From the NCBI GenBank assembly GCA_037176885.1, contig JAWWNJ010000215.1, positions 222,365-286,364 of the forward strand: a stretch of 64,000 nt of DNA, written 5' to 3'. How positions within the stretch are numbered: position 1 is the first letter of the stretch; each line of letters starts with the position of its first letter. This document shows positions 1-64,000 of the stretch, piece after piece. The notes under the pieces were generated by a model that saw nothing but the letters and a program-made list of their open reading frames with translations, was not told where the DNA came from and made no database searches. Made by a program: the position numbers and the translations under genes. The stretch comes from Favolaschia claudopus (Eukaryota > Basidiomycota > Agaricomycetes > Agaricales > Mycenaceae).

Positions 1-81
1 AAGTAAAGACCGTGGTGTCGAATAGAGGACTCGGAGTGTAGAATAGAATAAAGAAAATAATATATCGAGCGCACCGTTACA
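1..81 (-). repeat. 3' LTR of element A (truncated by window edge)
   Basis: These 81 bases are identical to 9633-9713 at the far end of the element. On the minus strand the LTR starts TGTAACGG right after the polypurine tract. The rest of the LTR lies beyond the window. Confidence 0.93.
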
Positions 82-115
82 CCCGCCCTCCAGGCTGCTG
101 AATGCGTCGAGCAGC

Positions 116-3100
116 CTAAGTCATAGCAAAGTCATTCGACCCAGAAGGTCCCGCGGAAGGCCCGGCTCCATCGCCATCCGTGGTCTTCGCGCGCTTGTTG
201 GCCTCGGCAGCATCGTCCTCGAGCGTCTTGCGCTTCGCGACGAAATTCTTCGTGAGCACGTCGTACGACTGAACATCAGGCACCTCCACAATCCCGGCAA
301 TAGCCTGCATCTTTTCCTTCCTCTCTTTATCCTCTCTCTCCATCAAACGACGGTGCTTCATCTTCGCCGCGTGCTTCTCCGAACGGATCGCACGGATTCC
401 CTCGTCATGATCCTCCTCCAAGACAACGATCTGGCCAGGAAGAGCAATGGGGAACTCGATGAGCTGGCGCTTGCCGACGCAAAAGTCCTCGAGGGTAGGC
501 GCGGTCGCCCCATCCTTCCACGAAATAGTACCGTCCTCGCGATAGAAAGGGAAGTAATAGCCGGAGTGGTCGTGTTTATTAAAGAGGATGACAAAATCGA
601 GGTAGCCGAAAGGCATGCGGTGGGAGACGGTAGGGGAAGCGATGATGTCGATTGCATAACGGATGTAAAGCTCGACCATGGCGGCGGCGAGAACAGCATA
701 GGAATTATCGGCGAGGGTGATAAGGAAGAAAGCGACCTGAATGCGCTTCAACCAGTTGTGCAACGCGTTGAACTTGTGGATGTTCGCGGGGAGATCGTTG
801 GGGGTAGAGCCAAGCGAGCGGGAGAAGATTGGATCGCCGCGGTACTTCGTAGGATCAACCGTGAAGCGAAACTCGGCAGGCGGTTTGGGAGCAGAAATGT
901 TGGTAGACATGAGCGTAGTCTGGGGGGGTGAGAACTCGTCGATGCGTTCGTCAGACTTCATATAGCTCCAGTACCAAGACATTACGGAGCCGGAATACAG
1001 TTGTTCCTCTTGAAGAGGGGGCTGCCCTGAGCCATAGGGGAGCTCATTAATATCCGCAGCTCCAATAGCTTCCAAATATTCGCCGAGAGCGTCGAGTTTC
1101 TTCGCTTGCTCGTAAGGCATCCATGATTTGTCGCCAGATTTCCAAAGAATCTCGAAAAGAGCCTTTTTGCGGCGACCACTGTGGTTTGTCACACAATCCA
1201 CAGCCCACTCGTTGGTCTCAGAATCAGGGGATATGCCAAGCTGGCAGTCTAGACGCCCCGGGAACCTGCGGTCATCATTCGGGTTATGAATGCGCAACAG
1301 AGAGGAGTGAAATCTATCATGTACTCCTCTTTGCTTCATGCTTGGCGAAATATCAAGCTGAAATGAGTTGTTCCCAAAGCTGCGAAGGATTGCGTACGGC
1401 CCAATGAACTTGGGAATCAGCTTTCGAGCTAATCCCTTTTCAAACTTGATATTCTTCGAAGAGAGATAGACCAAATCACCTTCCTCGAACGGAGCGGCCT
1501 GTCGCTTTCGATTGGCATTGCGCGTCTGTTTGACTCTGGCAGCAATAATGCTGTCATGGGCCGACATGATCGCAAGACGGCGCTGGAGTGCGAAATTTGC
1601 AACTCCTGGATATTCCCGAGTGCGATCTGAGTTCCACAGCAAGGAACGAGGCATTCTTCCGGTGTTGAGGAAGAATGGAGAGTAGCCAGTGGTGTCGGAG
1701 CGAGCAGAATTCATAGCGAATTCAACGGCTGGTAATTTGCTTACCCAGTCCTTCTGTTTATCTCCTATGCACTGGCGAAGCATTTGGGTCACTGTACGAT
1801 TCGCTCTCTCGGTACTTCCATCAGACTCGGGATGGTAAGCGCTAGACATGCGGAGCTTTACTCCGATGAGTTCATGAAGTCTTTTCCAAAATACACTCGT
1901 GAACAGCGAATCACGATCGCTAACGATCGACTTTGGAAGCCCATGATGCTTATATATATGCTCAAACATGAGCTCTGCCATCTGGCGCGCGGTATAGTTA
2001 ATGCGCCCTGGGATTAAATGCACCATCCCAGTCAGAAGATCAATCACAACGATGAGGTTATTAAAAACCCCGTCTCGGTTCTTGGACTCAGGGAGCGGTC
2101 CGACAAAGTCGACCCCAATGGCTTCCCAAGGCTCAGTCGGGGGATTAAGGGAATGAAGTAAACCATATGGTTTTTGATTGCTCGGCTTGGTACGAGTACA
2201 AGTAGCGCAAGACTCACAAAAGCTACGAGTGTCCTCGACCATTTCCTTCCACCAGAAGTGGTCCCGAAGGTAATCAAGAGTTTTCTTCAGTCCTAAATGA
2301 GCCAGAAGCGAGTGAGCCTCCGAAATAATAATCTCGCGTACGTTCCGTTCCTTGTAAGTAATTCGCGGGACGCAGAGAACTCGGTGATCCAAGTTCTTGA
2401 GGTATATGAGTCCATCTTGGACCTCAAAATTGCGGAATTCCTTCGGCCGTTCGAGTATATGCTTGAAGAACGAATCCTCACCGTATCGGTTCGCGAGTAG
2501 CTTCACGAGATCCAGCCCTTTCCAGCCAGAGTTGACCACGTTGATTAAAGAGTCATCCATGAGATCTAGTTCTTCTTCCAGCGCAAAGCCAGAGTGTTGC
2601 TGATCATCTAGTGCAGAGCCAGAGGCTTGAGGATTCCCAGCACGCGCAGTGCCAGGCAGCGCGACACGAGGTGAGGAAGGAAGAGACGGATTTGCTTCCG
2701 CGGGATCGCCGTTTGACATATTGATCCGCTCGGACTTGCGGTCCGAAACATCTCTTGTCTTCTCCTCTCGTGTGCGCAAGTCTCGACTGGTTTTCGACGA
2801 CTCGTCAGTGTTTAACGCAGACGATTCGGCTGTGTTTTTGAAATTTCTTCCTTTAGGTGGACTCCCGCCCTCCTTTGGGGCTGTACGGCTGGTCTTTGAC
2901 TTCGCGTCAGACCCAAACGGCTTCGACTTCGCGTCGGCCAAAGGCTTTGACTCTGTGTCAGCCTCTCTCGCAGCGCGAGTCATGGAACGGGTTACACGGT
3001 CGGTGGCCATTGCCATTGCTTCCATTCCAGTAAACACAGGCATGGAAATAGATTCCATATTCAAATCATCGTTGCTAAGCACATCGTGATAGGTGTATTC

Positions 3101-4522
3101 CGAGCGTGCACGGACCGTCCCCGGGGCTTCATTCGAGTAAATGCGAGAGAGAGCATCGGCAAGAACGTTCTCAGTCCCCGGTACGTATTTAACATCGAAA
3201 TCAAAGCTAGAGATTTTCTCAATCCATCTAGCTTGCCTTCCCGACAGGTTTTTCTGATTCAGTAAGTGAATCAAACCTTTGTGGTCCGTTATCCAAGTGA
3301 ACTTGCATCCTTGTAGGATGTCTCGGTGCCTCAACATCGACTCAATGCCGGCAAGCATTTCTATTTCATGTACCGGATAATTTTGTTGAGCTGAATTCAA
3401 CTTGGCAGAAAAGAATGCGGCGACTTTCGCATTCTTCCAGTCATCGCCCTGGCACACAACACCAGCGATTCCAGAGCTGCATCCATCGGTAACAAGCCAA
3501 ATCGGCGGCGATTCTGGCTCATAACTCAACGGCTTTCGACGATGGTTCTTTCCCTGGGCAATTTCACGTTTGATATCCTCAAAAGCACGCTGTTGAGTAA
3601 ATCCCCATCTAAACGGGACCGAGTCGCTGGTTAAATTATGCAGAATACCCATAGGAATCCTCCCCGTAGGGATATCATCCGCCAAGTACCCACAAGACCC
3701 GAGGAATCCACGAAGTAATTCGCGATTCGTCGGGGTTTTCCAATTCAACACCGTGTCAACTTTGTGGGGGTCCATTCGGATGCCCTCGTCGTCAACAACA
3801 CGACCCAGAATACTCAATTCGGGCTTAAGAAGCTGAAGTTTATGCGCGCTAAGGTAAAGCCTTTCGCGTTTGAGAATGTCGATGATTTTCTTGCAGTGCT
3901 CAATGTGTTCTTCCAGCGTATTGGAGTATATGATTATGTCGTCAAGGTAGACGTCCATAAACCGGCCGATGTACTCTCCAAACAAGTAGTTCATCAGAGT
4001 CTGATAGGTCGCCGGTGCGTTGCAATCTCCCTGCTGGAGAACCAGGCTAACCATATTTCCATCTGGTGTGCTCACAGCGGATCGCTCGACATGCTCAGGT
4101 ATGATGCGGATTTGCTCATACGCATCTTGTCCGTCAATCAACGAACGGAATTTGCAGCGCGATACACGCCGCAAAATTCCGTCCATATCAGGAAGAGGCG
4201 AGGCCATCTTCTTGGTGTTCGCATTGCGGGCTCGTAAGTCCACAACAACTCGCAGTTTCAGCGTCTCACTTTTGACCTTAGGAATCAACAACATAGGCGC
4301 GGTATTGCTCGCGCTGGTGACTTTCCAGCGACCGTTCTTAAGGTAAATCCTGCGCTTCTCATCCCAAAGCTTTCTTAACGCTTCAGGGCATCTTGAAGGC
4401 CTCCAGGGAAGAATCTTAGTCTCGTCAAGGAGCGGAATCTCATGATTTATTGCTCGTAACGGAGGTAAGCCCGTTTCTTCCTGCAGATTTACATATCGGC
4501 TTAGCATAGTCCATAATTTCAT
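116..4522 (-). CDS. Gypsy pol polyprotein: RT, RNase H, integrase, chromodomain-like tail
   Basis: A 1468-residue uninterrupted frame. Reverse transcriptase comes first, with the catalytic YLDD motif in MDVYLDDIIIYS and the preceding fingers/palm region around VVVDLRARNAN. RNase H follows, with its first acidic residue in LVTDGCSSGIAG. A long low-complexity Ser/Lys linker precedes integrase. Integrase shows an HHCC zinc finger (HSLLAHLG ... CESCATC) and DDE residues in IGVDFVGPLP, IVSDRDSLF and HPESDGSTERANR. The segment near EWAVDCVTNHSGRRKKALFEI ... WMPYEQ resembles a chromodomain, as in chromoviruses that target heterochromatin. About 360 further residues of unknown role follow. The enzymes would act in cytoplasmic particles (RT, RNase H) and in the nucleus (integrase). 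No start motif is compelling, and the frame probably continues from the protease region upstream after a frameshift. Confidence 0.9.
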   Translation of the reverse strand: MKLWTMLSRYVNLQEETGLPPLRAINHEIPLLDETKILPWRPSRCPEALRKLWDEKRRIYLKNGRWKVTSASNTAPMLLIPKVKSETLKLRVVVDLRARNANTKKMASPLPDMDGILRRVSRCKFRSLIDGQDAYEQIRIIPEHVERSAVSTPDGNMVSLVLQQGDCNAPATYQTLMNYLFGEYIGRFMDVYLDDIIIYSNTLEEHIEHCKKIIDILKRERLYLSAHKLQLLKPELSILGRVVDDEGIRMDPHKVDTVLNWKTPTNRELLRGFLGSCGYLADDIPTGRIPMGILHNLTSDSVPFRWGFTQQRAFEDIKREIAQGKNHRRKPLSYEPESPPIWLVTDGCSSGIAGVVCQGDDWKNAKVAAFFSAKLNSAQQNYPVHEIEMLAGIESMLRHRDILQGCKFTWITDHKGLIHLLNQKNLSGRQARWIEKISSFDFDVKYVPGTENVLADALSRIYSNEAPGTVRARSEYTYHDVLSNDDLNMESISMPVFTGMEAMAMATDRVTRSMTRAAREADTESKPLADAKSKPFGSDAKSKTSRTAPKEGGSPPKGRNFKNTAESSALNTDESSKTSRDLRTREEKTRDVSDRKSERINMSNGDPAEANPSLPSSPRVALPGTARAGNPQASGSALDDQQHSGFALEEELDLMDDSLINVVNSGWKGLDLVKLLANRYGEDSFFKHILERPKEFRNFEVQDGLIYLKNLDHRVLCVPRITYKERNVREIIISEAHSLLAHLGLKKTLDYLRDHFWWKEMVEDTRSFCESCATCTRTKPSNQKPYGLLHSLNPPTEPWEAIGVDFVGPLPESKNRDGVFNNLIVVIDLLTGMVHLIPGRINYTARQMAELMFEHIYKHHGLPKSIVSDRDSLFTSVFWKRLHELIGVKLRMSSAYHPESDGSTERANRTVTQMLRQCIGDKQKDWVSKLPAVEFAMNSARSDTTGYSPFFLNTGRMPRSLLWNSDRTREYPGVANFALQRRLAIMSAHDSIIAARVKQTRNANRKRQAAPFEEGDLVYLSSKNIKFEKGLARKLIPKFIGPYAILRSFGNNSFQLDISPSMKQRGVHDRFHSSLLRIHNPNDDRRFPGRLDCQLGISPDSETNEWAVDCVTNHSGRRKKALFEILWKSGDKSWMPYEQAKKLDALGEYLEAIGAADINELPYGSGQPPLQEEQLYSGSVMSWYWSYMKSDERIDEFSPPQTTLMSTNISAPKPPAEFRFTVDPTKYRGDPIFSRSLGSTPNDLPANIHKFNALHNWLKRIQVAFFLITLADNSYAVLAAAMVELYIRYAIDIIASPTVSHRMPFGYLDFVILFNKHDHSGYYFPFYREDGTISWKDGATAPTLEDFCVGKRQLIEFPIALPGQIVVLEEDHDEGIRAIRSEKHAAKMKHRRLMEREDKERKEKMQAIAGIVEVPDVQSYDVLTKNFVAKRKTLEDDAAEANKRAKTTDGDGAGPSAGPSGSNDFAMT

Positions 4523-4609
4523 CTCGCGCTGCTTGGAGCAAGTCTCCCTCTAGTCCAGCTGCTCCAGCATATACTCGAGCGGTTGCGATGCCTTCTAAAG
4601 GTAACGGAT

Positions 4610-6142
4610 TTAGCACTCCCGACGCAAGCGCGAGAAGGATTGAAGCCTATGCTCACCTTGTGCTGAAACAGCCACGCCTGTACCCAAAATCATGTCATAT
4701 CCGCTAAGGTTAGCGACGAAAAATTCTCTCTGTTCCTCGATGTCCTGATACTGGAACTTCAGATCCACAGAGTGATTCAATTTCGAACGCGATCCTTGCA
4801 CGGCAAGTTGCAAGGTAATTGGATCTTCCAACTCTTTGCGCTTAGATTTTGAGTTGATCCACCAACGACGTTGAAATTAGGTCCCCGAGAGATCCAGAAT
4901 CAACGAGAGCCCGAGCAGGCTCTCCATTGACACGAACAACAATGACCAGTGGCCTTGCGACGATACGATCTGCGAGTTTGGGCATAGATGCAGTACGTGC
5001 GATTCCCTTGACACTGTCGGCTGGTATTTGAACACCACCACAGTGCAAGATAAACTCGCCCTCCAGTTCGGGATTTAATTCAACAGGTTCGTCGAACATT
5101 GAACCGAAGAACTTGAACCTTTCGGCAGTTTTCCAACCGCGTCGGAAGTCGTTCTCGCGCAGGATACATTTTGACCGCTTCCTCAAAACCCAATTGACCA
5201 AATCAAGCTTGGGATTCAAGAGAGCGGCTTCCGAAATTGATTCGTGTAAATTTTCATGGGGATTGAGACGAGATACTCATCCGGAGCTTCCAAGTCACAT
5301 AAAGCCTGAGGTAGACGGCCTATTCCGACTTGTTCAAACATAGGGAGATAGAAGAAATATTGTTGAATAGCGTCTGCTAGCAATTCCTCGACGGGAAAAT
5401 CATGCGTAGGTAGAATCTCGTTGTATTCTACGTCGAGAATACGAGCGCGTTCCCAAGCGAACCATTTATGTAATCAAATGAAACTCGGGCTGCCGCACGA
5501 ATTCCATAGGTAAAATTACGACAACGTCCGAGAAGGAGTCTTCAATTGTGAACGCCTCGTTCGTGGGTCTTAAGGCTCGAAACCTTTTCTCCTCCCGTCG
5601 GTCATCCGACCAAGGGGTCAACTCGTCACCCGGGTAGGGTGCAAAGTGTTGCAACAAAGCTGCAATAGTGTTCCCGAGAACGTCCCCGAGTTTATGCGAC
5701 CTCAGCGCTGGTTCCGGCTGAGGAAGTGGATGTCTTTCAATCCAATCATCCATCGCATCCTCGTATGGTACTCCGGAATCGGTGACAAGTAAGGGAGGAG
5801 GAGATTCATCGTCAGAGTCTTCATTAGACGAGTTACTGACTCCATCCAGGTCTGGCATGCTTCCATGCGAAGAATCCGAGTCTGAACTCCGACTTGAAGA
5901 GTCTGTGGCAGTCACCAAGCTCGGTAAGTCATCGAAATCATCTGAACTTGAATCAGACCTGTGGCAGTCACCAAGCTCGGTAAGTCATCGAAATCATCTG
6001 AACTTGAATCAGACGAATTACTGACTGTCTGCAAAGAAGGCGCAGACTCTTCTCGCTTGGAGGCAGAGTCTGAACTCCAAGGAGACAATACGACCTCAGG
6101 AATCGGTAAGAGAGGTGTTAAACGAATCGTATTCGTCGTCAT
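4610..6142 (-). pseudogene. Element A linker and aspartic protease region, broken by frameshifts
   Basis: Coding potential is continuous but switches frame several times: 6142-5912, 5918-5466, about 5465-5230, 5219-4842 and 4831-4610. The retropepsin active site is visible as ALVDSGSLGD near 4900, and the flap/C-terminal part as GYDMILGT near 4690. The upstream part is acidic and Ser/Asp-rich. One break coincides with a 56-bp tandem duplication (5903-6014), whose length is not a multiple of three. The others could be decay, programmed frameshifting or base-calling errors. Gag and the last pol frame on either side are long and open, so loss seems confined to this segment. Confidence 0.7.
5903..6014. 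repeat. 56-bp perfect tandem duplication inside element A
   Basis: The unit beginning CTGTGGCAGTCACCAAGC is present at 5903-5958 and again at 5959-6014. It lies in the protease/linker frame and shifts it by 56 nt. Confidence 0.9.
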
Positions 6143-9100
6143 CTGACTGCAGATTTGACAGCCTTTCCTCGTACCAACCTATTAGGTCGAAACTCGGGTC
6201 CAAGAGCATGCTTCTTGGCAGCGCGAAGCAAGACGCAACTAACCGATCTGAGATCAAGATGCACTCGCCCTCCGCTCGGATGTCAAACCTATCCATGTCG
6301 GACTCAGTCTCACAGTATTGGTGTTGAAATTTATATCCAACTCCCTGGTGAAGCACATCTCCCATTCTCTCGATATGGCGCAGCTGAAGCACTTCAGGAC
6401 CTTCGATTCCGAGCGCGAGGGCTCGTTGTTCAACATACCAAAGGCCAGGCATGAACTCTGAATCACGAACATCATTCAAAGGCAGGTAATATTCAACATC
6501 GCACTCATTGTCTAGGACAATGTATTGAGCTCCTTCAACCTCGTAAGCCGTGAAGCGTTTAGATTCAAAGCGCTCCTCGTATGTAGTGCGTTCTACAGGG
6601 TCTCCAGGGTACGATTGACCTTCCTGGAGCAGAAGCTCGAGCTGGAGTGCGAATAAATCGCCAATTCGTCGTACAGATTCGCTCGGTGAGTCGATTTCTG
6701 CCTCTGTTTCGTCCGCAAGAGTTTCCAAAATTTCTTGGGGTTCCCCGCCCTCCTCGATCTCATCGAGAATGAACTGAACGGCGTAGGTCTCAAGAACGGT
6801 TGATTCAAGCAAAGCGCTGCGAGAACTCGAACCAGAAGGTATGTAGGCTGCATGTGTGCTCATTCCCGGAGGTTTACCCTTCTTATTAGAAGAAATTACT
6901 CTTCCATTCGGGCAGTTGCGCGCGACATGTCCAGCCTGCTCGCAGGTAAAGCATAACTCTTTCGCAATCAATTCCTTTCGCTTTTCCGGAGACAATTTTC
7001 TAGCGTGATCTCTGGAAGGTTCAACCTTGGTTGATTTCCCGGTTTTATTGGGAACTTCAGCAGCAGAGGTGCGCATAACTTCACCCTGCTGCTTATTGGA
7101 ATTAAAGCGACCTTTGCCGCGGTTGCGGAATCCTTGCTTCGAAGAACCTTGCCCATTTTGAGGCTGTGAGTTCTTTGCCTTGTACGGCTGGGAGTCAGAT
7201 CGTTGAGACGAACCCCCAGAAGGATAAGCAGGACCAGTTGTCCCTGCGAGCTTTAGAATAATCTCTGCCTGTTCGGCAGCCTTGACAACTGCGTCCCAGG
7301 AAGAGGATTCCGGAAGAACATTCTTTCTATAAATCTCCTTCTTAACATCGGGCGTGAAGCTCTCGAACAAGGTGACGACTTTCTCTTGAGTGTCTTCTAA
7401 ACCGATCGTATTATAGATCGCCTGCCACTCGGCAACATGGGCTGCAACCGTCTTCGAACGTTGCAAGCAGTTAGCCAATCGCTTCCGCTGCTTGTTGCGG
7501 AAATCAACAGGGAAGCAAAACTCGAATAATTCAACAAAGAACGCTTCAAGCTCCCAAGTTTCATCGCTGGGTTCAACAACTTGATTATAAAAATCCAAAG
7601 CCGTGTCATCCAAATAGTAAGAGATGAAATACACCTGCTGCTCAGGCTTAACACGTCCCATCTTAACGTAAGTTTTAGCTTCTCTAGCGAATCGATGAAT
7701 CGCATTCGCATTTGGAGCTCCGTTGTACCGAGTAGGAGGTATGGGTTTGAGCAGCATTCTGCTATGCCCTCGCTTGCGCTTGGATGACAGACGCGGGGAA
7801 GAGGATCTTCGCCGAGATGATCCAGATTCGTCAGAACTAGACGAGCTGGAGCTTTCGCTCGAGCTAGAACTGTCGTCTGACGGATCGGAAGGCGGCGGTT
7901 TCCTTTTACCTCCGTCTGTATCGCGTAAAGCCTTTCTCATGAAGTTCAGCGCGGCAGCCCTATTCGGAGTAGCCTCGCGAAATTTAGGTTTATCTTTGGG
8001 CTCCGCCGCTGGTTCTGAATGAGAACTGGACCCCCGTTTGGTAGGTCCTTTGCTAGTTCGCTGCTTTGACTCCAAATGGTTGATTTTCTTCAAAAGCAAC
8101 TCATAGACGTCCTCTGGAGTCAATACGGACTTCGTGTTGCGAGAATCCGAATCAACAGCGGGTTCAGCCTTGCCTGCGGCAGGCTGAACTTCAACCGTCG
8201 GATTAATCGGTTGAACCGGCGCCGTCGGCGGCGCCACATCTGAGGGTAAGTCGGGTTTATTTCTCTTCGACTTAGGGCTCTTAGATCGTTTCCCAGACTT
8301 CTTAGCCTTGGGAGATGACGGTCTCTTGGAGATTTCCTCAGAAAATTCAAGGTGCGGAGTAAATTCCTCCTCCTTGATCTGCTTAATGTAAGCATAATTA
8401 GCGAACGCGTCGCGTTGCTCCTGCATTTCTTCCTCAGAGAAATTATGCAGCGACGCAACATCTCCCCAATTCCTGGGGTCGACTGCTTTGCCCTTATCCC
8501 TTGAAGGGCCTGCAATCTGCACTTTGGATAGAGGATCTTCGTCCTCTACCTGTTCAACCGTAACACGGTGAGTGCGAATGGGCGCCGCTTGGTGCCCAGA
8601 TGCGGAGTTCCGAGCTTCCGGGACATTGCTGTCCCTTGGCACGTCCCCCTTAACGTCCTGTTTAACACTTTCCTGATTAATTTCAGGTCCCGCAGTTGTT
8701 TTGCGCTCGTAGTCAGCGCGGATTGCCGCCAGAGCCTTCTCATGGCGCTGCATGATAACGGCGAGCTGAGAAGGGCTCAAATTGCTAGTTGCATGAGCAA
8801 TAGTCGACATGGAGGACGACTCAGAGTCAGACGAGCTTAGGGAATCAGAACCAGAAGATATATTACTGGTACGTGACACTGATTTCGTGCTACGACGTTC
8901 CCGATGGCTTCGGGAAGTCTTACGAGAGACAGGGGTCCAGCGCCCACTCTCATCGTCTTCGCCTTGCGCTGGCGCGGGCTCAACGGCACCAAGCGCAGAG
9001 TCGTCGGCCATGCTCGCGGGGAGCGCCGACAGATCCGACACGGTAGTAATCACTGCCGAAGCAGGTCGCGCCGAAGCGGCAGCTGCAAGAGCAGCCGGGG

Positions 9101-9332
9101 AAGTCAAAACCACATCACCTGCGACATCAAGCATGTCTTGAGCTTCGATAGAGCCGAACGAGATGCCAGCAGAACCAAAGTCGGCAGGAGAAGTGAGCTG
9201 AGGACTGAATAGGGGTGGAGGGGCAGGGTGTATGCCCGCACGAGTAGCGGAGCGGGTATGAGGCTGAGGTTCACCGGTAGAGTTAGCAGCAGCCATAGTA
9301 GTACCTTGAGAGTAATAGAAGGTCGACGACAA
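6096..9332 (-). CDS. Element A Gag, large nucleocapsid precursor
   Basis: A 1078-residue open frame beginning 29 bp inside the 5' LTR end. The N-terminal half is long, low-complexity and charged, with Ser/Lys/Glu-rich stretches that look disordered. A retrotransposon gag core lies around residues 530-690 (PPTRYNGAPNANAIHRF ... YYLDDTALDFYNQV ... VAAHVAEWQAIYNTIG). A CCHC zinc knuckle, CFTCEQAGHVARNC, follows (C-x2-C-x4-H-x4-C). The C-terminal 280 residues are acidic and overlap the start of the linker frame in another register, consistent with Gag-Pol frameshifting. The product would form virus-like particles and package the element RNA. It is longer than most gypsy Gag proteins because of the disordered N-terminus. 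Confidence 0.88.
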   Translation of the reverse strand: MSSTFYYSQGTTMAAANSTGEPQPHTRSATRAGIHPAPPPLFSPQLTSPADFGSAGISFGSIEAQDMLDVAGDVVLTSPAALAAAASARPASAVITTVSDLSALPASMADDSALGAVEPAPAQGEDDESGRWTPVSRKTSRSHRERRSTKSVSRTSNISSGSDSLSSSDSESSSMSTIAHATSNLSPSQLAVIMQRHEKALAAIRADYERKTTAGPEINQESVKQDVKGDVPRDSNVPEARNSASGHQAAPIRTHRVTVEQVEDEDPLSKVQIAGPSRDKGKAVDPRNWGDVASLHNFSEEEMQEQRDAFANYAYIKQIKEEEFTPHLEFSEEISKRPSSPKAKKSGKRSKSPKSKRNKPDLPSDVAPPTAPVQPINPTVEVQPAAGKAEPAVDSDSRNTKSVLTPEDVYELLLKKINHLESKQRTSKGPTKRGSSSHSEPAAEPKDKPKFREATPNRAAALNFMRKALRDTDGGKRKPPPSDPSDDSSSSSESSSSSSSDESGSSRRRSSSPRLSSKRKRGHSRMLLKPIPPTRYNGAPNANAIHRFAREAKTYVKMGRVKPEQQVYFISYYLDDTALDFYNQVVEPSDETWELEAFFVELFEFCFPVDFRNKQRKRLANCLQRSKTVAAHVAEWQAIYNTIGLEDTQEKVVTLFESFTPDVKKEIYRKNVLPESSSWDAVVKAAEQAEIILKLAGTTGPAYPSGGSSQRSDSQPYKAKNSQPQNGQGSSKQGFRNRGKGRFNSNKQQGEVMRTSAAEVPNKTGKSTKVEPSRDHARKLSPEKRKELIAKELCFTCEQAGHVARNCPNGRVISSNKKGKPPGMSTHAAYIPSGSSSRSALLESTVLETYAVQFILDEIEEGGEPQEILETLADETEAEIDSPSESVRRIGDLFALQLELLLQEGQSYPGDPVERTTYEERFESKRFTAYEVEGAQYIVLDNECDVEYYLPLNDVRDSEFMPGLWYVEQRALALGIEGPEVLQLRHIERMGDVLHQGVGYKFQHQYCETESDMDRFDIRAEGECILISDRLVASCFALPRSMLLDPSFDLIGWYEERLSNLQSDDDEYDSFNTSLTDS

Positions 9333-9360
9333 TGTGGTAGACGAGGTTGATCAGACCCAG

Positions 9361-9713
9361 TGGAAACCGACAGAGAAGCGACGAGGAGATCAACACTTAA
9401 AAAGATGTAACAAGGAGCAGGCGGCTACGAGTCGTCGGCTGGTCTTGATACACGAGTCTTGAGGTAAGTCTTGAAGATTTGCCGGTTGGTCAGACGAGCG
9501 GGTAAGTGGTGTAAGTATCAGATTGACCAAGGTACTAACTACTACAAACAGACTTATATACTGACGGTTGTGATAGGAGCCACGGGTCAAAGTAACGACA
9601 GGTAGACATGATAAATGAGCGACGGGTATGTAAAGTAAAGACCGTGGTGTCGAATAGAGGACTCGGAGTGTAGAATAGAATAAAGAAAATAATATATCGA
9701 GCGCACCGTTACA
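9361..9713 (-). repeat. 5' LTR of element A
   Basis: 353 bp, TG...CA on the minus strand (starts TGTAACGG at 9713, ends GGTTTCCA at 9361). It is followed after one base by a possible primer binding site TGGGTCTGATC (about 9349-9359). The last 81 bases match the start of the window exactly. The left boundary rests on the TG/CA convention and the putative binding site, because the other LTR is truncated. Confidence 0.8.
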
Positions 9714-9938
9714 CATTCCTTCGAGGATTGGGAGAAGATTGTCGACAATATTCGACGAGATGATGTTGAGGCGGGTCGAGTCACTGCTCTCTTCTTGTAA
9801 AGCTTGAAGAGCACGGACATAGCCCTCATTGAGGACCTGCCGACCTGTATTTACATTGGTGGACCAGGGCTCTTCATTGGAAGGCAGAGGGGGAAGAGAC
9901 TCAGGCAGAGATGAAGAGTCCATCGCCGTTAGGAGCAA
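9714..9938 (-). pseudogene. 5' fragment of a host gene interrupted by element A
   Basis: An ORF from an ATG at or just inside 9938 (MDSSSLPESLPPLPSNEEPW...) runs into the LTR at 9713. The coding-like stretch of about 70 residues ends near DNLLPILEG. No family is recognised. It is divergent to the BTB gene, whose start is only about 45 bp away, so the two probably share a promoter. The rest of the gene should lie left of the window, beyond the 3' LTR. Confidence 0.45.
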
Positions 9939-9982
9939 AATTGCAAGGCATGTGATCCACTTGCGACTTGACTTTACGATCG

Positions 9983-11698
9983 ATGCCGAGACACGATAAA
10001 TTGTACTTCAAAGATGGAACGGTGGTTATAAAGGTGATCATTCTTTATAAAAACCAATGCTCAGGCTACAATTGACTCACCGTAGGCCATGGATGGCTCG
10101 GAAATGCTCTACAATGTCTATCGCGGTCCTTTGGAACACGCAAGCGAGCTTCTCGACACCATCCTGAACTTGCCCCAGCCCGGGATTCTGCCAATGACCT
10201 GGAAAGATAATGCTATTGATTGGTTTCAAAACGCCCGGAAACTTGGCTTGAATGCGAGTATATATCAGATTCGTATGATAGTAGGATTGAGATCAGCGTG
10301 CCAAGTTCGTAGGATTTGATGAGAAAACTGCAAATTTCGTAGGATAGACTAATTTAGAATACCAAGTACATTGATCAGTGGGAAATTGGACTGTACAGCC
10401 GGATTCGGTACTACTTCGGTACTGCGGCATTACTTGTTCCGTAGTTTGCGCGAAGGGGACCGATCATTCGCGGCCCTCCCCTCCCTCGCTGCGCTCGGGG
10501 GGTCCCCCGAACCGTGCCGCTCAGATCGGCACTCTAAAGCCTCGTTCGCGCGGATCACTATGTCTTTCACCCTAACCCTAACCTGTCGGGGCGGTATTAC
10601 ACTGTTGATTTCCGGAGTTAGGGCGCGCTCCGCTCGCCCTAACTCCTTGGCATGAGGTTGTTTTGGCCTTCGGCAGTCTCTGTTCCGTGTCGGCACCGTC
10701 GAATGCCGGAGTTTTGGTGCTCTAACTCTCTGATGGCTTGAAGCTGACCTTTGCATTTGTTACATGTGCTATTGATGCTCAATATGGCAAAAGGTGCTGT
10801 AATATAAGGCAATCCTACGAACTTGGCAGTTTTCCCATCACATCCTACGAACTTGGCACGCCGATCCCAATCCTATAATCATACGAATCTGCCTGAGGCT
10901 CCTTGAATGGCTCTAAAGACGAACTTGCTTTGGAGCTTCCGCCTCAGCTTTCCGCAGGGGACATTGAGGCCTGGATCTATTTTACGTTTTTGCAAGAGTG
11001 AGTTTCAAATCAACTAGAAAAACGAAAAGAAAACTGAAAACGGAGACATCAGTTGGGCAGCCGGAGAAGCCTCTGTAGATAGGGCGTGTGCTATTCTCAA
11101 AACTAGCCACTTTCTGATTGGCAGGAACGGGATTGCTTATGCTCGCTGTCTGCTTAACAAGAGCGGTACCTTGAATGCCGTTGAACGTCTTGTTCTCGGA
11201 TTCAACTACGGCTTTGCTCGCTGGGTCAAGGACGCTTTCGACGAGCTGATGTCCGTCCCCATCAATGACTTGTCTGAGGAGGATGAAAGGGCGATTGGAC
11301 CAGTGGCTTACCGGGCGCTTGCAAAGTGTCAGGCAAAGGTCTTATATGCTCGCCTTAATCTCGCATTTTCCCCTCCCGACGTTAATCACTGCAACACCTG
11401 CATCAACCACTTTTATTGCCAGGGTGAATGGGAGCAGATGTGGACATCTCCCAGAGATGGTGTTCTTGCAGGTCTGATCAAGGACGACCTTCCTGGATCG
11501 GTGGTCTTGGAAAAGTTGCCAGTTTACAGATGCGGCGGAATGAATTTCGAGTGTCAGCGACGTACTTGCGAGGGTCTGAAAGACACGGATGAAAAGGTCA
11601 GCATTTTGAAGGAGGAGGAAGGCTTGATAGATGCAGCCATCGCGGATCTGCTGTGTCGCGCAGGGATACCCGTAGACGAACTCAAAGAAGAGCACTAG
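9983..11698 (+). CDS. BTB/POZ-like domain protein (basidiomycete family)
   Basis: Predicted spliced gene of 322 aa with exons 9983-10033, 10086-10257, 10898-10997 and 11053-11698; all splice phases are consistent. The N-terminus (KLYFKDGTVVIK, NVYRGPLEHASELLDTI, DELALELPPQLSAGDIEAW) matches the BTB-like proteins expanded in Agaricomycetes. The C-terminal part (GIAYARCLLNKSG, LNAVERLVLGFNYGFARWV) is the conserved helical region, followed by a Cys-containing tail (CNTCINHFYC). BTB domains mediate dimerisation or Cullin-3 adaptor functions; the role here is unknown. Intron 2 is 640 bp and consists almost entirely of a TIR element. The segment between LPQP and DELALELP is longer than I expect for the family, so the exon 2 end is the least certain point. 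Confidence 0.7.
10266..10891. mobile_element. Non-autonomous TIR element (MITE-like) within the BTB intron
   Basis: The ends are inverted copies beginning CAGATTCGTATGAT and continuing through TAGGATTGRGATCRGCGTG for about 80 bp. Each end carries two copies of TTCGTAGGAT (for example GCCAAGTTCGTAGGAT). The inner part is GC-rich with several hairpins. No transposase ORF is seen. A clear target-site duplication was not found, so exact ends are provisional. Confidence 0.7.
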
Positions 11699-11730
11699 AA
11701 GCAGTAGAGTACAATTACCAAATTTGGGTC

Positions 11731-11875
11731 AATGTGTGTGTGTGAAAACCCTTGCCGTGTGTGTGAAAAGTACGCGATATTCGTGTGTGTGTGAAATCTA
11801 CGTCCGCTCTGTGTGTGCGCGCTGCCTTTGTGTGTGAGATTTCTCGTTGTGTGTGTGGTTTATTAAATGTACAAG
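11731..11875. repeat. (TG)n-rich low-complexity tract
   Basis: Six short TGTGTGTG runs separated by 10-25 bp lie just downstream of the BTB stop codon and 3' of the convergent PARG gene. Confidence 0.8.
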
Positions 11876-11988
11876 GTGAACACCATACAAAGCTGATGTT
11901 ATCGTCTCGAACGCAGTCAATGTCCCCTGATCGGTCGGCCCCATTCCTCTTAACACTCCGATTACGCGTTCGACGCGCCACTGTTGAC

Positions 11989-13974
11989 TCAGAGCTTGAA
12001 ATGTGAATCGCCGGAAAGCTCGTGCAAAGGAGTCATTCTATATTCAAGTGTGAACCAAACAATCAACAAAGAGGGAGCGAGATCGCGGCGCACCTTATCA
12101 CAGACAAAATCAAGTCGCACCCCAGCCACTTAAAGCCGCCGCGCCCCACTGAATCACACTCTTTATCTCGCGGTTCCCGCCAAACGCACCGCAGCCCCAA
12201 TGACCGGTTACAATTGAATCATACGGCGGGTCACCGGAGGCAAACACAGTGTACGCTTTAGTTAGCTCGCGATCGACATTTCCGGGCAGAAGATCAGGTG
12301 TCGAGGCAGCCACATCGTAGCTGTCTAGCTCGAGCGCGTCCATAAAGAGCATCGTACGCCTGCTACCCGGCGGGACGATGCTGCGGAGTTCCGCCGTGCG
12401 GCCGTATCCAGACATCTCAACGACTGCTTCGCAGCCACGCAGGACGAGCACTTCGTTGGGTTGCAGAGGAGGAGTGAGAAGTTTTGCAGGGAGCGATTGA
12501 GGGGTGCAGCCGATGTGCATCTCTTCTTGGGATGCGGTGCGGCCGAAGCCGATGTGCGAGTTGGCGGAGATGACGCATGCACCGGAGGGTATGCCGAGGA
12601 GTGAGAGAGACACTCCGCAAAATTGAAACTTTCTGTCATACCAGTATACTTTGCAGTAAACATTGTTTACATTTATGATAGAAAGCTTACCAGTAAAGCT
12701 TGAATACTGTCTTTTCAGTAAATGGAACAGAAAGCAAAAGTTTCGGCACGACAGAAAGCGATGCCGAAAGTAATGATTTCGGCAAAGCAGTAAATGATCC
12801 AGAAAGCAATACTTTCTGGAGCACTTTCTGCTGCGCAGAAAGCGAACCAGAAACAATAGCTTTCTGCCCCTGCAGAAAGTACCGCCTATTGGTTGACAGA
12901 AACTAATTCAGGAAACAATAGTTACATGAAATCCAGAAACAATAAGATTCTGATCCGGTTACAGTTGCGCAGAAGCCGAACCAGAAAGCTATTGTTTCTG
13001 ATTTTCAGGTAATTAGTGCTTACTGGATTGGTTTCTGTGTGACAGAAGTCAGTGCTTTCTGCGCGTGCAGAAGGCTATTGTTTCTGGTTCGCTTTCTGCG
13101 CAGCAGAAAGTGCTCCAGAAAGTATTGCTTTCTGGATCATTTACTGCTTTGCCGAAATCATTACTTTCGGCATCGCTTTCTGTCGTGCCGAAACTTTTGC
13201 TTTCTGTTCCATTTACTGAAAAGACAGTATTCAAGCTTTACTGGTAAGCTTTCTATCATAAATGTAAACAATGTTTACTGCAAAGTATACTGGTATGACA
13301 GAAAGTTTCAATTTTGCGGAGTGAGAGACGGAAGGGTTTTCGATGTCCGTGATGGATATTGGGGCAAATAGTAGGGACGAGGGAATGGACGGGGTGTGTG
13401 GTGCGGCGTGCAGGGTGAATGAGATTGGGGAAGAGGGGATGTCAATGCGTTCGAAGAAGGTGAATAACGCGGTCAGATATGCATTGACTGCTTTAGGATG
13501 TGGTTGCTCGCTGGAGAACCAGATGTGTAGATCCTGAGAGTTGTCTTTGTCATCGGGTAATTCAGGTAGAGTGCATAAAAACTGATGAACAAGAAGACAC
13601 GCAATCTGTCGGGAGGAGTATTTCAGTGAAGGATTACCGTTGCTCAATGCAGTGAGCCGTCCTTCAGGAAAAAGAGTCGGCATTTCCAACGCGACTTCGA
13701 CACAGCGAGCCCAGGCAGTATTTTGGAAGAAGCGATCATTCTTGTACTGAGTGTCAAGGAAGTTTCGTAGGAATGCATTGTCTGTGTCTGTCCGTCCGCG
13801 CAATGTTACGGCGATCGTGTCGAGGATGTCAATGAGGTCTGCAGAGGACTTTGCTGGTGGAGTCAGGATCTGGAGGAGGATTTCCCAGAACGGAATAGGG
13901 GCGTCAGTTTGAGTATCAGTCAGACTAAATCTGTCGAGCACAAGAGTCTCTGGTGAGCTGGGAAGCTGGAGCAT
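11989..13974 (-). pseudogene. Poly(ADP-ribose) glycohydrolase (PARG), split by a fold-back element
   Basis: PARG removes poly(ADP-ribose) from proteins. The N-terminal part (from ATG 13974) has the accessory helical domain, with SSRQIACLLVHQFLCTLP matching the PARG signature before the macrodomain. After the insertion, the catalytic macrodomain is present: VISANSHIGFG and the catalytic loop TASQEEMHIG with the conserved QEE pair, then NEVLVLRGCE, and ATGxWGCGAFGG-like VTGHWGCGAFGGN. A 711-bp element (12612-13322) separates the halves, with a 7-bp duplication GAGAGAC. Across the junction the frames differ by one base. A second shift near 12115 separates ALSGWG from the likely continuation LDFVCDKV; it lies in a GGGG run and may be a base-calling error. 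Whether the element can be spliced out is unknown. Confidence 0.8.
12612..13322. mobile_element. 711-bp fold-back (long inverted repeat) element inserted in PARG
   Basis: Arms 12612-12866 and 13068-13322 are nearly perfect inverted copies (about 255 bp), starting ACTCCGCAAAATTGAAAC. The flanks GAGAGAC (12605-12611 and 13323-13329) form a 7-bp direct duplication. Inside the arms, AGAAAG/CTTTCT words recur in nested short palindromes such as CCAGAAAGCAATACTTTCTGG-like units. There is no coding capacity. Confidence 0.85.
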
Positions 13975-15635
13975 GATGATGATGAGTCAGGGAGCAAATC
14001 CAAACAAGTCCAAATCAGTGTGACACTATGCACGTGGTGTGATTGCTGGCATCTGTGACTCCGGTTCGGCTGCGGTCCGCTTCATTTCTGACCAGCCTCG
14101 TCAACCCCCCTTCGCCTCCCCCAGTCTGACATTACGGCACGCTTTCCCACAACGTGTCAGGCCTTACGTTTGTCAGTCGGACCGCGTCTTAGACGCGTTT
14201 TTCCAGTTCAAATGGCGTCTCGCTTGGACTGGAGGCGGTTGAGAAGCATATTACTATTGTGGAGCAACAATTTGGTTCACACCTTCACGCTGAAAGACAT
14301 TTCTGTCCAAAAATGGAAATTTTCGTACTTTCATCGAATGTTTTGACAGTTGAGGAGACTGAGTTATTGAAAATGGAGCCCTGGGGCATTCCTTGAGGTC
14401 AGGATGATAGATTGGGATGGTTATAATGGATGCTCATTTTGCTTCTCAAGAAGAGCTCAATAAACTGACTCCAAACAGTGTCTGTGAAAGTTTTGATGAT
14501 GTTCTGCTCTGTAGAATTATTGAGAAGAAAAAAACACATCCTATTCAGGTTAGAAAACAAGGGACTCACCGGGAAAGAATTACAGTGTACCAAAAAATAA
14601 AAATCAAAGAGTTTCAGGGGTGAAAACATAAAAAGAGTGCAAGTGGGTTCGAACCCGTGCCCTCTTCACACCAGCCAAACTAGGGTGGTCATACCACATA
14701 CCAATCGACGAGAGTGACCACAGCAAAGCATACCAACCGGCAAGGTACATCCACTGCTAAGTCTCCCGCCCATTACTACATTTGGTAAATATTTCTCTAT
14801 TTGGCAATGTCAGACTGGGGGAGGCGTGGGCGAGTCAGCCTCGTCGCCTCGAAGATCTAAGTATGTACCCCCACGTTGACTCAACGTTGCATCTGGACTA
14901 GCTTACCTGGCACAACTATACTCTATCCTTCACTCATGTCCTCGCCTGCTGTGCTCGCTCGCGTCCGCAATTGGTGGCATTTTTTCGACCGGAGATTTCT
15001 TGGAACAGGGCTACCGGCGGTTGAGGCTGGAAATGTCGGTCGCGCTCAGACATTGTCCTTCCATCGACATGCCACAGGTAAAAATTTTGCCTTGGGAATC
15101 ATGAGTGCCCGGGAGATCCATTTCTGTTACAGCCCGAACTTCGGAATTGCAGTCTCATGATGAACTAGCCAACGCCAGTGCAAGAAGTACAGCCAGTAGG
15201 TATGCCAGGACATACTCACGTCGAAGGAAATCGAGCATGTCGCATTCTAATTTCTTCGGTCTTTTTGCGGAACCTCACAACCGCACAGAGAAACCAGTGG
15301 TCAGGGAAGGCGGCAATGTCATACAGCAAGGTAGGGTCGCGCATCTCTGAATCGAAAACAGCCACACTTATTCCGATACGATTCACATGCAGACGAGCTT
15401 CCAACCGACTCTAAAGGATCGCTCGCGGCGGGGTTCTCGTTGGCCGGGAAAAGTGTGTTGTTTTGTGCTCTAGATAATTGTTGCATCCAGTACTTCTAAC
15501 GTCCGATATAGGGGAGAGCGCACAAAATAGCCCTAGAGAGAATCTAGTGTGTCAGAGCTTTCATTGACACGATCATTCATGTACAATATGGAGTCTAAAC
15601 TCATCAGTTACCCTCCTCTTATGTCACCATGGAAG
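13975..15635. other. Intergenic stretch, one weak candidate gene
   Basis: No family is recognised here. A possible small plus-strand gene starts at an ATG near 14937 (MSSPAVLARVRNWWHFF...). It would splice from about 15076 to 15137 and end at 15350, giving about 117 residues with an Arg-rich N-terminus that could be mitochondrial. It is supported only by an open frame and plausible splice sites. At 14640-14700 there is a tRNA-like B-box (GGTTCGAACCC) followed on the minus strand by a T-run, but no cloverleaf. Confidence 0.25.
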
Positions 15636-18157
15636 TCAGAGCGAAACACCGGCTTCCTCCAAGCGCAAACAATTCAAAAACTGAACCTGCTCCTCCCGAA
15701 AGTTTTCTGCCGTGATATTGATACCGCCGTCGAAAAAAGTCAACAACGGCTTGGACCCTTCTTCCGATGCCGTGTTCCACTTTGGCCAGTGGATAGCTAT
15801 ATTCGCAGACGAATGCTGAGCCGGGACGTTTGGATTCAGTGTGTTGATGAAATTGACTTGAACTTGTCAGAAAGAAGTCATTCATCCGATGAGTCAATTC
15901 ACCTATGGCATCAACGCCCATACTTGTTTCCCTCGATAAATCCGGAGGGAACCAGATGAGAATATCACTTCCATGGTAGGCACCCAGAGCCGACGCCGTT
16001 TTTCCACGTTTGTTCACTTCGATTTTCTCAGTGATAAGATATACTGCAACGCAAACAAAACTTACACCAGCCCCAGACATTTTGGGTTTGCGAGGCATGC
16101 TCCAAAAAAAATCGTCGAGGCGCGGTGATCTCTAGGTCGCCCTGAAACGCGGAGATTCTCTTGTATTGGGGTCTAAAGATCATAATTCAGAAATCAGGAG
16201 AGTTCGAAAGTAAACGGTGGCCGGGAGGCCTGAGTCACAAACTTACGTCAGTTCGTATGCAGCTCCAGTGTTGAACGGAGAGCCCTGCAGGTACGTCAAG
16301 TCAGTTGAAGTTCTCTTGGCTGGAAGAGCGCACCTGGGTCGGATCCTGTGGATATAAGCGGCCAAGTTTTTGAATCTCGTTGGCCGAAGAGGCTGGTAAA
16401 AGGCTATCGCAAAATAAGCAACGATCTCGAGAAACTTTGAGTCGAAGAAATGACAGCTCACTTAGAATGCACATAATCTAGGAACTCTTCTGCCGAACTA
16501 CAGTTTCTCAGTAGGAACTCCGATTGCACCTTCCATATACGCACGTTATGTTCAAGGTTGAATATGAGAACAAGCTGAACGTAATCCCTTAGCTCAATTG
16601 AAAATGTATGAACTAGTCACATACGTTCCCTCGTCATCGTTCATACCCGACATCACAGGTACCTGCCAATGTCCATGTCAATAGACTGAACAACATCCTC
16701 GATTAATCAAGTTTGTCCTCACCTTAGCATACAGCCCCTGAGAAATGGAAGCAAACGGGTCCCGCTGTACCACATCGCCGTCGATACGAGGAAGCCAGGT
16801 TAAATTCAAACTTCGATACGAAAAGAAATCGGAAGTTTTGTTGACGCTGGCCATAAGGGATTCGAAAGGAACTTCACGAAGACAGTTCAAAGTGTCCGCC
16901 GACGAGGCACAGTCATGGCTCTCCACTAGTGCGTCGTAGTCGGCTTGGCCGTCAGCGAGGGAAGGAATATGAATCGCAGGTCCGGATTGCTGGTTCAGTT
17001 CTCTTGAGTGAGAGTCATGAATGAGGGTAACGTTGTTACCTGAACAAGGCCATGGAATAGCTCATGGGAATCATGTTTGTTGTATAGAGCAAGAAAGGAG
17101 AGCGACATCGATCCAGCGCTTTGCCCACCACTGTTGAACAATGATCATGTGAACGGGTTGACTACTGAAGTTTAGTATGAAGAATAGTCACATTACCACT
17201 CTGGATGGGTCCCCACCGAATGCCGAGATGTGCTTCTGTACCCATTTGAGGGCGAAGATCTCTGTGAATTCTCTCGTCATCAATAGTCAGGCAACAGAGA
17301 AATATACCGCACGGTCTCGAAGTCCAAGATTACTGATTCCCGCAGCAGCGACTTCTTTTCCCGCCAGAAATCCAAAGGCTTGAACAGAAAGAGCTCTCAA
17401 AATGAAATAGATCAGGTTTGTTATGGTACTCACCGCTCACGCGATAGTTCGGGGTCACGATAATCACTGGTTCCTTGGTCTCAATTGAACGTCTGAGCAT
17501 GGGCGTCAGGTCGACATCGCGGCTATTCCCCAGCTGAAATCCGCCTGCACAAAAGAGTATAATGAGCCAGACGTTTAGCGGGCTATGATAGTCTGAGATG
17601 AAGCCGGTACCTCCATAAATCCACTGTTAGACGCTCAAAATGACTTCCAAATGTATGGTACGCTGCAACGTTACTCACGACAAAGACGGGAAGCTTCTTG
17701 CTATCTTCCAATAACGTGGGCTTGAATATGTTGAGCGTAAGACCTGACGCCATTCAGACACATGATGAGAAATTGAGAGATTTGCCGTGGAAATGGCTGA
17801 CAGTCCTCAGAGATCGACGGGTAAGTGGGGCCGGTGTAGAACACATCTTGCGGAGTGAGGGATTGTTGGGGGCAAGCTGGGCCGAATTCAGTCGCATTTT
17901 GAATGCCATGCAGGCGGGTAGGTATCCGAGGGTTTTCAAAGCGTCCGCTGCGTGCGATTCAGTATAGCACCACTCGAAAACTCTAAGTTGTTGGTCCACA
18001 CTTACGCTTGCGCAAATGGAACACCCAGAAATTGGGTCAAGTTGCCGGATTCAAAGCCTTGAAACGTTCCATAAGGCAGAGAAACAGTTGGTGCCGCAGC
18101 GGTCGTGAGGCGAGCGAGTAACAGTAGAAGAAACAGCATAAGAGGAAAAACAAACAT
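15636..18157 (-). CDS. Secreted type B carboxylesterase/lipase
   Basis: A multi-exon gene (about 12 exons) starting at the ATG at 18157 and ending TGA at 15636-15638. It has a signal peptide with a Leu-rich core (residues 1-20), then PTVSLPYGTFQGFESGN and FLGVPFAQ, the usual start of the carboxylesterase fold. Also seen are SEDC/LTLNIFKP, the oxyanion WIYGGGF region, and the nucleophile elbow GGQSAGS (Ser in G-Q-S-A-G; many relatives have GESAG). The catalytic acid lies in NDDEGTYV and the catalytic His in GAYHGSDI. Domain order and length match fungal extracellular esterases and lipases of this family, which hydrolyse acyl esters outside the cell. All splice phases I followed are consistent, so the gene looks intact. 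The start was chosen because the codon further upstream is GTG. Confidence 0.88.
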
Positions 18158-18471
18158 GTCCGGGTATGAGGGAAGAAGAATTTGTTCGTCCACTTATATG
18201 TGCGCGACTTGCTTCCTATTTGGGGCTAAAACATCGGACTAGCCGACGCGTGAGGCGGTTCCGGCGGAAGCGCCGGTCACTAGGTAGGTAGTGCCACGGT
18301 CCCGCTCAGGAACGCCGACTCTTGGAGAATCTTGTGCATGCCGAGGTGACACGACTGGGGGCACATGGCATGTTGCGGCTACAACGCGTGTTTCGAATTT
18401 ATGGAGAATTTGAAGGTGAAGTTTCGTGGAAGAAATTTCCAAATCGGGCGGGAGTCAGCCGTATACGGCAA

Positions 18472-18563
18472 TTTTTTATAAAAAACCCTTTTAATGACTG
18501 GTGAGCCATTTATTAAAAAGCGGCAGTAGTTTACCGCTTGGCTTTTATAAAAGACTACTGCAG
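18472..18563 (+). repeat. Left 92-bp terminal/subterminal inverted repeat
   Basis: It begins TTTTTTATAAAAAA and contains TTATTAAAAA, GCAGTAGTTTACCG and CTTTTATAAAAGA in the same order and spacing as the reverse complement of 56968-57059. A 12-bp palindrome GCCGTATACGGC abuts it on the outside at 18458-18469. Confidence 0.75.
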
Positions 18564-19711
18564 ATGAGCCTCCTACCTAATGCGGCAGGCTGCAATGCGG
18601 CGGCGTCGTTGGCGCACTCGTCGGTCCGCCGATTGAGCGCGTGGCTGTGTCGCCCGCCGCTCTGCGCACCGCGCGCGCGCCCACCGAAAATGGCCCTTCC
18701 GCCTGGCGCTGTTCCGCCGTAATATCGCGAAAAAATTGATGTGATAGGCCTGTGTGCCTATAGGAGGGGTTTAGCGAACGCTTTCTCGGTAGTGGGGTCG
18801 CTTAGGCAGCAGGGTGGGGCGGGGAAAGTGGGCGGATTGGGTGGGGGATGGGGGAGCGGGCAAATTGATGGATTGATGTATCATGACAGCTGTTGTCACT
18901 TGTTATAATCAAATGCTTACCAGCCTTTTCCCGTCGCTTCACCGCTCCCCTACCCGCACCGACGCTGTAGGTCTCCCTTCAATATATGCTGACCTCTTCC
19001 CAACCCAATCAAAACAATTCAGCTTAATTTTGAAACGATATATCGGTGGGTTTTTTCTTTGGCCAGGTATTGTGAAAATAGACCTCCCTATACCCTTAAA
19101 AGAACAGCGGTATAAAACGATACCCGAACTATGGCTTCCCGCCAGGCGGGCAGTCAATCTACAGGTCCGGAAATCTGAACTTCCTTTTCGGGAATCATAA
19201 GAGGTGAATCAAATTTCCCTTTTGGGAAGGAATCCTGTGCGCGAGATCGTTTTCGTTAGCGTCCGCGTTTCTGAGAGATCGCAACACTGTAACTCATGTT
19301 TTGTATGGCTCAGCATCATATAAATCAATATATGCCAGTTCCAACAACTTGCAGTATCACCTGAAAAGCCGCATAAATTTGGACAAGTCAAAATTTTTGC
19401 CAAGTCCACATTTTTGCAAAGTCGTGTATTTCTACCGTACTGTGATACATACACGAACTACGGGGTGGGACGATATAGTAAAGCGAGACATGGTGGTTGA
19501 GCAGCTGCTGGTAATGATACCATTGTGGTTGAGCACAATATCATGACACAAGATACGAATTCCCGGTTGAGCGGGTATTGCAATATCGCGGTTGAGCGCG
19601 GCAAGAGAGATTCATGTGAACGTAAAGAGAAAAAAGAAAAGCATTAAGAATGCTTGGCGCGTCTGTGTTGAGGTCAATGAGCGAGATAAGTAAGAAAAAT
19701 TGAAACCGTGC
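18564..19711. other. Non-coding left end of the KDZ region
   Basis: No gene is recognised. The first 200 bp are GC-rich. A cluster of short hairpins with a constant loop lies at 19496-19600, described separately. The stretch ends at the stop codon of the minus-strand cargo gene. Confidence 0.5.
19522..19600. repeat. Cluster of hairpins with constant GTTGAG loop
   Basis: Three hairpins share the loop GTTGAG but have different, self-complementary stems. They are ATTGTG/CACAAT (19522-19539), CCCG/CGGG (19562-19575) and CGCG/CGCG (19587-19600). A fourth GTTGAG copy at 19496-19501 has only a 2-bp stem. They lie 110-190 bp beyond the stop codon of the minus-strand gene. Confidence 0.7.
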
Positions 19712-22700
19712 TTACTTTGATTTCTGTGGATCCGAGTTCTCATTCTTTCGTTTTTTCGCACTCCCTTCCCCGTCATTGATCCCCATCCGCTTCTTCACAC
19801 CCGACAATTGTCGCAGCAACTCTTGATCCTTTGCGGCTAGACTCACAGTCACCGGCACCCGACTCGCAGCGGGCTTCCGCACACGCTTTGACCCGTCAGG
19901 AACAAGACCTCCTTGCGCACCAGCAGCGGCGGCAAGCGGGGGTTTCAACGGGGGCAATGTGATGATAACGCCCTCGCCAGCGTTGTGAACAGCCTTTCGC
20001 CGCAACACATCCCCCGTGGCCTCGGTAGGGCCCTGCGATTGCTTCTTCGTTTGGGTCCTCCGCATCTGCTGCGACATAGATGGAGGCAGCGGGGAATCCA
20101 AGGAGAGCGGCACTAGATTCCCGGCACCGTCATACGTTTGGAAGAACGTATAACCCGCCTCTCTCGCCGTCTGCGGATGAGACCCACCACCTCCACCTCC
20201 CCCTCGCCCACCTCCGCGTCCGCGTCCACCTCCGCGTCGACCTCCGCGTCCTCCACCCCGACCACGTCCGCGTGCCGCTGTCTCACCGCTGCTTTCGCCA
20301 CGAGGGGCGGGTGGCGGATTACAATGTGTGCGGGAAGCGGGGAATGAGTTGGCGGAGAGCGGGGTGTACGCGAGCGGGGTGGAAGTCGAAACGGCGGCGG
20401 TGGCATTCGTTCTTACTCCTGGTGAAGTCGGTGGCGCTACGGCTGGGTGGGCTGGCGCTACAGCCGCATGAGATGGGGATTGAGTCGTGGTCGGGGGCGT
20501 GCTCGGCAGAACTGGCTCCAATGTCGACAACGGGCCGGAGGATGGAGAAAGTGACGTCGGAGACAGTACAGTCGACGGGGCGGGTTGTAGTGACGGCGCG
20601 GAAGCGAGATGTGCAGGAGAGGCTGCAGGAGATGCAGGAGAGGCTGCAGGAGATGCAGGACTTGGTTTTGGAACCGGCTTTGGACGCGGTCTAGAAGGCG
20701 AAGACGCTTGCTGCGGACTCTGAGCGGAAGCTGCTCGTTTTCTCAGAGCCTCCGCCTGCCGTGCTTTCCACGAGTCCTTCACACCACCCCACGTTACCCT
20801 CGCACTACTGTTGGGGTTGGTGGGCAAAGGGGAGGACATGGTGGCCGTATGGGCAGATGGAGGAGTAGGAGAAGGATTCGGGGTAAAAGATGAGGCAGAG
20901 CTGGAAGAGGGAGCTGGAGGCGACTGCGCACGAGTTGCTGGCGGCTGGGTAGCCAATGGGGACGATACAGTTGGAGAGAATGCCACTCGGGGTCGATGCC
21001 GAACCGGTGTCGATTCTACACTTGTCGGCGTCGCGACGTGGAGCGGGAAATGGGGAGAGCTGTGACCTGTGCCAAGCGGAGAGATGGTGGACGCTGCTGG
21101 TACCGCAGATATGCTCGGGGAAACAGGAGATAAGCTCAGGGGCGCGGGAGATGCGCTCGGGGAGACGGGGGAGGCCACTTGCGCGGGATCGTACGTGAAT
21201 GGTGGAACTGCACCGTCTGGGTAAGCGGTGGAGATAGCGGGAGATACGCTCGGGGGGGCAGGGGAGACAGCGGCCTGCGCGGGATCGTACGTGAACGGTG
21301 GGACTGCAGGGAATGACAAGTCTAGGGTGGAGTTGATCGGCTGCTCCAGCGACGCTTGTGGTGGTATGTACCAAAGCGGTGTGACGTCGGGGTCTCCGCC
21401 GGCAAACAGGTTAGAGAGATCCTGGTCATGGGGGAAATCGAAGGGATCGACGAAGGACGTATTTGGAGGGTCATGCTTGTTAGAGTCGTCCAAGCGCAGT
21501 AGATGATCAAGGTCGGCATCTGACACCGTAGCTGGTGCTGGAGTAGGCTGAGGTGGAGTCGCCGTTGTCGTCTGCAGCGGGGGTGTCGGTGGCGGAGCAG
21601 TTGTTGCCACTGCTTTCATCCTTGCGGCGGTTTTCTGTGCCTTCAGCTGTTTCTTCGTCGGCTTCTTCGGGAGGCCGTTCCTATCCACGCCATTGTTTAG
21701 CTGTGATTCGACCGGTTCATCGCGAGGCTCGCCGGAAGGACCCGCAGTCGGCTGTAGAGCACGCTTGGCTCGCGTTTCTTTGCCTACATTGGACTTTGAG
21801 AAAAATACGAAAAAAAGACAAGAAATTTCAAAGACTCACTGACGCATCTTCTGGCCCATTGACCCACAGCCACCAACACCTCCTCCCATCTCTCGTACGC
21901 TTGCGGAAACTTGAGCTTGCCGAGTAAGGTCTCTCCTGAGCAATAGCTGTCGACGACGAAGGTGAGAATGTGTGACTTGTTGTGACGAACGCGCTCACGT
22001 TCGCGTTATGATAGCTCCTCCATCCTCAGGCGACGGACCCGCTAGCACTGTGAAGCCGAACATCCCTGTCCGCTCGTACAGACCCTCATGGAACTCGTCC
22101 AAGACCCCATCCATCTCATCTATCGCACTGTGAATATCCGCATCAGCTAAATCCGCAACTGAGAATAAGAAACTTCAATGTATACCTCTGTATCTCCAAC
22201 GGCGTGAAGTCGTCAACACATTTTCCTGTTGCATCCTCTCGAACCTGCGGCTGCTGCTGAATGTACTCCTCACGCACGGCCTCCTTCTCCTCTTCATCTG
22301 CCGCCTCAAACATCTTTCGTGCCACTTCACGCCGCAATCCGACAATCTTGCCGCCAGATTGCTTTCCCTTGAGCTTCCCACTCCGACGTTCGCTTTCGTC
22401 GTTGCTGCTACCGCCCTCGTCCTCACTGCTACTGCCACCCTCACCCTCATCGCTGCTGTTAGTCTCGTCGTCGCTGCCACCCGCTTCCTTGCCGCCACCA
22501 CCAGCGCGGCCCTCGTCATCAGGCTCACCGTCAGCACCGCGACGATTCTTACGCTTCTTCGACGAATGCGCAAGTCTCTTGATCCTCTGTCGCACCGCTG
22601 TTTCTATGGCCGCCCGATTCCGTTTCTGATAGATTTCGACCTCCTGCCGGCGTCGTGTTTTCTTATGTCCAGTCTTGAATAAGGTTGACGCCAGAGACCC

Positions 22701-23085
22701 TGTTTTCGACGGTAGGACCGAATCTTCACTTTTTTTCAGTTTTGTGGCGTGATTGTAGAACCAGGCGAACATTTGCTAGGTTTTCTTAGGTCAGCGGCAA
22801 TGTAGAGCCAGCAAACGACGCGACTTTCACCTTTCTACGCGTCTCCTCGCCCTCTGCGACACGCGCCGCCTCCTCGCTTTCAGCATCCGGTTTACCGTCT
22901 GGATCGAGAGGGATTTCTATGCCCAGAGCCTCCGCCATGGGGTACAATTCGAAATAGCCTCGATAGACGTCAGGCCAGAATTTTAGAAGGGTGCCAAAGC
23001 GCTGCGACGTCTCGAAGACGGGAAATTGCCCCAGAAGGTATTCGGTTTGGTCGCCATTAAAATTTCCTTTGCGCCCGCGTCCCAT
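19712..23085 (-). CDS. Uncharacterised Agaricomycete protein with disordered Pro/Ser/Ala-rich tail
   Basis: Five exons fit in phase: 23085-22831, 22775-22196 (approximate end), 22127-21999, 21946-21840 and 21783-19712, about 1,040 aa. The N-terminus (MGRGRKGNFNGDQTEYLLGQ, then WPDVYRGYFELYP) and the next block (TGHKKTRRRQEVEIYQKRNR) resemble a large Agaricomycete family that I know only as uncharacterised. A conserved segment EIQSAIDEMDGVLDEFH ... TGMFGFTVLAGPSPEDGG follows. The last 650 residues are low complexity (Pro, Ser, Ala, Thr) with a Gly/Arg-rich patch (GRGRGGGRGG type) that could bind nucleic acid. The gene seems intact. It is convergent to the carboxylesterase side and divergent to the RNase H1-like gene. 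No function is proposed. Confidence 0.75.
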
Positions 23086-23538
23086 CACGGTCGAGACAAG
23101 AGGAGAGAGAACGTATGTGAAGCAAGTGCAAGGGGAGGAGGGAGCAGAAACGATGCAAAAGCCTTGAAACACGATATTCAAATCCGTATGTCATCATTCT
23201 TACCGGTTTCTCTTCCCTTTTCTTATCAAAATCCAGATAAATTCCGTGTCGTTGCCTCATTCGTCGGAGTATCCGCCCAATTTTTTATTCGTAACATACA
23301 TCATCATTTTCTGCCCTGAATCAACAATCTCGATCCCAATGCAGCAACGAATCTTGTGGCGCTTCGCACATCACGATAAGTTTTTCATCAACGCGTGTTC
23401 CTTCTGGGCATGCATGGGCTAAAATGCGCATGACCCTCATCGTCGGAGTCTAAAATTGTTGTCTGATCATTATTCTTACAGATAAAGGACTTCAAAATCG
23501 ATTCGACAGCCCCCCATTCCTTTTCACTCCCCACCACC

Positions 23539-24225
23539 ATGACCCAAAACCCACCCACGACATCGACGGCCGCTCCCCGCTCTCACCCCGACCTGGAAGC
23601 AGTCGTCGGTCTCGTGGCCAACCTCGTCTTCATCACCAATGAAGCCACTCGTTGCGCGGAGAACGCTGTCCGCTACGCCACCGACGCTGCCCGCATGACG
23701 CGGGAAATCCAAGGTAAGTTTCAGCTTCTTTTCATCGTCAACCATCTTATACCTAATATTCTTTCCCTCACAGCCAAGCTTCCCCTCGCACTGACCACCA
23801 ATTCGGCCACGGGCACCACCTGGATTCGCGGTCCCGCCTATCCCCCCTCTCATTGGGAAGACGCCATCAAGGACGGCACCGGAGAAGTCTGGTACGTCGT
23901 TATTCGCGGGCGCGAACCCGGCCTTTATGCCAAGGTGTACGTGCATCTTATTCTTGCATTATATTCCCCTACTAACCATTTCACTGCTGCCTCCAGTTCC
24001 GACGCCGACATGCAGACCATGGGAGTCCCGAATCAGTATCGGGAGAAGAAGAAGACGCGTCGTGAAGCGCTCACCTTCTACCGCGAGCAATACGACGCCG
24101 CCATCGTCTACGACAATCTCGTCGGCGCCGCCGCTGCTGCCAACACCACCGTCGCTCCCGGCATCAACATGGGAGTGCAGAAGTGGACTGGGCTGCCTGT
24201 CGGCAGCATCTCTCTTAGCTCGTAG
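23539..24225 (+). CDS. RNase H1 N-terminal (viroplasmin-like) domain protein
   Basis: Exons 23539-23713, 23774-23936 and 23997-24225 join in frame to give 188 aa. The central part VWYVVIRGREPGLY, then DADMQTMGVPNQYREK and TRREALTFYREQYD, fits the caulimovirus viroplasmin/RNase H1 N-terminal fold, which binds RNA-DNA hybrids or dsRNA in RNase H1. No RNase H catalytic domain is present. Small stand-alone versions are very common in Agaricomycetes and their function is not known. The exon 2 donor GTACGT (23937) was chosen because it preserves the phase. It lies divergent to the preceding minus-strand cargo gene with a 450-bp shared upstream region in which I see nothing else. Confidence 0.72.
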   Translation: MTQNPPTTSTAAPRSHPDLEAVVGLVANLVFITNEATRCAENAVRYATDAARMTREIQGKFQLLFIVNHLIPNILSLTAKLPLALTTNSATGTTWIRGPAYPPSHWEDAIKDGTGEVWYVVIRGREPGLYAKVYVHLILALYSPTNHFTAASSSDADMQTMGVPNQYREKKKTRREALTFYREQYDAAIVYDNLVGAAAAANTTVAPGINMGVQKWTGLPVGSISLSS

Positions 24226-24591
24226 TTTTGTACCTCGTCGCTGTTGTCTCAAATATTGTCGTAGCCACTGAATCCACTTGCTTGAATTGCCTTTCTCATT
24301 TTGTGCACTGTGAACGCAGATCAAGGTTTTTGAGTTGACAAGGGATTTTCGCTGATTGGGGCTGATAACGCTGAACGGAGATCAAGAATACATCAAGAAA
24401 AGATTTCGTCGGATCTCTACATCACAACAAGTCGTCACTAGTCCTAAATAATGTAGCATATAAACTTGGCATCTTCGCCCTGGGCTCTGGACTCGGGGGA
24501 TCGGGGCTGGGAGACTCGCGCGACATGCACCTCGCACCGAGCAGATCTGCCATCTCTCTCCTTCGAATTCGCCTCGCCCTGCTCAGGAATG

Positions 24592-25501
24592 TCAGATATT
24601 CACATGAAACATCATCTTGAAGTCCGTTGTTCCGTACCTGCGGGATCGTAGGGCTTCGATGTCAATGGCGGCGACCGATTCCCCGGTTTCCCTGTTTTCA
24701 AATCCTCCATTCAGGTGATTCCTTGACGACAACGCCACACTCACCTGTAATTGTCCGATTCCTCGTCCTCTTCGAAGCTCTCTGATGCCCGCTGCTTCTC
24801 TCCTTCCTCCCATAGGGCGGTGATTCTGTACATGAAATACTTTAGACAATCAACATAATTGACTGACTGAAGCACCCACTCTCTGTCAACTGCGGCCTCC
24901 TCGCCTTCTCTACTACATTTAAGGGGAATGATAATAAAGGAAAGAATTAGCATCCATGAACAAGGTGTAGAGAAAAGCACCCACCCAGCTGTATTATCAT
25001 GAACACCTGCACCCTCAATTCCACCGTTCTCTTGAATGGCTCGATCGAGTTGCATTTGCGCCAAGGTTTCCGAAGCCGCCAGCTCAGCGGCAGTAAGTTC
25101 TGGTGCCTGGTGTAGCGTCTCCACTGTACCTGAACGGTTCCTCCTCGCGGCCGCTCTTGTTTTGATGAGACGAAGTCCATCGGTGCGTATCACAACTTAC
25201 ATACCTTTTTTCAGCAATGTGTATGCGATTCTTCTTCCGGATTTTTTCCGCGCTGAACAGCAATCAGTAATAACCAGGCAGTAGGTCTAGGATTGACACA
25301 CTCCCGAGCGTAATATTCTCTTCGACGCTTTTTTCTTGCTTCCGCAGTGGCCTGCTTTGCTGCCTCGCTTTTGCGATTTGCACGAGTCGGACTGCACTGG
25401 ATTAATTGAAACTCAATCTATCAGTATGTTCACTGGACGCACCGAAATTCGGAGTCTTCGCAGTCTTTCGGAGAATGAGTTCGCTTTCTGAGTTTCGCCA
25501 T
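24592..25501 (-). CDS. Uncharacterised small charged protein (cargo gene)
   Basis: A spliced frame starts at ATG 25501 (MAKLRKRTHSPKDCEDSEFR) and ends at 24592. Successive exons read PTRANRKSEAAKQATAEARK (a basic, helical, coiled-coil-like stretch), IRKKNRIHIAEKR, APELTAAELAASETLAQMQ, WVLQSVNYV, ITALWEEGEKQRASE and ETGESVAAIDIEALRSRRYG. Introns are 45-70 nt with GT-AG ends and compatible phases. The Arg/Lys/Ala-rich helix followed by acidic helices is common in uncharacterised basidiomycete proteins; I know no function for it. Its 5' end faces the array of GTTTCGACC repeats. Confidence 0.55.
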
Positions 25502-25554
25502 GACGGTTGTTGGGAAGAATGCCTGCAATTTTGATTGTGTTGATGTATGTTGAT

Positions 25555-26445
25555 GTTTCGACCGATTACAGACATTGATGAAGAAAATGCTGGGAGTGGC
25601 TTTGACAAGTGCGGTAAGTTGAGCGTAACGATACACCACGAAGCAGGTAGAAATAGCACAACTAACCTTCTATGCTTCAGTTTCTCCCCCACACGTCAAC
25701 GATTCAAACTTCACGGACCACCGAGGTGGTGTTTCGACCGGTTAGACAGTTGCATCGCACGATCGGCGAAACAGGTCGGTTCCGGAGTTTGAGGAGATCT
25801 AAGAGTGAGGACGAACTGTAGAAAAATGTGGATGTCAATTGTAGGAGCTAGAATGAACCGTTGGGCCTAACTCACCAAAGAGTATTAAAAAGTTTCGACC
25901 AGTTACAGAAAAGTTGTGCAGCACTGAACTCTGTTTGCTTAGCTGACCACCAACGGCACCCTCGTGTCTTCAATCGTGTTTGGAAGTCCATTTAATGTTG
26001 AGTTGAATGATAGATTTGTAGCGCACGATCCGCTACAATCCGAAGTCGATGAAGCACTGCTGAGAGTTCGGACTCGTTAGAATTTGAGGTTTCTGCCTGT
26101 TTCGACCAGTTACAGAATTCGGTTTTGAATCCGACCACGTACCGTCAATATCAGCTCACATTGAGCCATATCTATTCAAAAGTAGGTGATGGCTTTCAAA
26201 AATTGCCCTCTAGAAGGGCGGAATCACATTGACGGAGTTCAAGATTTGAAGCTGGAGGAGTTTCATGTTTCGACCGGTTAGTCGATTAGGTGGTTGGGAG
26301 TGAACTGATTTAGGCGATCTCAGTGCAAAAATAGTCCAATTAGAACGAAGACCTGTGGCCTGCATACTTGGCATTGAATCGAAAGAGTTCAGGGCTTGAG
26401 GTTTGAAGAGATACGGTGTTTCGACCTTGTTTCGACCAATTAGAG
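25555..26445 (+). repeat. Seven interspersed copies of GTTTCGACCRRTTASAG
   Basis: Copies start at 25555, 25731, 25892, 26099, 26267, 26418 (partial) and 26429, separated by 151-207 bp of otherwise unrelated sequence, apart from the last 11-bp step. All are in the same orientation and occupy the gap between the minus-strand cargo gene and the TET/JBP gene. They look like binding sites for a protein and not a decayed tandem satellite. Confidence 0.8.
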
Positions 26446-27015
26446 ATTCATGGAGTTCACAGCTGATAGATTAAGCTCATCTGAACAAGAAACATGTTAG
26501 ATTATAAAGAGTACTTTCTACCTTGACTCTTTTCCGAGTTAGAACACGTCAGGACGCGTCGGATGGGGCGAGAGGCGCGTCTTGACTATTGTTGATGTGT
26601 GACCAAACGTGGGAGTTTGGTGGCTATGCTCTCTGTCTCAGGCCACTCATCACACCCATCAACTTCAAGCGTCTTCCTGTTTCTCCTCTTCCTCCACCTT
26701 CAGCAAGTGGCAAGCAATTCCTTAGGTTCGTATCTCTCATTCTCTTCTTCAATTACACGTACTCGGCCACTCTCTCTGCATTCTAAGCCTCCTGCTACGT
26801 CTGGCCATAGGCGTTATAGGTGGTGCCGAATGTCAATTGGATTGTGTCGAGCGACGCGTCCGCGGACTGGTAATCGTCGTGGCGCCTTGCCATAGGCTCT
26901 GCTATGATTTCTGCTCGGGATCGACGCGTCTCAGACGTGATTTCGCTCATTTTCTCTATCTTTTTTGTCTATCACAAGTTCGGGCTAACAAATCTATATC
27001 CTCCAGGTCTTTGTT
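26446..27015. other. Upstream region of the TET/JBP gene
   Basis: No separate gene is supported. Pyrimidine-rich stretches at 26640-26780 and 26945-27005 fit a fungal promoter or 5' UTR. An additional 5' exon of the dioxygenase gene cannot be excluded, because an acceptor-like TTATGCAG overlaps the chosen ATG. Confidence 0.4.
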
Positions 27016-28805
27016 ATGCAGGAGCCCCGGCGCACCCGCCGCGGTACTCAGTTCTCGCCCTGGGAGGGCTTCGTCGCCTGGAATCCCGCCGAGCTCTCCA
27101 CTCTCGGCTTCGCCGTTCACCAGACTTCGGTTTCATTGGAGGAGTTGCTGGATCGCGCACAATCGCACAACGACGAACAGAAGGGAGGGAGGCAGGCGGA
27201 AGAAGAGGCAGGGAGTGATTCAGATGAGGAATACTTCGGGGATTCGCTCAATACAGGTTCGTCCTTGCTAAATCTTGACGATCCAAAGGCACTCATGGGC
27301 TTGCCACCAGAGCCGTGCCCATCTCGTCTTCCTGCTGTTCCCTCACCTCCTCCGCCCTCTTCCTCGTCTTTGCCACCGCCGCCACCTCCGCCACCGCCTC
27401 CGGTCCCGCCCCGCACTTCTGAACGCACAGCGGCGCAAGATCGCAAGGCTCGGTATCACAAAGCCCGTCGACAAGAGAAGCGACAAGAACTCGCTTCCAA
27501 CCCCTTCAATCGCCGAGCTGCTCCGAACTCCTCTATTCCGACGCACCTCATCAGCGAACCCGAACGCCTCCAGGTCGACTTTGACGCCACACATCTCAAA
27601 ACCACCAAAGGTGGTCATTGGCTGGGGGTAGGCGACCGACCGCCGCCGAAGATAACGAACCGCCCCAACAGCGAACGCTGGGCGAAGTTCCGTCTTCGCG
27701 AGGTTAGTGAGTTGGTGAATGACTTGAATCACTGCCGCGTCTCCTGGGACGCACGGTGCGTCTATCTTTCTTCTCCCAAGCTGTTTCTGACTGATGTTCT
27801 GTCTCAGGCGCCCGTTACTGATACTAGACCGCCACGGCCGCATCATCGTCGTCTTCGTCGGCGGCCCCGATGACCCGGAGTGGCCCGCTGTCGCCGCGGC
27901 TGCTGCTGAGACAATGCGTCGCGTTCGCGAGGAGGGAATCTCCACCGGCGCTTTCCCTCTCGACGCTGGCATCCATCGCCGCGGCCGCTTCTTCACACTC
28001 AAGAGCGGCGTGTCTCATGGTGGGGGTCAACCCGTATGTTGCTCTGTGTCGATTCTTTCCGCTGCACGCTAACCTTCATGCCTCTCCATAGTCTCCCCGA
28101 AATGTCGATATCCCGGACTTGCACCAACCGTTGGTGGAGACTTTGCTGCAGGACAAAAATGTGCGGCGAATCTGCGGCTTTCAATCGAGTGTGTAGTATC
28201 TTCCAATTATCTATATTAACATTAATCTTTCTTGTCTCTTAGGTGCGTTTCGGACTTGGGCGCCGAAACTCTTCAAAGACTACGTCACCGATCTTCAGGA
28301 CCTTTTCAAGCACGACCCTAAACTGCGCCTCAACTTCACCAATTCCCTGTTCCCATCCGTCACTTTCAATCTCGGACCACAATCCGCCAGCTTCGAGCAT
28401 CTCGATGACAAAAACCGGGCTCTGGGATGGTGCGCGATCACGAGCGGCGGCGATTTTGATGCGAAAAGAAGCGCGCTCTTGTACTTGAAGGAGTTAAACT
28501 CCGTCGTAGATTTCCCCGCAGGCGCTACCTCATTCATCCCCTCCGCCGTCATCCATCACGGCAATACTCCCCTTGCCCCCAACGAGACGCGCTACTCAAT
28601 CACTCAATATGCGGCGGGCGGACTCTTTCGATACGTGCAGTACAATTTCAGGACGGCCAAGAAGGTTCTCGAGGCGGGGGGGGAAAAATTAAAGCGATCA
28701 CTGGATGGGAAACCTGGTGAGCGACACGATGCCGGGCTGGATTTGTTTTCCAAGGCAGATGAGCTGATGGCGGACCATATGGCGTGTTTTGCTAGAGACG
28801 GTTGA
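27016..28805 (+). CDS. TET/JBP-family 2OG-Fe(II) dioxygenase
   Basis: Exons 27016-27755, 27808-28033, 28092-28188 and 28243-28805 give 541 aa in phase. The C-terminal half is the double-stranded beta-helix core. It has the Fe(II) ligands H-x-D in SFEHLDDKN and the distal His in PSAVIHHGN, and the 2-oxoglutarate-binding Arg in ETRYSITQYAAGGLFRYV. GWCAITSGGDFD and VVDFPAGATSFIPSA match the fungal TET/JBP pattern. The N-terminal 190 residues are acidic and then Pro-rich, probably disordered. Family members oxidise 5-methylcytosine (or thymine) in DNA in the nucleus; substrate here is inferred. Basidiomycete copies are typically carried on KDZ transposons, which agrees with the KDZ transposase at 53030. 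All catalytic residues are present and the gene looks intact. Confidence 0.85.
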
Positions 28806-28896
28806 TCATTTATGCTGTGTATGTATCTCATTTTCAAATGACAGTCTATCTTCAGACCTAAATTATGTGTGACCGACTGCCTCCTTCCTTACCACC

Positions 28897-30762
28897 ATGA
28901 CTCTCGACGCAAGCCAGACCGAATACCGACCACGCGCCAGAGATTACCGCCTTGCGGGTTATGGGCCGACGCTCGGGAGCGCCAATCGCGCTCGGATGTT
29001 GTCTCGCGGTGCGGCTCGAATGGGTCAGTGCGGAGCCGTACTGGTTTCGTGAAGTTTCATTGACTGTGTTACAGCTGAAATTCAGGCAATTCAAGCGACT
29101 CACCGCCGGGAAGGTAAGGTCTATTCATATATTAATTCTACTGAGTCTAATGCTTCTTTGGTACAGTTGAGACGGCCGTCAGTCAGTACAACAAGAACTC
29201 AGCCCATTTCAAATCCTTGGCCGAGGTTGTCGCCACAAAGTCTTCGTATCTGGGGGAACGGTAAGCTCTGCGAGTTGTTGATACACTGTGGACGGGTGAA
29301 AATCGGGTTAGCTTTCCTCACGTTGACGCTGCCTGGGCGAGGGGTCTCGGAGGAAATGCTTTCTTAGCTGCACAAGATTTCACTCCGATGGACCCTGCAA
29401 TCTACGCCGGAGTCAAAGCTTCCATCTCACCAACCCGCCTTGCCTTCGTTCTCCCTCAAATACCCCACTCCCTTAAAACCCGGAGAAAGAAAGGTGCTCA
29501 GTGCGTCGATTCAAGTATTCGTCTTGTTTTCTCTCTAATCAATTGGTAAACTCAGGTATGAAGATGACGAATACACCACCGCCCTCGCCGTCGCGATGGT
29601 AGAGTCCTTCAAGGCAGGGCTTGGAGATCCCTCAGATCTCTGGCTTTATCCTCCCCCAGACCGAGATTCCGACTCGGATGCCTCCGAGGAATACGACCCC
29701 GACGCTATCCCGCGACGCAAAATGAGTACGCGTGTCGCCAACGCGCTGGTCATCGCAGCTTCAAGTATTGGGAAGTTGGAGATGCAGGTGGATGCGGAGG
29801 ATGATCGCTTGCGGAGGGAACACCATGCTCCTAGCCCATACGCTTGGCTCATTATGCAGCCGGTGTTTGCGGCAATCTTGGATGTCGGTGTTAACAAGAG
29901 AGCAAGAGAGTGTCGGGAAGTAGGACCAGGGCGGTGCGGCTACTCCTACATCCAGGTAGAGTAAGTATCTCTTTCTTTCCCTCCGAGTACCAATCCTATG
30001 GACTGATTAATATATTCTAGTGACCAGCTTTATCTTCGGAAAGACCTTGACGGCTCAACATCTTATGTCGGCGAAGCCAAGCGTTTCCGGGTACGTTCGC
30101 GAGGTTAATGCTATGATTACTGTGTACATGAGCGTAGACAAATATTCCTAAATATTCAACTCTGCTATAAATTTAGGCTGAACACACGAATAAACAATCA
30201 CCCCCCTTTCACTCTACTTCTATGTGCAAGGCTGTGATTTTGCGTCCCCGTCTGACTCGGTATGGCTTCATTCTTTCTATTTTACGGCTCAGATCTGACA
30301 CAGATTAGTATGAATACGGATGGTGAGCCTATCGAAAGAGCGTGGGCTCTGTCAAGGCCTTTCGATCTTCCCGTTCGGGAGATGCAGGCGGGATTCCGAC
30401 GAGAAGACTGGAATGTGGATCTCGAAACCGCAGTCTCCTGGAATGAGCGAAAGCAGGTGCGTAACCAAGATGATCATCAAATCGCGACTTACCAAGCTCC
30501 AGGCAAAAATCAACAAGATATATGGGAAGGTTGCTATAGTGAGGTGAGTTATTTCTTGGAATTCAGTCAAACTTGGGGACTATCGGTGCATATTCTCAGA
30601 GAGTATAACTTGCTGCTTCAATACTTGCGTCGCAAACACTCTCAAACGAGCTCCGGTGTTTATGCAACCAACCAAATGGCTCAACGTATCCGGGAAGTGG
30701 AGCGCCGGTATCTTGGGATCAACAGCGTGAAGATCGACAAAGAGATTGTGGCGGCAGATTGA
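28897..30762 (+). CDS. Uncharacterised cargo protein with a KDZ-like C-terminal motif
   Basis: An intron-rich gene (about ten exons) whose junctions keep phase from MTLDASQTEYRPRARDYRLA to INSVKIDKEIVAAD. It lies 91 bp after the TET/JBP stop and is co-oriented. Visible segments: EIQAIQATHRREVETAVSQY (helical), PHVDAAWARGLGGN, an acidic DSDSDASEEYDPD patch, and GYSYIQVEDDQLYLRKD. Near the end, NTDGEPIERAWALS then PVREMQAGFRREDWN resembles the DGE-x-ER-W element around the third catalytic acid of KDZ transposases. I do not recognise the protein as a whole. It could be a diverged KDZ derivative or an unrelated cargo gene. Exons around 30070-30320 are the least certain. Confidence 0.5.
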
Positions 30763-30891
30763 TTGATTACTGGTACCTGATCTTCGATACAGCTATCTGT
30801 ACTATGGTCCGGTCTCGAAATTGAGTGTCTTTTTCGCTCCAATGGTTTGGTTTCCTGTTTGAGTGAGTAAAGGGAAGAATTTCAAGAACGT

Positions 30892-32702
30892 TGAAACGGT
30901 GCGTGTAGGTGTAGGCGTGAAATATACCGAAATATAAAATCACAAAATCTAATCCAATACGACGTGTGTGTGTGTGTGTTCGGGGTGGCGGGAGCACGTA
31001 TCGTCCCTCAGAATACTTGTGCAAGCTTCAATCAATCAAGGTCGCTACGTTTGAGCGGGACGAACTACTAGATTTGTCTAGCGAGAACGTAGCGGGCAAA
31101 ACGATTCGCAGCGGGAGAAGCGAAGAGTCACTCTTTCTGAGACTTCGAAATGAGAAATTCTGAGTCTAGCGGGGAGGGTCTCCGTGCCAATAGAAAAGCG
31201 TCGCCCGGTAGTGGATCGTCAACCGGCAAGAAGCTTTCTGGATGACAACCGGCGGGCAGAAGGCGCGGCTCAGCGGGACGGGGTTCTTATACGACCGGCG
31301 CGGCTCTGGCGAGAAGCGGGGCTCTTATGTCGATGGCGCGGACACTAACAGTGACCCGGGCAGTTACACCACTACGCGGCGGCGAGCTCGAACGGGGGTC
31401 TTGGTTATACCGCGGAACGGCTGGCACACGGGGCGTCGACGGCGCGGAATCAAGCACGAACGGGGGTCTTGGTTATACCGCGGAACGGCAAGAAACGGGG
31501 CTTCGTATTTCAGGAGGGCTCGGGCTCAAAGGCTGGCGGGGCTCTCAAAGTTCTGGCGGCTCGGTATGCCACAAGTCTTTCCGTATCACTCGAATCTCTC
31601 TCAGATATCAAGTCTAGTCTCTTTCAAAGTTCAATTCAAATTCTAGAGTCCGCTACAAACTGCCCTTGTCTACGGGTAGGTAATTGACTGAGTAACAAAA
31701 AGTACACCGGGAGATTAAATACATGCAGCGGGAGCAGAAACAACCAAATAAAATCATGATGAGAGAGTGTCCAAGTTTGATGCCGCGCCCGCTGGGAACC
31801 AATGGTATATTCAGGATTGCGAGTCGTGAGTGAAAAGACTGCCTCCCGGAGAAAGTCCATGCGGGCGGGTGGGTATTGCGCCTTATTGCAGTGCAATGGC
31901 GTGCTGGTTGCCATGTCCCCGGGAGGGGACACGAAATTCCTCCTTCATAATATGGTCCTGCCGCTGGTCGAGTTGAAGTCGAAAAGGCTTCCCGCTGAGT
32001 AGTTAGTCAACGGCTCGATAGCGGTCAAGTTCGTCTTGTCTTCTATCTTCAGAACAGTCTAAGTTCCAGGGAAAATAGGGAGAGCCGAGTCGCGTTAGCG
32101 GCTCGCCACTCGCCGTTCGGGTTGTCCGCAATCAGCGGGAAATGCCCCCGGCAACTCGCCATGTCCTTCTCATCATTCTGACAGAGCCGTTGGCAGGATA
32201 GCCGCTGGCTCCGAGGTGCTCCGGCTGGCAGTCGGTTAAGTCCCAGCTGTCCGTAATCAGCCGGCGTGCTCGGTTAAAGCCTGCCGGTGATCCCGTCCGT
32301 CGGTAGAGTGGTGGCCGTCCTGAGTTCGAAGTTGAACTCAGTATGGTCCCCCGCTAGATCTTCTTCATGTTGGTCGGCGGGTGAGCGCCTAACCTCAGGG
32401 AGGTTGGTAGTTCCTCTTAGTCGCCTCCAGCACCTTGAGATAGTAGTTTCCCACTAAGTCTCTTGGCCCGGCAGTTTAGAAATAGTCAGCGGCAGAGTCT
32501 CGCACCCATGTTTAGGGAAACGTCGCTAAGCCGCTGCTACCCGTTGGTGTCCCACCAGCTTGTCGGCTATCCACAGCAATAAGATACTGCCCGCGAGGAC
32601 GGGCATATCTTCTAGTATCCTAGCCTCACTTCTCCCGCTGATAGGTCTCGAAAATCGATAAATTCCGGGCATTTCATGCCTAGCCGCTGAGCGGCCCTAT
32701 CA
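30892..32702 (-). repeat. 3' LTR of element B
   Basis: 1811 bp. It contains a (GT)n run near 30965 and a block of GGGG-TCTTATA subrepeats at about 31260-31520, including a 31-bp direct repeat (31389 and 31458). It has about 12 copies of AGCGGG/CCCGCT. Short ORFs inside it are not conserved coding regions. Confidence 0.95.
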
Positions 32703-32715
32703 TCTCCCCCTTTCT
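32703..32715 (-). other. Polypurine tract of element B
   Basis: The minus-strand sequence AGAAAGGGGGAGA is immediately followed by the 3' LTR start TGATAGGG. This is the plus-strand DNA primer site and proves the element's orientation. Confidence 0.85.
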
Positions 32716-33395
32716 AGATTTCAACTCTCCCGAGTTGACGACTTGAGATCGCCCGCTAGAGATCTTATCCATCTTCCCGGGGAAGGGGACTTCAAGACAA
32801 ACTTCTGTCTTGGAATAATTTTAGATAACGAACGGGCCGCCAGTGAGGCCCGGTCCCCGCTCGTTCCCTTTGGTATTTCATGAGAGAAAACTTTAACGAA
32901 GGACTCGTGGCGACCTATTTTTAGATCCCACTCTACCTCCGTTGACAGTTTCTGGACTCAACTTCCTCGCCGCGGCCGGCGATGCCGTCACTTTCATTAT
33001 GAGGCGTCATTCCTGCCTTTTTCGGAAGTACATCAAATTAGAGAAGCGCTCGAATCAAACTCTAACCCTGCGCTCTCTAAAGCCGTCCTATTCATCCGCA
33101 GTTTGGAATGTTTGGGATCAAAGAAGCCGCGGGGGACCCCCCGCTTCTTCATTCAAATGTTTTTCTCGGAAATTTTCTCGAGAATCCCATCAAACATTCA
33201 AACTCCGACTCCTCAGGGTATAAAGAGTCGAGAGGTTTCTGGGTGGATTCCCCACTGATTCCCCGATTGGGTACCCCCTTGCCCTCTCTTCCCCTCATTT
33301 AATCTTTCCGTCTTTCGCCCGCCAACCGGATTTCTGGCGCTTTGCACCGGGGAGCTCTTTCTTATTTGCTCATTCTTTGACGCTACACCCGCGGC
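32716..33395. promoter_or_regulatory. Leader/promoter region of the antisense gene block
   Basis: About 680 bp without a gene. A TATA-like GTATAAAG lies at about 33218, 170 bp before the first antisense ATG. Two or three CCCGCT words are present. Confidence 0.4.
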
Positions 33396-36300
33396 ATGCC
33401 TCCCAAACCCAGCGGCAGCTCTGCCTCTCGTCCAGAGTCTCGTTCTTCCCAGCGCGCCCCGGCAGCTTCTTCTCCCCCGCCGGTTCGTCGCAAACCGCTT
33501 TCTGGTCCTGGTCAGCCGCCCGCCGCATCGTCTTCGAAACCGGCCAAGCTTCCTCCACCGCCGCTGGAGCCTTCTAGTGTCGACTGGTTCGCCGTATGGC
33601 GCGACAAGCCGGAGGAATGGAAGACTCTGCAAGAACTGCTCGTCCCGTCGAAGCTCGCGAACTACTCCCAGGCTGGAATCGGCAAGATGCTGCGTGCCAT
33701 CCAAGAGCCGCTGGTGAGTTTCCATCGTTCAGCTATTCTTTCAGTTTTTAATTTCTTTCTAGAGAGAGCACCGGGCGATCTTGGGGGTTGCGCAAAAAGG
33801 CCTCGAGCCGCCCCCGATGGCCCTCGCCATCAGCGTTCACCTCCAGAAGGCTATCCAGACGTACGACCCGGACGAACACCTGCCCGACGTTCAGGCCCTC
33901 CGCTATCGCAAGACGGAGCTCAAGCAAAAGAAGGTGCGTCCCGCCAATATGGCCTCTTGGTCGCACCCCCGCTGAACGTTTATTCAGCTATACCTGCCCC
34001 CGGTCCCGTCCAAGACCATGGAAGCTTTTCCCATACCGCCGCCGCCGACGACTCAGTTCTTCGTCGACCGAAAGACCAAAGCCGCCCAGGTGAGTTTTGT
34101 TAACATTTTTCTCTCCCGGGCCACTCTGACTAGACGCTCTTTTAGTCTGCGTCTTTATCTGGCAAAGTTAGCGGCAAGGCCGCGACGGCCCCCAGCGACT
34201 CTGGAAAAGTCAGCGGCAAAGCCGCCACCGCGGCCGCTGAGTCGGGAAAAGTCAGCGGAAAGGCCTCCGCTAAGGTCAGTGGCCATTGCCGCCGACTCTT
34301 CCTTTCTGATTCTTTCTTATAGGGAGAGGAGACGCCCCGCCCCAAGAAGCTCCCGGATTTCAAAAAGACGGTAAGCCCTTCTTGCTAATTCATTCTCAAT
34401 TCTCCCGGCTGATTGATCTTATTTAGACCACCGCCTCCACCACCGACAAGCCAAAACCCGAGCGGGTCAAGGTAGTCACCAAGACCATCAAGGTCCCTGC
34501 CGACACCCCAGCCGCCAGCGGCAGTGGCACCAAGCGCAAGGCCTCGGGCGGCGCCGAGTCGTCTCCCTCAAAGAAGGTGAAGGAGGATAAAGCGGCCAAG
34601 AGCAAAGCGGCCAAGGCCCCGTCTCGTAGTCAGGTAGTTGTGGCCCGCTGCTGTCCCCAATGTAAGGCCGACATAGAATTAACAATAAACTTCTCGTAGT
34701 CCGTCATCAGTGTCCAAAGCTCCGGCGACGAGCGCGTTCCCGTCCCCGACTTCGAAATTCGTGAGTCGAAGCCGCCTCCCGCTTTAGAAATTCTGATGCT
34801 GAAATCTTTCTTAGTGATAGAGACCAAGCCGCCCGCCGCTCGGAAGAGCAAGAAGACCAAGCCCGCCACCGTCGACACGGTGCCTTCCCTCAAAGGGTTG
34901 GGCACCCGCGCCGCCCAAATCGCTGCCTTGGAGGGCGTTGGTATCAAGCCAGCCAAGCCGGTGAGTTGTTATCAGCGGGGGATTCATCCACTAACATTTT
35001 CGCTCCAGCTCCCCGAGCAGCCCATCAGGTCAATGGAGCCGACCAAGAAGAAGAACAAGCCCCGCCCCGAGGGCGAGTTCAAGGTGCCGAACAAGGATGT
35101 CGTGAACAAGCTGTTCACCAACTATCCTCAAGCCGCCCGCCGCCAGGACCTCCCGTACGACGCCGAGAGGGAGCAGTTCGCCTTGGCCGCCCCAAGCCTC
35201 ATCGGCAACCTCGAGCTGAACGTCGCCAATGTAAGGCGGTTTCTTTCTCCTTTTCTTATCTTTCTCAACTTTTTCTATCTAGAACGGCCCCCGCTGCTTG
35301 CGGTGTATTGCCTGCGGTAGCAAGTGCGAGTCTACCGGCGTCCCTGGCGAGTGCACGGCCTGCGCCAGCCGCAAGTCCACCAAGGACTGCACTTTCCTTC
35401 TCGACGGCGAAAAGCTCAGCTCCATGGGCTCCGGGCTGAAGCAGTGGGCCTCGATGACCCGGCCCGGTAAGCCAACCACTACTTTCCTGTTTAGGCCCGC
35501 TGACCGTTTCAACAGAGTGGTTCGACTTGAACGCCGATGTCAACGCCGCCGCCGCCACCTGCTTCGCTATCCAAGGAGCCTTCGAAAAGGCACGCTGGAA
35601 TTTGAACCAAAAATCCTTCAAGATGCTTCACTCGGTCTTGGTCACCCGCCGGGAGATCCAGCGGGAGGATTTCATCAAACGCTTCGCCGGCGAGACCCCC
35701 GAGGAGCAGGAGCAGAATATGGACCAGGTCTTGCGCATCGCCATGACCCAGGGGCTGACCGCCGCCTCGACGATCACGTCGAACCGCTGCTGGCAATACT
35801 ACCCTTCTGAGGTCATCGACGAAGTCCCCATCCCCGGCTTCACGGACGCCTACGCCTTCTACGAAGCCAAGGACCGCCAGGACCAGAACGTCCCGCTCGC
35901 CTTCTACCTCATCCCGGCCGAGCCTGAGCTCTCGATGCCGACACAGTGGGTCGAAGTGCAGGTGAGTTTTCTTCCTTTACCTTATTTTCTTTCTGGGCCG
36001 CTGACCCTCCTTATTCCCTAGCCGGAGGACTGCGTGGACCTCTTCCACGACTTGAAGGGAGAGGACGCCGCTGAAGAAATCCCCGACGGCTCGAAGGTCC
36101 GTCAACGCCTTTTCACAGACGGCAAAGGCCCGGTCAATCTCGACCCGAACGACGAGGACGGCAACACCTTGCCTTACAGCTGGGAGCACAAGAGCGTCCC
36201 CGGCTTCTTCAAGATGTTGTACCGCAAGGGCACGTTCTTCGAGATCCCCGACCCGCCGCCACCAGAGCCGAAGCGCAAAGGCAAGTCCAGCGGGAAGGTG

Positions 36301-36854
36301 AAATCATCTTCCGTGGTTCACGACGACGCCGACGACGAGTTCAAGCCCGACCCCACTTCCCAAGAGGAAGACATGGGCGAGGCCCCGGACGACCGTACGT
36401 CAAAAATTTTATTTCTTCTTTCTGTATTCATTGCTAAAGTCAATCTTCCCCGCTAGCCATGGACATCTCCCGCCCGCCGACTCCTGAAAAGCGCCCGAAG
36501 GGCAAACAGCGGGCAGTCGATCCGCCCATCCCTTCGTCTAGCGACGAAGAGGAAGGAGAGTCCGGCGAGGTGGGTGCACCCGCTTTCGACGACTTCTTAG
36601 CTGAGTCGTTTGCACAGGACGAGTCCAGCGGCGAGGAGTCCAGCGAGGCCGAGGTACGCGGAAGCGTCCAGGGTGAAGCCGACGAGGAGGACGACAGCGA
36701 TCTCGAGGAAGTCCAAATCCCCGGGACTGCCGATTTCGCAGCCAGCGGCGAGGAGGACCTTGGGCCAGAAGACGATGCAGTGGGCGAGGAAGATGTGGAT
36801 GTCCATCTTCCCGATCATCCTGCTCCTTCGGGCGACGACGCGGTCGAGAGCTGA
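33396..36854 (+). CDS. Antisense accessory protein A with Zn2Cys6 cluster
   Basis: Thirteen exons join in phase to about 930 aa. N-terminal domain of about 200 residues: VDWFAVWRDKPEEWKTLQEL, ANYSQAGIGKMLRAIQEP and HLQKAIQTYDPDEHLPDVQ. A Lys/Ala/Ser-rich middle follows with repeated SGKVSGKAAT units, typical of disordered nuclear proteins. Then a cysteine cluster C-x2-C-x6-C-x8-C-x2-C-x8-C (RCLRCIACGSKC ... GECTACASRKSTKDC), the spacing of fungal binuclear zinc clusters. Next comes a helical block (LNADVNAAAATCFAIQGAFE ... NLNQKSFKMLHSVLVTRREI) and an acidic tail. A splice pair lies also in the 3' UTR (36860-36912). It is antisense to the element's gag-pol. A DNA-binding regulator is the simplest guess; there is no experimental basis. 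Confidence 0.65.
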
Positions 36855-37661
36855 GCGGGTAAGCACACTACCCCTTTCTTGAGTCTCATCTCCCGCTGAC
36901 CGTCTTTTATAGCCTTTCCTCGTGGGTGGGTGGGCGGCAAGTAAGCGATTCGCCCAACCTCCCGCTGCTTTTGACTTTACGCTGACTTCTTTCTCAGAAA
37001 TAATTTCTGTATTCAATAATCGCGGGGGCCGAGCGGCCCCCAAATCATCAAAAGCTACGGGCACGGGTCCCATAACCCCGCTTCTTGCGAAGAGTCTGGC
37101 CTGGTAGAATTCTACCCGCCAGTACTCAACAAAATAAAAATATCTTAGATTCAAATCAAGTACCCCGCGTAGAGTAGCATCGTGTACCGGCCAAAGAGCC
37201 GATGAATTGTAAAAATAAAAAGCTTTTACGATGCACTCTTTCTTTGTGTGAAATCCTTAAGTCCTGTTTGAGTTCCAAAGTCAGAATCCCCGGCTAGAGC
37301 CTCTAAGTGATTTATAAGAGTCTGAAGCGAAAGATTCTGGCTGAGTGCTGCGCCCGTCGGCTGAGTACGACTTAGAGAGCGAGCTGAACGTTGAACTTCT
37401 CGAGTTTTCAACATGCCGAGCGGCAACGGTGCTTATCACCGGGGTCATCAGATACCGGGGATTGCCCGTGGTACTTCATCTGGCTTGTCAGCGGCTGTCC
37501 TCGGACTCCACCGGGTGACTAGTCCCTCATTTCTCCCGCTGGTCTCGTAAGAGTGATAACGTAGAGTAGGACTGGCCCGGCGGCCCGAGCTGCCCGCTAC
37601 CATACTTGTATAGTCGATAGGGGTAGATAGCCAATCAAACCACCTTCTTCTTTCAATCGTC

Positions 37662-38404
37662 ATGCCTCAGTCCATTGGTGAAGTCTTAATCGACTACCAT
37701 TTCTTCCCGGTGGTCAGTCAAGACTTTGTGCGCAAGATCTATACTGTGGTAGGCTGCCCCCAACACATTTCTGCGCCAAGTCCAACCAGCCGCTAGCCGA
37801 ATCTCGTTTGCACGCCTTGTAGTGACGCCGGCGAAGACTGTGAATTTCTTCACTGGGGCTCAAAGTGCACTCGGTGCCGGGAGGCGAAGGTCCCCAAATG
37901 CTTGTTCGCCGGGGTGGATTGGTTCAAATATACCTATCCGTCTTCAACCTTTCCGACACTTTTCATCTATCGCAGCGGTAAGTCCTGCCGCTCCTCGAAT
38001 TCTCATCTTCCTTATTCTATTCAGGCGGCACTTTGTACGACCTTGCATTCCTCGAACTCTGGTACCACTTGCGCCTCGGCGGCTTAAGCCCCGATATGTT
38101 TATAGGCTCGGTGGACGGTGAGCCTGCTGACTTCTTGCGTCGGCGGGAGGAATTTGCTGGCGACCTTCGTGACTGGGACATTGCTCACGACCTAAACCAC
38201 GCCGCCCACTCCAGCCGGCGGCTGTATTTCTACAACATCCTGTCTCGAGTTTTACGTGAGTGGCGTACCCAGGATCGCTCGATCCATGCCCAGTGCGACG
38301 TCGACGCAGCTATCTTGCTCCATGATATCCGGCGACGGGACTCTAATGTTCCGACCGTCGTGCCCTTGGCCCAAGGCACGCGCCGCCAGACCTTCGAGCG
38401 GTAA
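37662..38404 (+). CDS. Antisense accessory protein B with Zn2Cys6 cluster
   Basis: Exons 37662-37748, 37797-37977 and 38025-38404 give 215 aa. Exon 1 encodes a short leader (MPQSIGEVLIDYHFFP). Exon 2 (181 nt) holds the cluster C-x2-C-x6-C-x8-C-x2-C-x7-C (CTPCSDAGEDCEFLHW, SKCTRCREAKVPKC). Exon 3 encodes a helical domain (LYDLAFLELWYHLRLGG, LRDWDIAHDLNHAAHSSRR, VDAAILLHDIRRRDS). It has the same exon pattern as the two following genes, so they are paralogues. It lies 800 bp after gene A, in a tandem array of the same strand. Confidence 0.62.
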
Positions 38405-38577
38405 CCCAGGCTAGTAGCTTTTCCCCGTTAGGGTCAAATAAATCTCTTTGCCCGGTCGCAAGCCGTTATCGTGACGTCTGATTCCTTCTGAGCTTTTGGT
38501 CCGGCAGCCGGTGGTACTCACCCGTCGGCTATAGGTTTTTACTTATAGCGGCCGGTGCTCAGTGAGTTCTTCGAGCG

Positions 38578-39249
38578 ATGCCCGCCTTTTCTTTGGCAGC
38601 GACTTTTTACTCAGAACGCTTTAGGAGCTTCACCGGTCCCTCAGAGTACCAGCTCGTACTTCAAGCTCAGTTTGTGGGTCTTTCGTTCTTTCTCAGTGTT
38701 CTCCCGCTGACGGGTGCCTCTTCTTAGCCGGAGTACGAATGCCAGTGCTGCCTCAAGAACTACCGCCATTGCATCTGGATTCAGTGGGGTGAAGCCTGCC
38801 TCAGCTGCATGTTCATAGGCCGCGCCGCCTTGTGCTGCTACACTAAGAAGTCCGTCTGGCAGGCCGAGAACAGCCGTCGTCGCGACACTCTCCTAGCCTC
38901 TCGGCCGGGTAAGTCTGCTTTCTATCTTTATACCTCCCAGCGGGGGCCTTAGTGAAGTTTAGCTCCCTCCGCCGGACGGATCGCTCAGTTTGACTGGTAC
39001 GCCCGGGCTGCCGGTGCCCGACTCGACGAGAAGAGGTACATTGACGTGCGTACTTGCACCATCCTCGCCGCCAGGTCCATGCTCGGCACCCTTGGGTTTG
39101 GCCAGCTACGCTTCTTGTACGGACTGTGGTTTGACGCGAAGGGGGCGGGCGTACGAAAGGAAATTGTAGATCTCCTCCGGGATAGGTTAGACGCTGTAGC
39201 CCTCCAGTCCGGCGCAAGGCTCCCGCCCGTCATGTTCATCGGGCCGTAA
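38578..39249 (+). CDS. Antisense accessory protein C with Zn2Cys6-like cluster
   Basis: Exons 38578-38673, 38728-38908 (181 nt, same length and phase as gene B) and 38963-39249 give 187 aa. The leader is MPAFSLAATFYSERF. The cluster is C-x2-C-x6-C-x8-C-x2-C-x8-C with an extra Cys at each end (YECQCCLKNYRHC, GEACLSCMFIGRAALCC). The C-terminal helices FDWYARAAGARLDEKRYID and LRFLYGLWFDAKGAG end in PPVMFIGP. The exon 1 donor GTGGGT was chosen because it preserves phase and parallels gene B. Confidence 0.58.
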
Positions 39250-39532
39250 GCGTAGTAGGAAATATATTCCCACTGTCAAACGAACTTGCATCTTTAAAAC
39301 TCTGTTTCAAGCTGCCCGATTAGGAAGGCTTCCTAGAAACCAAAGCTTCCTCGTGTTTTTGCCCAGCGGGAGCTCAGCACCTCGTTGGATATTCCACATG
39401 TATTGCGGATCTTCCGGGAGCATCGGGTGCAATGAGTCCCGCTGTCGATCTCTCTGTTTTTGGGTCTCCCGCCAGGTCTCAGAGAGATATTTAAGCTGGC
39501 GGGAAGGTCCCATTTGCTTCAGTCGTCTACTC

Positions 39533-40161
39533 ATGTCTTTGCTGGAACATCCACTCTTCCCGAATGACCCCGTCGGCCCGCTCAGGGAGTACTATGTACG
39601 TTCCTGAACATTTTGCCTCGGGTAATTCCTCATCATTCGGCAGCCTGGCCGGGTATGCTCTGCGTGCCTCAACGCCCGTTCTCATTGCGAGTTTACTGAG
39701 TGGGGAGCGCCGTGCACCCGCTGTTACTTGCTGAAGCACAACTGCTCGTACACCCAGACCGCTGAGCTGGCCGATGAAATTGCTGCCCGCCGGCACCGTT
39801 TCAAAGAGGGTCCCGATCGTAAGTGACGACTTCTTTCTTATCTGTTGCGCCACAACTGATTCCCCGCTCGCTTCTAGCGGCTACGAAGGAACAGCTAGCT
39901 GCTTGGGACGTCCTTCATGAGGGGACCCTGGCGCAGTTCCCATTCTGGCAACAATACCATTCTGTAATCGTCGGGCGGAACGTCGCAGAGGCAGCCCAAC
40001 GGCTGTCTTTTTACTTCGAGGCCCGCTTGGTTTTCCATCTTCTTCAGGAGGCCAAAACGGCTAACCTCCCGGCTGCATATGTTGCTGTTATCCGCGAGCG
40101 GTTAGACGTTCTCGCCAATAATCTTTTCCTGGATCTTCCGGCTAGGATGCGGGCAGTGTAG
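39533..40161 (+). CDS. Antisense accessory protein D with Zn2Cys6 cluster
   Basis: Exons 39533-39595, 39644-39818 and 39878-40161 give 173 aa. After the leader MSLLEHPLFPNDPVGPLREY, exon 2 carries a textbook spacing C-x2-C-x6-C-x8-C-x2-C-x6-C (CSACLNARSHCEFTEW, APCTRCYLLKHNC). Exon 3 is helical (FWQQYHSVIVGRNVAEAAQR, RLVFHLLQEAK). The shared W-G-x-x-C-x-x-C core (TEWGAPCTRC, compare LHWGSKCTRC in B and IQWGEACLSC in C) shows common ancestry. A TATA-like GATATTTAAG lies about 45 bp upstream. Confidence 0.62.
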
Positions 40162-40580
40162 ATACAGGCACATGTACTTTCGGATAGTTCGTTCCGATAA
40201 CACACGCTCCCGCCCCATGTGAGGCCTTGGAAACATTTATTTCTTGGTAAAGATGTGCCCGCTGCCCTCAAATGACGTGCTAGGTGACCCACCTCTCCCC
40301 CTTTCAGAAATCTCAACTGTCCCCAGTTGATCGATCAGAGGAAATTCAGGTTCCCCGGCAGCAAATTTTCGTGCCACGGAACGATCGGGTGCGTTTGAAA
40401 TAATTTTCTGCGCCACCGGCGGGTGCATCTACCATAAATGGTAATCCAAGTTCGGCCGTTGACCAAATTTCGTCCAAATTATCCTTACGGCGTTAATTAC
40501 GGCCGCTCGAGTATAAGAAGCAGCGGGCGGACAGGTATACCCCCAGCCTCGTCTACTGTCTTTACTCTGCTTCCTCCAAA

Positions 40581-41835
40581 ATGTCTCAAAACGATTACAA
40601 CACCGTCAAAGCCGATTTCCTCAAGGCTATGGACGTTGCCGCCAACCTCGTCAAGTATTCGCCGCCCGAGTCTCGCAAAAACCAGCTCAAGGACGTCGCC
40701 GAGATCCTTGTAAGAGCCGCCGGCTACATTGACCAGTCTCGTTTTGTTAACATTATTCTTTCGTTCGTAGGCGCGCCTTCCCCCGCTCATGCCTTTCATT
40801 TTGGAAGACAAGAGCGCGGTTCTTCGTGAGGCAATCTTCACCTCGCGTGAATATTACCACTCCTTGTACGACCCGGATGGTAAACGGGACGTGACCTTCC
40901 CCGCTGGGTACGATGCCCTGCGGCGGATCACCAAGGCCATTCACGAAGATCGTTCCAAGAAGGCGATCCCGCCCGTCTCCACCGTTTCGTCTTCCAAGGG
41001 GACCCGGGTCGGTTTCACTGACATTTTTATTGCCGTGCTCACCATTGACTCACAACCATCCCCCGCTAGAAGAGTACTCGCGGGCGGTCTCAGGGTGAAC
41101 CCGAGTCTGAGGACGAGGACGAAGGCACCGTTCGTGCTCCATCGCCCGCTCTCACCACCATCGGTGCTGACGAGGTTCGTTCTTTCATTTAACAGCTGGC
41201 CTGTGTAGAGCTGACGATTGACACTCCTATCATCGCCGTTGGGTGTTTGTTCACCCAGATGCTCGTTGACGATGAGCATGTCCCCGCTCCCAAGGCTCCC
41301 CCTACCGGTCCCAAGGCTAAGTCAGCCATGGCGGGCAAGAAGGGTGCGCGCGCTGTAAGTTGCACGTTATTTCTGCTTTAGCTTCTGTCATTCATTTCAA
41401 TCTTTCAGCATAGCCCGGCCCCCGCTAAGAAGGGCAAAGGCAACAAGCGCGCTCGCATCGACAACGTCGCGTTCCACGAGGACTCCTTCCTCACCAACGG
41501 TGAGTTTCCCGTCCATTGTCAGTGGTTTCCCGCTGAATGTTATTACAGCAACGGCTGAGTTTTACGCTTCGGCACCCGCTTCAGGTGCCGTTGTCGACGA
41601 GGCCGCTAGCGTCGTTGAGATGGGTACCGAGTTCATGAGCAACCACCTTGCCTTGCGCAAGCGGATGTATTTCATCATGGTCGAGCTGGCGGTCATTCAT
41701 GAGAACCTTCGTAGCTCTCTGGCCAGGCGCGAGCAGCTCCTCGACGAAGGAGAGAAGATCTCGGCTCGCCTTCGCGACTTCCCCGAGTCCTCCTCTGCCG
41801 GCGCAACCTGTTCGCAGCGCACTGGCGGGAGATGA
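40581..41835 (+). CDS. Antisense accessory protein E, no zinc cluster seen
   Basis: Six exons in phase encode about 330 aa: MSQNDYNTVKADFLKAMDVA ..., ARLPPLMPFILEDKSAVLRE ... FTSREYYHSLYDPDGK, an acidic segment EPESEDEDEGTV, LACVELTIDTPIIAVGCLF, a Lys-rich stretch AKKGKGNKRARID, and a C-terminal helical coiled-coil-like block (EFMSNHLALRKRMYFIMVEL ... RREQLLDEGEK). The last block loosely resembles the helical part after the zinc cluster of protein A. The gene ends 68 bp from the pol stop, tail to tail. A TATA-like GAGTATAAGAAG lies about 70 bp upstream. The function is unknown. Confidence 0.55.
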
Positions 41836-41903
41836 AGGAAATTCAATTACTTAAAGACTTCGAATCTCGTTTCAGATTGTAACGTAGATATCGTAGCAGT
41901 AAT

Positions 41904-44900
41904 TCATTTCCGCGCAGCGGCTTTCGTGGCAGAACGAGTCTTTCGTTTGAAAGGCAGCGGCTCATCCGTGTCAGGTTCCTCTTCCTCTTCTTCTTCCTCG
42001 GGCAAGGCCTCCTGCAGAGCCGGCTCTTCGTCAGCCGTCCCACTGGGGGTTAACCTTACATTCCCGAATTGGAAGTCATCTCCAGAATAACCGTCTTCCT
42101 CCTGGACCATCTCTTCTAGCGTCTCGGCCGAGAGGTCAATTAAGTCGTGAATGTCAGCGGGCAGCTTGATAGAGCGCCGCTGCTCGAAGGGGACTACCCT
42201 GAACTGAGCAATCTTTGATTGAAAGACAGAGCCGTCCATCTCCGCTACGATATAACTTCCACCTTTCGTACGCCGGATGATGATTACTGGTCCCAGGTAT
42301 CTGGCGGCCATCTTCGTATTCAGCGACTTCTCAACGGTCGTATTCCTGATGAGCACCAAGTCGCCCGGCTCGAAATGGTAATCTTCGATAGTATGTTTAT
42401 GTGCTATCTCATACCGGCGCAAATTCGCTCGTTTCTCGTCGGTGACCCGCTCCCTCATCTGCTCGACGTGAGTGGCGTGCTTAGCCAGAGCCTGGGCTCG
42501 ATAGCCGATTAACTCAGCGGTCGTTAGAGTCCTGCCGGGCAGATGCACTAGCCAAGTCGCTTCTTCTATATCCAGCGGGAGGATTGGATGTGCGCCTGTT
42601 ACCATAAAGTAGGGTGAACAACCCGTTCCTCGTCGAATAGTTACCCGGTCAGCCCACAACATCTGCGGGAAGAACCAGTACCACTTGCTGGGATTCCCGC
42701 CAGTAGCTTTCCATAAGGATTGCCTCATCGAGAAGTGCCCATTTTCGACTTTCCCGTTGGCTTGAGAATTATACGGCGAAACTCTAATATTTCTTATGCC
42801 GTATTTAGACTCAAGGTAGGCTACGGCCGCTAGGAAGGCCGGCGCATTATCTGTCACCAGTTCCTCCGGGCAACCCCACCTACAAATCACATCTTCCAGT
42901 AAGAACAAGGCCAACGTTCTGGCATTCTCGTTCTTTATCGGCCGCGCTTCTATGTAGCTGCTGAGAGAGCAGCGGGCGTCGACAATTTTATTGAAGCCGT
43001 TGGAAGGAGTACCAACGACCATCACGTCGACGTGTACCACCTGGAAGAGCGAAGGGGTATGGGTGACAACGGGCGGGATCTTCAATAAAGTCCTTTGCCT
43101 CAATTGACACAATTCGCAAGTCTTAATGTACCAAGTGACATCCCGCTCCATCTCAGGCCACCAGAAACGCATTTCTATCAAGGATTTGGTAGCAAAGACG
43201 CCGCGATGAGCTAGGCTATCATGAGCCGCTCGCATCATATACATTCGGTGTTCTTTGTCTACCACCAACTGATGTGCGCTCCCCGTCGTGGATTTGTGAT
43301 AGAGTTTTCCATCTGCATCCTCGAAGAAGCCGGTGGCGAATCGCAAGAAAGCTTTGTATTCCTTGTCGTTCATGCCATCCGGGCGAGCCAGGGTGTTTCG
43401 CCGCCATTCCTTCATGAGGAGCAGCCGCTCGTCCGCTAGCTTCGCCGCTACCGATCGTTGGTCTTCAGAATACGGTTCCCGCTTCGTCGGGTCGTACTTC
43501 AATTCGAGGTCAGGGATCAGCGGCTCGCCTACTGGCTTGTCGTCACCCTTCGACTGAGAGAAGACTTCGAAAACATATTCCCTACTGAGGCGGGTATAAG
43601 CCCAGGCCTGTTCGGCGTCGTTTTCGAAGTCAGCGGCTGACCGAGCCTCGTCTCCTGCCAATTCAGCTACCATATATCCACCTCGGGTGTCAATATCGTG
43701 CTTGAAATCCTCGAAATTCTTGAGAGGCGGCCAGGCACTACTTTCAGGATGAAGACCCGGCGGTTCGTTATTATCGAACTCGTCTTCTGGATGATCATAC
43801 TCTGGATCCCCCGGCTGGATACGCCGGCGGGAGAGTCCATCTGGCCCGAAAGTCTTGCCCGGTACATGCTTCAGAGTGAAATGAAACATTAAGATCTCCT
43901 CGATCCAGCGGTTGATCGTAGCGTTGGGTCCCATTCCCGGGTGATCCAACATGCCTTTGAGGTACTGAGCGTCGGTCTCGACGACCAGCTTGCGGCAGCC
44001 CAACAGCCAATATTGCATGTGATCTAGCGCCCTCTTCAAGCCAAACAATTCCCGCTTGGGCTGAGAATACCTCGACTCCCGGTCATTCAAAGGTATGGAG
44101 CTGAAGCGGGCATAGTACCGCTTATTTAGGTCCAAAGGATCCCGCTGGTACACATGCACCCCAACTCCAAGATACGACGTATCAACTGCCAGTACCACTT
44201 CTGTGTCCCATTCATATCTTATAGGTCTAAGCGCGGGACATTCTCGCAAAGCCTTCTTCAAAACTTTCATGCAGGCGTCTTGGGGCGGGCCCCACTCGAA
44301 TATGACTTCTTTCCGGGTAAGCTTCTGAATCGGTTCAGCCTTGACCGTGTAGTCTTGGATGAACATCCTCATAACGCCCACAGTTCCCAGAAAGGCTTTC
44401 ACATCGTGGAAATCCTTCAGCGGGCCCCAACGTTCAATGACGCCGATTCTATCTTCATCCGGGCGCATGCCCTCGTATGAGCAGACATGGCCGACCACCT
44501 TAAAGGTTCCCCGGCAAATCTGCAACTTCTTCCCGCTTACAGTCGCCCCAGAATAGGCTAGCCGGGTAAGTACCCGGTTGCAGTCTACCAAGTGTAACCA
44601 CACGAAGACCCTTATCAGCGGGTTCTCTGGGATGGTCTCGTACGTCCCGTCAGGCTTCTCATATCGAGTGAAGCCGCCGGCGACAGGCACGTCATCTATA
44701 TACGGCCGGGTAACCGCAGGAATTTCATCTCGCAGGATGTAGGTTACGTCTTCGTGGAAGATCGGCACCGAGTTGGTCCAACCCTGCGGCAATCTTACCA
44801 ATCGAAGCGCCCCAAACGGAGTTTGGAAGGTCGTGTAATCTCGAGATTCCGGGTCAATCAGCCGGTGGTTGTACCCAGAATAAAGATCAAACGTGGACCC

Positions 44901-45926
44901 ACAAGCCCTTCCTGCGAAATGTTCGGCTAGATCCGCGGCGCCGGGAGGCACCCCAGAGTGCGCAATGGTTACCGCGTTCAGCGGCTCCAACGAATGCACT
45001 AACCGAATTGACTTCTTATCACTCTTCAGAACTCCAAAGTACTTCGTGCGGTACGAGCCGTTGGATGGTTCGTAGATATTGGCGTCGATACTCGCCCTAA
45101 GCACCTTGCAGACTTCCTCCAGCTGCCCCGGCGGGATGGGAATATTTCTTTCCACCCAGACCTTATGGTCTGCCTTCACCGGGAACTTGACTGGCGGGAA
45201 GAAATCCGTCCTGAAAGTTCCTCGTTCACTGTCATCCCATGCTACCGTATTTTCGTGTATAGATAACATGTGATGAACCAGCTTCATCTCTTCATCATTC
45301 AGGAACCCATCATTATGCAGTTCGTCCACTACCGCTTTCCTTTCCGCTGTGTACCTCCCTACGGGAACGAACTCTGGCGGGTGAGGGTCTAGCGGGACGA
45401 GATTCTGCAGCGGATCCCCAATGATATTTCTCTCTATCCTGAACTCGGGAGGGAGCGGCTCGAGGACCGGCTTTACTTTCAGCGCTACCGGCTTATATTT
45501 CTTCGAGAACACCTCCTTCACCTCGACTTCAGGCGGGTGATCCTCGGGGACGATTTCCTCCATCAACACCACTTTCGTTTCGTTGTGTTCGAACCCGGGC
45601 ACCACCCAGTCGGCGTAGTCACAGCACTGACAGCGCTCCCCCGCTGAATGCCGAGACCGCTCCTGTTTGAGCGACTCAACATCGGCACCGGCTGTCATGA
45701 ACACAGCGGCTGGGTCCTTCAGCTTCTCTCTGACTTTATCCGTTATATTAGCTACGATGGCTACATAGGATTCGCCGACGTTCTTTCCTTCTGTCAGCTG
45801 CTCATTATATTCCTGAAATAGCTGAGCAGCGGGTTCGTCATCAACTTCTGGCATGGCAGCCGCTAGGTAGGCCATTTTCGTCTCGGCCATCGAAAACCCT
45901 CTTCTCCAGATTTCATCAAAGCGCAA
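41904..45926 (-). CDS. Element B pol: RT, RNase H, integrase
   Basis: A 1340-residue open frame. RT shows FDLYSGYNHRLIDPESRDY and the catalytic YIDD in RPYIDDVPVAGG. RNase H starts at VVLAVDTSYLGVGVHVYQ. The junction HVPGKTFGPDGLSRR is typical of this Agaricomycete gypsy clade. Integrase has the zinc finger (AHDSLAHRG ... CELCQLRQ) and catalytic acids in VHVDVMVVG, LVTDNAPAF and SPYNSQANGKVENGHF. A GPVIIIRRTKGGSY-type C-terminal domain and an acidic/basic tail follow. No chromodomain is evident. The frame is fully open over 4 kb, so the element looks young and potentially active. Confidence 0.92.
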   Translation of the reverse strand: MRFDEIWRRGFSMAETKMAYLAAAMPEVDDEPAAQLFQEYNEQLTEGKNVGESYVAIVANITDKVREKLKDPAAVFMTAGADVESLKQERSRHSAGERCQCCDYADWVVPGFEHNETKVVLMEEIVPEDHPPEVEVKEVFSKKYKPVALKVKPVLEPLPPEFRIERNIIGDPLQNLVPLDPHPPEFVPVGRYTAERKAVVDELHNDGFLNDEEMKLVHHMLSIHENTVAWDDSERGTFRTDFFPPVKFPVKADHKVWVERNIPIPPGQLEEVCKVLRASIDANIYEPSNGSYRTKYFGVLKSDKKSIRLVHSLEPLNAVTIAHSGVPPGAADLAEHFAGRACGSTFDLYSGYNHRLIDPESRDYTTFQTPFGALRLVRLPQGWTNSVPIFHEDVTYILRDEIPAVTRPYIDDVPVAGGFTRYEKPDGTYETIPENPLIRVFVWLHLVDCNRVLTRLAYSGATVSGKKLQICRGTFKVVGHVCSYEGMRPDEDRIGVIERWGPLKDFHDVKAFLGTVGVMRMFIQDYTVKAEPIQKLTRKEVIFEWGPPQDACMKVLKKALRECPALRPIRYEWDTEVVLAVDTSYLGVGVHVYQRDPLDLNKRYYARFSSIPLNDRESRYSQPKRELFGLKRALDHMQYWLLGCRKLVVETDAQYLKGMLDHPGMGPNATINRWIEEILMFHFTLKHVPGKTFGPDGLSRRRIQPGDPEYDHPEDEFDNNEPPGLHPESSAWPPLKNFEDFKHDIDTRGGYMVAELAGDEARSAADFENDAEQAWAYTRLSREYVFEVFSQSKGDDKPVGEPLIPDLELKYDPTKREPYSEDQRSVAAKLADERLLLMKEWRRNTLARPDGMNDKEYKAFLRFATGFFEDADGKLYHKSTTGSAHQLVVDKEHRMYMMRAAHDSLAHRGVFATKSLIEMRFWWPEMERDVTWYIKTCELCQLRQRTLLKIPPVVTHTPSLFQVVHVDVMVVGTPSNGFNKIVDARCSLSSYIEARPIKNENARTLALFLLEDVICRWGCPEELVTDNAPAFLAAVAYLESKYGIRNIRVSPYNSQANGKVENGHFSMRQSLWKATGGNPSKWYWFFPQMLWADRVTIRRGTGCSPYFMVTGAHPILPLDIEEATWLVHLPGRTLTTAELIGYRAQALAKHATHVEQMRERVTDEKRANLRRYEIAHKHTIEDYHFEPGDLVLIRNTTVEKSLNTKMAARYLGPVIIIRRTKGGSYIVAEMDGSVFQSKIAQFRVVPFEQRRSIKLPADIHDLIDLSAETLEEMVQEEDGYSGDDFQFGNVRLTPSGTADEEPALQEALPEEEEEEEEPDTDEPLPFKRKTRSATKAAARK

Positions 45927-45987
45927 ATTCTAGGAACATTATTCTCGTCCAGTTCTATCTGAACCGCTAACTCTCCTTGATGGTTAA

Positions 45988-47151
45988 TCAACTCCTCGAA
46001 TTCTGAAAATTTTGTTCCTCTTCGCCGCTCGCCTGCGCAGCCGGTGGTGCATCGTTTTGTACGCGCCGCACCTGCCGCCGCTGACCTCTGGGGAAGGTAG
46101 GGACGACCACCCGCTTCGAAGTGGAGGGGTCGGTCAGAGTCAGGAACTGGTTCCCGTCAGAAGTATTTTTGATACCGCTGGCGGTCAGAATTTCGAAGGG
46201 CCGCCCCAGCAGCACTTTGTATGCCGGGTTCCGTATAACATGCACTTGTAGGTACACAGTCATATCGCCGAACCTGAAGGGGACGTTCCTTGCCAGACCG
46301 ACTGACTTTTCGGTTTGCCCGTTGGCGCTCATCATGTGGATACAGTTATCAGGGTCCCAGCTGACTCCTAGCTCGGTGGCTACCGACAGGGCCCTGGACA
46401 CGATCTGTGATCCACCATCCAGAATGCATTCGACTTCGGCGGCTCCATGAATGAGCGGGAAGACCACTCTCAGGGCCGCTGATTCTCCAGCAGAAGCTTC
46501 GGAGATCGCGACGAAGATTTCTCTCACCGGCTCACCATCGGCTACCGACTGCCAATATTGCACGGCCGGGTCGACAGTGATGAGAGCTCCCGCTGGCATG
46601 AGTCCATCGGCCACAGTTGAGACCTGGACTAACGCTTCGTAAGGGAGGTCCTCCAAGGCGACGCTGGAGGACTCGTCATCTTCGTCGGCTTCTTTCTCTG
46701 CGTGGCTAATCAATTGCTCGAGGGTGACTCGAACAGCGGGCGAGACTCTCTTCTTCGAGAGCAACGCCTTAGCCTGACGCAGCAACTTCGGGCTGAGAGC
46801 GAACAGCCTCCCCAGCGGGAGTGCTATTTCCAGGTTTCCGAAGATCTCCTTTATCAAGGATTCGACCTCCTCATCTTCCTGGTCCTCTACGGGCGCCTTC
46901 AACTCGTAGTTCTTTTCGTTGGCCGCTGGCGGCGCATTTCCCGCCGGCCGAACTCTAGGTTCGTTGGGCCTTTTTGCTGGCTTGACCGGGGGAACGTTCC
47001 TATACGGAAGTTCCGGCGGCTGAGTGCCATTTTGTTCTTCTGTCTCCTCCCGCTCCTTTTCCTTGGTCTCCACGATCGCCGGCTGTGCTTCGACAGCGGG
47101 CTTTCGTATCGTCCTCGGTTTATAGGGCAACTTCGGCATCACAACTTCCAT
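45988..47151 (-). CDS. Element B aspartic protease protein
   Basis: 387 residues in a frame separate from gag and pol. The N-terminus is Lys/Glu/Pro-rich. The retropepsin core is VECILDGGSQIVSRALS, LGVSWDPDNCIHMMSANGQ and the C-terminal motif VLLGRPF. The catalytic triplet reads D-G-G where retropepsins usually have D-S/T-G; related mushroom gypsy elements also vary here (D-E-G, D-N-G). It would process Gag and Pol in particles. It starts 44 bp after the gag stop, and its own stop is 62 bp before the pol frame. Translation probably needs recoding or re-initiation. Confidence 0.8.
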   Translation of the reverse strand: MEVVMPKLPYKPRTIRKPAVEAQPAIVETKEKEREETEEQNGTQPPELPYRNVPPVKPAKRPNEPRVRPAGNAPPAANEKNYELKAPVEDQEDEEVESLIKEIFGNLEIALPLGRLFALSPKLLRQAKALLSKKRVSPAVRVTLEQLISHAEKEADEDDESSSVALEDLPYEALVQVSTVADGLMPAGALITVDPAVQYWQSVADGEPVREIFVAISEASAGESAALRVVFPLIHGAAEVECILDGGSQIVSRALSVATELGVSWDPDNCIHMMSANGQTEKSVGLARNVPFRFGDMTVYLQVHVIRNPAYKVLLGRPFEILTASGIKNTSDGNQFLTLTDPSTSKRVVVPTFPRGQRRQVRRVQNDAPPAAQASGEEEQNFQNSRS

Positions 47152-47194
47152 TTTCTTTCCTGCGGGCGGGCGTGCTTGTCGGTTCTCCGGGGGC

Positions 47195-48946
47195 TTATCC
47201 GCAGTGGGTTTCCCCTTGGCCCCCTTCCTCGAACTCTCTAAAAATGCTCACCTTCGACGCTGTTCCCCGTTCGGGAAGGACCAGCCCGTTGGAAGAGCGA
47301 GAGTTCGCTGAGACAGCCGCCAGCAGAATCGCAACAGCGTTGGCGTCGAATTGCGGCGGGGGAGACTGGCTTTGATGAGCCACAAGGGGTGGTTGAACAC
47401 CCCCCGATCCATGCGACTGGAGTTGCGTCACTTGCCGCTGGAGGTTTACTTGCTCAGCTCGCAAGGAAACCAGTTCTTCTTCTCTCGGGTCGTAGTAGAA
47501 TTCCTCGTTCTGATTGAAAGCGGCTTGCGCGGCTTCCAGCTCTTGCTCATCCATGTCAAGAACGGAGAGCTGAGCGAAGACAGACTGGTAGTTTTGCGCA
47601 GCGGCCGTGGGTTGGGCGGCCGGGCGGTACTCCTCTACCTGCTGCTTCTTGGACTTGTGCCCGTCTTTCGGGATAGGTATCCCATCGGGGAAACAGTCTC
47701 TGAACGCTACGACCTTCATCTTTCCACTCCCTATGTGGGCTTGCCGAATGAGACACTTATCTCTAAAGTGCCCAAACTTGTCGCAATAAAGACACCCCTG
47801 ATCCGCCAGGTTCCCTTTGAATTGCACGGTTGGCATTCGCGGGAAAGACTGGGAGTCAGCGGCGCCTGGGACTCTGCCCGGTAGGGACTTATAGAAGGAC
47901 TCCAACTCGGCCATCCTCTTCTTGGTCGCGGCGTCGATCTCTTTTAATTGGGAGGTCTGGTTATCCAGCCGCTCCATCATAGTGACGACCGACACCTTAA
48001 TCGTCTCAAGAAGGGACTTGTTAGGGTCCTCCTCTTCTTTCTTTACCGTCACGTTTGGGTGAGGTAGTATGGATCGCCCGCTCGACGCCTTTCCAGACCC
48101 GCTGGCGTTCTTGGACTTGCTCGAGTATCCCCGGTCAGAGGCGCCAAAGAACTCAGAGTTAGCGGTCGAGCGTTTTGCGATCCTTTTAGCTTCGGTCATG
48201 ACCTCGGCCAGCGTCCATGTGCGGACCTCTGGCTCGTCAGCATCATCCCCGGCAGCGGGAGGTTTCCGCTCGAGGTTCTCCAGAATCCGTTCCTTGAACT
48301 CAGGACTCAACTTGGAGAAGAACATCGGGAGAGCCTCCCGGTGCGAAATTAATTTCGAATCGAGAAGCTTGTTCGCCTCGACGTTCATGACGCGCATTAG
48401 GCGCATGAGTTCGTCTTCATCGTCCCGGTCGATCCCCTCTTCCGTGAACTTACGAAGCTGCCGGTGCAATTTCTGCACAGAGCCCTTCTTTTGGTCGACT
48501 ACGGACGGGTAATTTTCCAGGATTTCTTTCTTAAAGTCGTCGAACTTCTTAGAATACGAGGCGAATTGCCGCCACTCCTCGGCGGTTGCCTGAGCAGTAT
48601 AGCGGCAGACAAACTCGTTCTTCTTATCATCCGGCGTCTCATCTAATTCCATCATACGCTCCACATGGTCCAGGAAACGAACGAGTTCCTCCGGCTCTTC
48701 CTCTTTGAAGAGCGGGGCGTTCCTGTCCCATGGTTCCGGCGCGCGCTTCTTTCCTCGAACGACAGGGTTGTTGTTGCCGTCGTCAGCCATCGGATTGTTT
48801 GAAGGGGTTGGTGAAGTGTTGAGTAGTGGTGAAGAGACAGACGAAAGAGTCGTTGACGACTGGGTAGCTGCACCGTCGGGCGTAACAGGTCTTGTGCCGG
48901 GCGGTTGAGTTGAGGTTTGTTGTTCCAGCGGAGCAGAGGGGCTCAA
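47195..48946 (-). CDS. Element B Gag
   Basis: 583 residues. A disordered Ser/Thr/Pro N-terminus is followed by the gag core (FLDHVERMMELDETPDDKKN, YTAQATAEEWRQFASY, LISHREALPMFFSKLSPEF). A single CCHC knuckle CLYCDKFGHFRDKC binds RNA. A Gln-rich coiled-coil segment ends the protein. The leader between the LTR and the start is 384 bp, and it carries the primer binding site at 49310-49327. Confidence 0.88.
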   Translation of the reverse strand: MSPSAPLEQQTSTQPPGTRPVTPDGAATQSSTTLSSVSSPLLNTSPTPSNNPMADDGNNNPVVRGKKRAPEPWDRNAPLFKEEEPEELVRFLDHVERMMELDETPDDKKNEFVCRYTAQATAEEWRQFASYSKKFDDFKKEILENYPSVVDQKKGSVQKLHRQLRKFTEEGIDRDDEDELMRLMRVMNVEANKLLDSKLISHREALPMFFSKLSPEFKERILENLERKPPAAGDDADEPEVRTWTLAEVMTEAKRIAKRSTANSEFFGASDRGYSSKSKNASGSGKASSGRSILPHPNVTVKKEEEDPNKSLLETIKVSVVTMMERLDNQTSQLKEIDAATKKRMAELESFYKSLPGRVPGAADSQSFPRMPTVQFKGNLADQGCLYCDKFGHFRDKCLIRQAHIGSGKMKVVAFRDCFPDGIPIPKDGHKSKKQQVEEYRPAAQPTAAAQNYQSVFAQLSVLDMDEQELEAAQAAFNQNEEFYYDPREEELVSLRAEQVNLQRQVTQLQSHGSGGVQPPLVAHQSQSPPPQFDANAVAILLAAVSANSRSSNGLVLPERGTASKVSIFREFEEGGQGETHCG

Positions 48947-49309
48947 CGACTGGGTTTGGCGGGTACGATAAGCGTGAGCTTGGGTTCGTCCGCGCAGAGA
49001 ATAGAGTTCCGGGCAAGAGCAACAGGCGGGCGGGAAGGATCGTCAGTCTCGAGTTCGAGAGCAGCGGCAGCGGCACGTAGGCTAGTGTTGGTTGACCGAG
49101 GTTTTGGTGGTGGTGCTCTAGCGGATCGTCCTTCTGAAGCCACGTCTCTTCCGAAACTAAATGGCAAAATCTTCTATAGCGGGCCTGGAGCTATTGGCTC
49201 AACGGGCGGGTGTATATTCTATTCTCGAGTCAACCGGCGGATGGTTCGTGCTAGTTTAGAGCAGCGTCCACAAGTGATTTCTTTCGACTTGACACAAATA
49301 ATCTGTCAC

Positions 49310-49327
49310 CCCTCGCGGTGGGCTCCA
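49310..49327 (-). other. Primer binding site of element B
   Basis: The minus-strand sequence TGGAGCCCACCGCGAGGG begins two bases after the 5' LTR end and starts with TGG, complementary to a tRNA CCA end. The cognate tRNA was not identified. Confidence 0.55.
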
Positions 49328-49329
49328 GA

Positions 49330-51146
49330 TGAAACGGTGCGTGTAGGTGTAGGCGTGAAATATACCGAAATATAAAATCACAAAATCTAATCCAATACGA
49401 CGTGTGTGTGTGTGTGTTCGGGGTGGCGGGAGCACGTATCGTCCCTCAGAATACTTGTGCAAGCTTCAATCAATCAAGGTCGCTACGTTTGAGCGGGACG
49501 AACTACTAGATTTGTCTAGCGAGAACGTAGCGGGCAAAACGATTCGCAGCGGGAGAAGCGAAGAGTCACTCTTTCTGAGACTTCGAAATGAGAAATTCTG
49601 AGTCTAGCGGGGAGGGTCTCCGTGCCAATAGAAAAGCGTCGCCCGGTAGTGGATCGTCAACCGGCAAGAAGCTTTCTGGATGACAACCGGCGGGCAGAAG
49701 GCGCGGCTCAGCGGGACGGGGTTCTTATACGACCGGCGCGGCTCTGGCGAGAAGCGGGGCTCTTATGTCGATGGCGCGGACACTAACAGTGACCCGGGCA
49801 GTTACACCACTACGCGGCGGCGAGCTCGAACGGGGGTCTTGGTTATACCGCGGAACGGCTGGCACACGGGGCGTCGACGGCGCGGAATCAAGCACGAACG
49901 GGGGTCTTGGTTATACCGCGGAACGGCAAGAAACGGGGCTTCGTATTTCAGGAGGGCTCGGGCTCAAAGGCTGGCGGGGCTCTCAAAGTTCTGGCGGCTC
50001 GGTATGCCACAAGTCTTTCCGTATCACTCGAATCTCTCTCAGATATCAAGTCTAGTCTCTTTCAAAGTTCAATTCAAATTCTAGAGTCCGCTACAAACTG
50101 CCCTTGTCTACGGGTAGGTAATTGACTGAGTAACAAAAAGTACACCGGGAGATTAAATACATGCAGCGGGAGCAGAAACAACCAAATAAAATCATGATGA
50201 GAGAGTGTCCAAGTTTGATGCCGCGCCCGCTGGGAACCAATGGTATATTCAGGATTGCGAGTCGTGAGTGAAAAGACTGCCTCCCGGAGAAAGTCCATGC
50301 GGGCGGGTGGGTATTGCGCCTTATTGCAGTGCAATGGCGGTGCTGGTTGCCATGTCCCCGGGAGGGGACACGAAATTCCTCCTTCATAATATGGTCCTGC
50401 CGCTGGTCGAGTTGAAGTCGAAAAGGCTTCCCGCTGAGTAGTTAGTCAACGGCTCGATAGCGGTCAAGTTCGTCTTGTCTTCTATCTTCAGAACAGTCTA
50501 AGTTCCAGGAAAATAGGGAGAGCCGAGTCGCGTTAGCGGCTCGCCACTCGCCGTTCGGGGTTGTCCCGCAATCAGCGGGAAATGCCCCCGGCAACTCGCC
50601 ATGTCCTTCTCATCATTCTGACAGAGCCGTTGGCAGGATAGCCGCTGGCTCCGAGGTGCTCCCGCTGGCAGTCGGTTAAGTCCCAGCTGTCCGTAATCAG
50701 CCGGCGTGCTCGGTTAAAGCCTGCCGGTGATCCCGTCCGTCGGTAGAGTGGTGGCCGTCCTGGAGTTCGAAGTTGAAACTCAGTATGGTCCCCCGCTAGA
50801 TCTTCTTCATGTTGGTCGGCGGGTGAGCGCCTAACCTCAGGGAGGTTGGTAGTTCCTCTTAGTCGCCTCCAGCACCTTGAGATAGTAGTTTCCCACTAAG
50901 TCTCTTGGCCCGGCAGTTTAGAAATAGTCAGCGGCAGAGTCTCGCACCCCATGTTTAGGGAAACGTCGCTAAGCCGCTGCTACCCGTTGGTGTCCCACCA
51001 GCTTGTCGGCTATCCACAGCAATAAGATACTGCCCCGCGAGGACGGGCATATCTTCTAGTATCCTAGCCTCACTTCTCCCGCTGATAGGTCTCGAAAATC
51101 GATAAATTCCGGGCATTTCATGCCTAGCCGCTGAGCGGCCCTATCA
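49330..51146 (-). repeat. 5' LTR of element B
   Basis: 1817 bp, nearly identical to 30892-32702. Differences seen by eye are one substitution (CCGGCTGG versus CCCGCTGG near 50660) and about eight one-base homopolymer length changes between 50330 and 51050. Thirteen copies of AGCGGG/CCCGCT are present. Confidence 0.95.
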
Positions 51147-51150
51147 ACGT

Positions 51151-51781
51151 AAATAAGGAAGGGAAGAAAGCGCTGGTCTACTTACCTTGGCAGCGGGCTT
51201 CAGCGGGAGCTATGGTTGAAAGATTGATGGGGGCGTCGACCATGCGCACAGTTGTGGGTCATTTGAAACATCTGGGTTGACTCACTGGATCATCACAGAT
51301 AGATACTACGATCGTGGTAGATAGCTAGATGCCGGATATCCAAACGCTGCTTGCATTTTAGCTTGCCCGGGATTGTTCTAAGACGCGAAAGCTGAAAAAG
51401 AAGGAGAGTGGGAAAGGACTTACGTACCTTGCTCCAGAGAAAGGTACGTAACTCTCCCCGCTTTCAGCCTGAGAAAAGGAACAACGGACCGGTTAGAGAT
51501 TGACAGCTTCTGTCAATCAGGCCTGTCAATCTCGTTTCACTTTTCCGACGCGCAACTGAAAATGTCTGAGATATATATTCATGTACAGGTAGGTAGGTGT
51601 ACCATAACTCATTGAGAACAACAGAGATTTCACAATACCGATACATGTGTCATAGTTTAAAAATAACAGAGATTTGACTGTACAGACAACGGATATTCAA
51701 GACATGCGATGAGGCAGGCAGTGATTGTGGTAGCAATTCTCCAAACGCTGAGTCACGGCAATTGGTGGGGAGGCGAGGAAA
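51151..51781. other. Non-coding KDZ-region sequence right of element B
   Basis: No gene is supported. Two AGCGGG words occur at about 51192-51206. An inverted pair TTGACAG...CTGTCAA lies at about 51498-51516. The stretch separates the Gypsy insertion from the end of the F-box-like gene. Confidence 0.5.
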
Positions 51782-52846
51782 TCATCCCACTGCAGACAGC
51801 GGTTGTGCGTATGGAACACGAAACGGGTGGAAGTGATCGATGTAATGATTGAGCGCTCGCTGAATCGGTTCAACGGCGCCACTGCGGTACCTGGTGGCGA
51901 CGACGAAAAGGCGAAGGCATGAGAGACGTCTTAGCTTGCGGACGAGATCCCTGGCAAGCCCAGGGTATTGTGGCTGAATTCAAATCAGAAAAAAAACCAT
52001 GATTTTTGAAGATGATGAACTCACCGTTGGGTCATCAACTCCCCACATGATATCCGGCCTCACAATCAGCCTCTGTAATGCTGGGAGAAAATCGTCGAGT
52101 CGGGCGTAGTCGAGAAGTTGAACGGCCAAGCAATCGAGCTCCGTGATCGGCACGAGAGAATGTCCAAAGAAACTTGGACGCACGACGTCTTGCTCATCGG
52201 CTCGGGAGTGCGGATACACCAAATTTGACCGAATGAACATCGGCGCCATCGATGAGGGTGTGCACGTCGAAATGCCGCGCCTCAATCTCACGAAGGCTCG
52301 GCAAGAAATCGAGGGGAACAGAGGCTTCGCCATGGGCTTCGAAGTAGAGGGATAATAGAGAGAGAGGGCAAAAGATATGCTGCTGCTGGGAAAGAAATCG
52401 ACGGGACGAACGAGTCGATGGGTAAACCGTAGCGGAAGGTACGGAGAGTGGCATCCAAACAGAACAGAACGTCCTGGAAATCCACCGGTCCCATTATGTA
52501 CAGGAGCCGAAGATTGGTCATGCTCGCAAGAGCAGACCGAAAAACTGTGCCTTGGTGCCTTGAGGACGAGCGGTGTAGATGGAGGAGTCGTACCTGCGTA
52601 GAAATAAGCAATAAAAAACAGAGTAAAAAGATTTTTTTCTTACATAAGAGCCGAGGATTGGGCGAGTGTGAAGACTGCGAAAGAATTGCAGTGCTTGAGG
52701 AAAAGGAAGACGAACATATTGGTAGAGAAAAATTCCGCAAACGCGCGGAAATCTTGATTAACGAGGGTGAGGGAAAGGAGGGTGGAGGTAGCACAGAATT
52801 GGGCTATACGACGCCGAATTTCATTGGATATGCCGGTCGAGGACAT
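51782..52846 (-). CDS. F-box-like/LRR-type protein
   Basis: It starts at ATG 52846 (MSSTGISNEIRRRIAQFC). The first exon reads as an F-box-like helix bundle (STLLSLTLVNQDFRAFAEFF). After an intron, repeats of leucine-rich character follow (SMTNLRLLYIMGPVDFQDVL, DATLRTFRYGLPI, DFLPSLREIEARHF, ITELDCLAVQLLDYARLDD), ending RRLSCLRLFVVATRY ... QPLSAVG. F-box proteins recruit substrates to SCF ubiquitin ligases. One base in the GG at about 52214 must be dropped to join HSVKF to VYPHSRADEQ, consistent with the homopolymer errors seen elsewhere. It is divergent to the KDZ transposase with a 183-bp shared promoter. Confidence 0.55.
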
Positions 52847-53029
52847 GAGAGTGATGTGGAAGAGAGAATTTCCAAATTGGGACGTTTGTTGACAGCCATC
52901 ACTTCTCCTCCTCTCCTCCGTCGTCCCGCTGCTGTCTACATCGGCGGCCTCTGCGCGCAAACCCTCGTTCTGCCACCCTTGGCGCCGGTCCTCGACTGTG
53001 GTGCTCTGCTGCTCTCTTCCTCCGCAGCC

Positions 53030-56000
53030 ATGGCCAGACGTCGATTCACCTCAGTCTCAGTTTCTCGAGTGCCAGACTCAGACAGCGATGAAGGACCGGC
53101 GCCTACAACAGAACGAATGCGTTTGGACAGCACCGTACGCGTAGGGGGCCGCACAGTTCACTCCAGCCGATACCTCGACATTGAAACGTCCCCTCAAAAA
53201 CGTCGGCGCCAACACACACCCCAGCCAGATTACCTCGTACCGGATGTCGCTGCCGAGCCCGATTTTAGCTACGCTTCTGCGGATGTGCAACCTCCAGATG
53301 AAGAAGATTTCTTTGCGTTTGATGAGGGGCATCCGGTGGACAAAGGGCCTCGTGAATCACGGGAATCGGTGTGTATCCTATCGGCTTTTCGTTTGACAGC
53401 ACTTATCTGACAATCCTCATGTAAAGGACCGTCCCTTGAATATGTGGGCACGGTATGATCAGGAGCAGTATCTGGATGAGCTGCTGCGCTGCGAAGGACG
53501 CGGAGACTACGTCAATCAGTCTCGGTGTGCAGAGTGCGGCTTGGCTGGGACACAGGAGCATCGCTGTCGAGACTGCTTCACCGACGCGCTTTTCTGTTCA
53601 GCGTGCATGGTGAAGCTACACGCTGACAACCCGTTCCATACTATAGAGGTGTGTGGTTCGCTCACCCCCAATGACTTTTCGCTAACAAAGAATAGACGTG
53701 GAAATCTACTCATTTTTCACGCAATACTCTGAGGGCTATTGGAGCACGGCTTCAACTCGGTCACCTACGCGGCGAGCGCTGCCCCGGGATGCTCAAAACG
53801 AACGCCAGAAGAGGTTGCGGCGGACAGCAAGAAAACCCTTCTGTATTGTCGATCACAACGGAATCCACGAGGTCTTCGTCGACTTCTGTGTTTGTGGGCA
53901 TGCTCAGTCCGCCCATGGTACAGCTTCTTCGAGCAAGACTATACCCGGCAACACCCCTCCGACCTGCATCAGCAGCGACGTTCCGTGTCCTGCGTCAATT
54001 TCATAAGCATTCGTTCGAGTCAAAGTGTTCTCCGTTTGAATTCTACAACGCCCTGGCCCGCGAAACAAATAATACGGGCAATTTTCAGCCGCGGGTGAGT
54101 CTCCCAGCTTCTACTGTGTTACCGAAGTACTGACGTATCCCTAGAACCGCTACAGGGAGTTTGTTTGCATCTCGCGTGAATGGCGCCGGCTCCAACCTCC
54201 TCAAACGCTTTGGCCGGGGCCACATTGTGGATGGTGTGCGCAACATCGAAGCCGGTGCATGCGCGCTGCTTTGTCCCCACCTGCCCACAGCCTGGGAAGA
54301 ATCTTCCTTTCGGCGGGGAGTGGAGGTCAGCTCCGCATGAGGAGAAGTTTCTGTATGCCGGCTTCTACGCCGTGGATGCAAATTTCCGTATGGAACGCAA
54401 ACAGGTATCGTCGGAAGACGTCGACCCGGGCCTGAATGAAGGGGCCGCTTTTTTTGGGGAGGTTGGGGAATACATGGAGCATGTGAAGGCCCATTGGGAC
54501 GACGAACAGCAGGTATGAAGCCCAGCCCATTCTAAATGCTGGGATTGACCCGCATTTTTTGATCAGAAAAGTACATGCGTTTCGCACGACGCCGTCAATC
54601 AACCTGACCGCGAATCTCGCGGTACGGCTTCGTCTGGTATTGGGACCGTAGATTGCGCCCGCCACAACATGAAGCGCCCGAATGGAGTCGGGGACCTTCA
54701 AAAGGGCGAACGGTCAGTCTCTTTTTTCATAGCGTGCTATCACAAGCTAATAATGGACTTTAGCTATATTAACATGGATTACATGCTTTGGAAAAGCCTC
54801 GAAGGCTACGACGAGCTCATGTTGATCGTCCCTCTCGTACGATATCGTGTGCCAATGGAGCATTAATCTTTGGCCCCGCCTCCTTTCATACAGTCCGGAA
54901 TTCCATCGACGCGCGGGGACGGGATACCGTCGGTGGATGTTCCTTGTCCCCAAGTTCCATCTACCGGCACACATCGAGGAGTGCAACATTCGCTACTCCT
55001 TCAACTTGACGCCGTACGTTGGGCAGACGGACGGAGAGGCACCGGAGCGGGGATGGGCAAACGTGAATCCGTTGGCAACGAGCACGAAGGAGGATGGGGG
55101 CCCGGAGCTCGGCGGGACACCCTCGACGATCACTTCAACGACTGGAATCATAAGAAGATCATCGCTCTCGGTCAGTTGATGCTGGGCCGCATCCAGAAGG
55201 CCGTGGCGGAGATGGTGGAGAAGCAGGAGGAGTTGGTGGAGATGGAGGCTTCGCTGCCAGAGGAGATCGTGAAGGAGTGGACGAAGGCGATGCAATTGTG
55301 GGAGGCCGACGCTACGAAGCCGAATCCCTTCGACGTGAAGGAAAAGCATGCGAGTTTGGAGGCCGTGCGGGGGCGGATCGCCAATGAGACGCGGGGTGCG
55401 CGGGCAGGAGATGCGGCCGACGATGTGCGGGGTGAGCTCCACGCGTCCGAGATGATAGAGATGGGATTGCGCTTGGAGTCACAGCAGCGCGATTTGGGAT
55501 CGGATAACGCAGTATTGACGGCGCATGCGTCAGACGGGCAGAAGACGACTCTCCTGGAGCGCCGCAACAAACTCGCTCGCAAGATCACCAGCTGGATCAA
55601 AATCCAGAGCGAGTTTCAGCCCGAGGTGGCCCGTCTGAGGGAGGCAGACGATCGTGCGCGCGCAGAGGCGGCCAAGTCTCAGCCGACGACGGGAATCGCA
55701 GTCGAGAGCGTGCAGCTCTGGCTGCCATCGAAGCAAGCCAAGACGCCGGGATCCGCCCCCAAGCCATCTCATGCTCGCTACGAATTCGACATGCGGGAGG
55801 CGCGCGCGCATGAGGCCCTCGAGGAGGTACGGTGCCTCCTCCTCGTTCGCACCCACCACTACAAGTTCAAAGATAAGAACGTGTTCGGAGTGGCAAAGTC
55901 TACCCGTTCGAGAACCACTATCGAGGTGCTGGATGAGCGCATCCGACGGGAGGCGAATGAATACCGGGCAGCGCGCAGCGCAATGGCTAGCTTGGCTCCC

Positions 56001-56696
56001 TCTCTTAACGAGACACGGTGGGCTCTGGTGTTGAGGGATCTGAAACCGGAGGATATTCGGGCAATGCCGCGCGCATTATTCAGCGACCCCGAGAAACGGA
56101 AGGGGAAGAAGCGTGCGCGGAGGGACAAGGAGGCGGCAGAACCCAAGGAGATGTCATGGATCTGGCGGACGGGGATGACTTCTCTTGGAGCATCAGCGGC
56201 GACAAGTGAGGAGGCGGCTGCGAGGGCTACGAACGAAAGCCTTCGCGTAGAGTGGGCCAAGGCTCGGGCTCGGGCACATCGGTGGAGGGAGGAGGTAGAC
56301 TTGTTGGAGGAAGAGATGCGTCGCATCCTTGTCTTCCTTGACTGGAAGGCAGGTTGGTGGCGGGAGCTCAATGGTCGGGGTGATGTGAGGGATCCAGGGC
56401 TGAAGGAAGGGCTTGTTGCGTATGCAGAGCGCCAAGCTGGTATTCAGGAGGCGATCAAGCAGAGATTCGAGTCCGATTGGCAGGATGTCGCCCAGTGGAT
56501 TGCCATGGGTCGTGAGGGAGCGGCTGCATCGAGGGAGAGGGCGTCGGCAGCGATGGAAGGTGGTAGCGATGAGGGCGAGGAAGAAGAAGACGAGGATAGC
56601 GCCGATGAATCCCTCCAGCCTGTGCCTTCCGCTTCAAGAAATGTCGCCGCAGTTTCCGTTGGTTTCGTAGCGAACTCACTGTTACCGGACGCTTAG
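53030..56696 (+). CDS. CxC2-type KDZ transposase
   Basis: Begins MARRRFTSVSVSRVPDSDSD. Exons include 53030-53368 and one from 53427. The CxC2 cysteine cluster reads SRCAECGLAGTQEHRCRDC and FCSACMVKLHADNPFHTIE. The KDZ core follows: FCIVDHNGIHEVFVDFCVC, VQLLRARLYPATP, FESKCSPFEFYNALA, FGRGHIVDGV, CPQPGKNLP, FLYAGFYAVDANFRMERK. Catalytic-type acids sit in GIGTVDCARHNMKRP and TDGEAPERGW. The C-terminal half (FNDWNHKKI ... MREARAHEALEEVRCLL ... LRVEWAKARARAHRWREEV) is the long helical tail usual in the family. At least six one-base frame changes occur; most are cured by removing one base from a C or G run (CCCC near 54272, GGGGG near 55096), so the true gene may be intact. It is the likely mobilising enzyme of the 18472-57059 region. 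Confidence 0.8.
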
Positions 56697-56967
56697 CTTA
56701 CGATGGTGTATCTCTCGTATTTTTCGTGTACTTGTGTGTAGAAACCGATTATATTTCATGAATTTACAGTGGGAGATGCGCTGGCAGTCCTTCCGGATTG
56801 GGAAGGACCTTGAGTTCCTAACAGAATGCAACAATGATGGCGGGCAAGGCCAAACAGTCCCTACATATCTCTTCATCGTCAACGATGATCAACGCCTCTT
56901 GATCGCTGTGTGGACAGCGAGCACGGTCTTTCTGCCAACGTCAAGGCACTATAACACCGGGTAAGCT

Positions 56968-57059
56968 CTCCAGTGGTCTTTTATAAAAGGAAGCCGGTAA
57001 ACTACTGCGAATTTTTAATAACAGACGAAGCGGTAACTACAGCCCTTTTTTATAAAAAA
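56968..57059 (-). repeat. Right 92-bp terminal/subterminal inverted repeat
   Basis: Inverted relative of 18472-18563, located 271 bp after the KDZ stop. It has identical TTTTTTATAAAAAA, TTATTAAAAA, GCAGTAGTTTACCG and TTTTATAAAAGA blocks at the same spacing. An additional GTAGTTACCGCTT lies between the first two blocks. Confidence 0.75.
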
Positions 57060-59532
57060 CCACCAGCAAGGGGTGCGGGAGTTGAGATCGTTGATTGCCA
57101 TGATTTTTTGGTCGCAATACTATTCCGATTCGCGAATTAGGATTCAGGGGGAAGCTATAATCAATGCAGCAAACACCAATAATCGCTCGAAAACGAATGG
57201 TCGTAGGTTCGTTACAACTTGGTTTCCGAGGGCTGCATTTTGATATGCACTCCCGAAGCAATCAGCCTGTGCTTTGTAGCACTCCATATCTACAAAACGA
57301 ACGGTTGTATGGGTTCGAAGAAAATAGCAAGATGGAGGAACATCACGACACCTCTGTTCGGGCAGACATCGCCCGAGAGCCGACAGTGAGGGTTGTATTC
57401 ACAATGCGTAGAGTCTCTCCACTACAAGGCAGAGCCAAGATCAGAATCGAGTTAGCCGGGGAGAGTGTTTTCACTTACAGCGCCGCAGGGGCGTGGAAGA
57501 CAACGTTGAGCGATTGAGAGACGGTGAACACATCTGGTTGTAAGATCCAGAGACAGAGGCCAGACATCTATTGGCGAGTTCCAGCTGAAAATAATATCGA
57601 GTCTGGCTTCACTTACAAGTCAATAAGATATGCGGAACACCCTCCGTGGACATTCCCTCCACCGTTAAGCATATCTGCACAATGCAGTCATGATTGCAAG
57701 TAGAAATTCGACCGGCGCAAACAGAGAAATACATGAACGATTACCTTCGGCTACGACAATCTCACAAACCAGCCTCCCCTCCTTCTTCAGCGGCTCCGCA
57801 GCTTTACTGTCCTAGGAGGCATGGGTAACCACTAGTCGCTTGAATTATGGAATCTCCGAAGACGGTCTTCCCTTTTTCTATCCTTTGCTGGCGATGCTTT
57901 GCGAAGTACCGTGGAATGTCAGTGAAGTACTTCATCTGCTCAGGGTCAAGATTTCCTGAGATCGCATTGCGGTGGGCGCCTTTGAGAGGCGTAGGCCAAA
58001 TAGAGGGGAAAGTGGCGGAGGGCGAAAAAGCGAGCTGGCAGCGGCCACTGTCACGGACAGTGACGTGGGAACATAGCAAACACGATCACGTGGAATCGCG
58101 CTTCAGGCAAGCCTCGATTGCGCATCGTGATTATTCCGAGGTTGAAAGTAAATGTCAATGCAGCACCAAAATCTCCATCCACGCTTGATTCCTTGAAAGT
58201 AAGCTTCTGCAGTAAACTCGAAGCTGGTGTAAACTCATCTTCAACGTGAGACTCCAAAGTCTCCAAGATGCGGAATGTGAGTTGAATGAACCTACTCGAT
58301 GTTCGTGTCCATTTTTTAAGCCCTGGTTGCGCGGGTGCGCCGCTGCGAAACTTCATAACGTTGAACATGTTTCTTCCAAGTCCATGCAGGAGAAGCCCGT
58401 TCGATTCGGGAGGGAGCTGTGGTTTCGGTGGTAAGCGAAGACTTTTTCTGTCGTGACATTCAACCAAGACGAACCAATTGGCAGAATTAGCAGCTATACA
58501 CAGTCTGAAAGGCGCGATAAGTATATATGGTCAGTTCAGTGTCAGCTTACGAACAGTCAAAAATGCTCATACCAAGGCTTGAATGCGATGGTGCGTCCCC
58601 TACAAGTAGTCGAGGACGCGGTTCGAGCGTTTCCTGTAATTTCTTGGTGAAATTTTGTCGCATGGCACTCTGGCACTTGAATACAAAACTGGCTCGGATT
58701 TTGTATCATCAATTGTCGAGTGCGCTGGTGCGCGTCTGCTTTCCATACGTTGTAGTAAGCGCAGAGTATACAGGCAGATCGCCCGTTCGATTCGGGATAT
58801 TCGACTAGCAAAGCGGGCGAATGCACATTTTTTTCCATTCACCAGCGTTCTATGATGCGCAGAACTCGCGTTAGCGGCGTTTATCTTGAGCAGGAAAATT
58901 TGAAGGATTGCAACGACTTGTCGTCCTTTTTGTTATGTTCCTCGAACCAGGGGAATGACGGTGAAGGCAATTGGGGCTTGTCCTATTTTCAGTCGAAATG
59001 AGTGATAGCCACATTCAACAAGAGAAAAGAATGACCTGATGTACCTGCTTACCTTGCCTCATATCGTCCCAATTTAGTGAGCAATGGTACGGTATTACCG
59101 ATGCGGAGTTCCATTCGGGAGCACTGCTGCCAGGTATGATGTAAACTTAGGGTTGAAACTAAGTCCGAGCTCGGTCTAGACCACCAAGAAGCGGAGAAGA
59201 TAAGCCCAGTGGAGAATCTCGGGTTTAAACAGATAGAAAACTCGAGGAGAACATGAGTCGGTCCGGCTGCCACCGCGAATTTGCAGGTAAAAAAAATCGA
59301 AAGCCAGTAAATCGATCAAGCTTTGTGCAGAAGAAGCAGCTTTTTTGAAGCCAGTAGGACGAAAAGCAGTCGTACACGACGAGCAAAAGGCCGTCGATGA
59401 TGGTGGATTGAGTTTGAGTTGCAAAAGACGTGTTCGGGCCGAAAAATCCGGTCAAGATCTGATGATCTTTTGACAGATTGCTTTGTCAGCAGCGGCTTGC
59501 TTGTCCCCCGCCATCGTCTGTGTGCTCGCAAA
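57060..59532. other. Intergenic stretch outside the KDZ region
   Basis: No gene is convincingly supported. A minus-strand frame at about 58054-58372 (MFNVMKFRSGAPAQPGLKKW...) is open for roughly 105 residues but matches no family I know and shows no clear splice partners. An additional minus frame at 57804-57960 (MKYFTDIPRYFAKHRQQRIE) may be unrelated. Confidence 0.3.
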
Positions 59533-60270
59533 ATGATTCGGTTCGACACTCTCCCGCCCGAAGTAATGCAAGCAATGTGCACCCCCATGCACCAGATTCT
59601 CCCCCCGACTGCCCTCCCACCAACGAACTCCCAGATGCCCCACCCCTCCTCGGCATCCCCATACGCTCCCTATCCTTCGTCATCGTCATCTGCGACGCAA
59701 CCCCCAAAGATGAGCGGCGGGCTTTATCTGGGATCTCTCAGCGCCGTCAACGACCACCCTTTGCTGCGCCTCCCATGGGATTACACACCTCGTACAGGCT
59801 TTGGAAGCGCCATGGGCGCCTCCAGCACGAAAGGAGGATGGATTCGTGGCTTATAGCATCGATATTCGGGATAAGGAGACTGTGGATCTGAGACCACATC
59901 TGGAGGCCGCCTGCGTATACATTGAGCGCGCATTGAAACGCGGCGAGGGCGTGTTGGTGCATTGTCAGCAGGTTCGTGATCTTGTCCTTGTTCTTTTTGA
60001 TTGGTTCTATTTTTTTCGAGCAATTCCTTTTTTCGTAGACCAACGATAATGAACTAATCTTCTATGCATCTCTGCAGGGGCGTCTCCCGCTCCCCCTCAA
60101 TCGTCATCGCATACCTCATCCGCAACCACGGCATGTCCTACGAGGCCGCGCTCGCATTCGTCAAGCGCAAACGCGCCTGTGCGAAACCGAACCCCGGCTT
60201 TGCGCGTGCGCTCGTGGAGTGGGAGCAGGCTTGGCGCCGGCCCCAGGCTCAACGGCGATTTACATCCTGA
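59533..60270 (+). CDS. Dual-specificity protein phosphatase
   Basis: Start MIRFDTLPPEVMQAMCTPMH. A Pro/Ser-rich linker is followed by the DSP fold: GGLYLGSLSAVNDHPLLR, HGITHLVQALEAPW, VAYSIDIRDKETVDLRPHLE. The catalytic P-loop is HCQQGVSRS (Cys nucleophile, Arg) with exons 59533-59971 and about 60079-60270. The tail RKRACAKPNPGFARALVEWE is typical. It dephosphorylates Tyr/Ser/Thr in target proteins; the substrate is unknown. Two one-base excesses, one in CCC near 59780 and one in GGGG at 60077-60080, break the frame. Both vanish if one homopolymer base is dropped, so I treat the gene as intact and the breaks as sequence error. Confidence 0.82.
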
Positions 60271-61696
60271 ATTAGGCAGGATCCCTTTGTAATAACAAAA
60301 GCCCGGTCGCGTGCGTTTCTTCCTTTCTTCGGCATGTAGTAATTGACAGAATGCATGTCCCGTAGATTCGCCACACCCGACTCATTTGCGGGATTTCTAA
60401 TCCAACTACTGACGCCGACCTTCGCTCATTCACTCTCGTTTTTGGATCTCTCACGACTCTCACCAACACACATCATTCATCCATCCACCATCTATCCAAT
60501 CAATCCAATCCGCAACCTGACTGTCTACGTCGCAGCCTCATGAACCCCTGTCTGTCTGTTGATTCACTCACTCCTTCGCCCTGTCTTTGTACATACCACG
60601 CTCATTCTCATCTTATCGCATTATCATCATCGCGTGACGCCGTTCCTTTCATTGAATCTGTATCTCATTCGTTATCTTTCTCGGACTCGGACATGCAGAC
60701 GGACAGACATACTCGGACGCTTTCTCTGCGCCTTCCATCTACCCATCTATCTCGCAACTAGTACTGGTGCTTCGTGGGTTTCAATAAACCCCGACACCGA
60801 CCTGTTGGAAAAATCATGTTGTATTGTATTGTACTTGTCTTCGATCTTGTCGGACATCATCTGCTACCTGCCCACGCACGCACTCACATCTCTCCATTCA
60901 TCCTATACCACCACCCCTCCATCCTATTTTCCTCTCTATTTCATCTATGTCCCTTGTCTTGCTTTCGTTTTTGGGTTTACGGGCTTTTGTCGGACTATTT
61001 ATCTATTTATTAGAATGTCTACGCCTGTAGGCACTTTTCTATCATTTTGTTCCTCTCCTCTGTTTTGGGTATCTGGGTTGTTTTGGTCTTTCACGCATTT
61101 TCTTTCTTTCGTTTTTGTTTGCACTACCCTCTTTTGCCTTGTTCATTGATACACGCTCTGTTTGCTGTCACCTACTTACTTTCTTTCGAAAATCTTGCAT
61201 TGAGTACTCCAACAATGCGCATACTCGTTGGAGCAGAGATTGTCTGATCTGGGTTCAACTCCCACCGCAGATATTCCTCAAGTGGCGCTTTGTTTTTTTT
61301 TCTTTGAAAGAACAGTAAACTTGTCGAGTGAGGGCTTCCAATGAATTTCTTCAACAGCCTCTAGATATCCAAATTCGAGAGGAAGGAAGATCGGGTAATA
61401 GGTATTTCTCCCTCGGGGATTCTACGAGAAGCCATCGAGTTAATTTCAAAGTGGCTCGTGGGTCGCCGGTTGAATACATGGAATCTCTGGAGCATGCAAC
61501 TGAACTAGGCCAGGTCAGAAACTGTAAGCCACAACCCACCCACAAAATCGAAGTTTTTGCCGAATCGTGCCGAACCCCTCGGCTAATTTCGCTCTAACCG
61601 CACCATCACCATGCAATCCATAACCTTTGTGTTCTCGGGCGCTAGAATCGCCATCTGCGCACCTTTGCGTTCCCTACGCACCCCGCACTCTATCCT
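60271..61696. other. Intergenic region between phosphatase and GMC genes
   Basis: Strongly C/T-rich between 60400 and 61160 (3' UTR or 5' leader character), with no conserved frame. A tRNA-like B-box GGGTTCAACTCCC lies at about 61250 with a T-run 50 bp further, but the acceptor and D-arm do not fold. Confidence 0.5.
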
Positions 61697-64000
61697 ATGC
61701 CCTTTCACTACGTCGTTGTCGGTGGAGGAACTGCGGGTCTTGTCCTAGCTGCCCGTTTGGTCGAGAACTTTCCGGACGTGAACGTTTGCGTGCTCGAGGC
61801 TGGCGAAAATGTCACCCACGAACCTGACCTGGTGATTCCTGGTAGGCCAACCGTTCGTTACTCCTTCAATTGTCGCAAAAACGAGGCCCAGGATTCGCAT
61901 TCAAAAATCTTGGCCAACCCAGGCTGGATTGGGGTTTTATGTCTACGCCACAAGAATACGCCAAAGGGCGATCCATTTATATTCCAAGGTTATCTACATT
62001 CAGAAATGCATGTGTTCAATTCGCTGAGTTCTCTTTCAGGGGTAAAGCTCTGGGTGGAACGAGCATGGTGAGTGTTTCGTGTTTCGTGGGCCTGAGTAGT
62101 GTTTGAGAACAGGCGGTAGATCAATCTCATGACAATGGGACGGTACGATCCGATGCGCTGTGTTGTCTACTTCTGACCTTCTACCAGGGCTCATAAACAC
62201 GAATATGACGGTGGGTTTCCCGCCTCGATTTTTCTTCCGCGTTCTCATCGAGTACAGCATTTGCGGCCCTTGGGTCTCCAGGATGGGGACTGGAATGGTC
62301 TCGTTGATTATTTCGAGCCGTAGGTTGAGTCTCTTTCACCCCTGTGCGCGCTCATAGCGAGAATTGCAGTCCGAAACCTTTGCTCCAAGCGAAGAAGAAA
62401 AGTCGAAGCTCAACGTCGCGTTCAACAAAACGGCTCATGGAACTTCGGGTCCTATCCAGCGGACATTGCCGCAATGGATCAGCGACGTCCAGGGCCCGTT
62501 CACGCAAGGCATGCAATTCTCTCGGGGTTGCATGGAACAACGACGCCGTGAGTGGCTAATCATTTGTGCTCGTGACGCCCGCCTCACTTGGCTTCAGACG
62601 TCCGGAAACAATGTTGGCCTGTGTACCAGCTACCATTCGATAGACTCGCATGGAGCCCGTAGCTCTTCTGCATCGGTACGTTGTTTCAATGTGCCGCGCT
62701 ACGCGTACTCATGTTCGGCAGGCCTATTACGAGCCGAACGAGCACAAGGCGAATCTCACTGTCGTTACCGGTGCTCGCGCCACTCGCATTCTGTTCGATG
62801 AGTCCAAAGACAGTTCTGGAAATTTGGTTGCCTCCGGGGTTGAGTATTTGAAAGACGGAGAGCTGCACACGGCATCCGCCCAGCTTGAAGTTCTTCTCTG
62901 CGCTGGTGAGACATCTTCTTGTCATTGTCATTTTCCCCGCCAATTGCTTCACAGGCACGATCCAAACCCCTCAAATTCTCGAATTGTCAGGTGCGTCTCA
63001 TGATGCTCGCCTTTGTCTCAAATTTCACTTGAACCAGGTATCGGAGAGAAGAAAATACTTGAAGCGTGTGGCGTAGCGCTGAAAGTGGAACTCCCTGGGG
63101 TCGGTAATAATCTGCGTGAGCGCTTTTTCTGCTAGAATAAATGACTATACTGATACATTCTTGTTTCAGAGGTCTGTGTTGCCTCGTGCCTCTGTACTGC
63201 ACGCTGAGTTATTGAACAGGATCATTTCTGGAGTCCTTTTGTCACCGAAACAGATACGAAGTACGAATCCGTCGAAATCATGAGCGACCCTGCCCGAGCC
63301 GCACGGGAATGGAAGATCTAGTACGCTTTTCCTTAGTTAGTATGTTATCGCTGCCGTGCTCAACTCGACCCCAGCGAGGAGTCAAAGAAGGGGATGCTGT
63401 CCGGGACATGCTCCACTCTGTACGCGTTTCTGCCCAAGAACAACTTCATGGATTCGGTGCCGAAGACGGGTCATTCATCTATGAACCCGTCTTTGCACGC
63501 CGTTCAGAAGGAATGGCTTGCCGCTGACGATATCCCGTTCCTCGAGTATGTCCTGAAACTCAATGACACGCATGATTCTCATCGACTCAAAGGGTCGCTC
63601 TATTCCCCGGGTGCCTCCCCGTTCCGGGCCTCAAACCCGAGCCAGGCAAGAGCTACTGCTCGGTCTTCCTCGCTTTGACGCACTCGTTCTCGAGCGGCTC
63701 GATACACATCACCTCTTCCGACCCACTTGCCCGCCCCAGCGATCGACTATCGGCTCCTCGACAACGAAGTCGATCTCGACATCCTGGTTCATGCCATCAA
63801 GTTTGCCAGGAAACTCGGCACCACGACAAGTCTCAGCTCTGTCTTCACGCAAGAGATCGTTCCGGGTCCGAGCGTTCAGACCGATGAAGAAATCAAGGAA
63901 TTCATTAGGTCCAGCATTGACACTGTGTTCCACCCCATCGGCACGGCTGCGATGCTCCCGCGTGAAAAAGGCGGAGTCGTCAATTCATCGCTCAAAGTCT
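61697..64000 (+). CDS. GMC oxidoreductase (FAD-dependent), C-terminus beyond window
   Basis: Starts MPFHYVVVGGGTAGLVLAAR, the ADP-binding beta-alpha-beta fold with GGGTAG and the FAD-ribose acidic residue in VCVLEAG. Many short introns are present. Later exons read PGFAFKNLGQPRLDWGFMS, GKALGGTSM, AFAALGSPGW, KTAHGTSGPIQRTLPQW, AYYEPNEHKANLTVVTGAR and TPQILELS/GIGEKKILEACGV. Near the end, SSIDTVFHPIGTAAMLP carries the first catalytic His. The family includes aryl-alcohol, glucose and choline-type oxidases and dehydrogenases. The start lacks a clear signal peptide. The last part, with the usual second His/Asn, lies outside the window. Substrate cannot be predicted. Confidence 0.85.

What the first reader, a model, noticed from the sequence alone, without database searches (positions are those of the whole stretch)
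32703..41903. Gypsy retrotransposon carrying five antisense, intron-bearing genes, four with Zn2Cys6 clusters
Seen: between pol and the polypurine tract of element B lie five plus-strand genes with GT-AG introns that join in phase. Four encode C-x2-C-x6-C-x8-C-x2-C-x6/8-C clusters, the spacing of fungal binuclear zinc proteins. Known: introns in sense orientation would be lost on retrotransposition, so antisense genes are the only way to keep them. Inference: the element encodes its own family of DNA-binding regulators expressed from its antisense strand. I know of no described LTR element with such an array.
Basis: partly seen in the sequence, partly recalled or inferred. Interest (0 to 1): 0.9.

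Follow-up and report, generated by a model that had tools for sequence, protein, structure and literature searches.

The report
Mushroom retrotransposon with five antisense genes
A large jumping element of a probably mushroom-type fungus carries, on its opposite strand, five intron-containing genes that natural selection keeps intact, several of them resembling DNA-binding proteins, and its own DNA is peppered with a short word of the kind such proteins are known to bind, which suggests that it may carry its own regulators.

Summary
Element B (30892-51146; 1.8-kb LTRs, ACGT on both sides, pol at 41904-45929 on the minus strand) has a 9.2-kb block between pol and the 3' LTR with five plus-strand genes and 23 GT-AG introns. 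It is not a one-off insertion: 21 of 25 fetched copies carry the whole block. Of the other four, two have internal deletions, one runs off its contig and one breaks off unresolved; none shows a clean empty site. All five genes are under purifying selection (dN/dS 0.10-0.18, window against L029 and L032), as gag-pol is (0.04-0.15), and splice dinucleotides are far better conserved than the rest of the introns. Four genes share a Zn2Cys6-like exon and look like paralogues there. Pfam Zn_clus stays below its cut-off, but all 21 Foldseek matches of the predicted domain, none significant alone, are Zn2Cys6 proteins. New here: the word CAGCGGG, holding the CGG triplet typical of Zn2Cys6 sites, is spread over the element on both strands (41 in 18.4 kb; 14 in gag-pol against 2.3 in synonymous-codon shuffles) and is rare in element A and the flanks. 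I propose self-recognition by element-encoded DNA-binding proteins. Binding and expression are untested.

The parts
30892..32702 (-). 3' LTR of element B (element lies on the minus strand)
49330..51146 (-). 5' LTR of element B; ACGT lies just outside both LTRs (target-site duplication)
32703..32714 (-). polypurine tract next to the 3' LTR (sense GAAAGGGGGAGA)
40294..40305 (-). second, identical 12-nt polypurine tract between G4 and G5, the same in the five rows printed (window plus four copies); possible central polypurine tract
33396..36854 (+). antisense gene G1: 934 aa, 12 introns; lysine-rich middle, Zn2Cys6-like exon at 35283-35466, acidic C-terminal region
37662..38404 (+). antisense gene G2: 215 aa, 2 introns; Zn2Cys6-like exon 37797-37977
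38578..39249 (+). antisense gene G3: 187 aa, 2 introns; Zn2Cys6-like exon 38728-38908
39533..40161 (+). antisense gene G4: 173 aa, 2 introns; Zn2Cys6-like exon 39644-39818 (folded)
40581..41835 (+). antisense gene G5: 314 aa here (310 in the family form), 5 introns; no zinc cluster
41904..45929 (-). pol: RT (sub-threshold match), RNase H, integrase H2C2
45988..47247 (-). ORF with sub-threshold aspartyl-protease match
47195..49042 (-). gag-position ORF (no Pfam match; named by position)
30892..49329 (.). CAGCGGG word dispersed through the element: 41 copies in this stretch, 21 in + and 20 in - orientation

Best explanation
Element B is an autonomous-type Ty3/gypsy LTR retrotransposon family that carries a standing set of five accessory genes, transcribed from their own promoters on the strand opposite to gag-pol. 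Being antisense, their introns are not spliced out of the genomic RNA and survive each round of copying. G1-G4 are Zn2Cys6-like nuclear proteins, most likely descended from one zinc-cluster gene by duplication inside the element. The most likely mechanism is self-recognition: one or more of G1-G4 bind the CGG-bearing word CAGCGGG, which the element has accumulated at high density in LTRs, introns, intergenic and coding DNA, and so mark element copies for regulation (keeping them transcribable, or autoregulating them), in the manner of the VANC proteins of VANDAL transposons. Shown: structure, presence in most copies examined, purifying selection, the dense word. Inferred: transcription, splicing in cells, nuclear location, binding of the word, anti-silencing or regulatory effect, origin by duplication. 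Confidence that the genes are functional element genes is about 0.95; the figure below is for the whole mechanism.
For: 21 of 25 block-side copies carry all of G1-G5, broken frames included. Of 40 pol hits 21 have a G3 hit at the right distance in the capped G3 list and 19 do not; 7 of these 19 were tested and all 7 hold block sequence (six G3, one, L036, G5 and its upstream shifted by about 1.8 kb). dN/dS, window against L029 and L032: G1 0.14-0.15, G2 0.13-0.14, G3 0.17-0.18, G4 0.10-0.14, G5 0.12-0.15, dS up to 0.41; gag, protease and pol of the C2 copy 0.15, 0.11, 0.04. Six cysteines invariant in the aligned rows. AlphaFold model of the G4 zinc exon (mean pLDDT 72.6): all 21 Foldseek PDB matches are Zn2Cys6 DNA-binding domains, by title or, for some, by recall. 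CAGCGGG: noncoding DNA 21 observed against 1.2 expected; best-scoring 7-mer separately in the LTR plus antisense part (z 15.3) and in gag-pol (z 9.9); gag-pol 14 against 2.27 +- 1.45 in 1000 synonymous-codon shuffles, none reaching 14, element A 1 against 1.42; 0.10-0.37 per kb outside the element in this window. VANC21 precedent: a 9-base motif dense in its own element's noncoding DNA (PMC5735166, passages). Pairs of CGG triplets are the usual Zn2Cys6 target, and two Pho7 sites hold a single one (PMC5559640, passages).
Confidence: 0.5

Rival explanations
1. The zinc-cluster proteins are ordinary autoregulators or regulators of host genes, acting at a few promoters; the CAGCGGG word has another cause, such as recognition by Gag, integrase or a host factor.
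For: TATA-like boxes lie upstream of G1, G3, G4 and G5 (none found for G2); the word is also frequent in gag-pol, where a promoter role is unlikely. Conservation of the word is only suggestive.
Against: The word is strand-symmetric (21 to 20), which speaks against recognition in the RNA, and it contains the CGG typical of Zn2Cys6 sites. Inverted repeats around the TATA-like boxes are not above shuffles, except one near G4.
Confidence: 0.3
2. The block works through antisense RNA (interference with gag-pol RNA or small RNA), and the protein sequences are incidental.
For: Antisense transcripts of retroelements can act as RNA (discussed in PMC7264820).
Against: Selection is on proteins: dN/dS 0.10-0.18 (window against L029 and L032), third-position changes, conserved splice sites and frames.
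Confidence: 0.03
3. The block is a passenger: a host gene cluster caught by the element, copied along without use.
For: Two internal deletion derivatives keep other parts of the element without most of the block (L020, L030), and frames are broken in some copies.
Against: Purifying selection similar to that on gag; all five frames and all splice sites intact in 11 of 21 copies compared with the window (counted); the L020 deletion junction was found only in that copy among 40 scored hits of 213 candidates, so spread of a block-less form has not been seen.
Confidence: 0.04
4. Accessory proteins with a post-transcriptional or nuclear-import role (retroviral Rev- or Vpr-like), the zinc fold serving protein or RNA contacts.
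For: Acidic first loop in G2; lysine-rich middle and acidic tail in G1 and basic stretches in G5 fit other nuclear roles too.
Against: All listed structure neighbours are DNA-binding domains, and the element bears a dense CGG word about equally on both strands.
Confidence: 0.13

Closest known systems
Antisense additional ORFs (aORF-3R) of plant Ty3/gypsy elements: Grande gene23, RIRE2, Retand TRP28, PvRetro13
   Same: [quoted passage not shown] a nuclear protein and own promoter in Grande, predicted DNA binding in Retand (PMC7264820, parts 1 and 2 of 3 read; PMC11963269, passages)
   Different: In Retand 104 antisense ORFs over 600 bp in 63 clusters, and the word intron does not occur in the main text. 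Here five genes with 23 introns, four with Zn2Cys6-like clusters, in a fungus; no sequence relation tested beyond Pfam
Boty of Botrytis cinerea with antisense gene brtn
   Same: Fungal element with an antisense gene between pol and 3' LTR (placement from PMC7264820; title of Zhao 2011 seen in the reference list of PMC8365987)
   Different: One additional antisense gene in the sources seen; its sequence was not compared here
VANDAL transposons with VANC anti-silencing proteins (Arabidopsis)
   Same: Element-encoded accessory protein and a short DNA word dense in the element's own DNA and rare elsewhere (PMC5735166, passages)
   Different: DNA transposon (recalled); motif in tandem arrays of one orientation, mainly noncoding. 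Here a dispersed, strand-symmetric word, also in gag-pol; binding untested
HTLV antisense genes (HBZ, APH-2)
   Same: Antisense accessory gene of a retroelement, nuclear regulator (PMC11963269 passage; the name HBZ and its splicing are recalled)
   Different: A single factor (recalled); here five genes
Fungal Zn2Cys6 transcription factors (Gal4, Ppr1, Hap1, Pho7)
   Same: Cysteine spacing, predicted fold of the zinc exon
   Different: Below Pfam cut-off, loops less basic, no other recognised domain, carried by a retrotransposon

Membership tests
Ty3/gypsy LTR retrotransposon | Paired LTRs with TG...CA ends and target-site duplication | tested here: met
   LTR ends and ACGT on both sides; 4 of 1810 substitutions
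Ty3/gypsy LTR retrotransposon | pol order RT, RNase H, integrase | tested here: met
   RT_RNaseH 45.3 bits, then Integrase_H2C2 64.5 bits; RVT_1 before them at 28.0 bits, just under its cut-off of 29.6; best relative 74% identical over 99%
Ty3/gypsy LTR retrotransposon | Primer binding site and polypurine tract | tested here: inconclusive
   TGG 2 nt inside the 5' LTR and a purine tract next to the 3' LTR are there; the tRNA was not identified (no tRNA in the window)
[quoted passage not shown]
   21 of 25 copies complete; 7 of 7 spot checks with block sequence (7 of the 19 unpartnered pol hits)
Antisense aORF (aORF-3R) elements | Conservation similar to gag-pol | tested here: met
   dN/dS 0.12-0.17 for G1-G5 against 0.04-0.15 for pol, protease and gag, window against the C2 copy (L032, L034)
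Antisense aORF (aORF-3R) elements | Antisense transcription from an own promoter | not testable with these tools
   no RNA data; only TATA-like boxes for four of five genes
Zn2Cys6 (Zn_clus, PF00172) | Six cysteines C-x2-C-x6-C-x5-12-C-x2-C-x6-8-C (general spacing recalled) | tested here: met
   spacing met in G1-G4, cysteines invariant in the aligned rows
Zn2Cys6 (Zn_clus, PF00172) | Score above the Pfam gathering cut-off | tested here: not met
   G4 17.5 bits against 21; G1, G2, G3 no Zn_clus hit. Hence 'Zn2Cys6-like', not filed as PF00172
Zn2Cys6 (Zn_clus, PF00172) | Binuclear-cluster fold | tested here: inconclusive
   [not shown]
Zn2Cys6 (Zn_clus, PF00172) | Basic residues in the first cysteine loop (recalled) | tested here: inconclusive
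   G3 and G4 have basic residues or H there, G1 one K, G2 none (acidic)
VANC/VANDAL-like self-recognition | Short DNA word dense in the element and rare elsewhere | tested here: met
   'elsewhere' is the rest of this window (43.7 kb) only, apart from 2.3 and 6.3 kb tails of L030 and L033 (0 and 1 CAGCGGG)
VANC/VANDAL-like self-recognition | Motif in tandem arrays of one orientation | tested here: not met
   dispersed, 21 to 20 by strand
VANC/VANDAL-like self-recognition | Accessory protein binds the word and undoes silencing | not testable with these tools
   needs binding and methylation data

The most novel reading that the evidence does not exclude
A retrotransposon that carries its own amplified family of Zn2Cys6-like DNA-binding proteins on the antisense strand and has rewritten its entire sequence, protein-coding DNA included, to hold their CGG-bearing target word on both strands, so that the proteins find and control or un-silence only copies of their own element: an independently evolved, retrotransposon version of sequence-specific anti-silencing, in fungi.
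Probability: 0.4. Interest if true: 0.92.

Novelty: new variant of a known kind. Interest (0 to 1): 0.78.

Why it matters
Antisense accessory genes of LTR elements have no settled function in the sources read (PMC7264820, PMC11963269). Here is a case with several genes, strong purifying selection, a DNA-binding-like predicted fold and a candidate target word spread over the element, so function can be tested by simple binding assays. It also shows how intron-bearing genes can live in a retroelement: by being antisense. If the proteins bind the word, fungi would have a retrotransposon counterpart to VANC self-recognition and a new source of sequence-specific DNA-binding proteins.

Tried and rejected
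Considered and rejected: secondary insertion into one copy (block is in 21 of 25 copies, no empty site seen); passenger genes (dN/dS); codon bias or composition as cause of the CAGCGGG excess (trinucleotide model, dinucleotide shuffles, synonymous-codon shuffles); local repeats as cause (the top word of 9727-30891, CAGAAAG, sits mostly in a local inverted repeat at 12.6-13.3 kb; CAGCGG is even along the element, 5-12 per tenth). Inverted repeats round the TATA-like boxes looked striking by eye but reach shuffle levels except one near G4: not used.

Led nowhere: protein database searches with G4 (139 candidates, none at E <= 1) and G1 residues 440-760 (3148 candidates, none at E <= 1), so no relative outside this genome is known to me; that database may hold few well-spliced fungal genes, and G2, G3 and G5 were not searched there. 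Copy number stayed open (the best 40 hits are scored; 143 to 270 first-look candidates). Amplification of deletion derivatives was not seen (each junction found once among scored hits). A first gene-model script failed and the next models were wrong or incomplete; they were replaced by hand-placed introns checked by translation. L033's break at window-equivalent 36321 was not resolved. No random genomic background could be fetched, so the word's background is essentially this window.
Full report
What is there. The window lies on contig C215 of an unnamed 264.6-Mb genome. Element B spans 30892-51146 on the minus strand: LTRs 30892-32702 and 49330-51146, differing by 4 of 1810 substitutions and 8 gap columns, with ACGT on both sides. 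The largest ORF (41904-45929) has RNase H and integrase H2C2 matches and a sub-threshold RVT_1 match; a smaller ORF has a sub-threshold protease match, and the gag-position ORF has none. The closest pol relatives are unnamed proteins of up to 74% identity, and the only organism named among the 120 listed is Mycena chlorophos, at 54%, which fits a mushroom-type fungus; the species is not known to me.

The block. Between pol and the 3' LTR lie five plus-strand genes, G1-G5, with 12, 2, 2, 2 and 5 GT-AG introns, giving open products of 934, 215, 187, 173 and 314 aa. G1-G4 each hold an exon with C-x2-C-x6-C-x8-C-x2-C-x6-8-C. In all four this exon is entered at phase 0 and left at phase 1, and G2, G3 and G4 share a W-G in the same loop, so I read them as paralogues; that is inference, as identities over the cluster are low (G3, G4 and G1 are 19, 35 and 26% identical to G2). 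G1 also has a lysine-rich middle and an acidic end.

Is it part of the element? I fetched 25 block-side copies chosen from the 40 scored hits of one probe inside the block. 21 of 25 hold all five genes, broken frames included, and align end to end. Of the other four, L015 runs off its contig; L020 lacks window-equivalent 34012-41507 with a 9-bp overlap at the junction; L030 lacks 34375-45510; L033 breaks off at 36321 and was not resolved. None is a clean empty site. I tested 7 of these 19: all 7 hold block sequence (six G3, one with G5 and its upstream, shifted by about 1.8 kb). The other 12 were not tested that way.

Is it functional? Of 21 copies compared with the window, 11 have all five frames open and all splice sites intact; by gene, the frame is open in 13, 17, 18, 18 and 15 of 21, and in two of the 18 for G4 a splice acceptor is altered (counted from the table). 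Between the window and two of the most divergent copies (L029, L032), dN/dS is 0.14-0.15, 0.13-0.14, 0.17-0.18, 0.10-0.14 and 0.12-0.15 for G1 to G5, beside 0.15, 0.11 and 0.04 for gag, protease and pol of the C2 copy (L034; gag and protease of that copy each hold one stop in the window's frame and were counted without it). Between the window and four copies, splice dinucleotides changed in 6 of 368 cells against 662 of 4288 in the rest of the introns; between the window and L032, third codon positions changed three to five times as often as first and second. So the proteins, and the introns as introns, are maintained while the element copies itself.

A word spread through the element. Asking which words are over-represented in the element's noncoding DNA gave CAGCGGG as the top 7-mer: 21 against 1.2 expected. 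It occurs 41 times in 18.4 kb (one LTR counted), 21 and 20 by strand, at 3.9 per kb in the LTR, 5.5 in introns, 2.9 between genes, 1.1 in G1-G5 exons and 2.0 in gag-pol, none in the 287-base leader, against 0.10 in element A and 0.19-0.37 in the flanks. It is the best-scoring 7-mer independently in the LTR plus antisense part and in gag-pol, and CAGCGG is even along the element. With protein and codon usage held fixed, gag-pol holds 14 against 2.27 +- 1.45 (0 of 1000 shuffles reach it); element A holds 1 against 1.42. The excess in G1-G5 coding DNA is weaker (6 against 2.56, 34 of 1000). Retention between copies is higher than for same-composition words for AGCGGG (60 of 74 against 253 of 396) but not clearly for CAGCGGG (28 of 37, p 0.11), and some other words are kept as well or better (rank 27 of 228); in noncoding DNA CAGCGGG was kept 51 of 69 times against 296 of 497 over three non-independent pairs taken both ways, and single pairs are not remarkable. 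So accumulation is clear and present constraint only suggested. In introns the word overlaps a branch-point-like CTGA, which may add to the count there. The background is 43.7 kb of this window plus 8.6 kb of two locus tails (1 CAGCGGG); I could not fetch more.

How it most likely works. Pairs of CGG triplets are the usual targets of Zn2Cys6 proteins, and two Pho7 sites contain a single one (PMC5559640, passages). In Arabidopsis, VANC21, an accessory protein of VANDAL21, binds a 9-base motif dense in its own element and brings loss of methylation there (PMC5735166, passages). The same logic would explain both halves of what is seen here: proteins that selection keeps, and a word that codon use or composition does not explain. 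The differences are plain too: the word is dispersed, in both orientations, mostly unpaired, and also in coding DNA. I put the whole mechanism at 0.5 and the bare statement that these are functional element genes at about 0.95.

What is known. [quoted passage not shown] their function is open (PMC7264820, parts 1 and 2 of 3 read; PMC11963269, passages; PMC8365987, passages). Seven literature searches of the held library, judged from the listed titles and abstract starts, showed no LTR element with an intron-rich multi-gene antisense array or with Zn2Cys6-like genes; most subscription papers are outside that library, so this is weak evidence of absence. A 2025 paper on fungal DNA transposons that encode TET/JBP dioxygenases (PMC12730594, search listing only) is another hint that fungal elements may carry anti-silencing genes.

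Other anatomy. A second copy of the 12-nt polypurine tract lies at 40294-40305, 7.6 kb from the first, with similar sequence beside it, the same in the five rows printed (window plus four copies): a possible central polypurine tract for a 20-kb element. Synonymous divergence between the window and the C2 copy is uneven, 0.38 in G1 and 0.27 in G2, 0.25-0.34 in gag-pol, but 0.10-0.13 in G3-G5, and noncoding DNA near G3-G5 is also less diverged than that between G1 and G2, which suggests recombination between subfamilies.

Noticed in passing
window 40294-40305 and 32703-32714: Identical 12-nt polypurine tracts, one at the 3' LTR and one 7.6 kb inside between G4 and G5, the same in the five rows printed; possible central polypurine tract.
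   Followed up: partly
window 33396-41835 against L029, L031, L032, L034: Uneven synonymous divergence along the element (about 0.38 in G1, 0.10-0.13 in G3-G5, 0.25-0.34 in gag-pol for the C2 copy), as if subfamilies had recombined.
   Followed up: partly
window 39442-39532 and the other upstream regions: Inverted repeats round or near TATA-like boxes of G1-G5; only one near G4 (9-bp arms) exceeds shuffles (1 of 300 reach it).
   Followed up: partly
window 12611-13323: Large inverted repeat (348-nt arms, 92%, 17-nt spacer) with many copies of the word CAGAAAG, outside element B.
   Followed up: no
window 1-9726: A second gypsy-type element (element A) with pol 116-4549 and a zf-CCHC ORF 6096-9350; it lacks CAGCGGG enrichment and served as a control.
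   Followed up: partly
L030 raw 7961-8212: A 250-bp sequence at the deletion junction of L030 recurs at 93-97% identity in 40 of the 59 listed matches; a small repeat, perhaps MITE-like.
   Followed up: no
L011 and L012 (contig C8): Two copies of the element in opposite orientation, their probes about 6 kb apart.
   Followed up: no
window 41801-41835: The window copy and L012 share a form of G5 that lacks about 142 bp near the 3' end of the coding sequence; the 20 other copies compared have it.
   Followed up: partly
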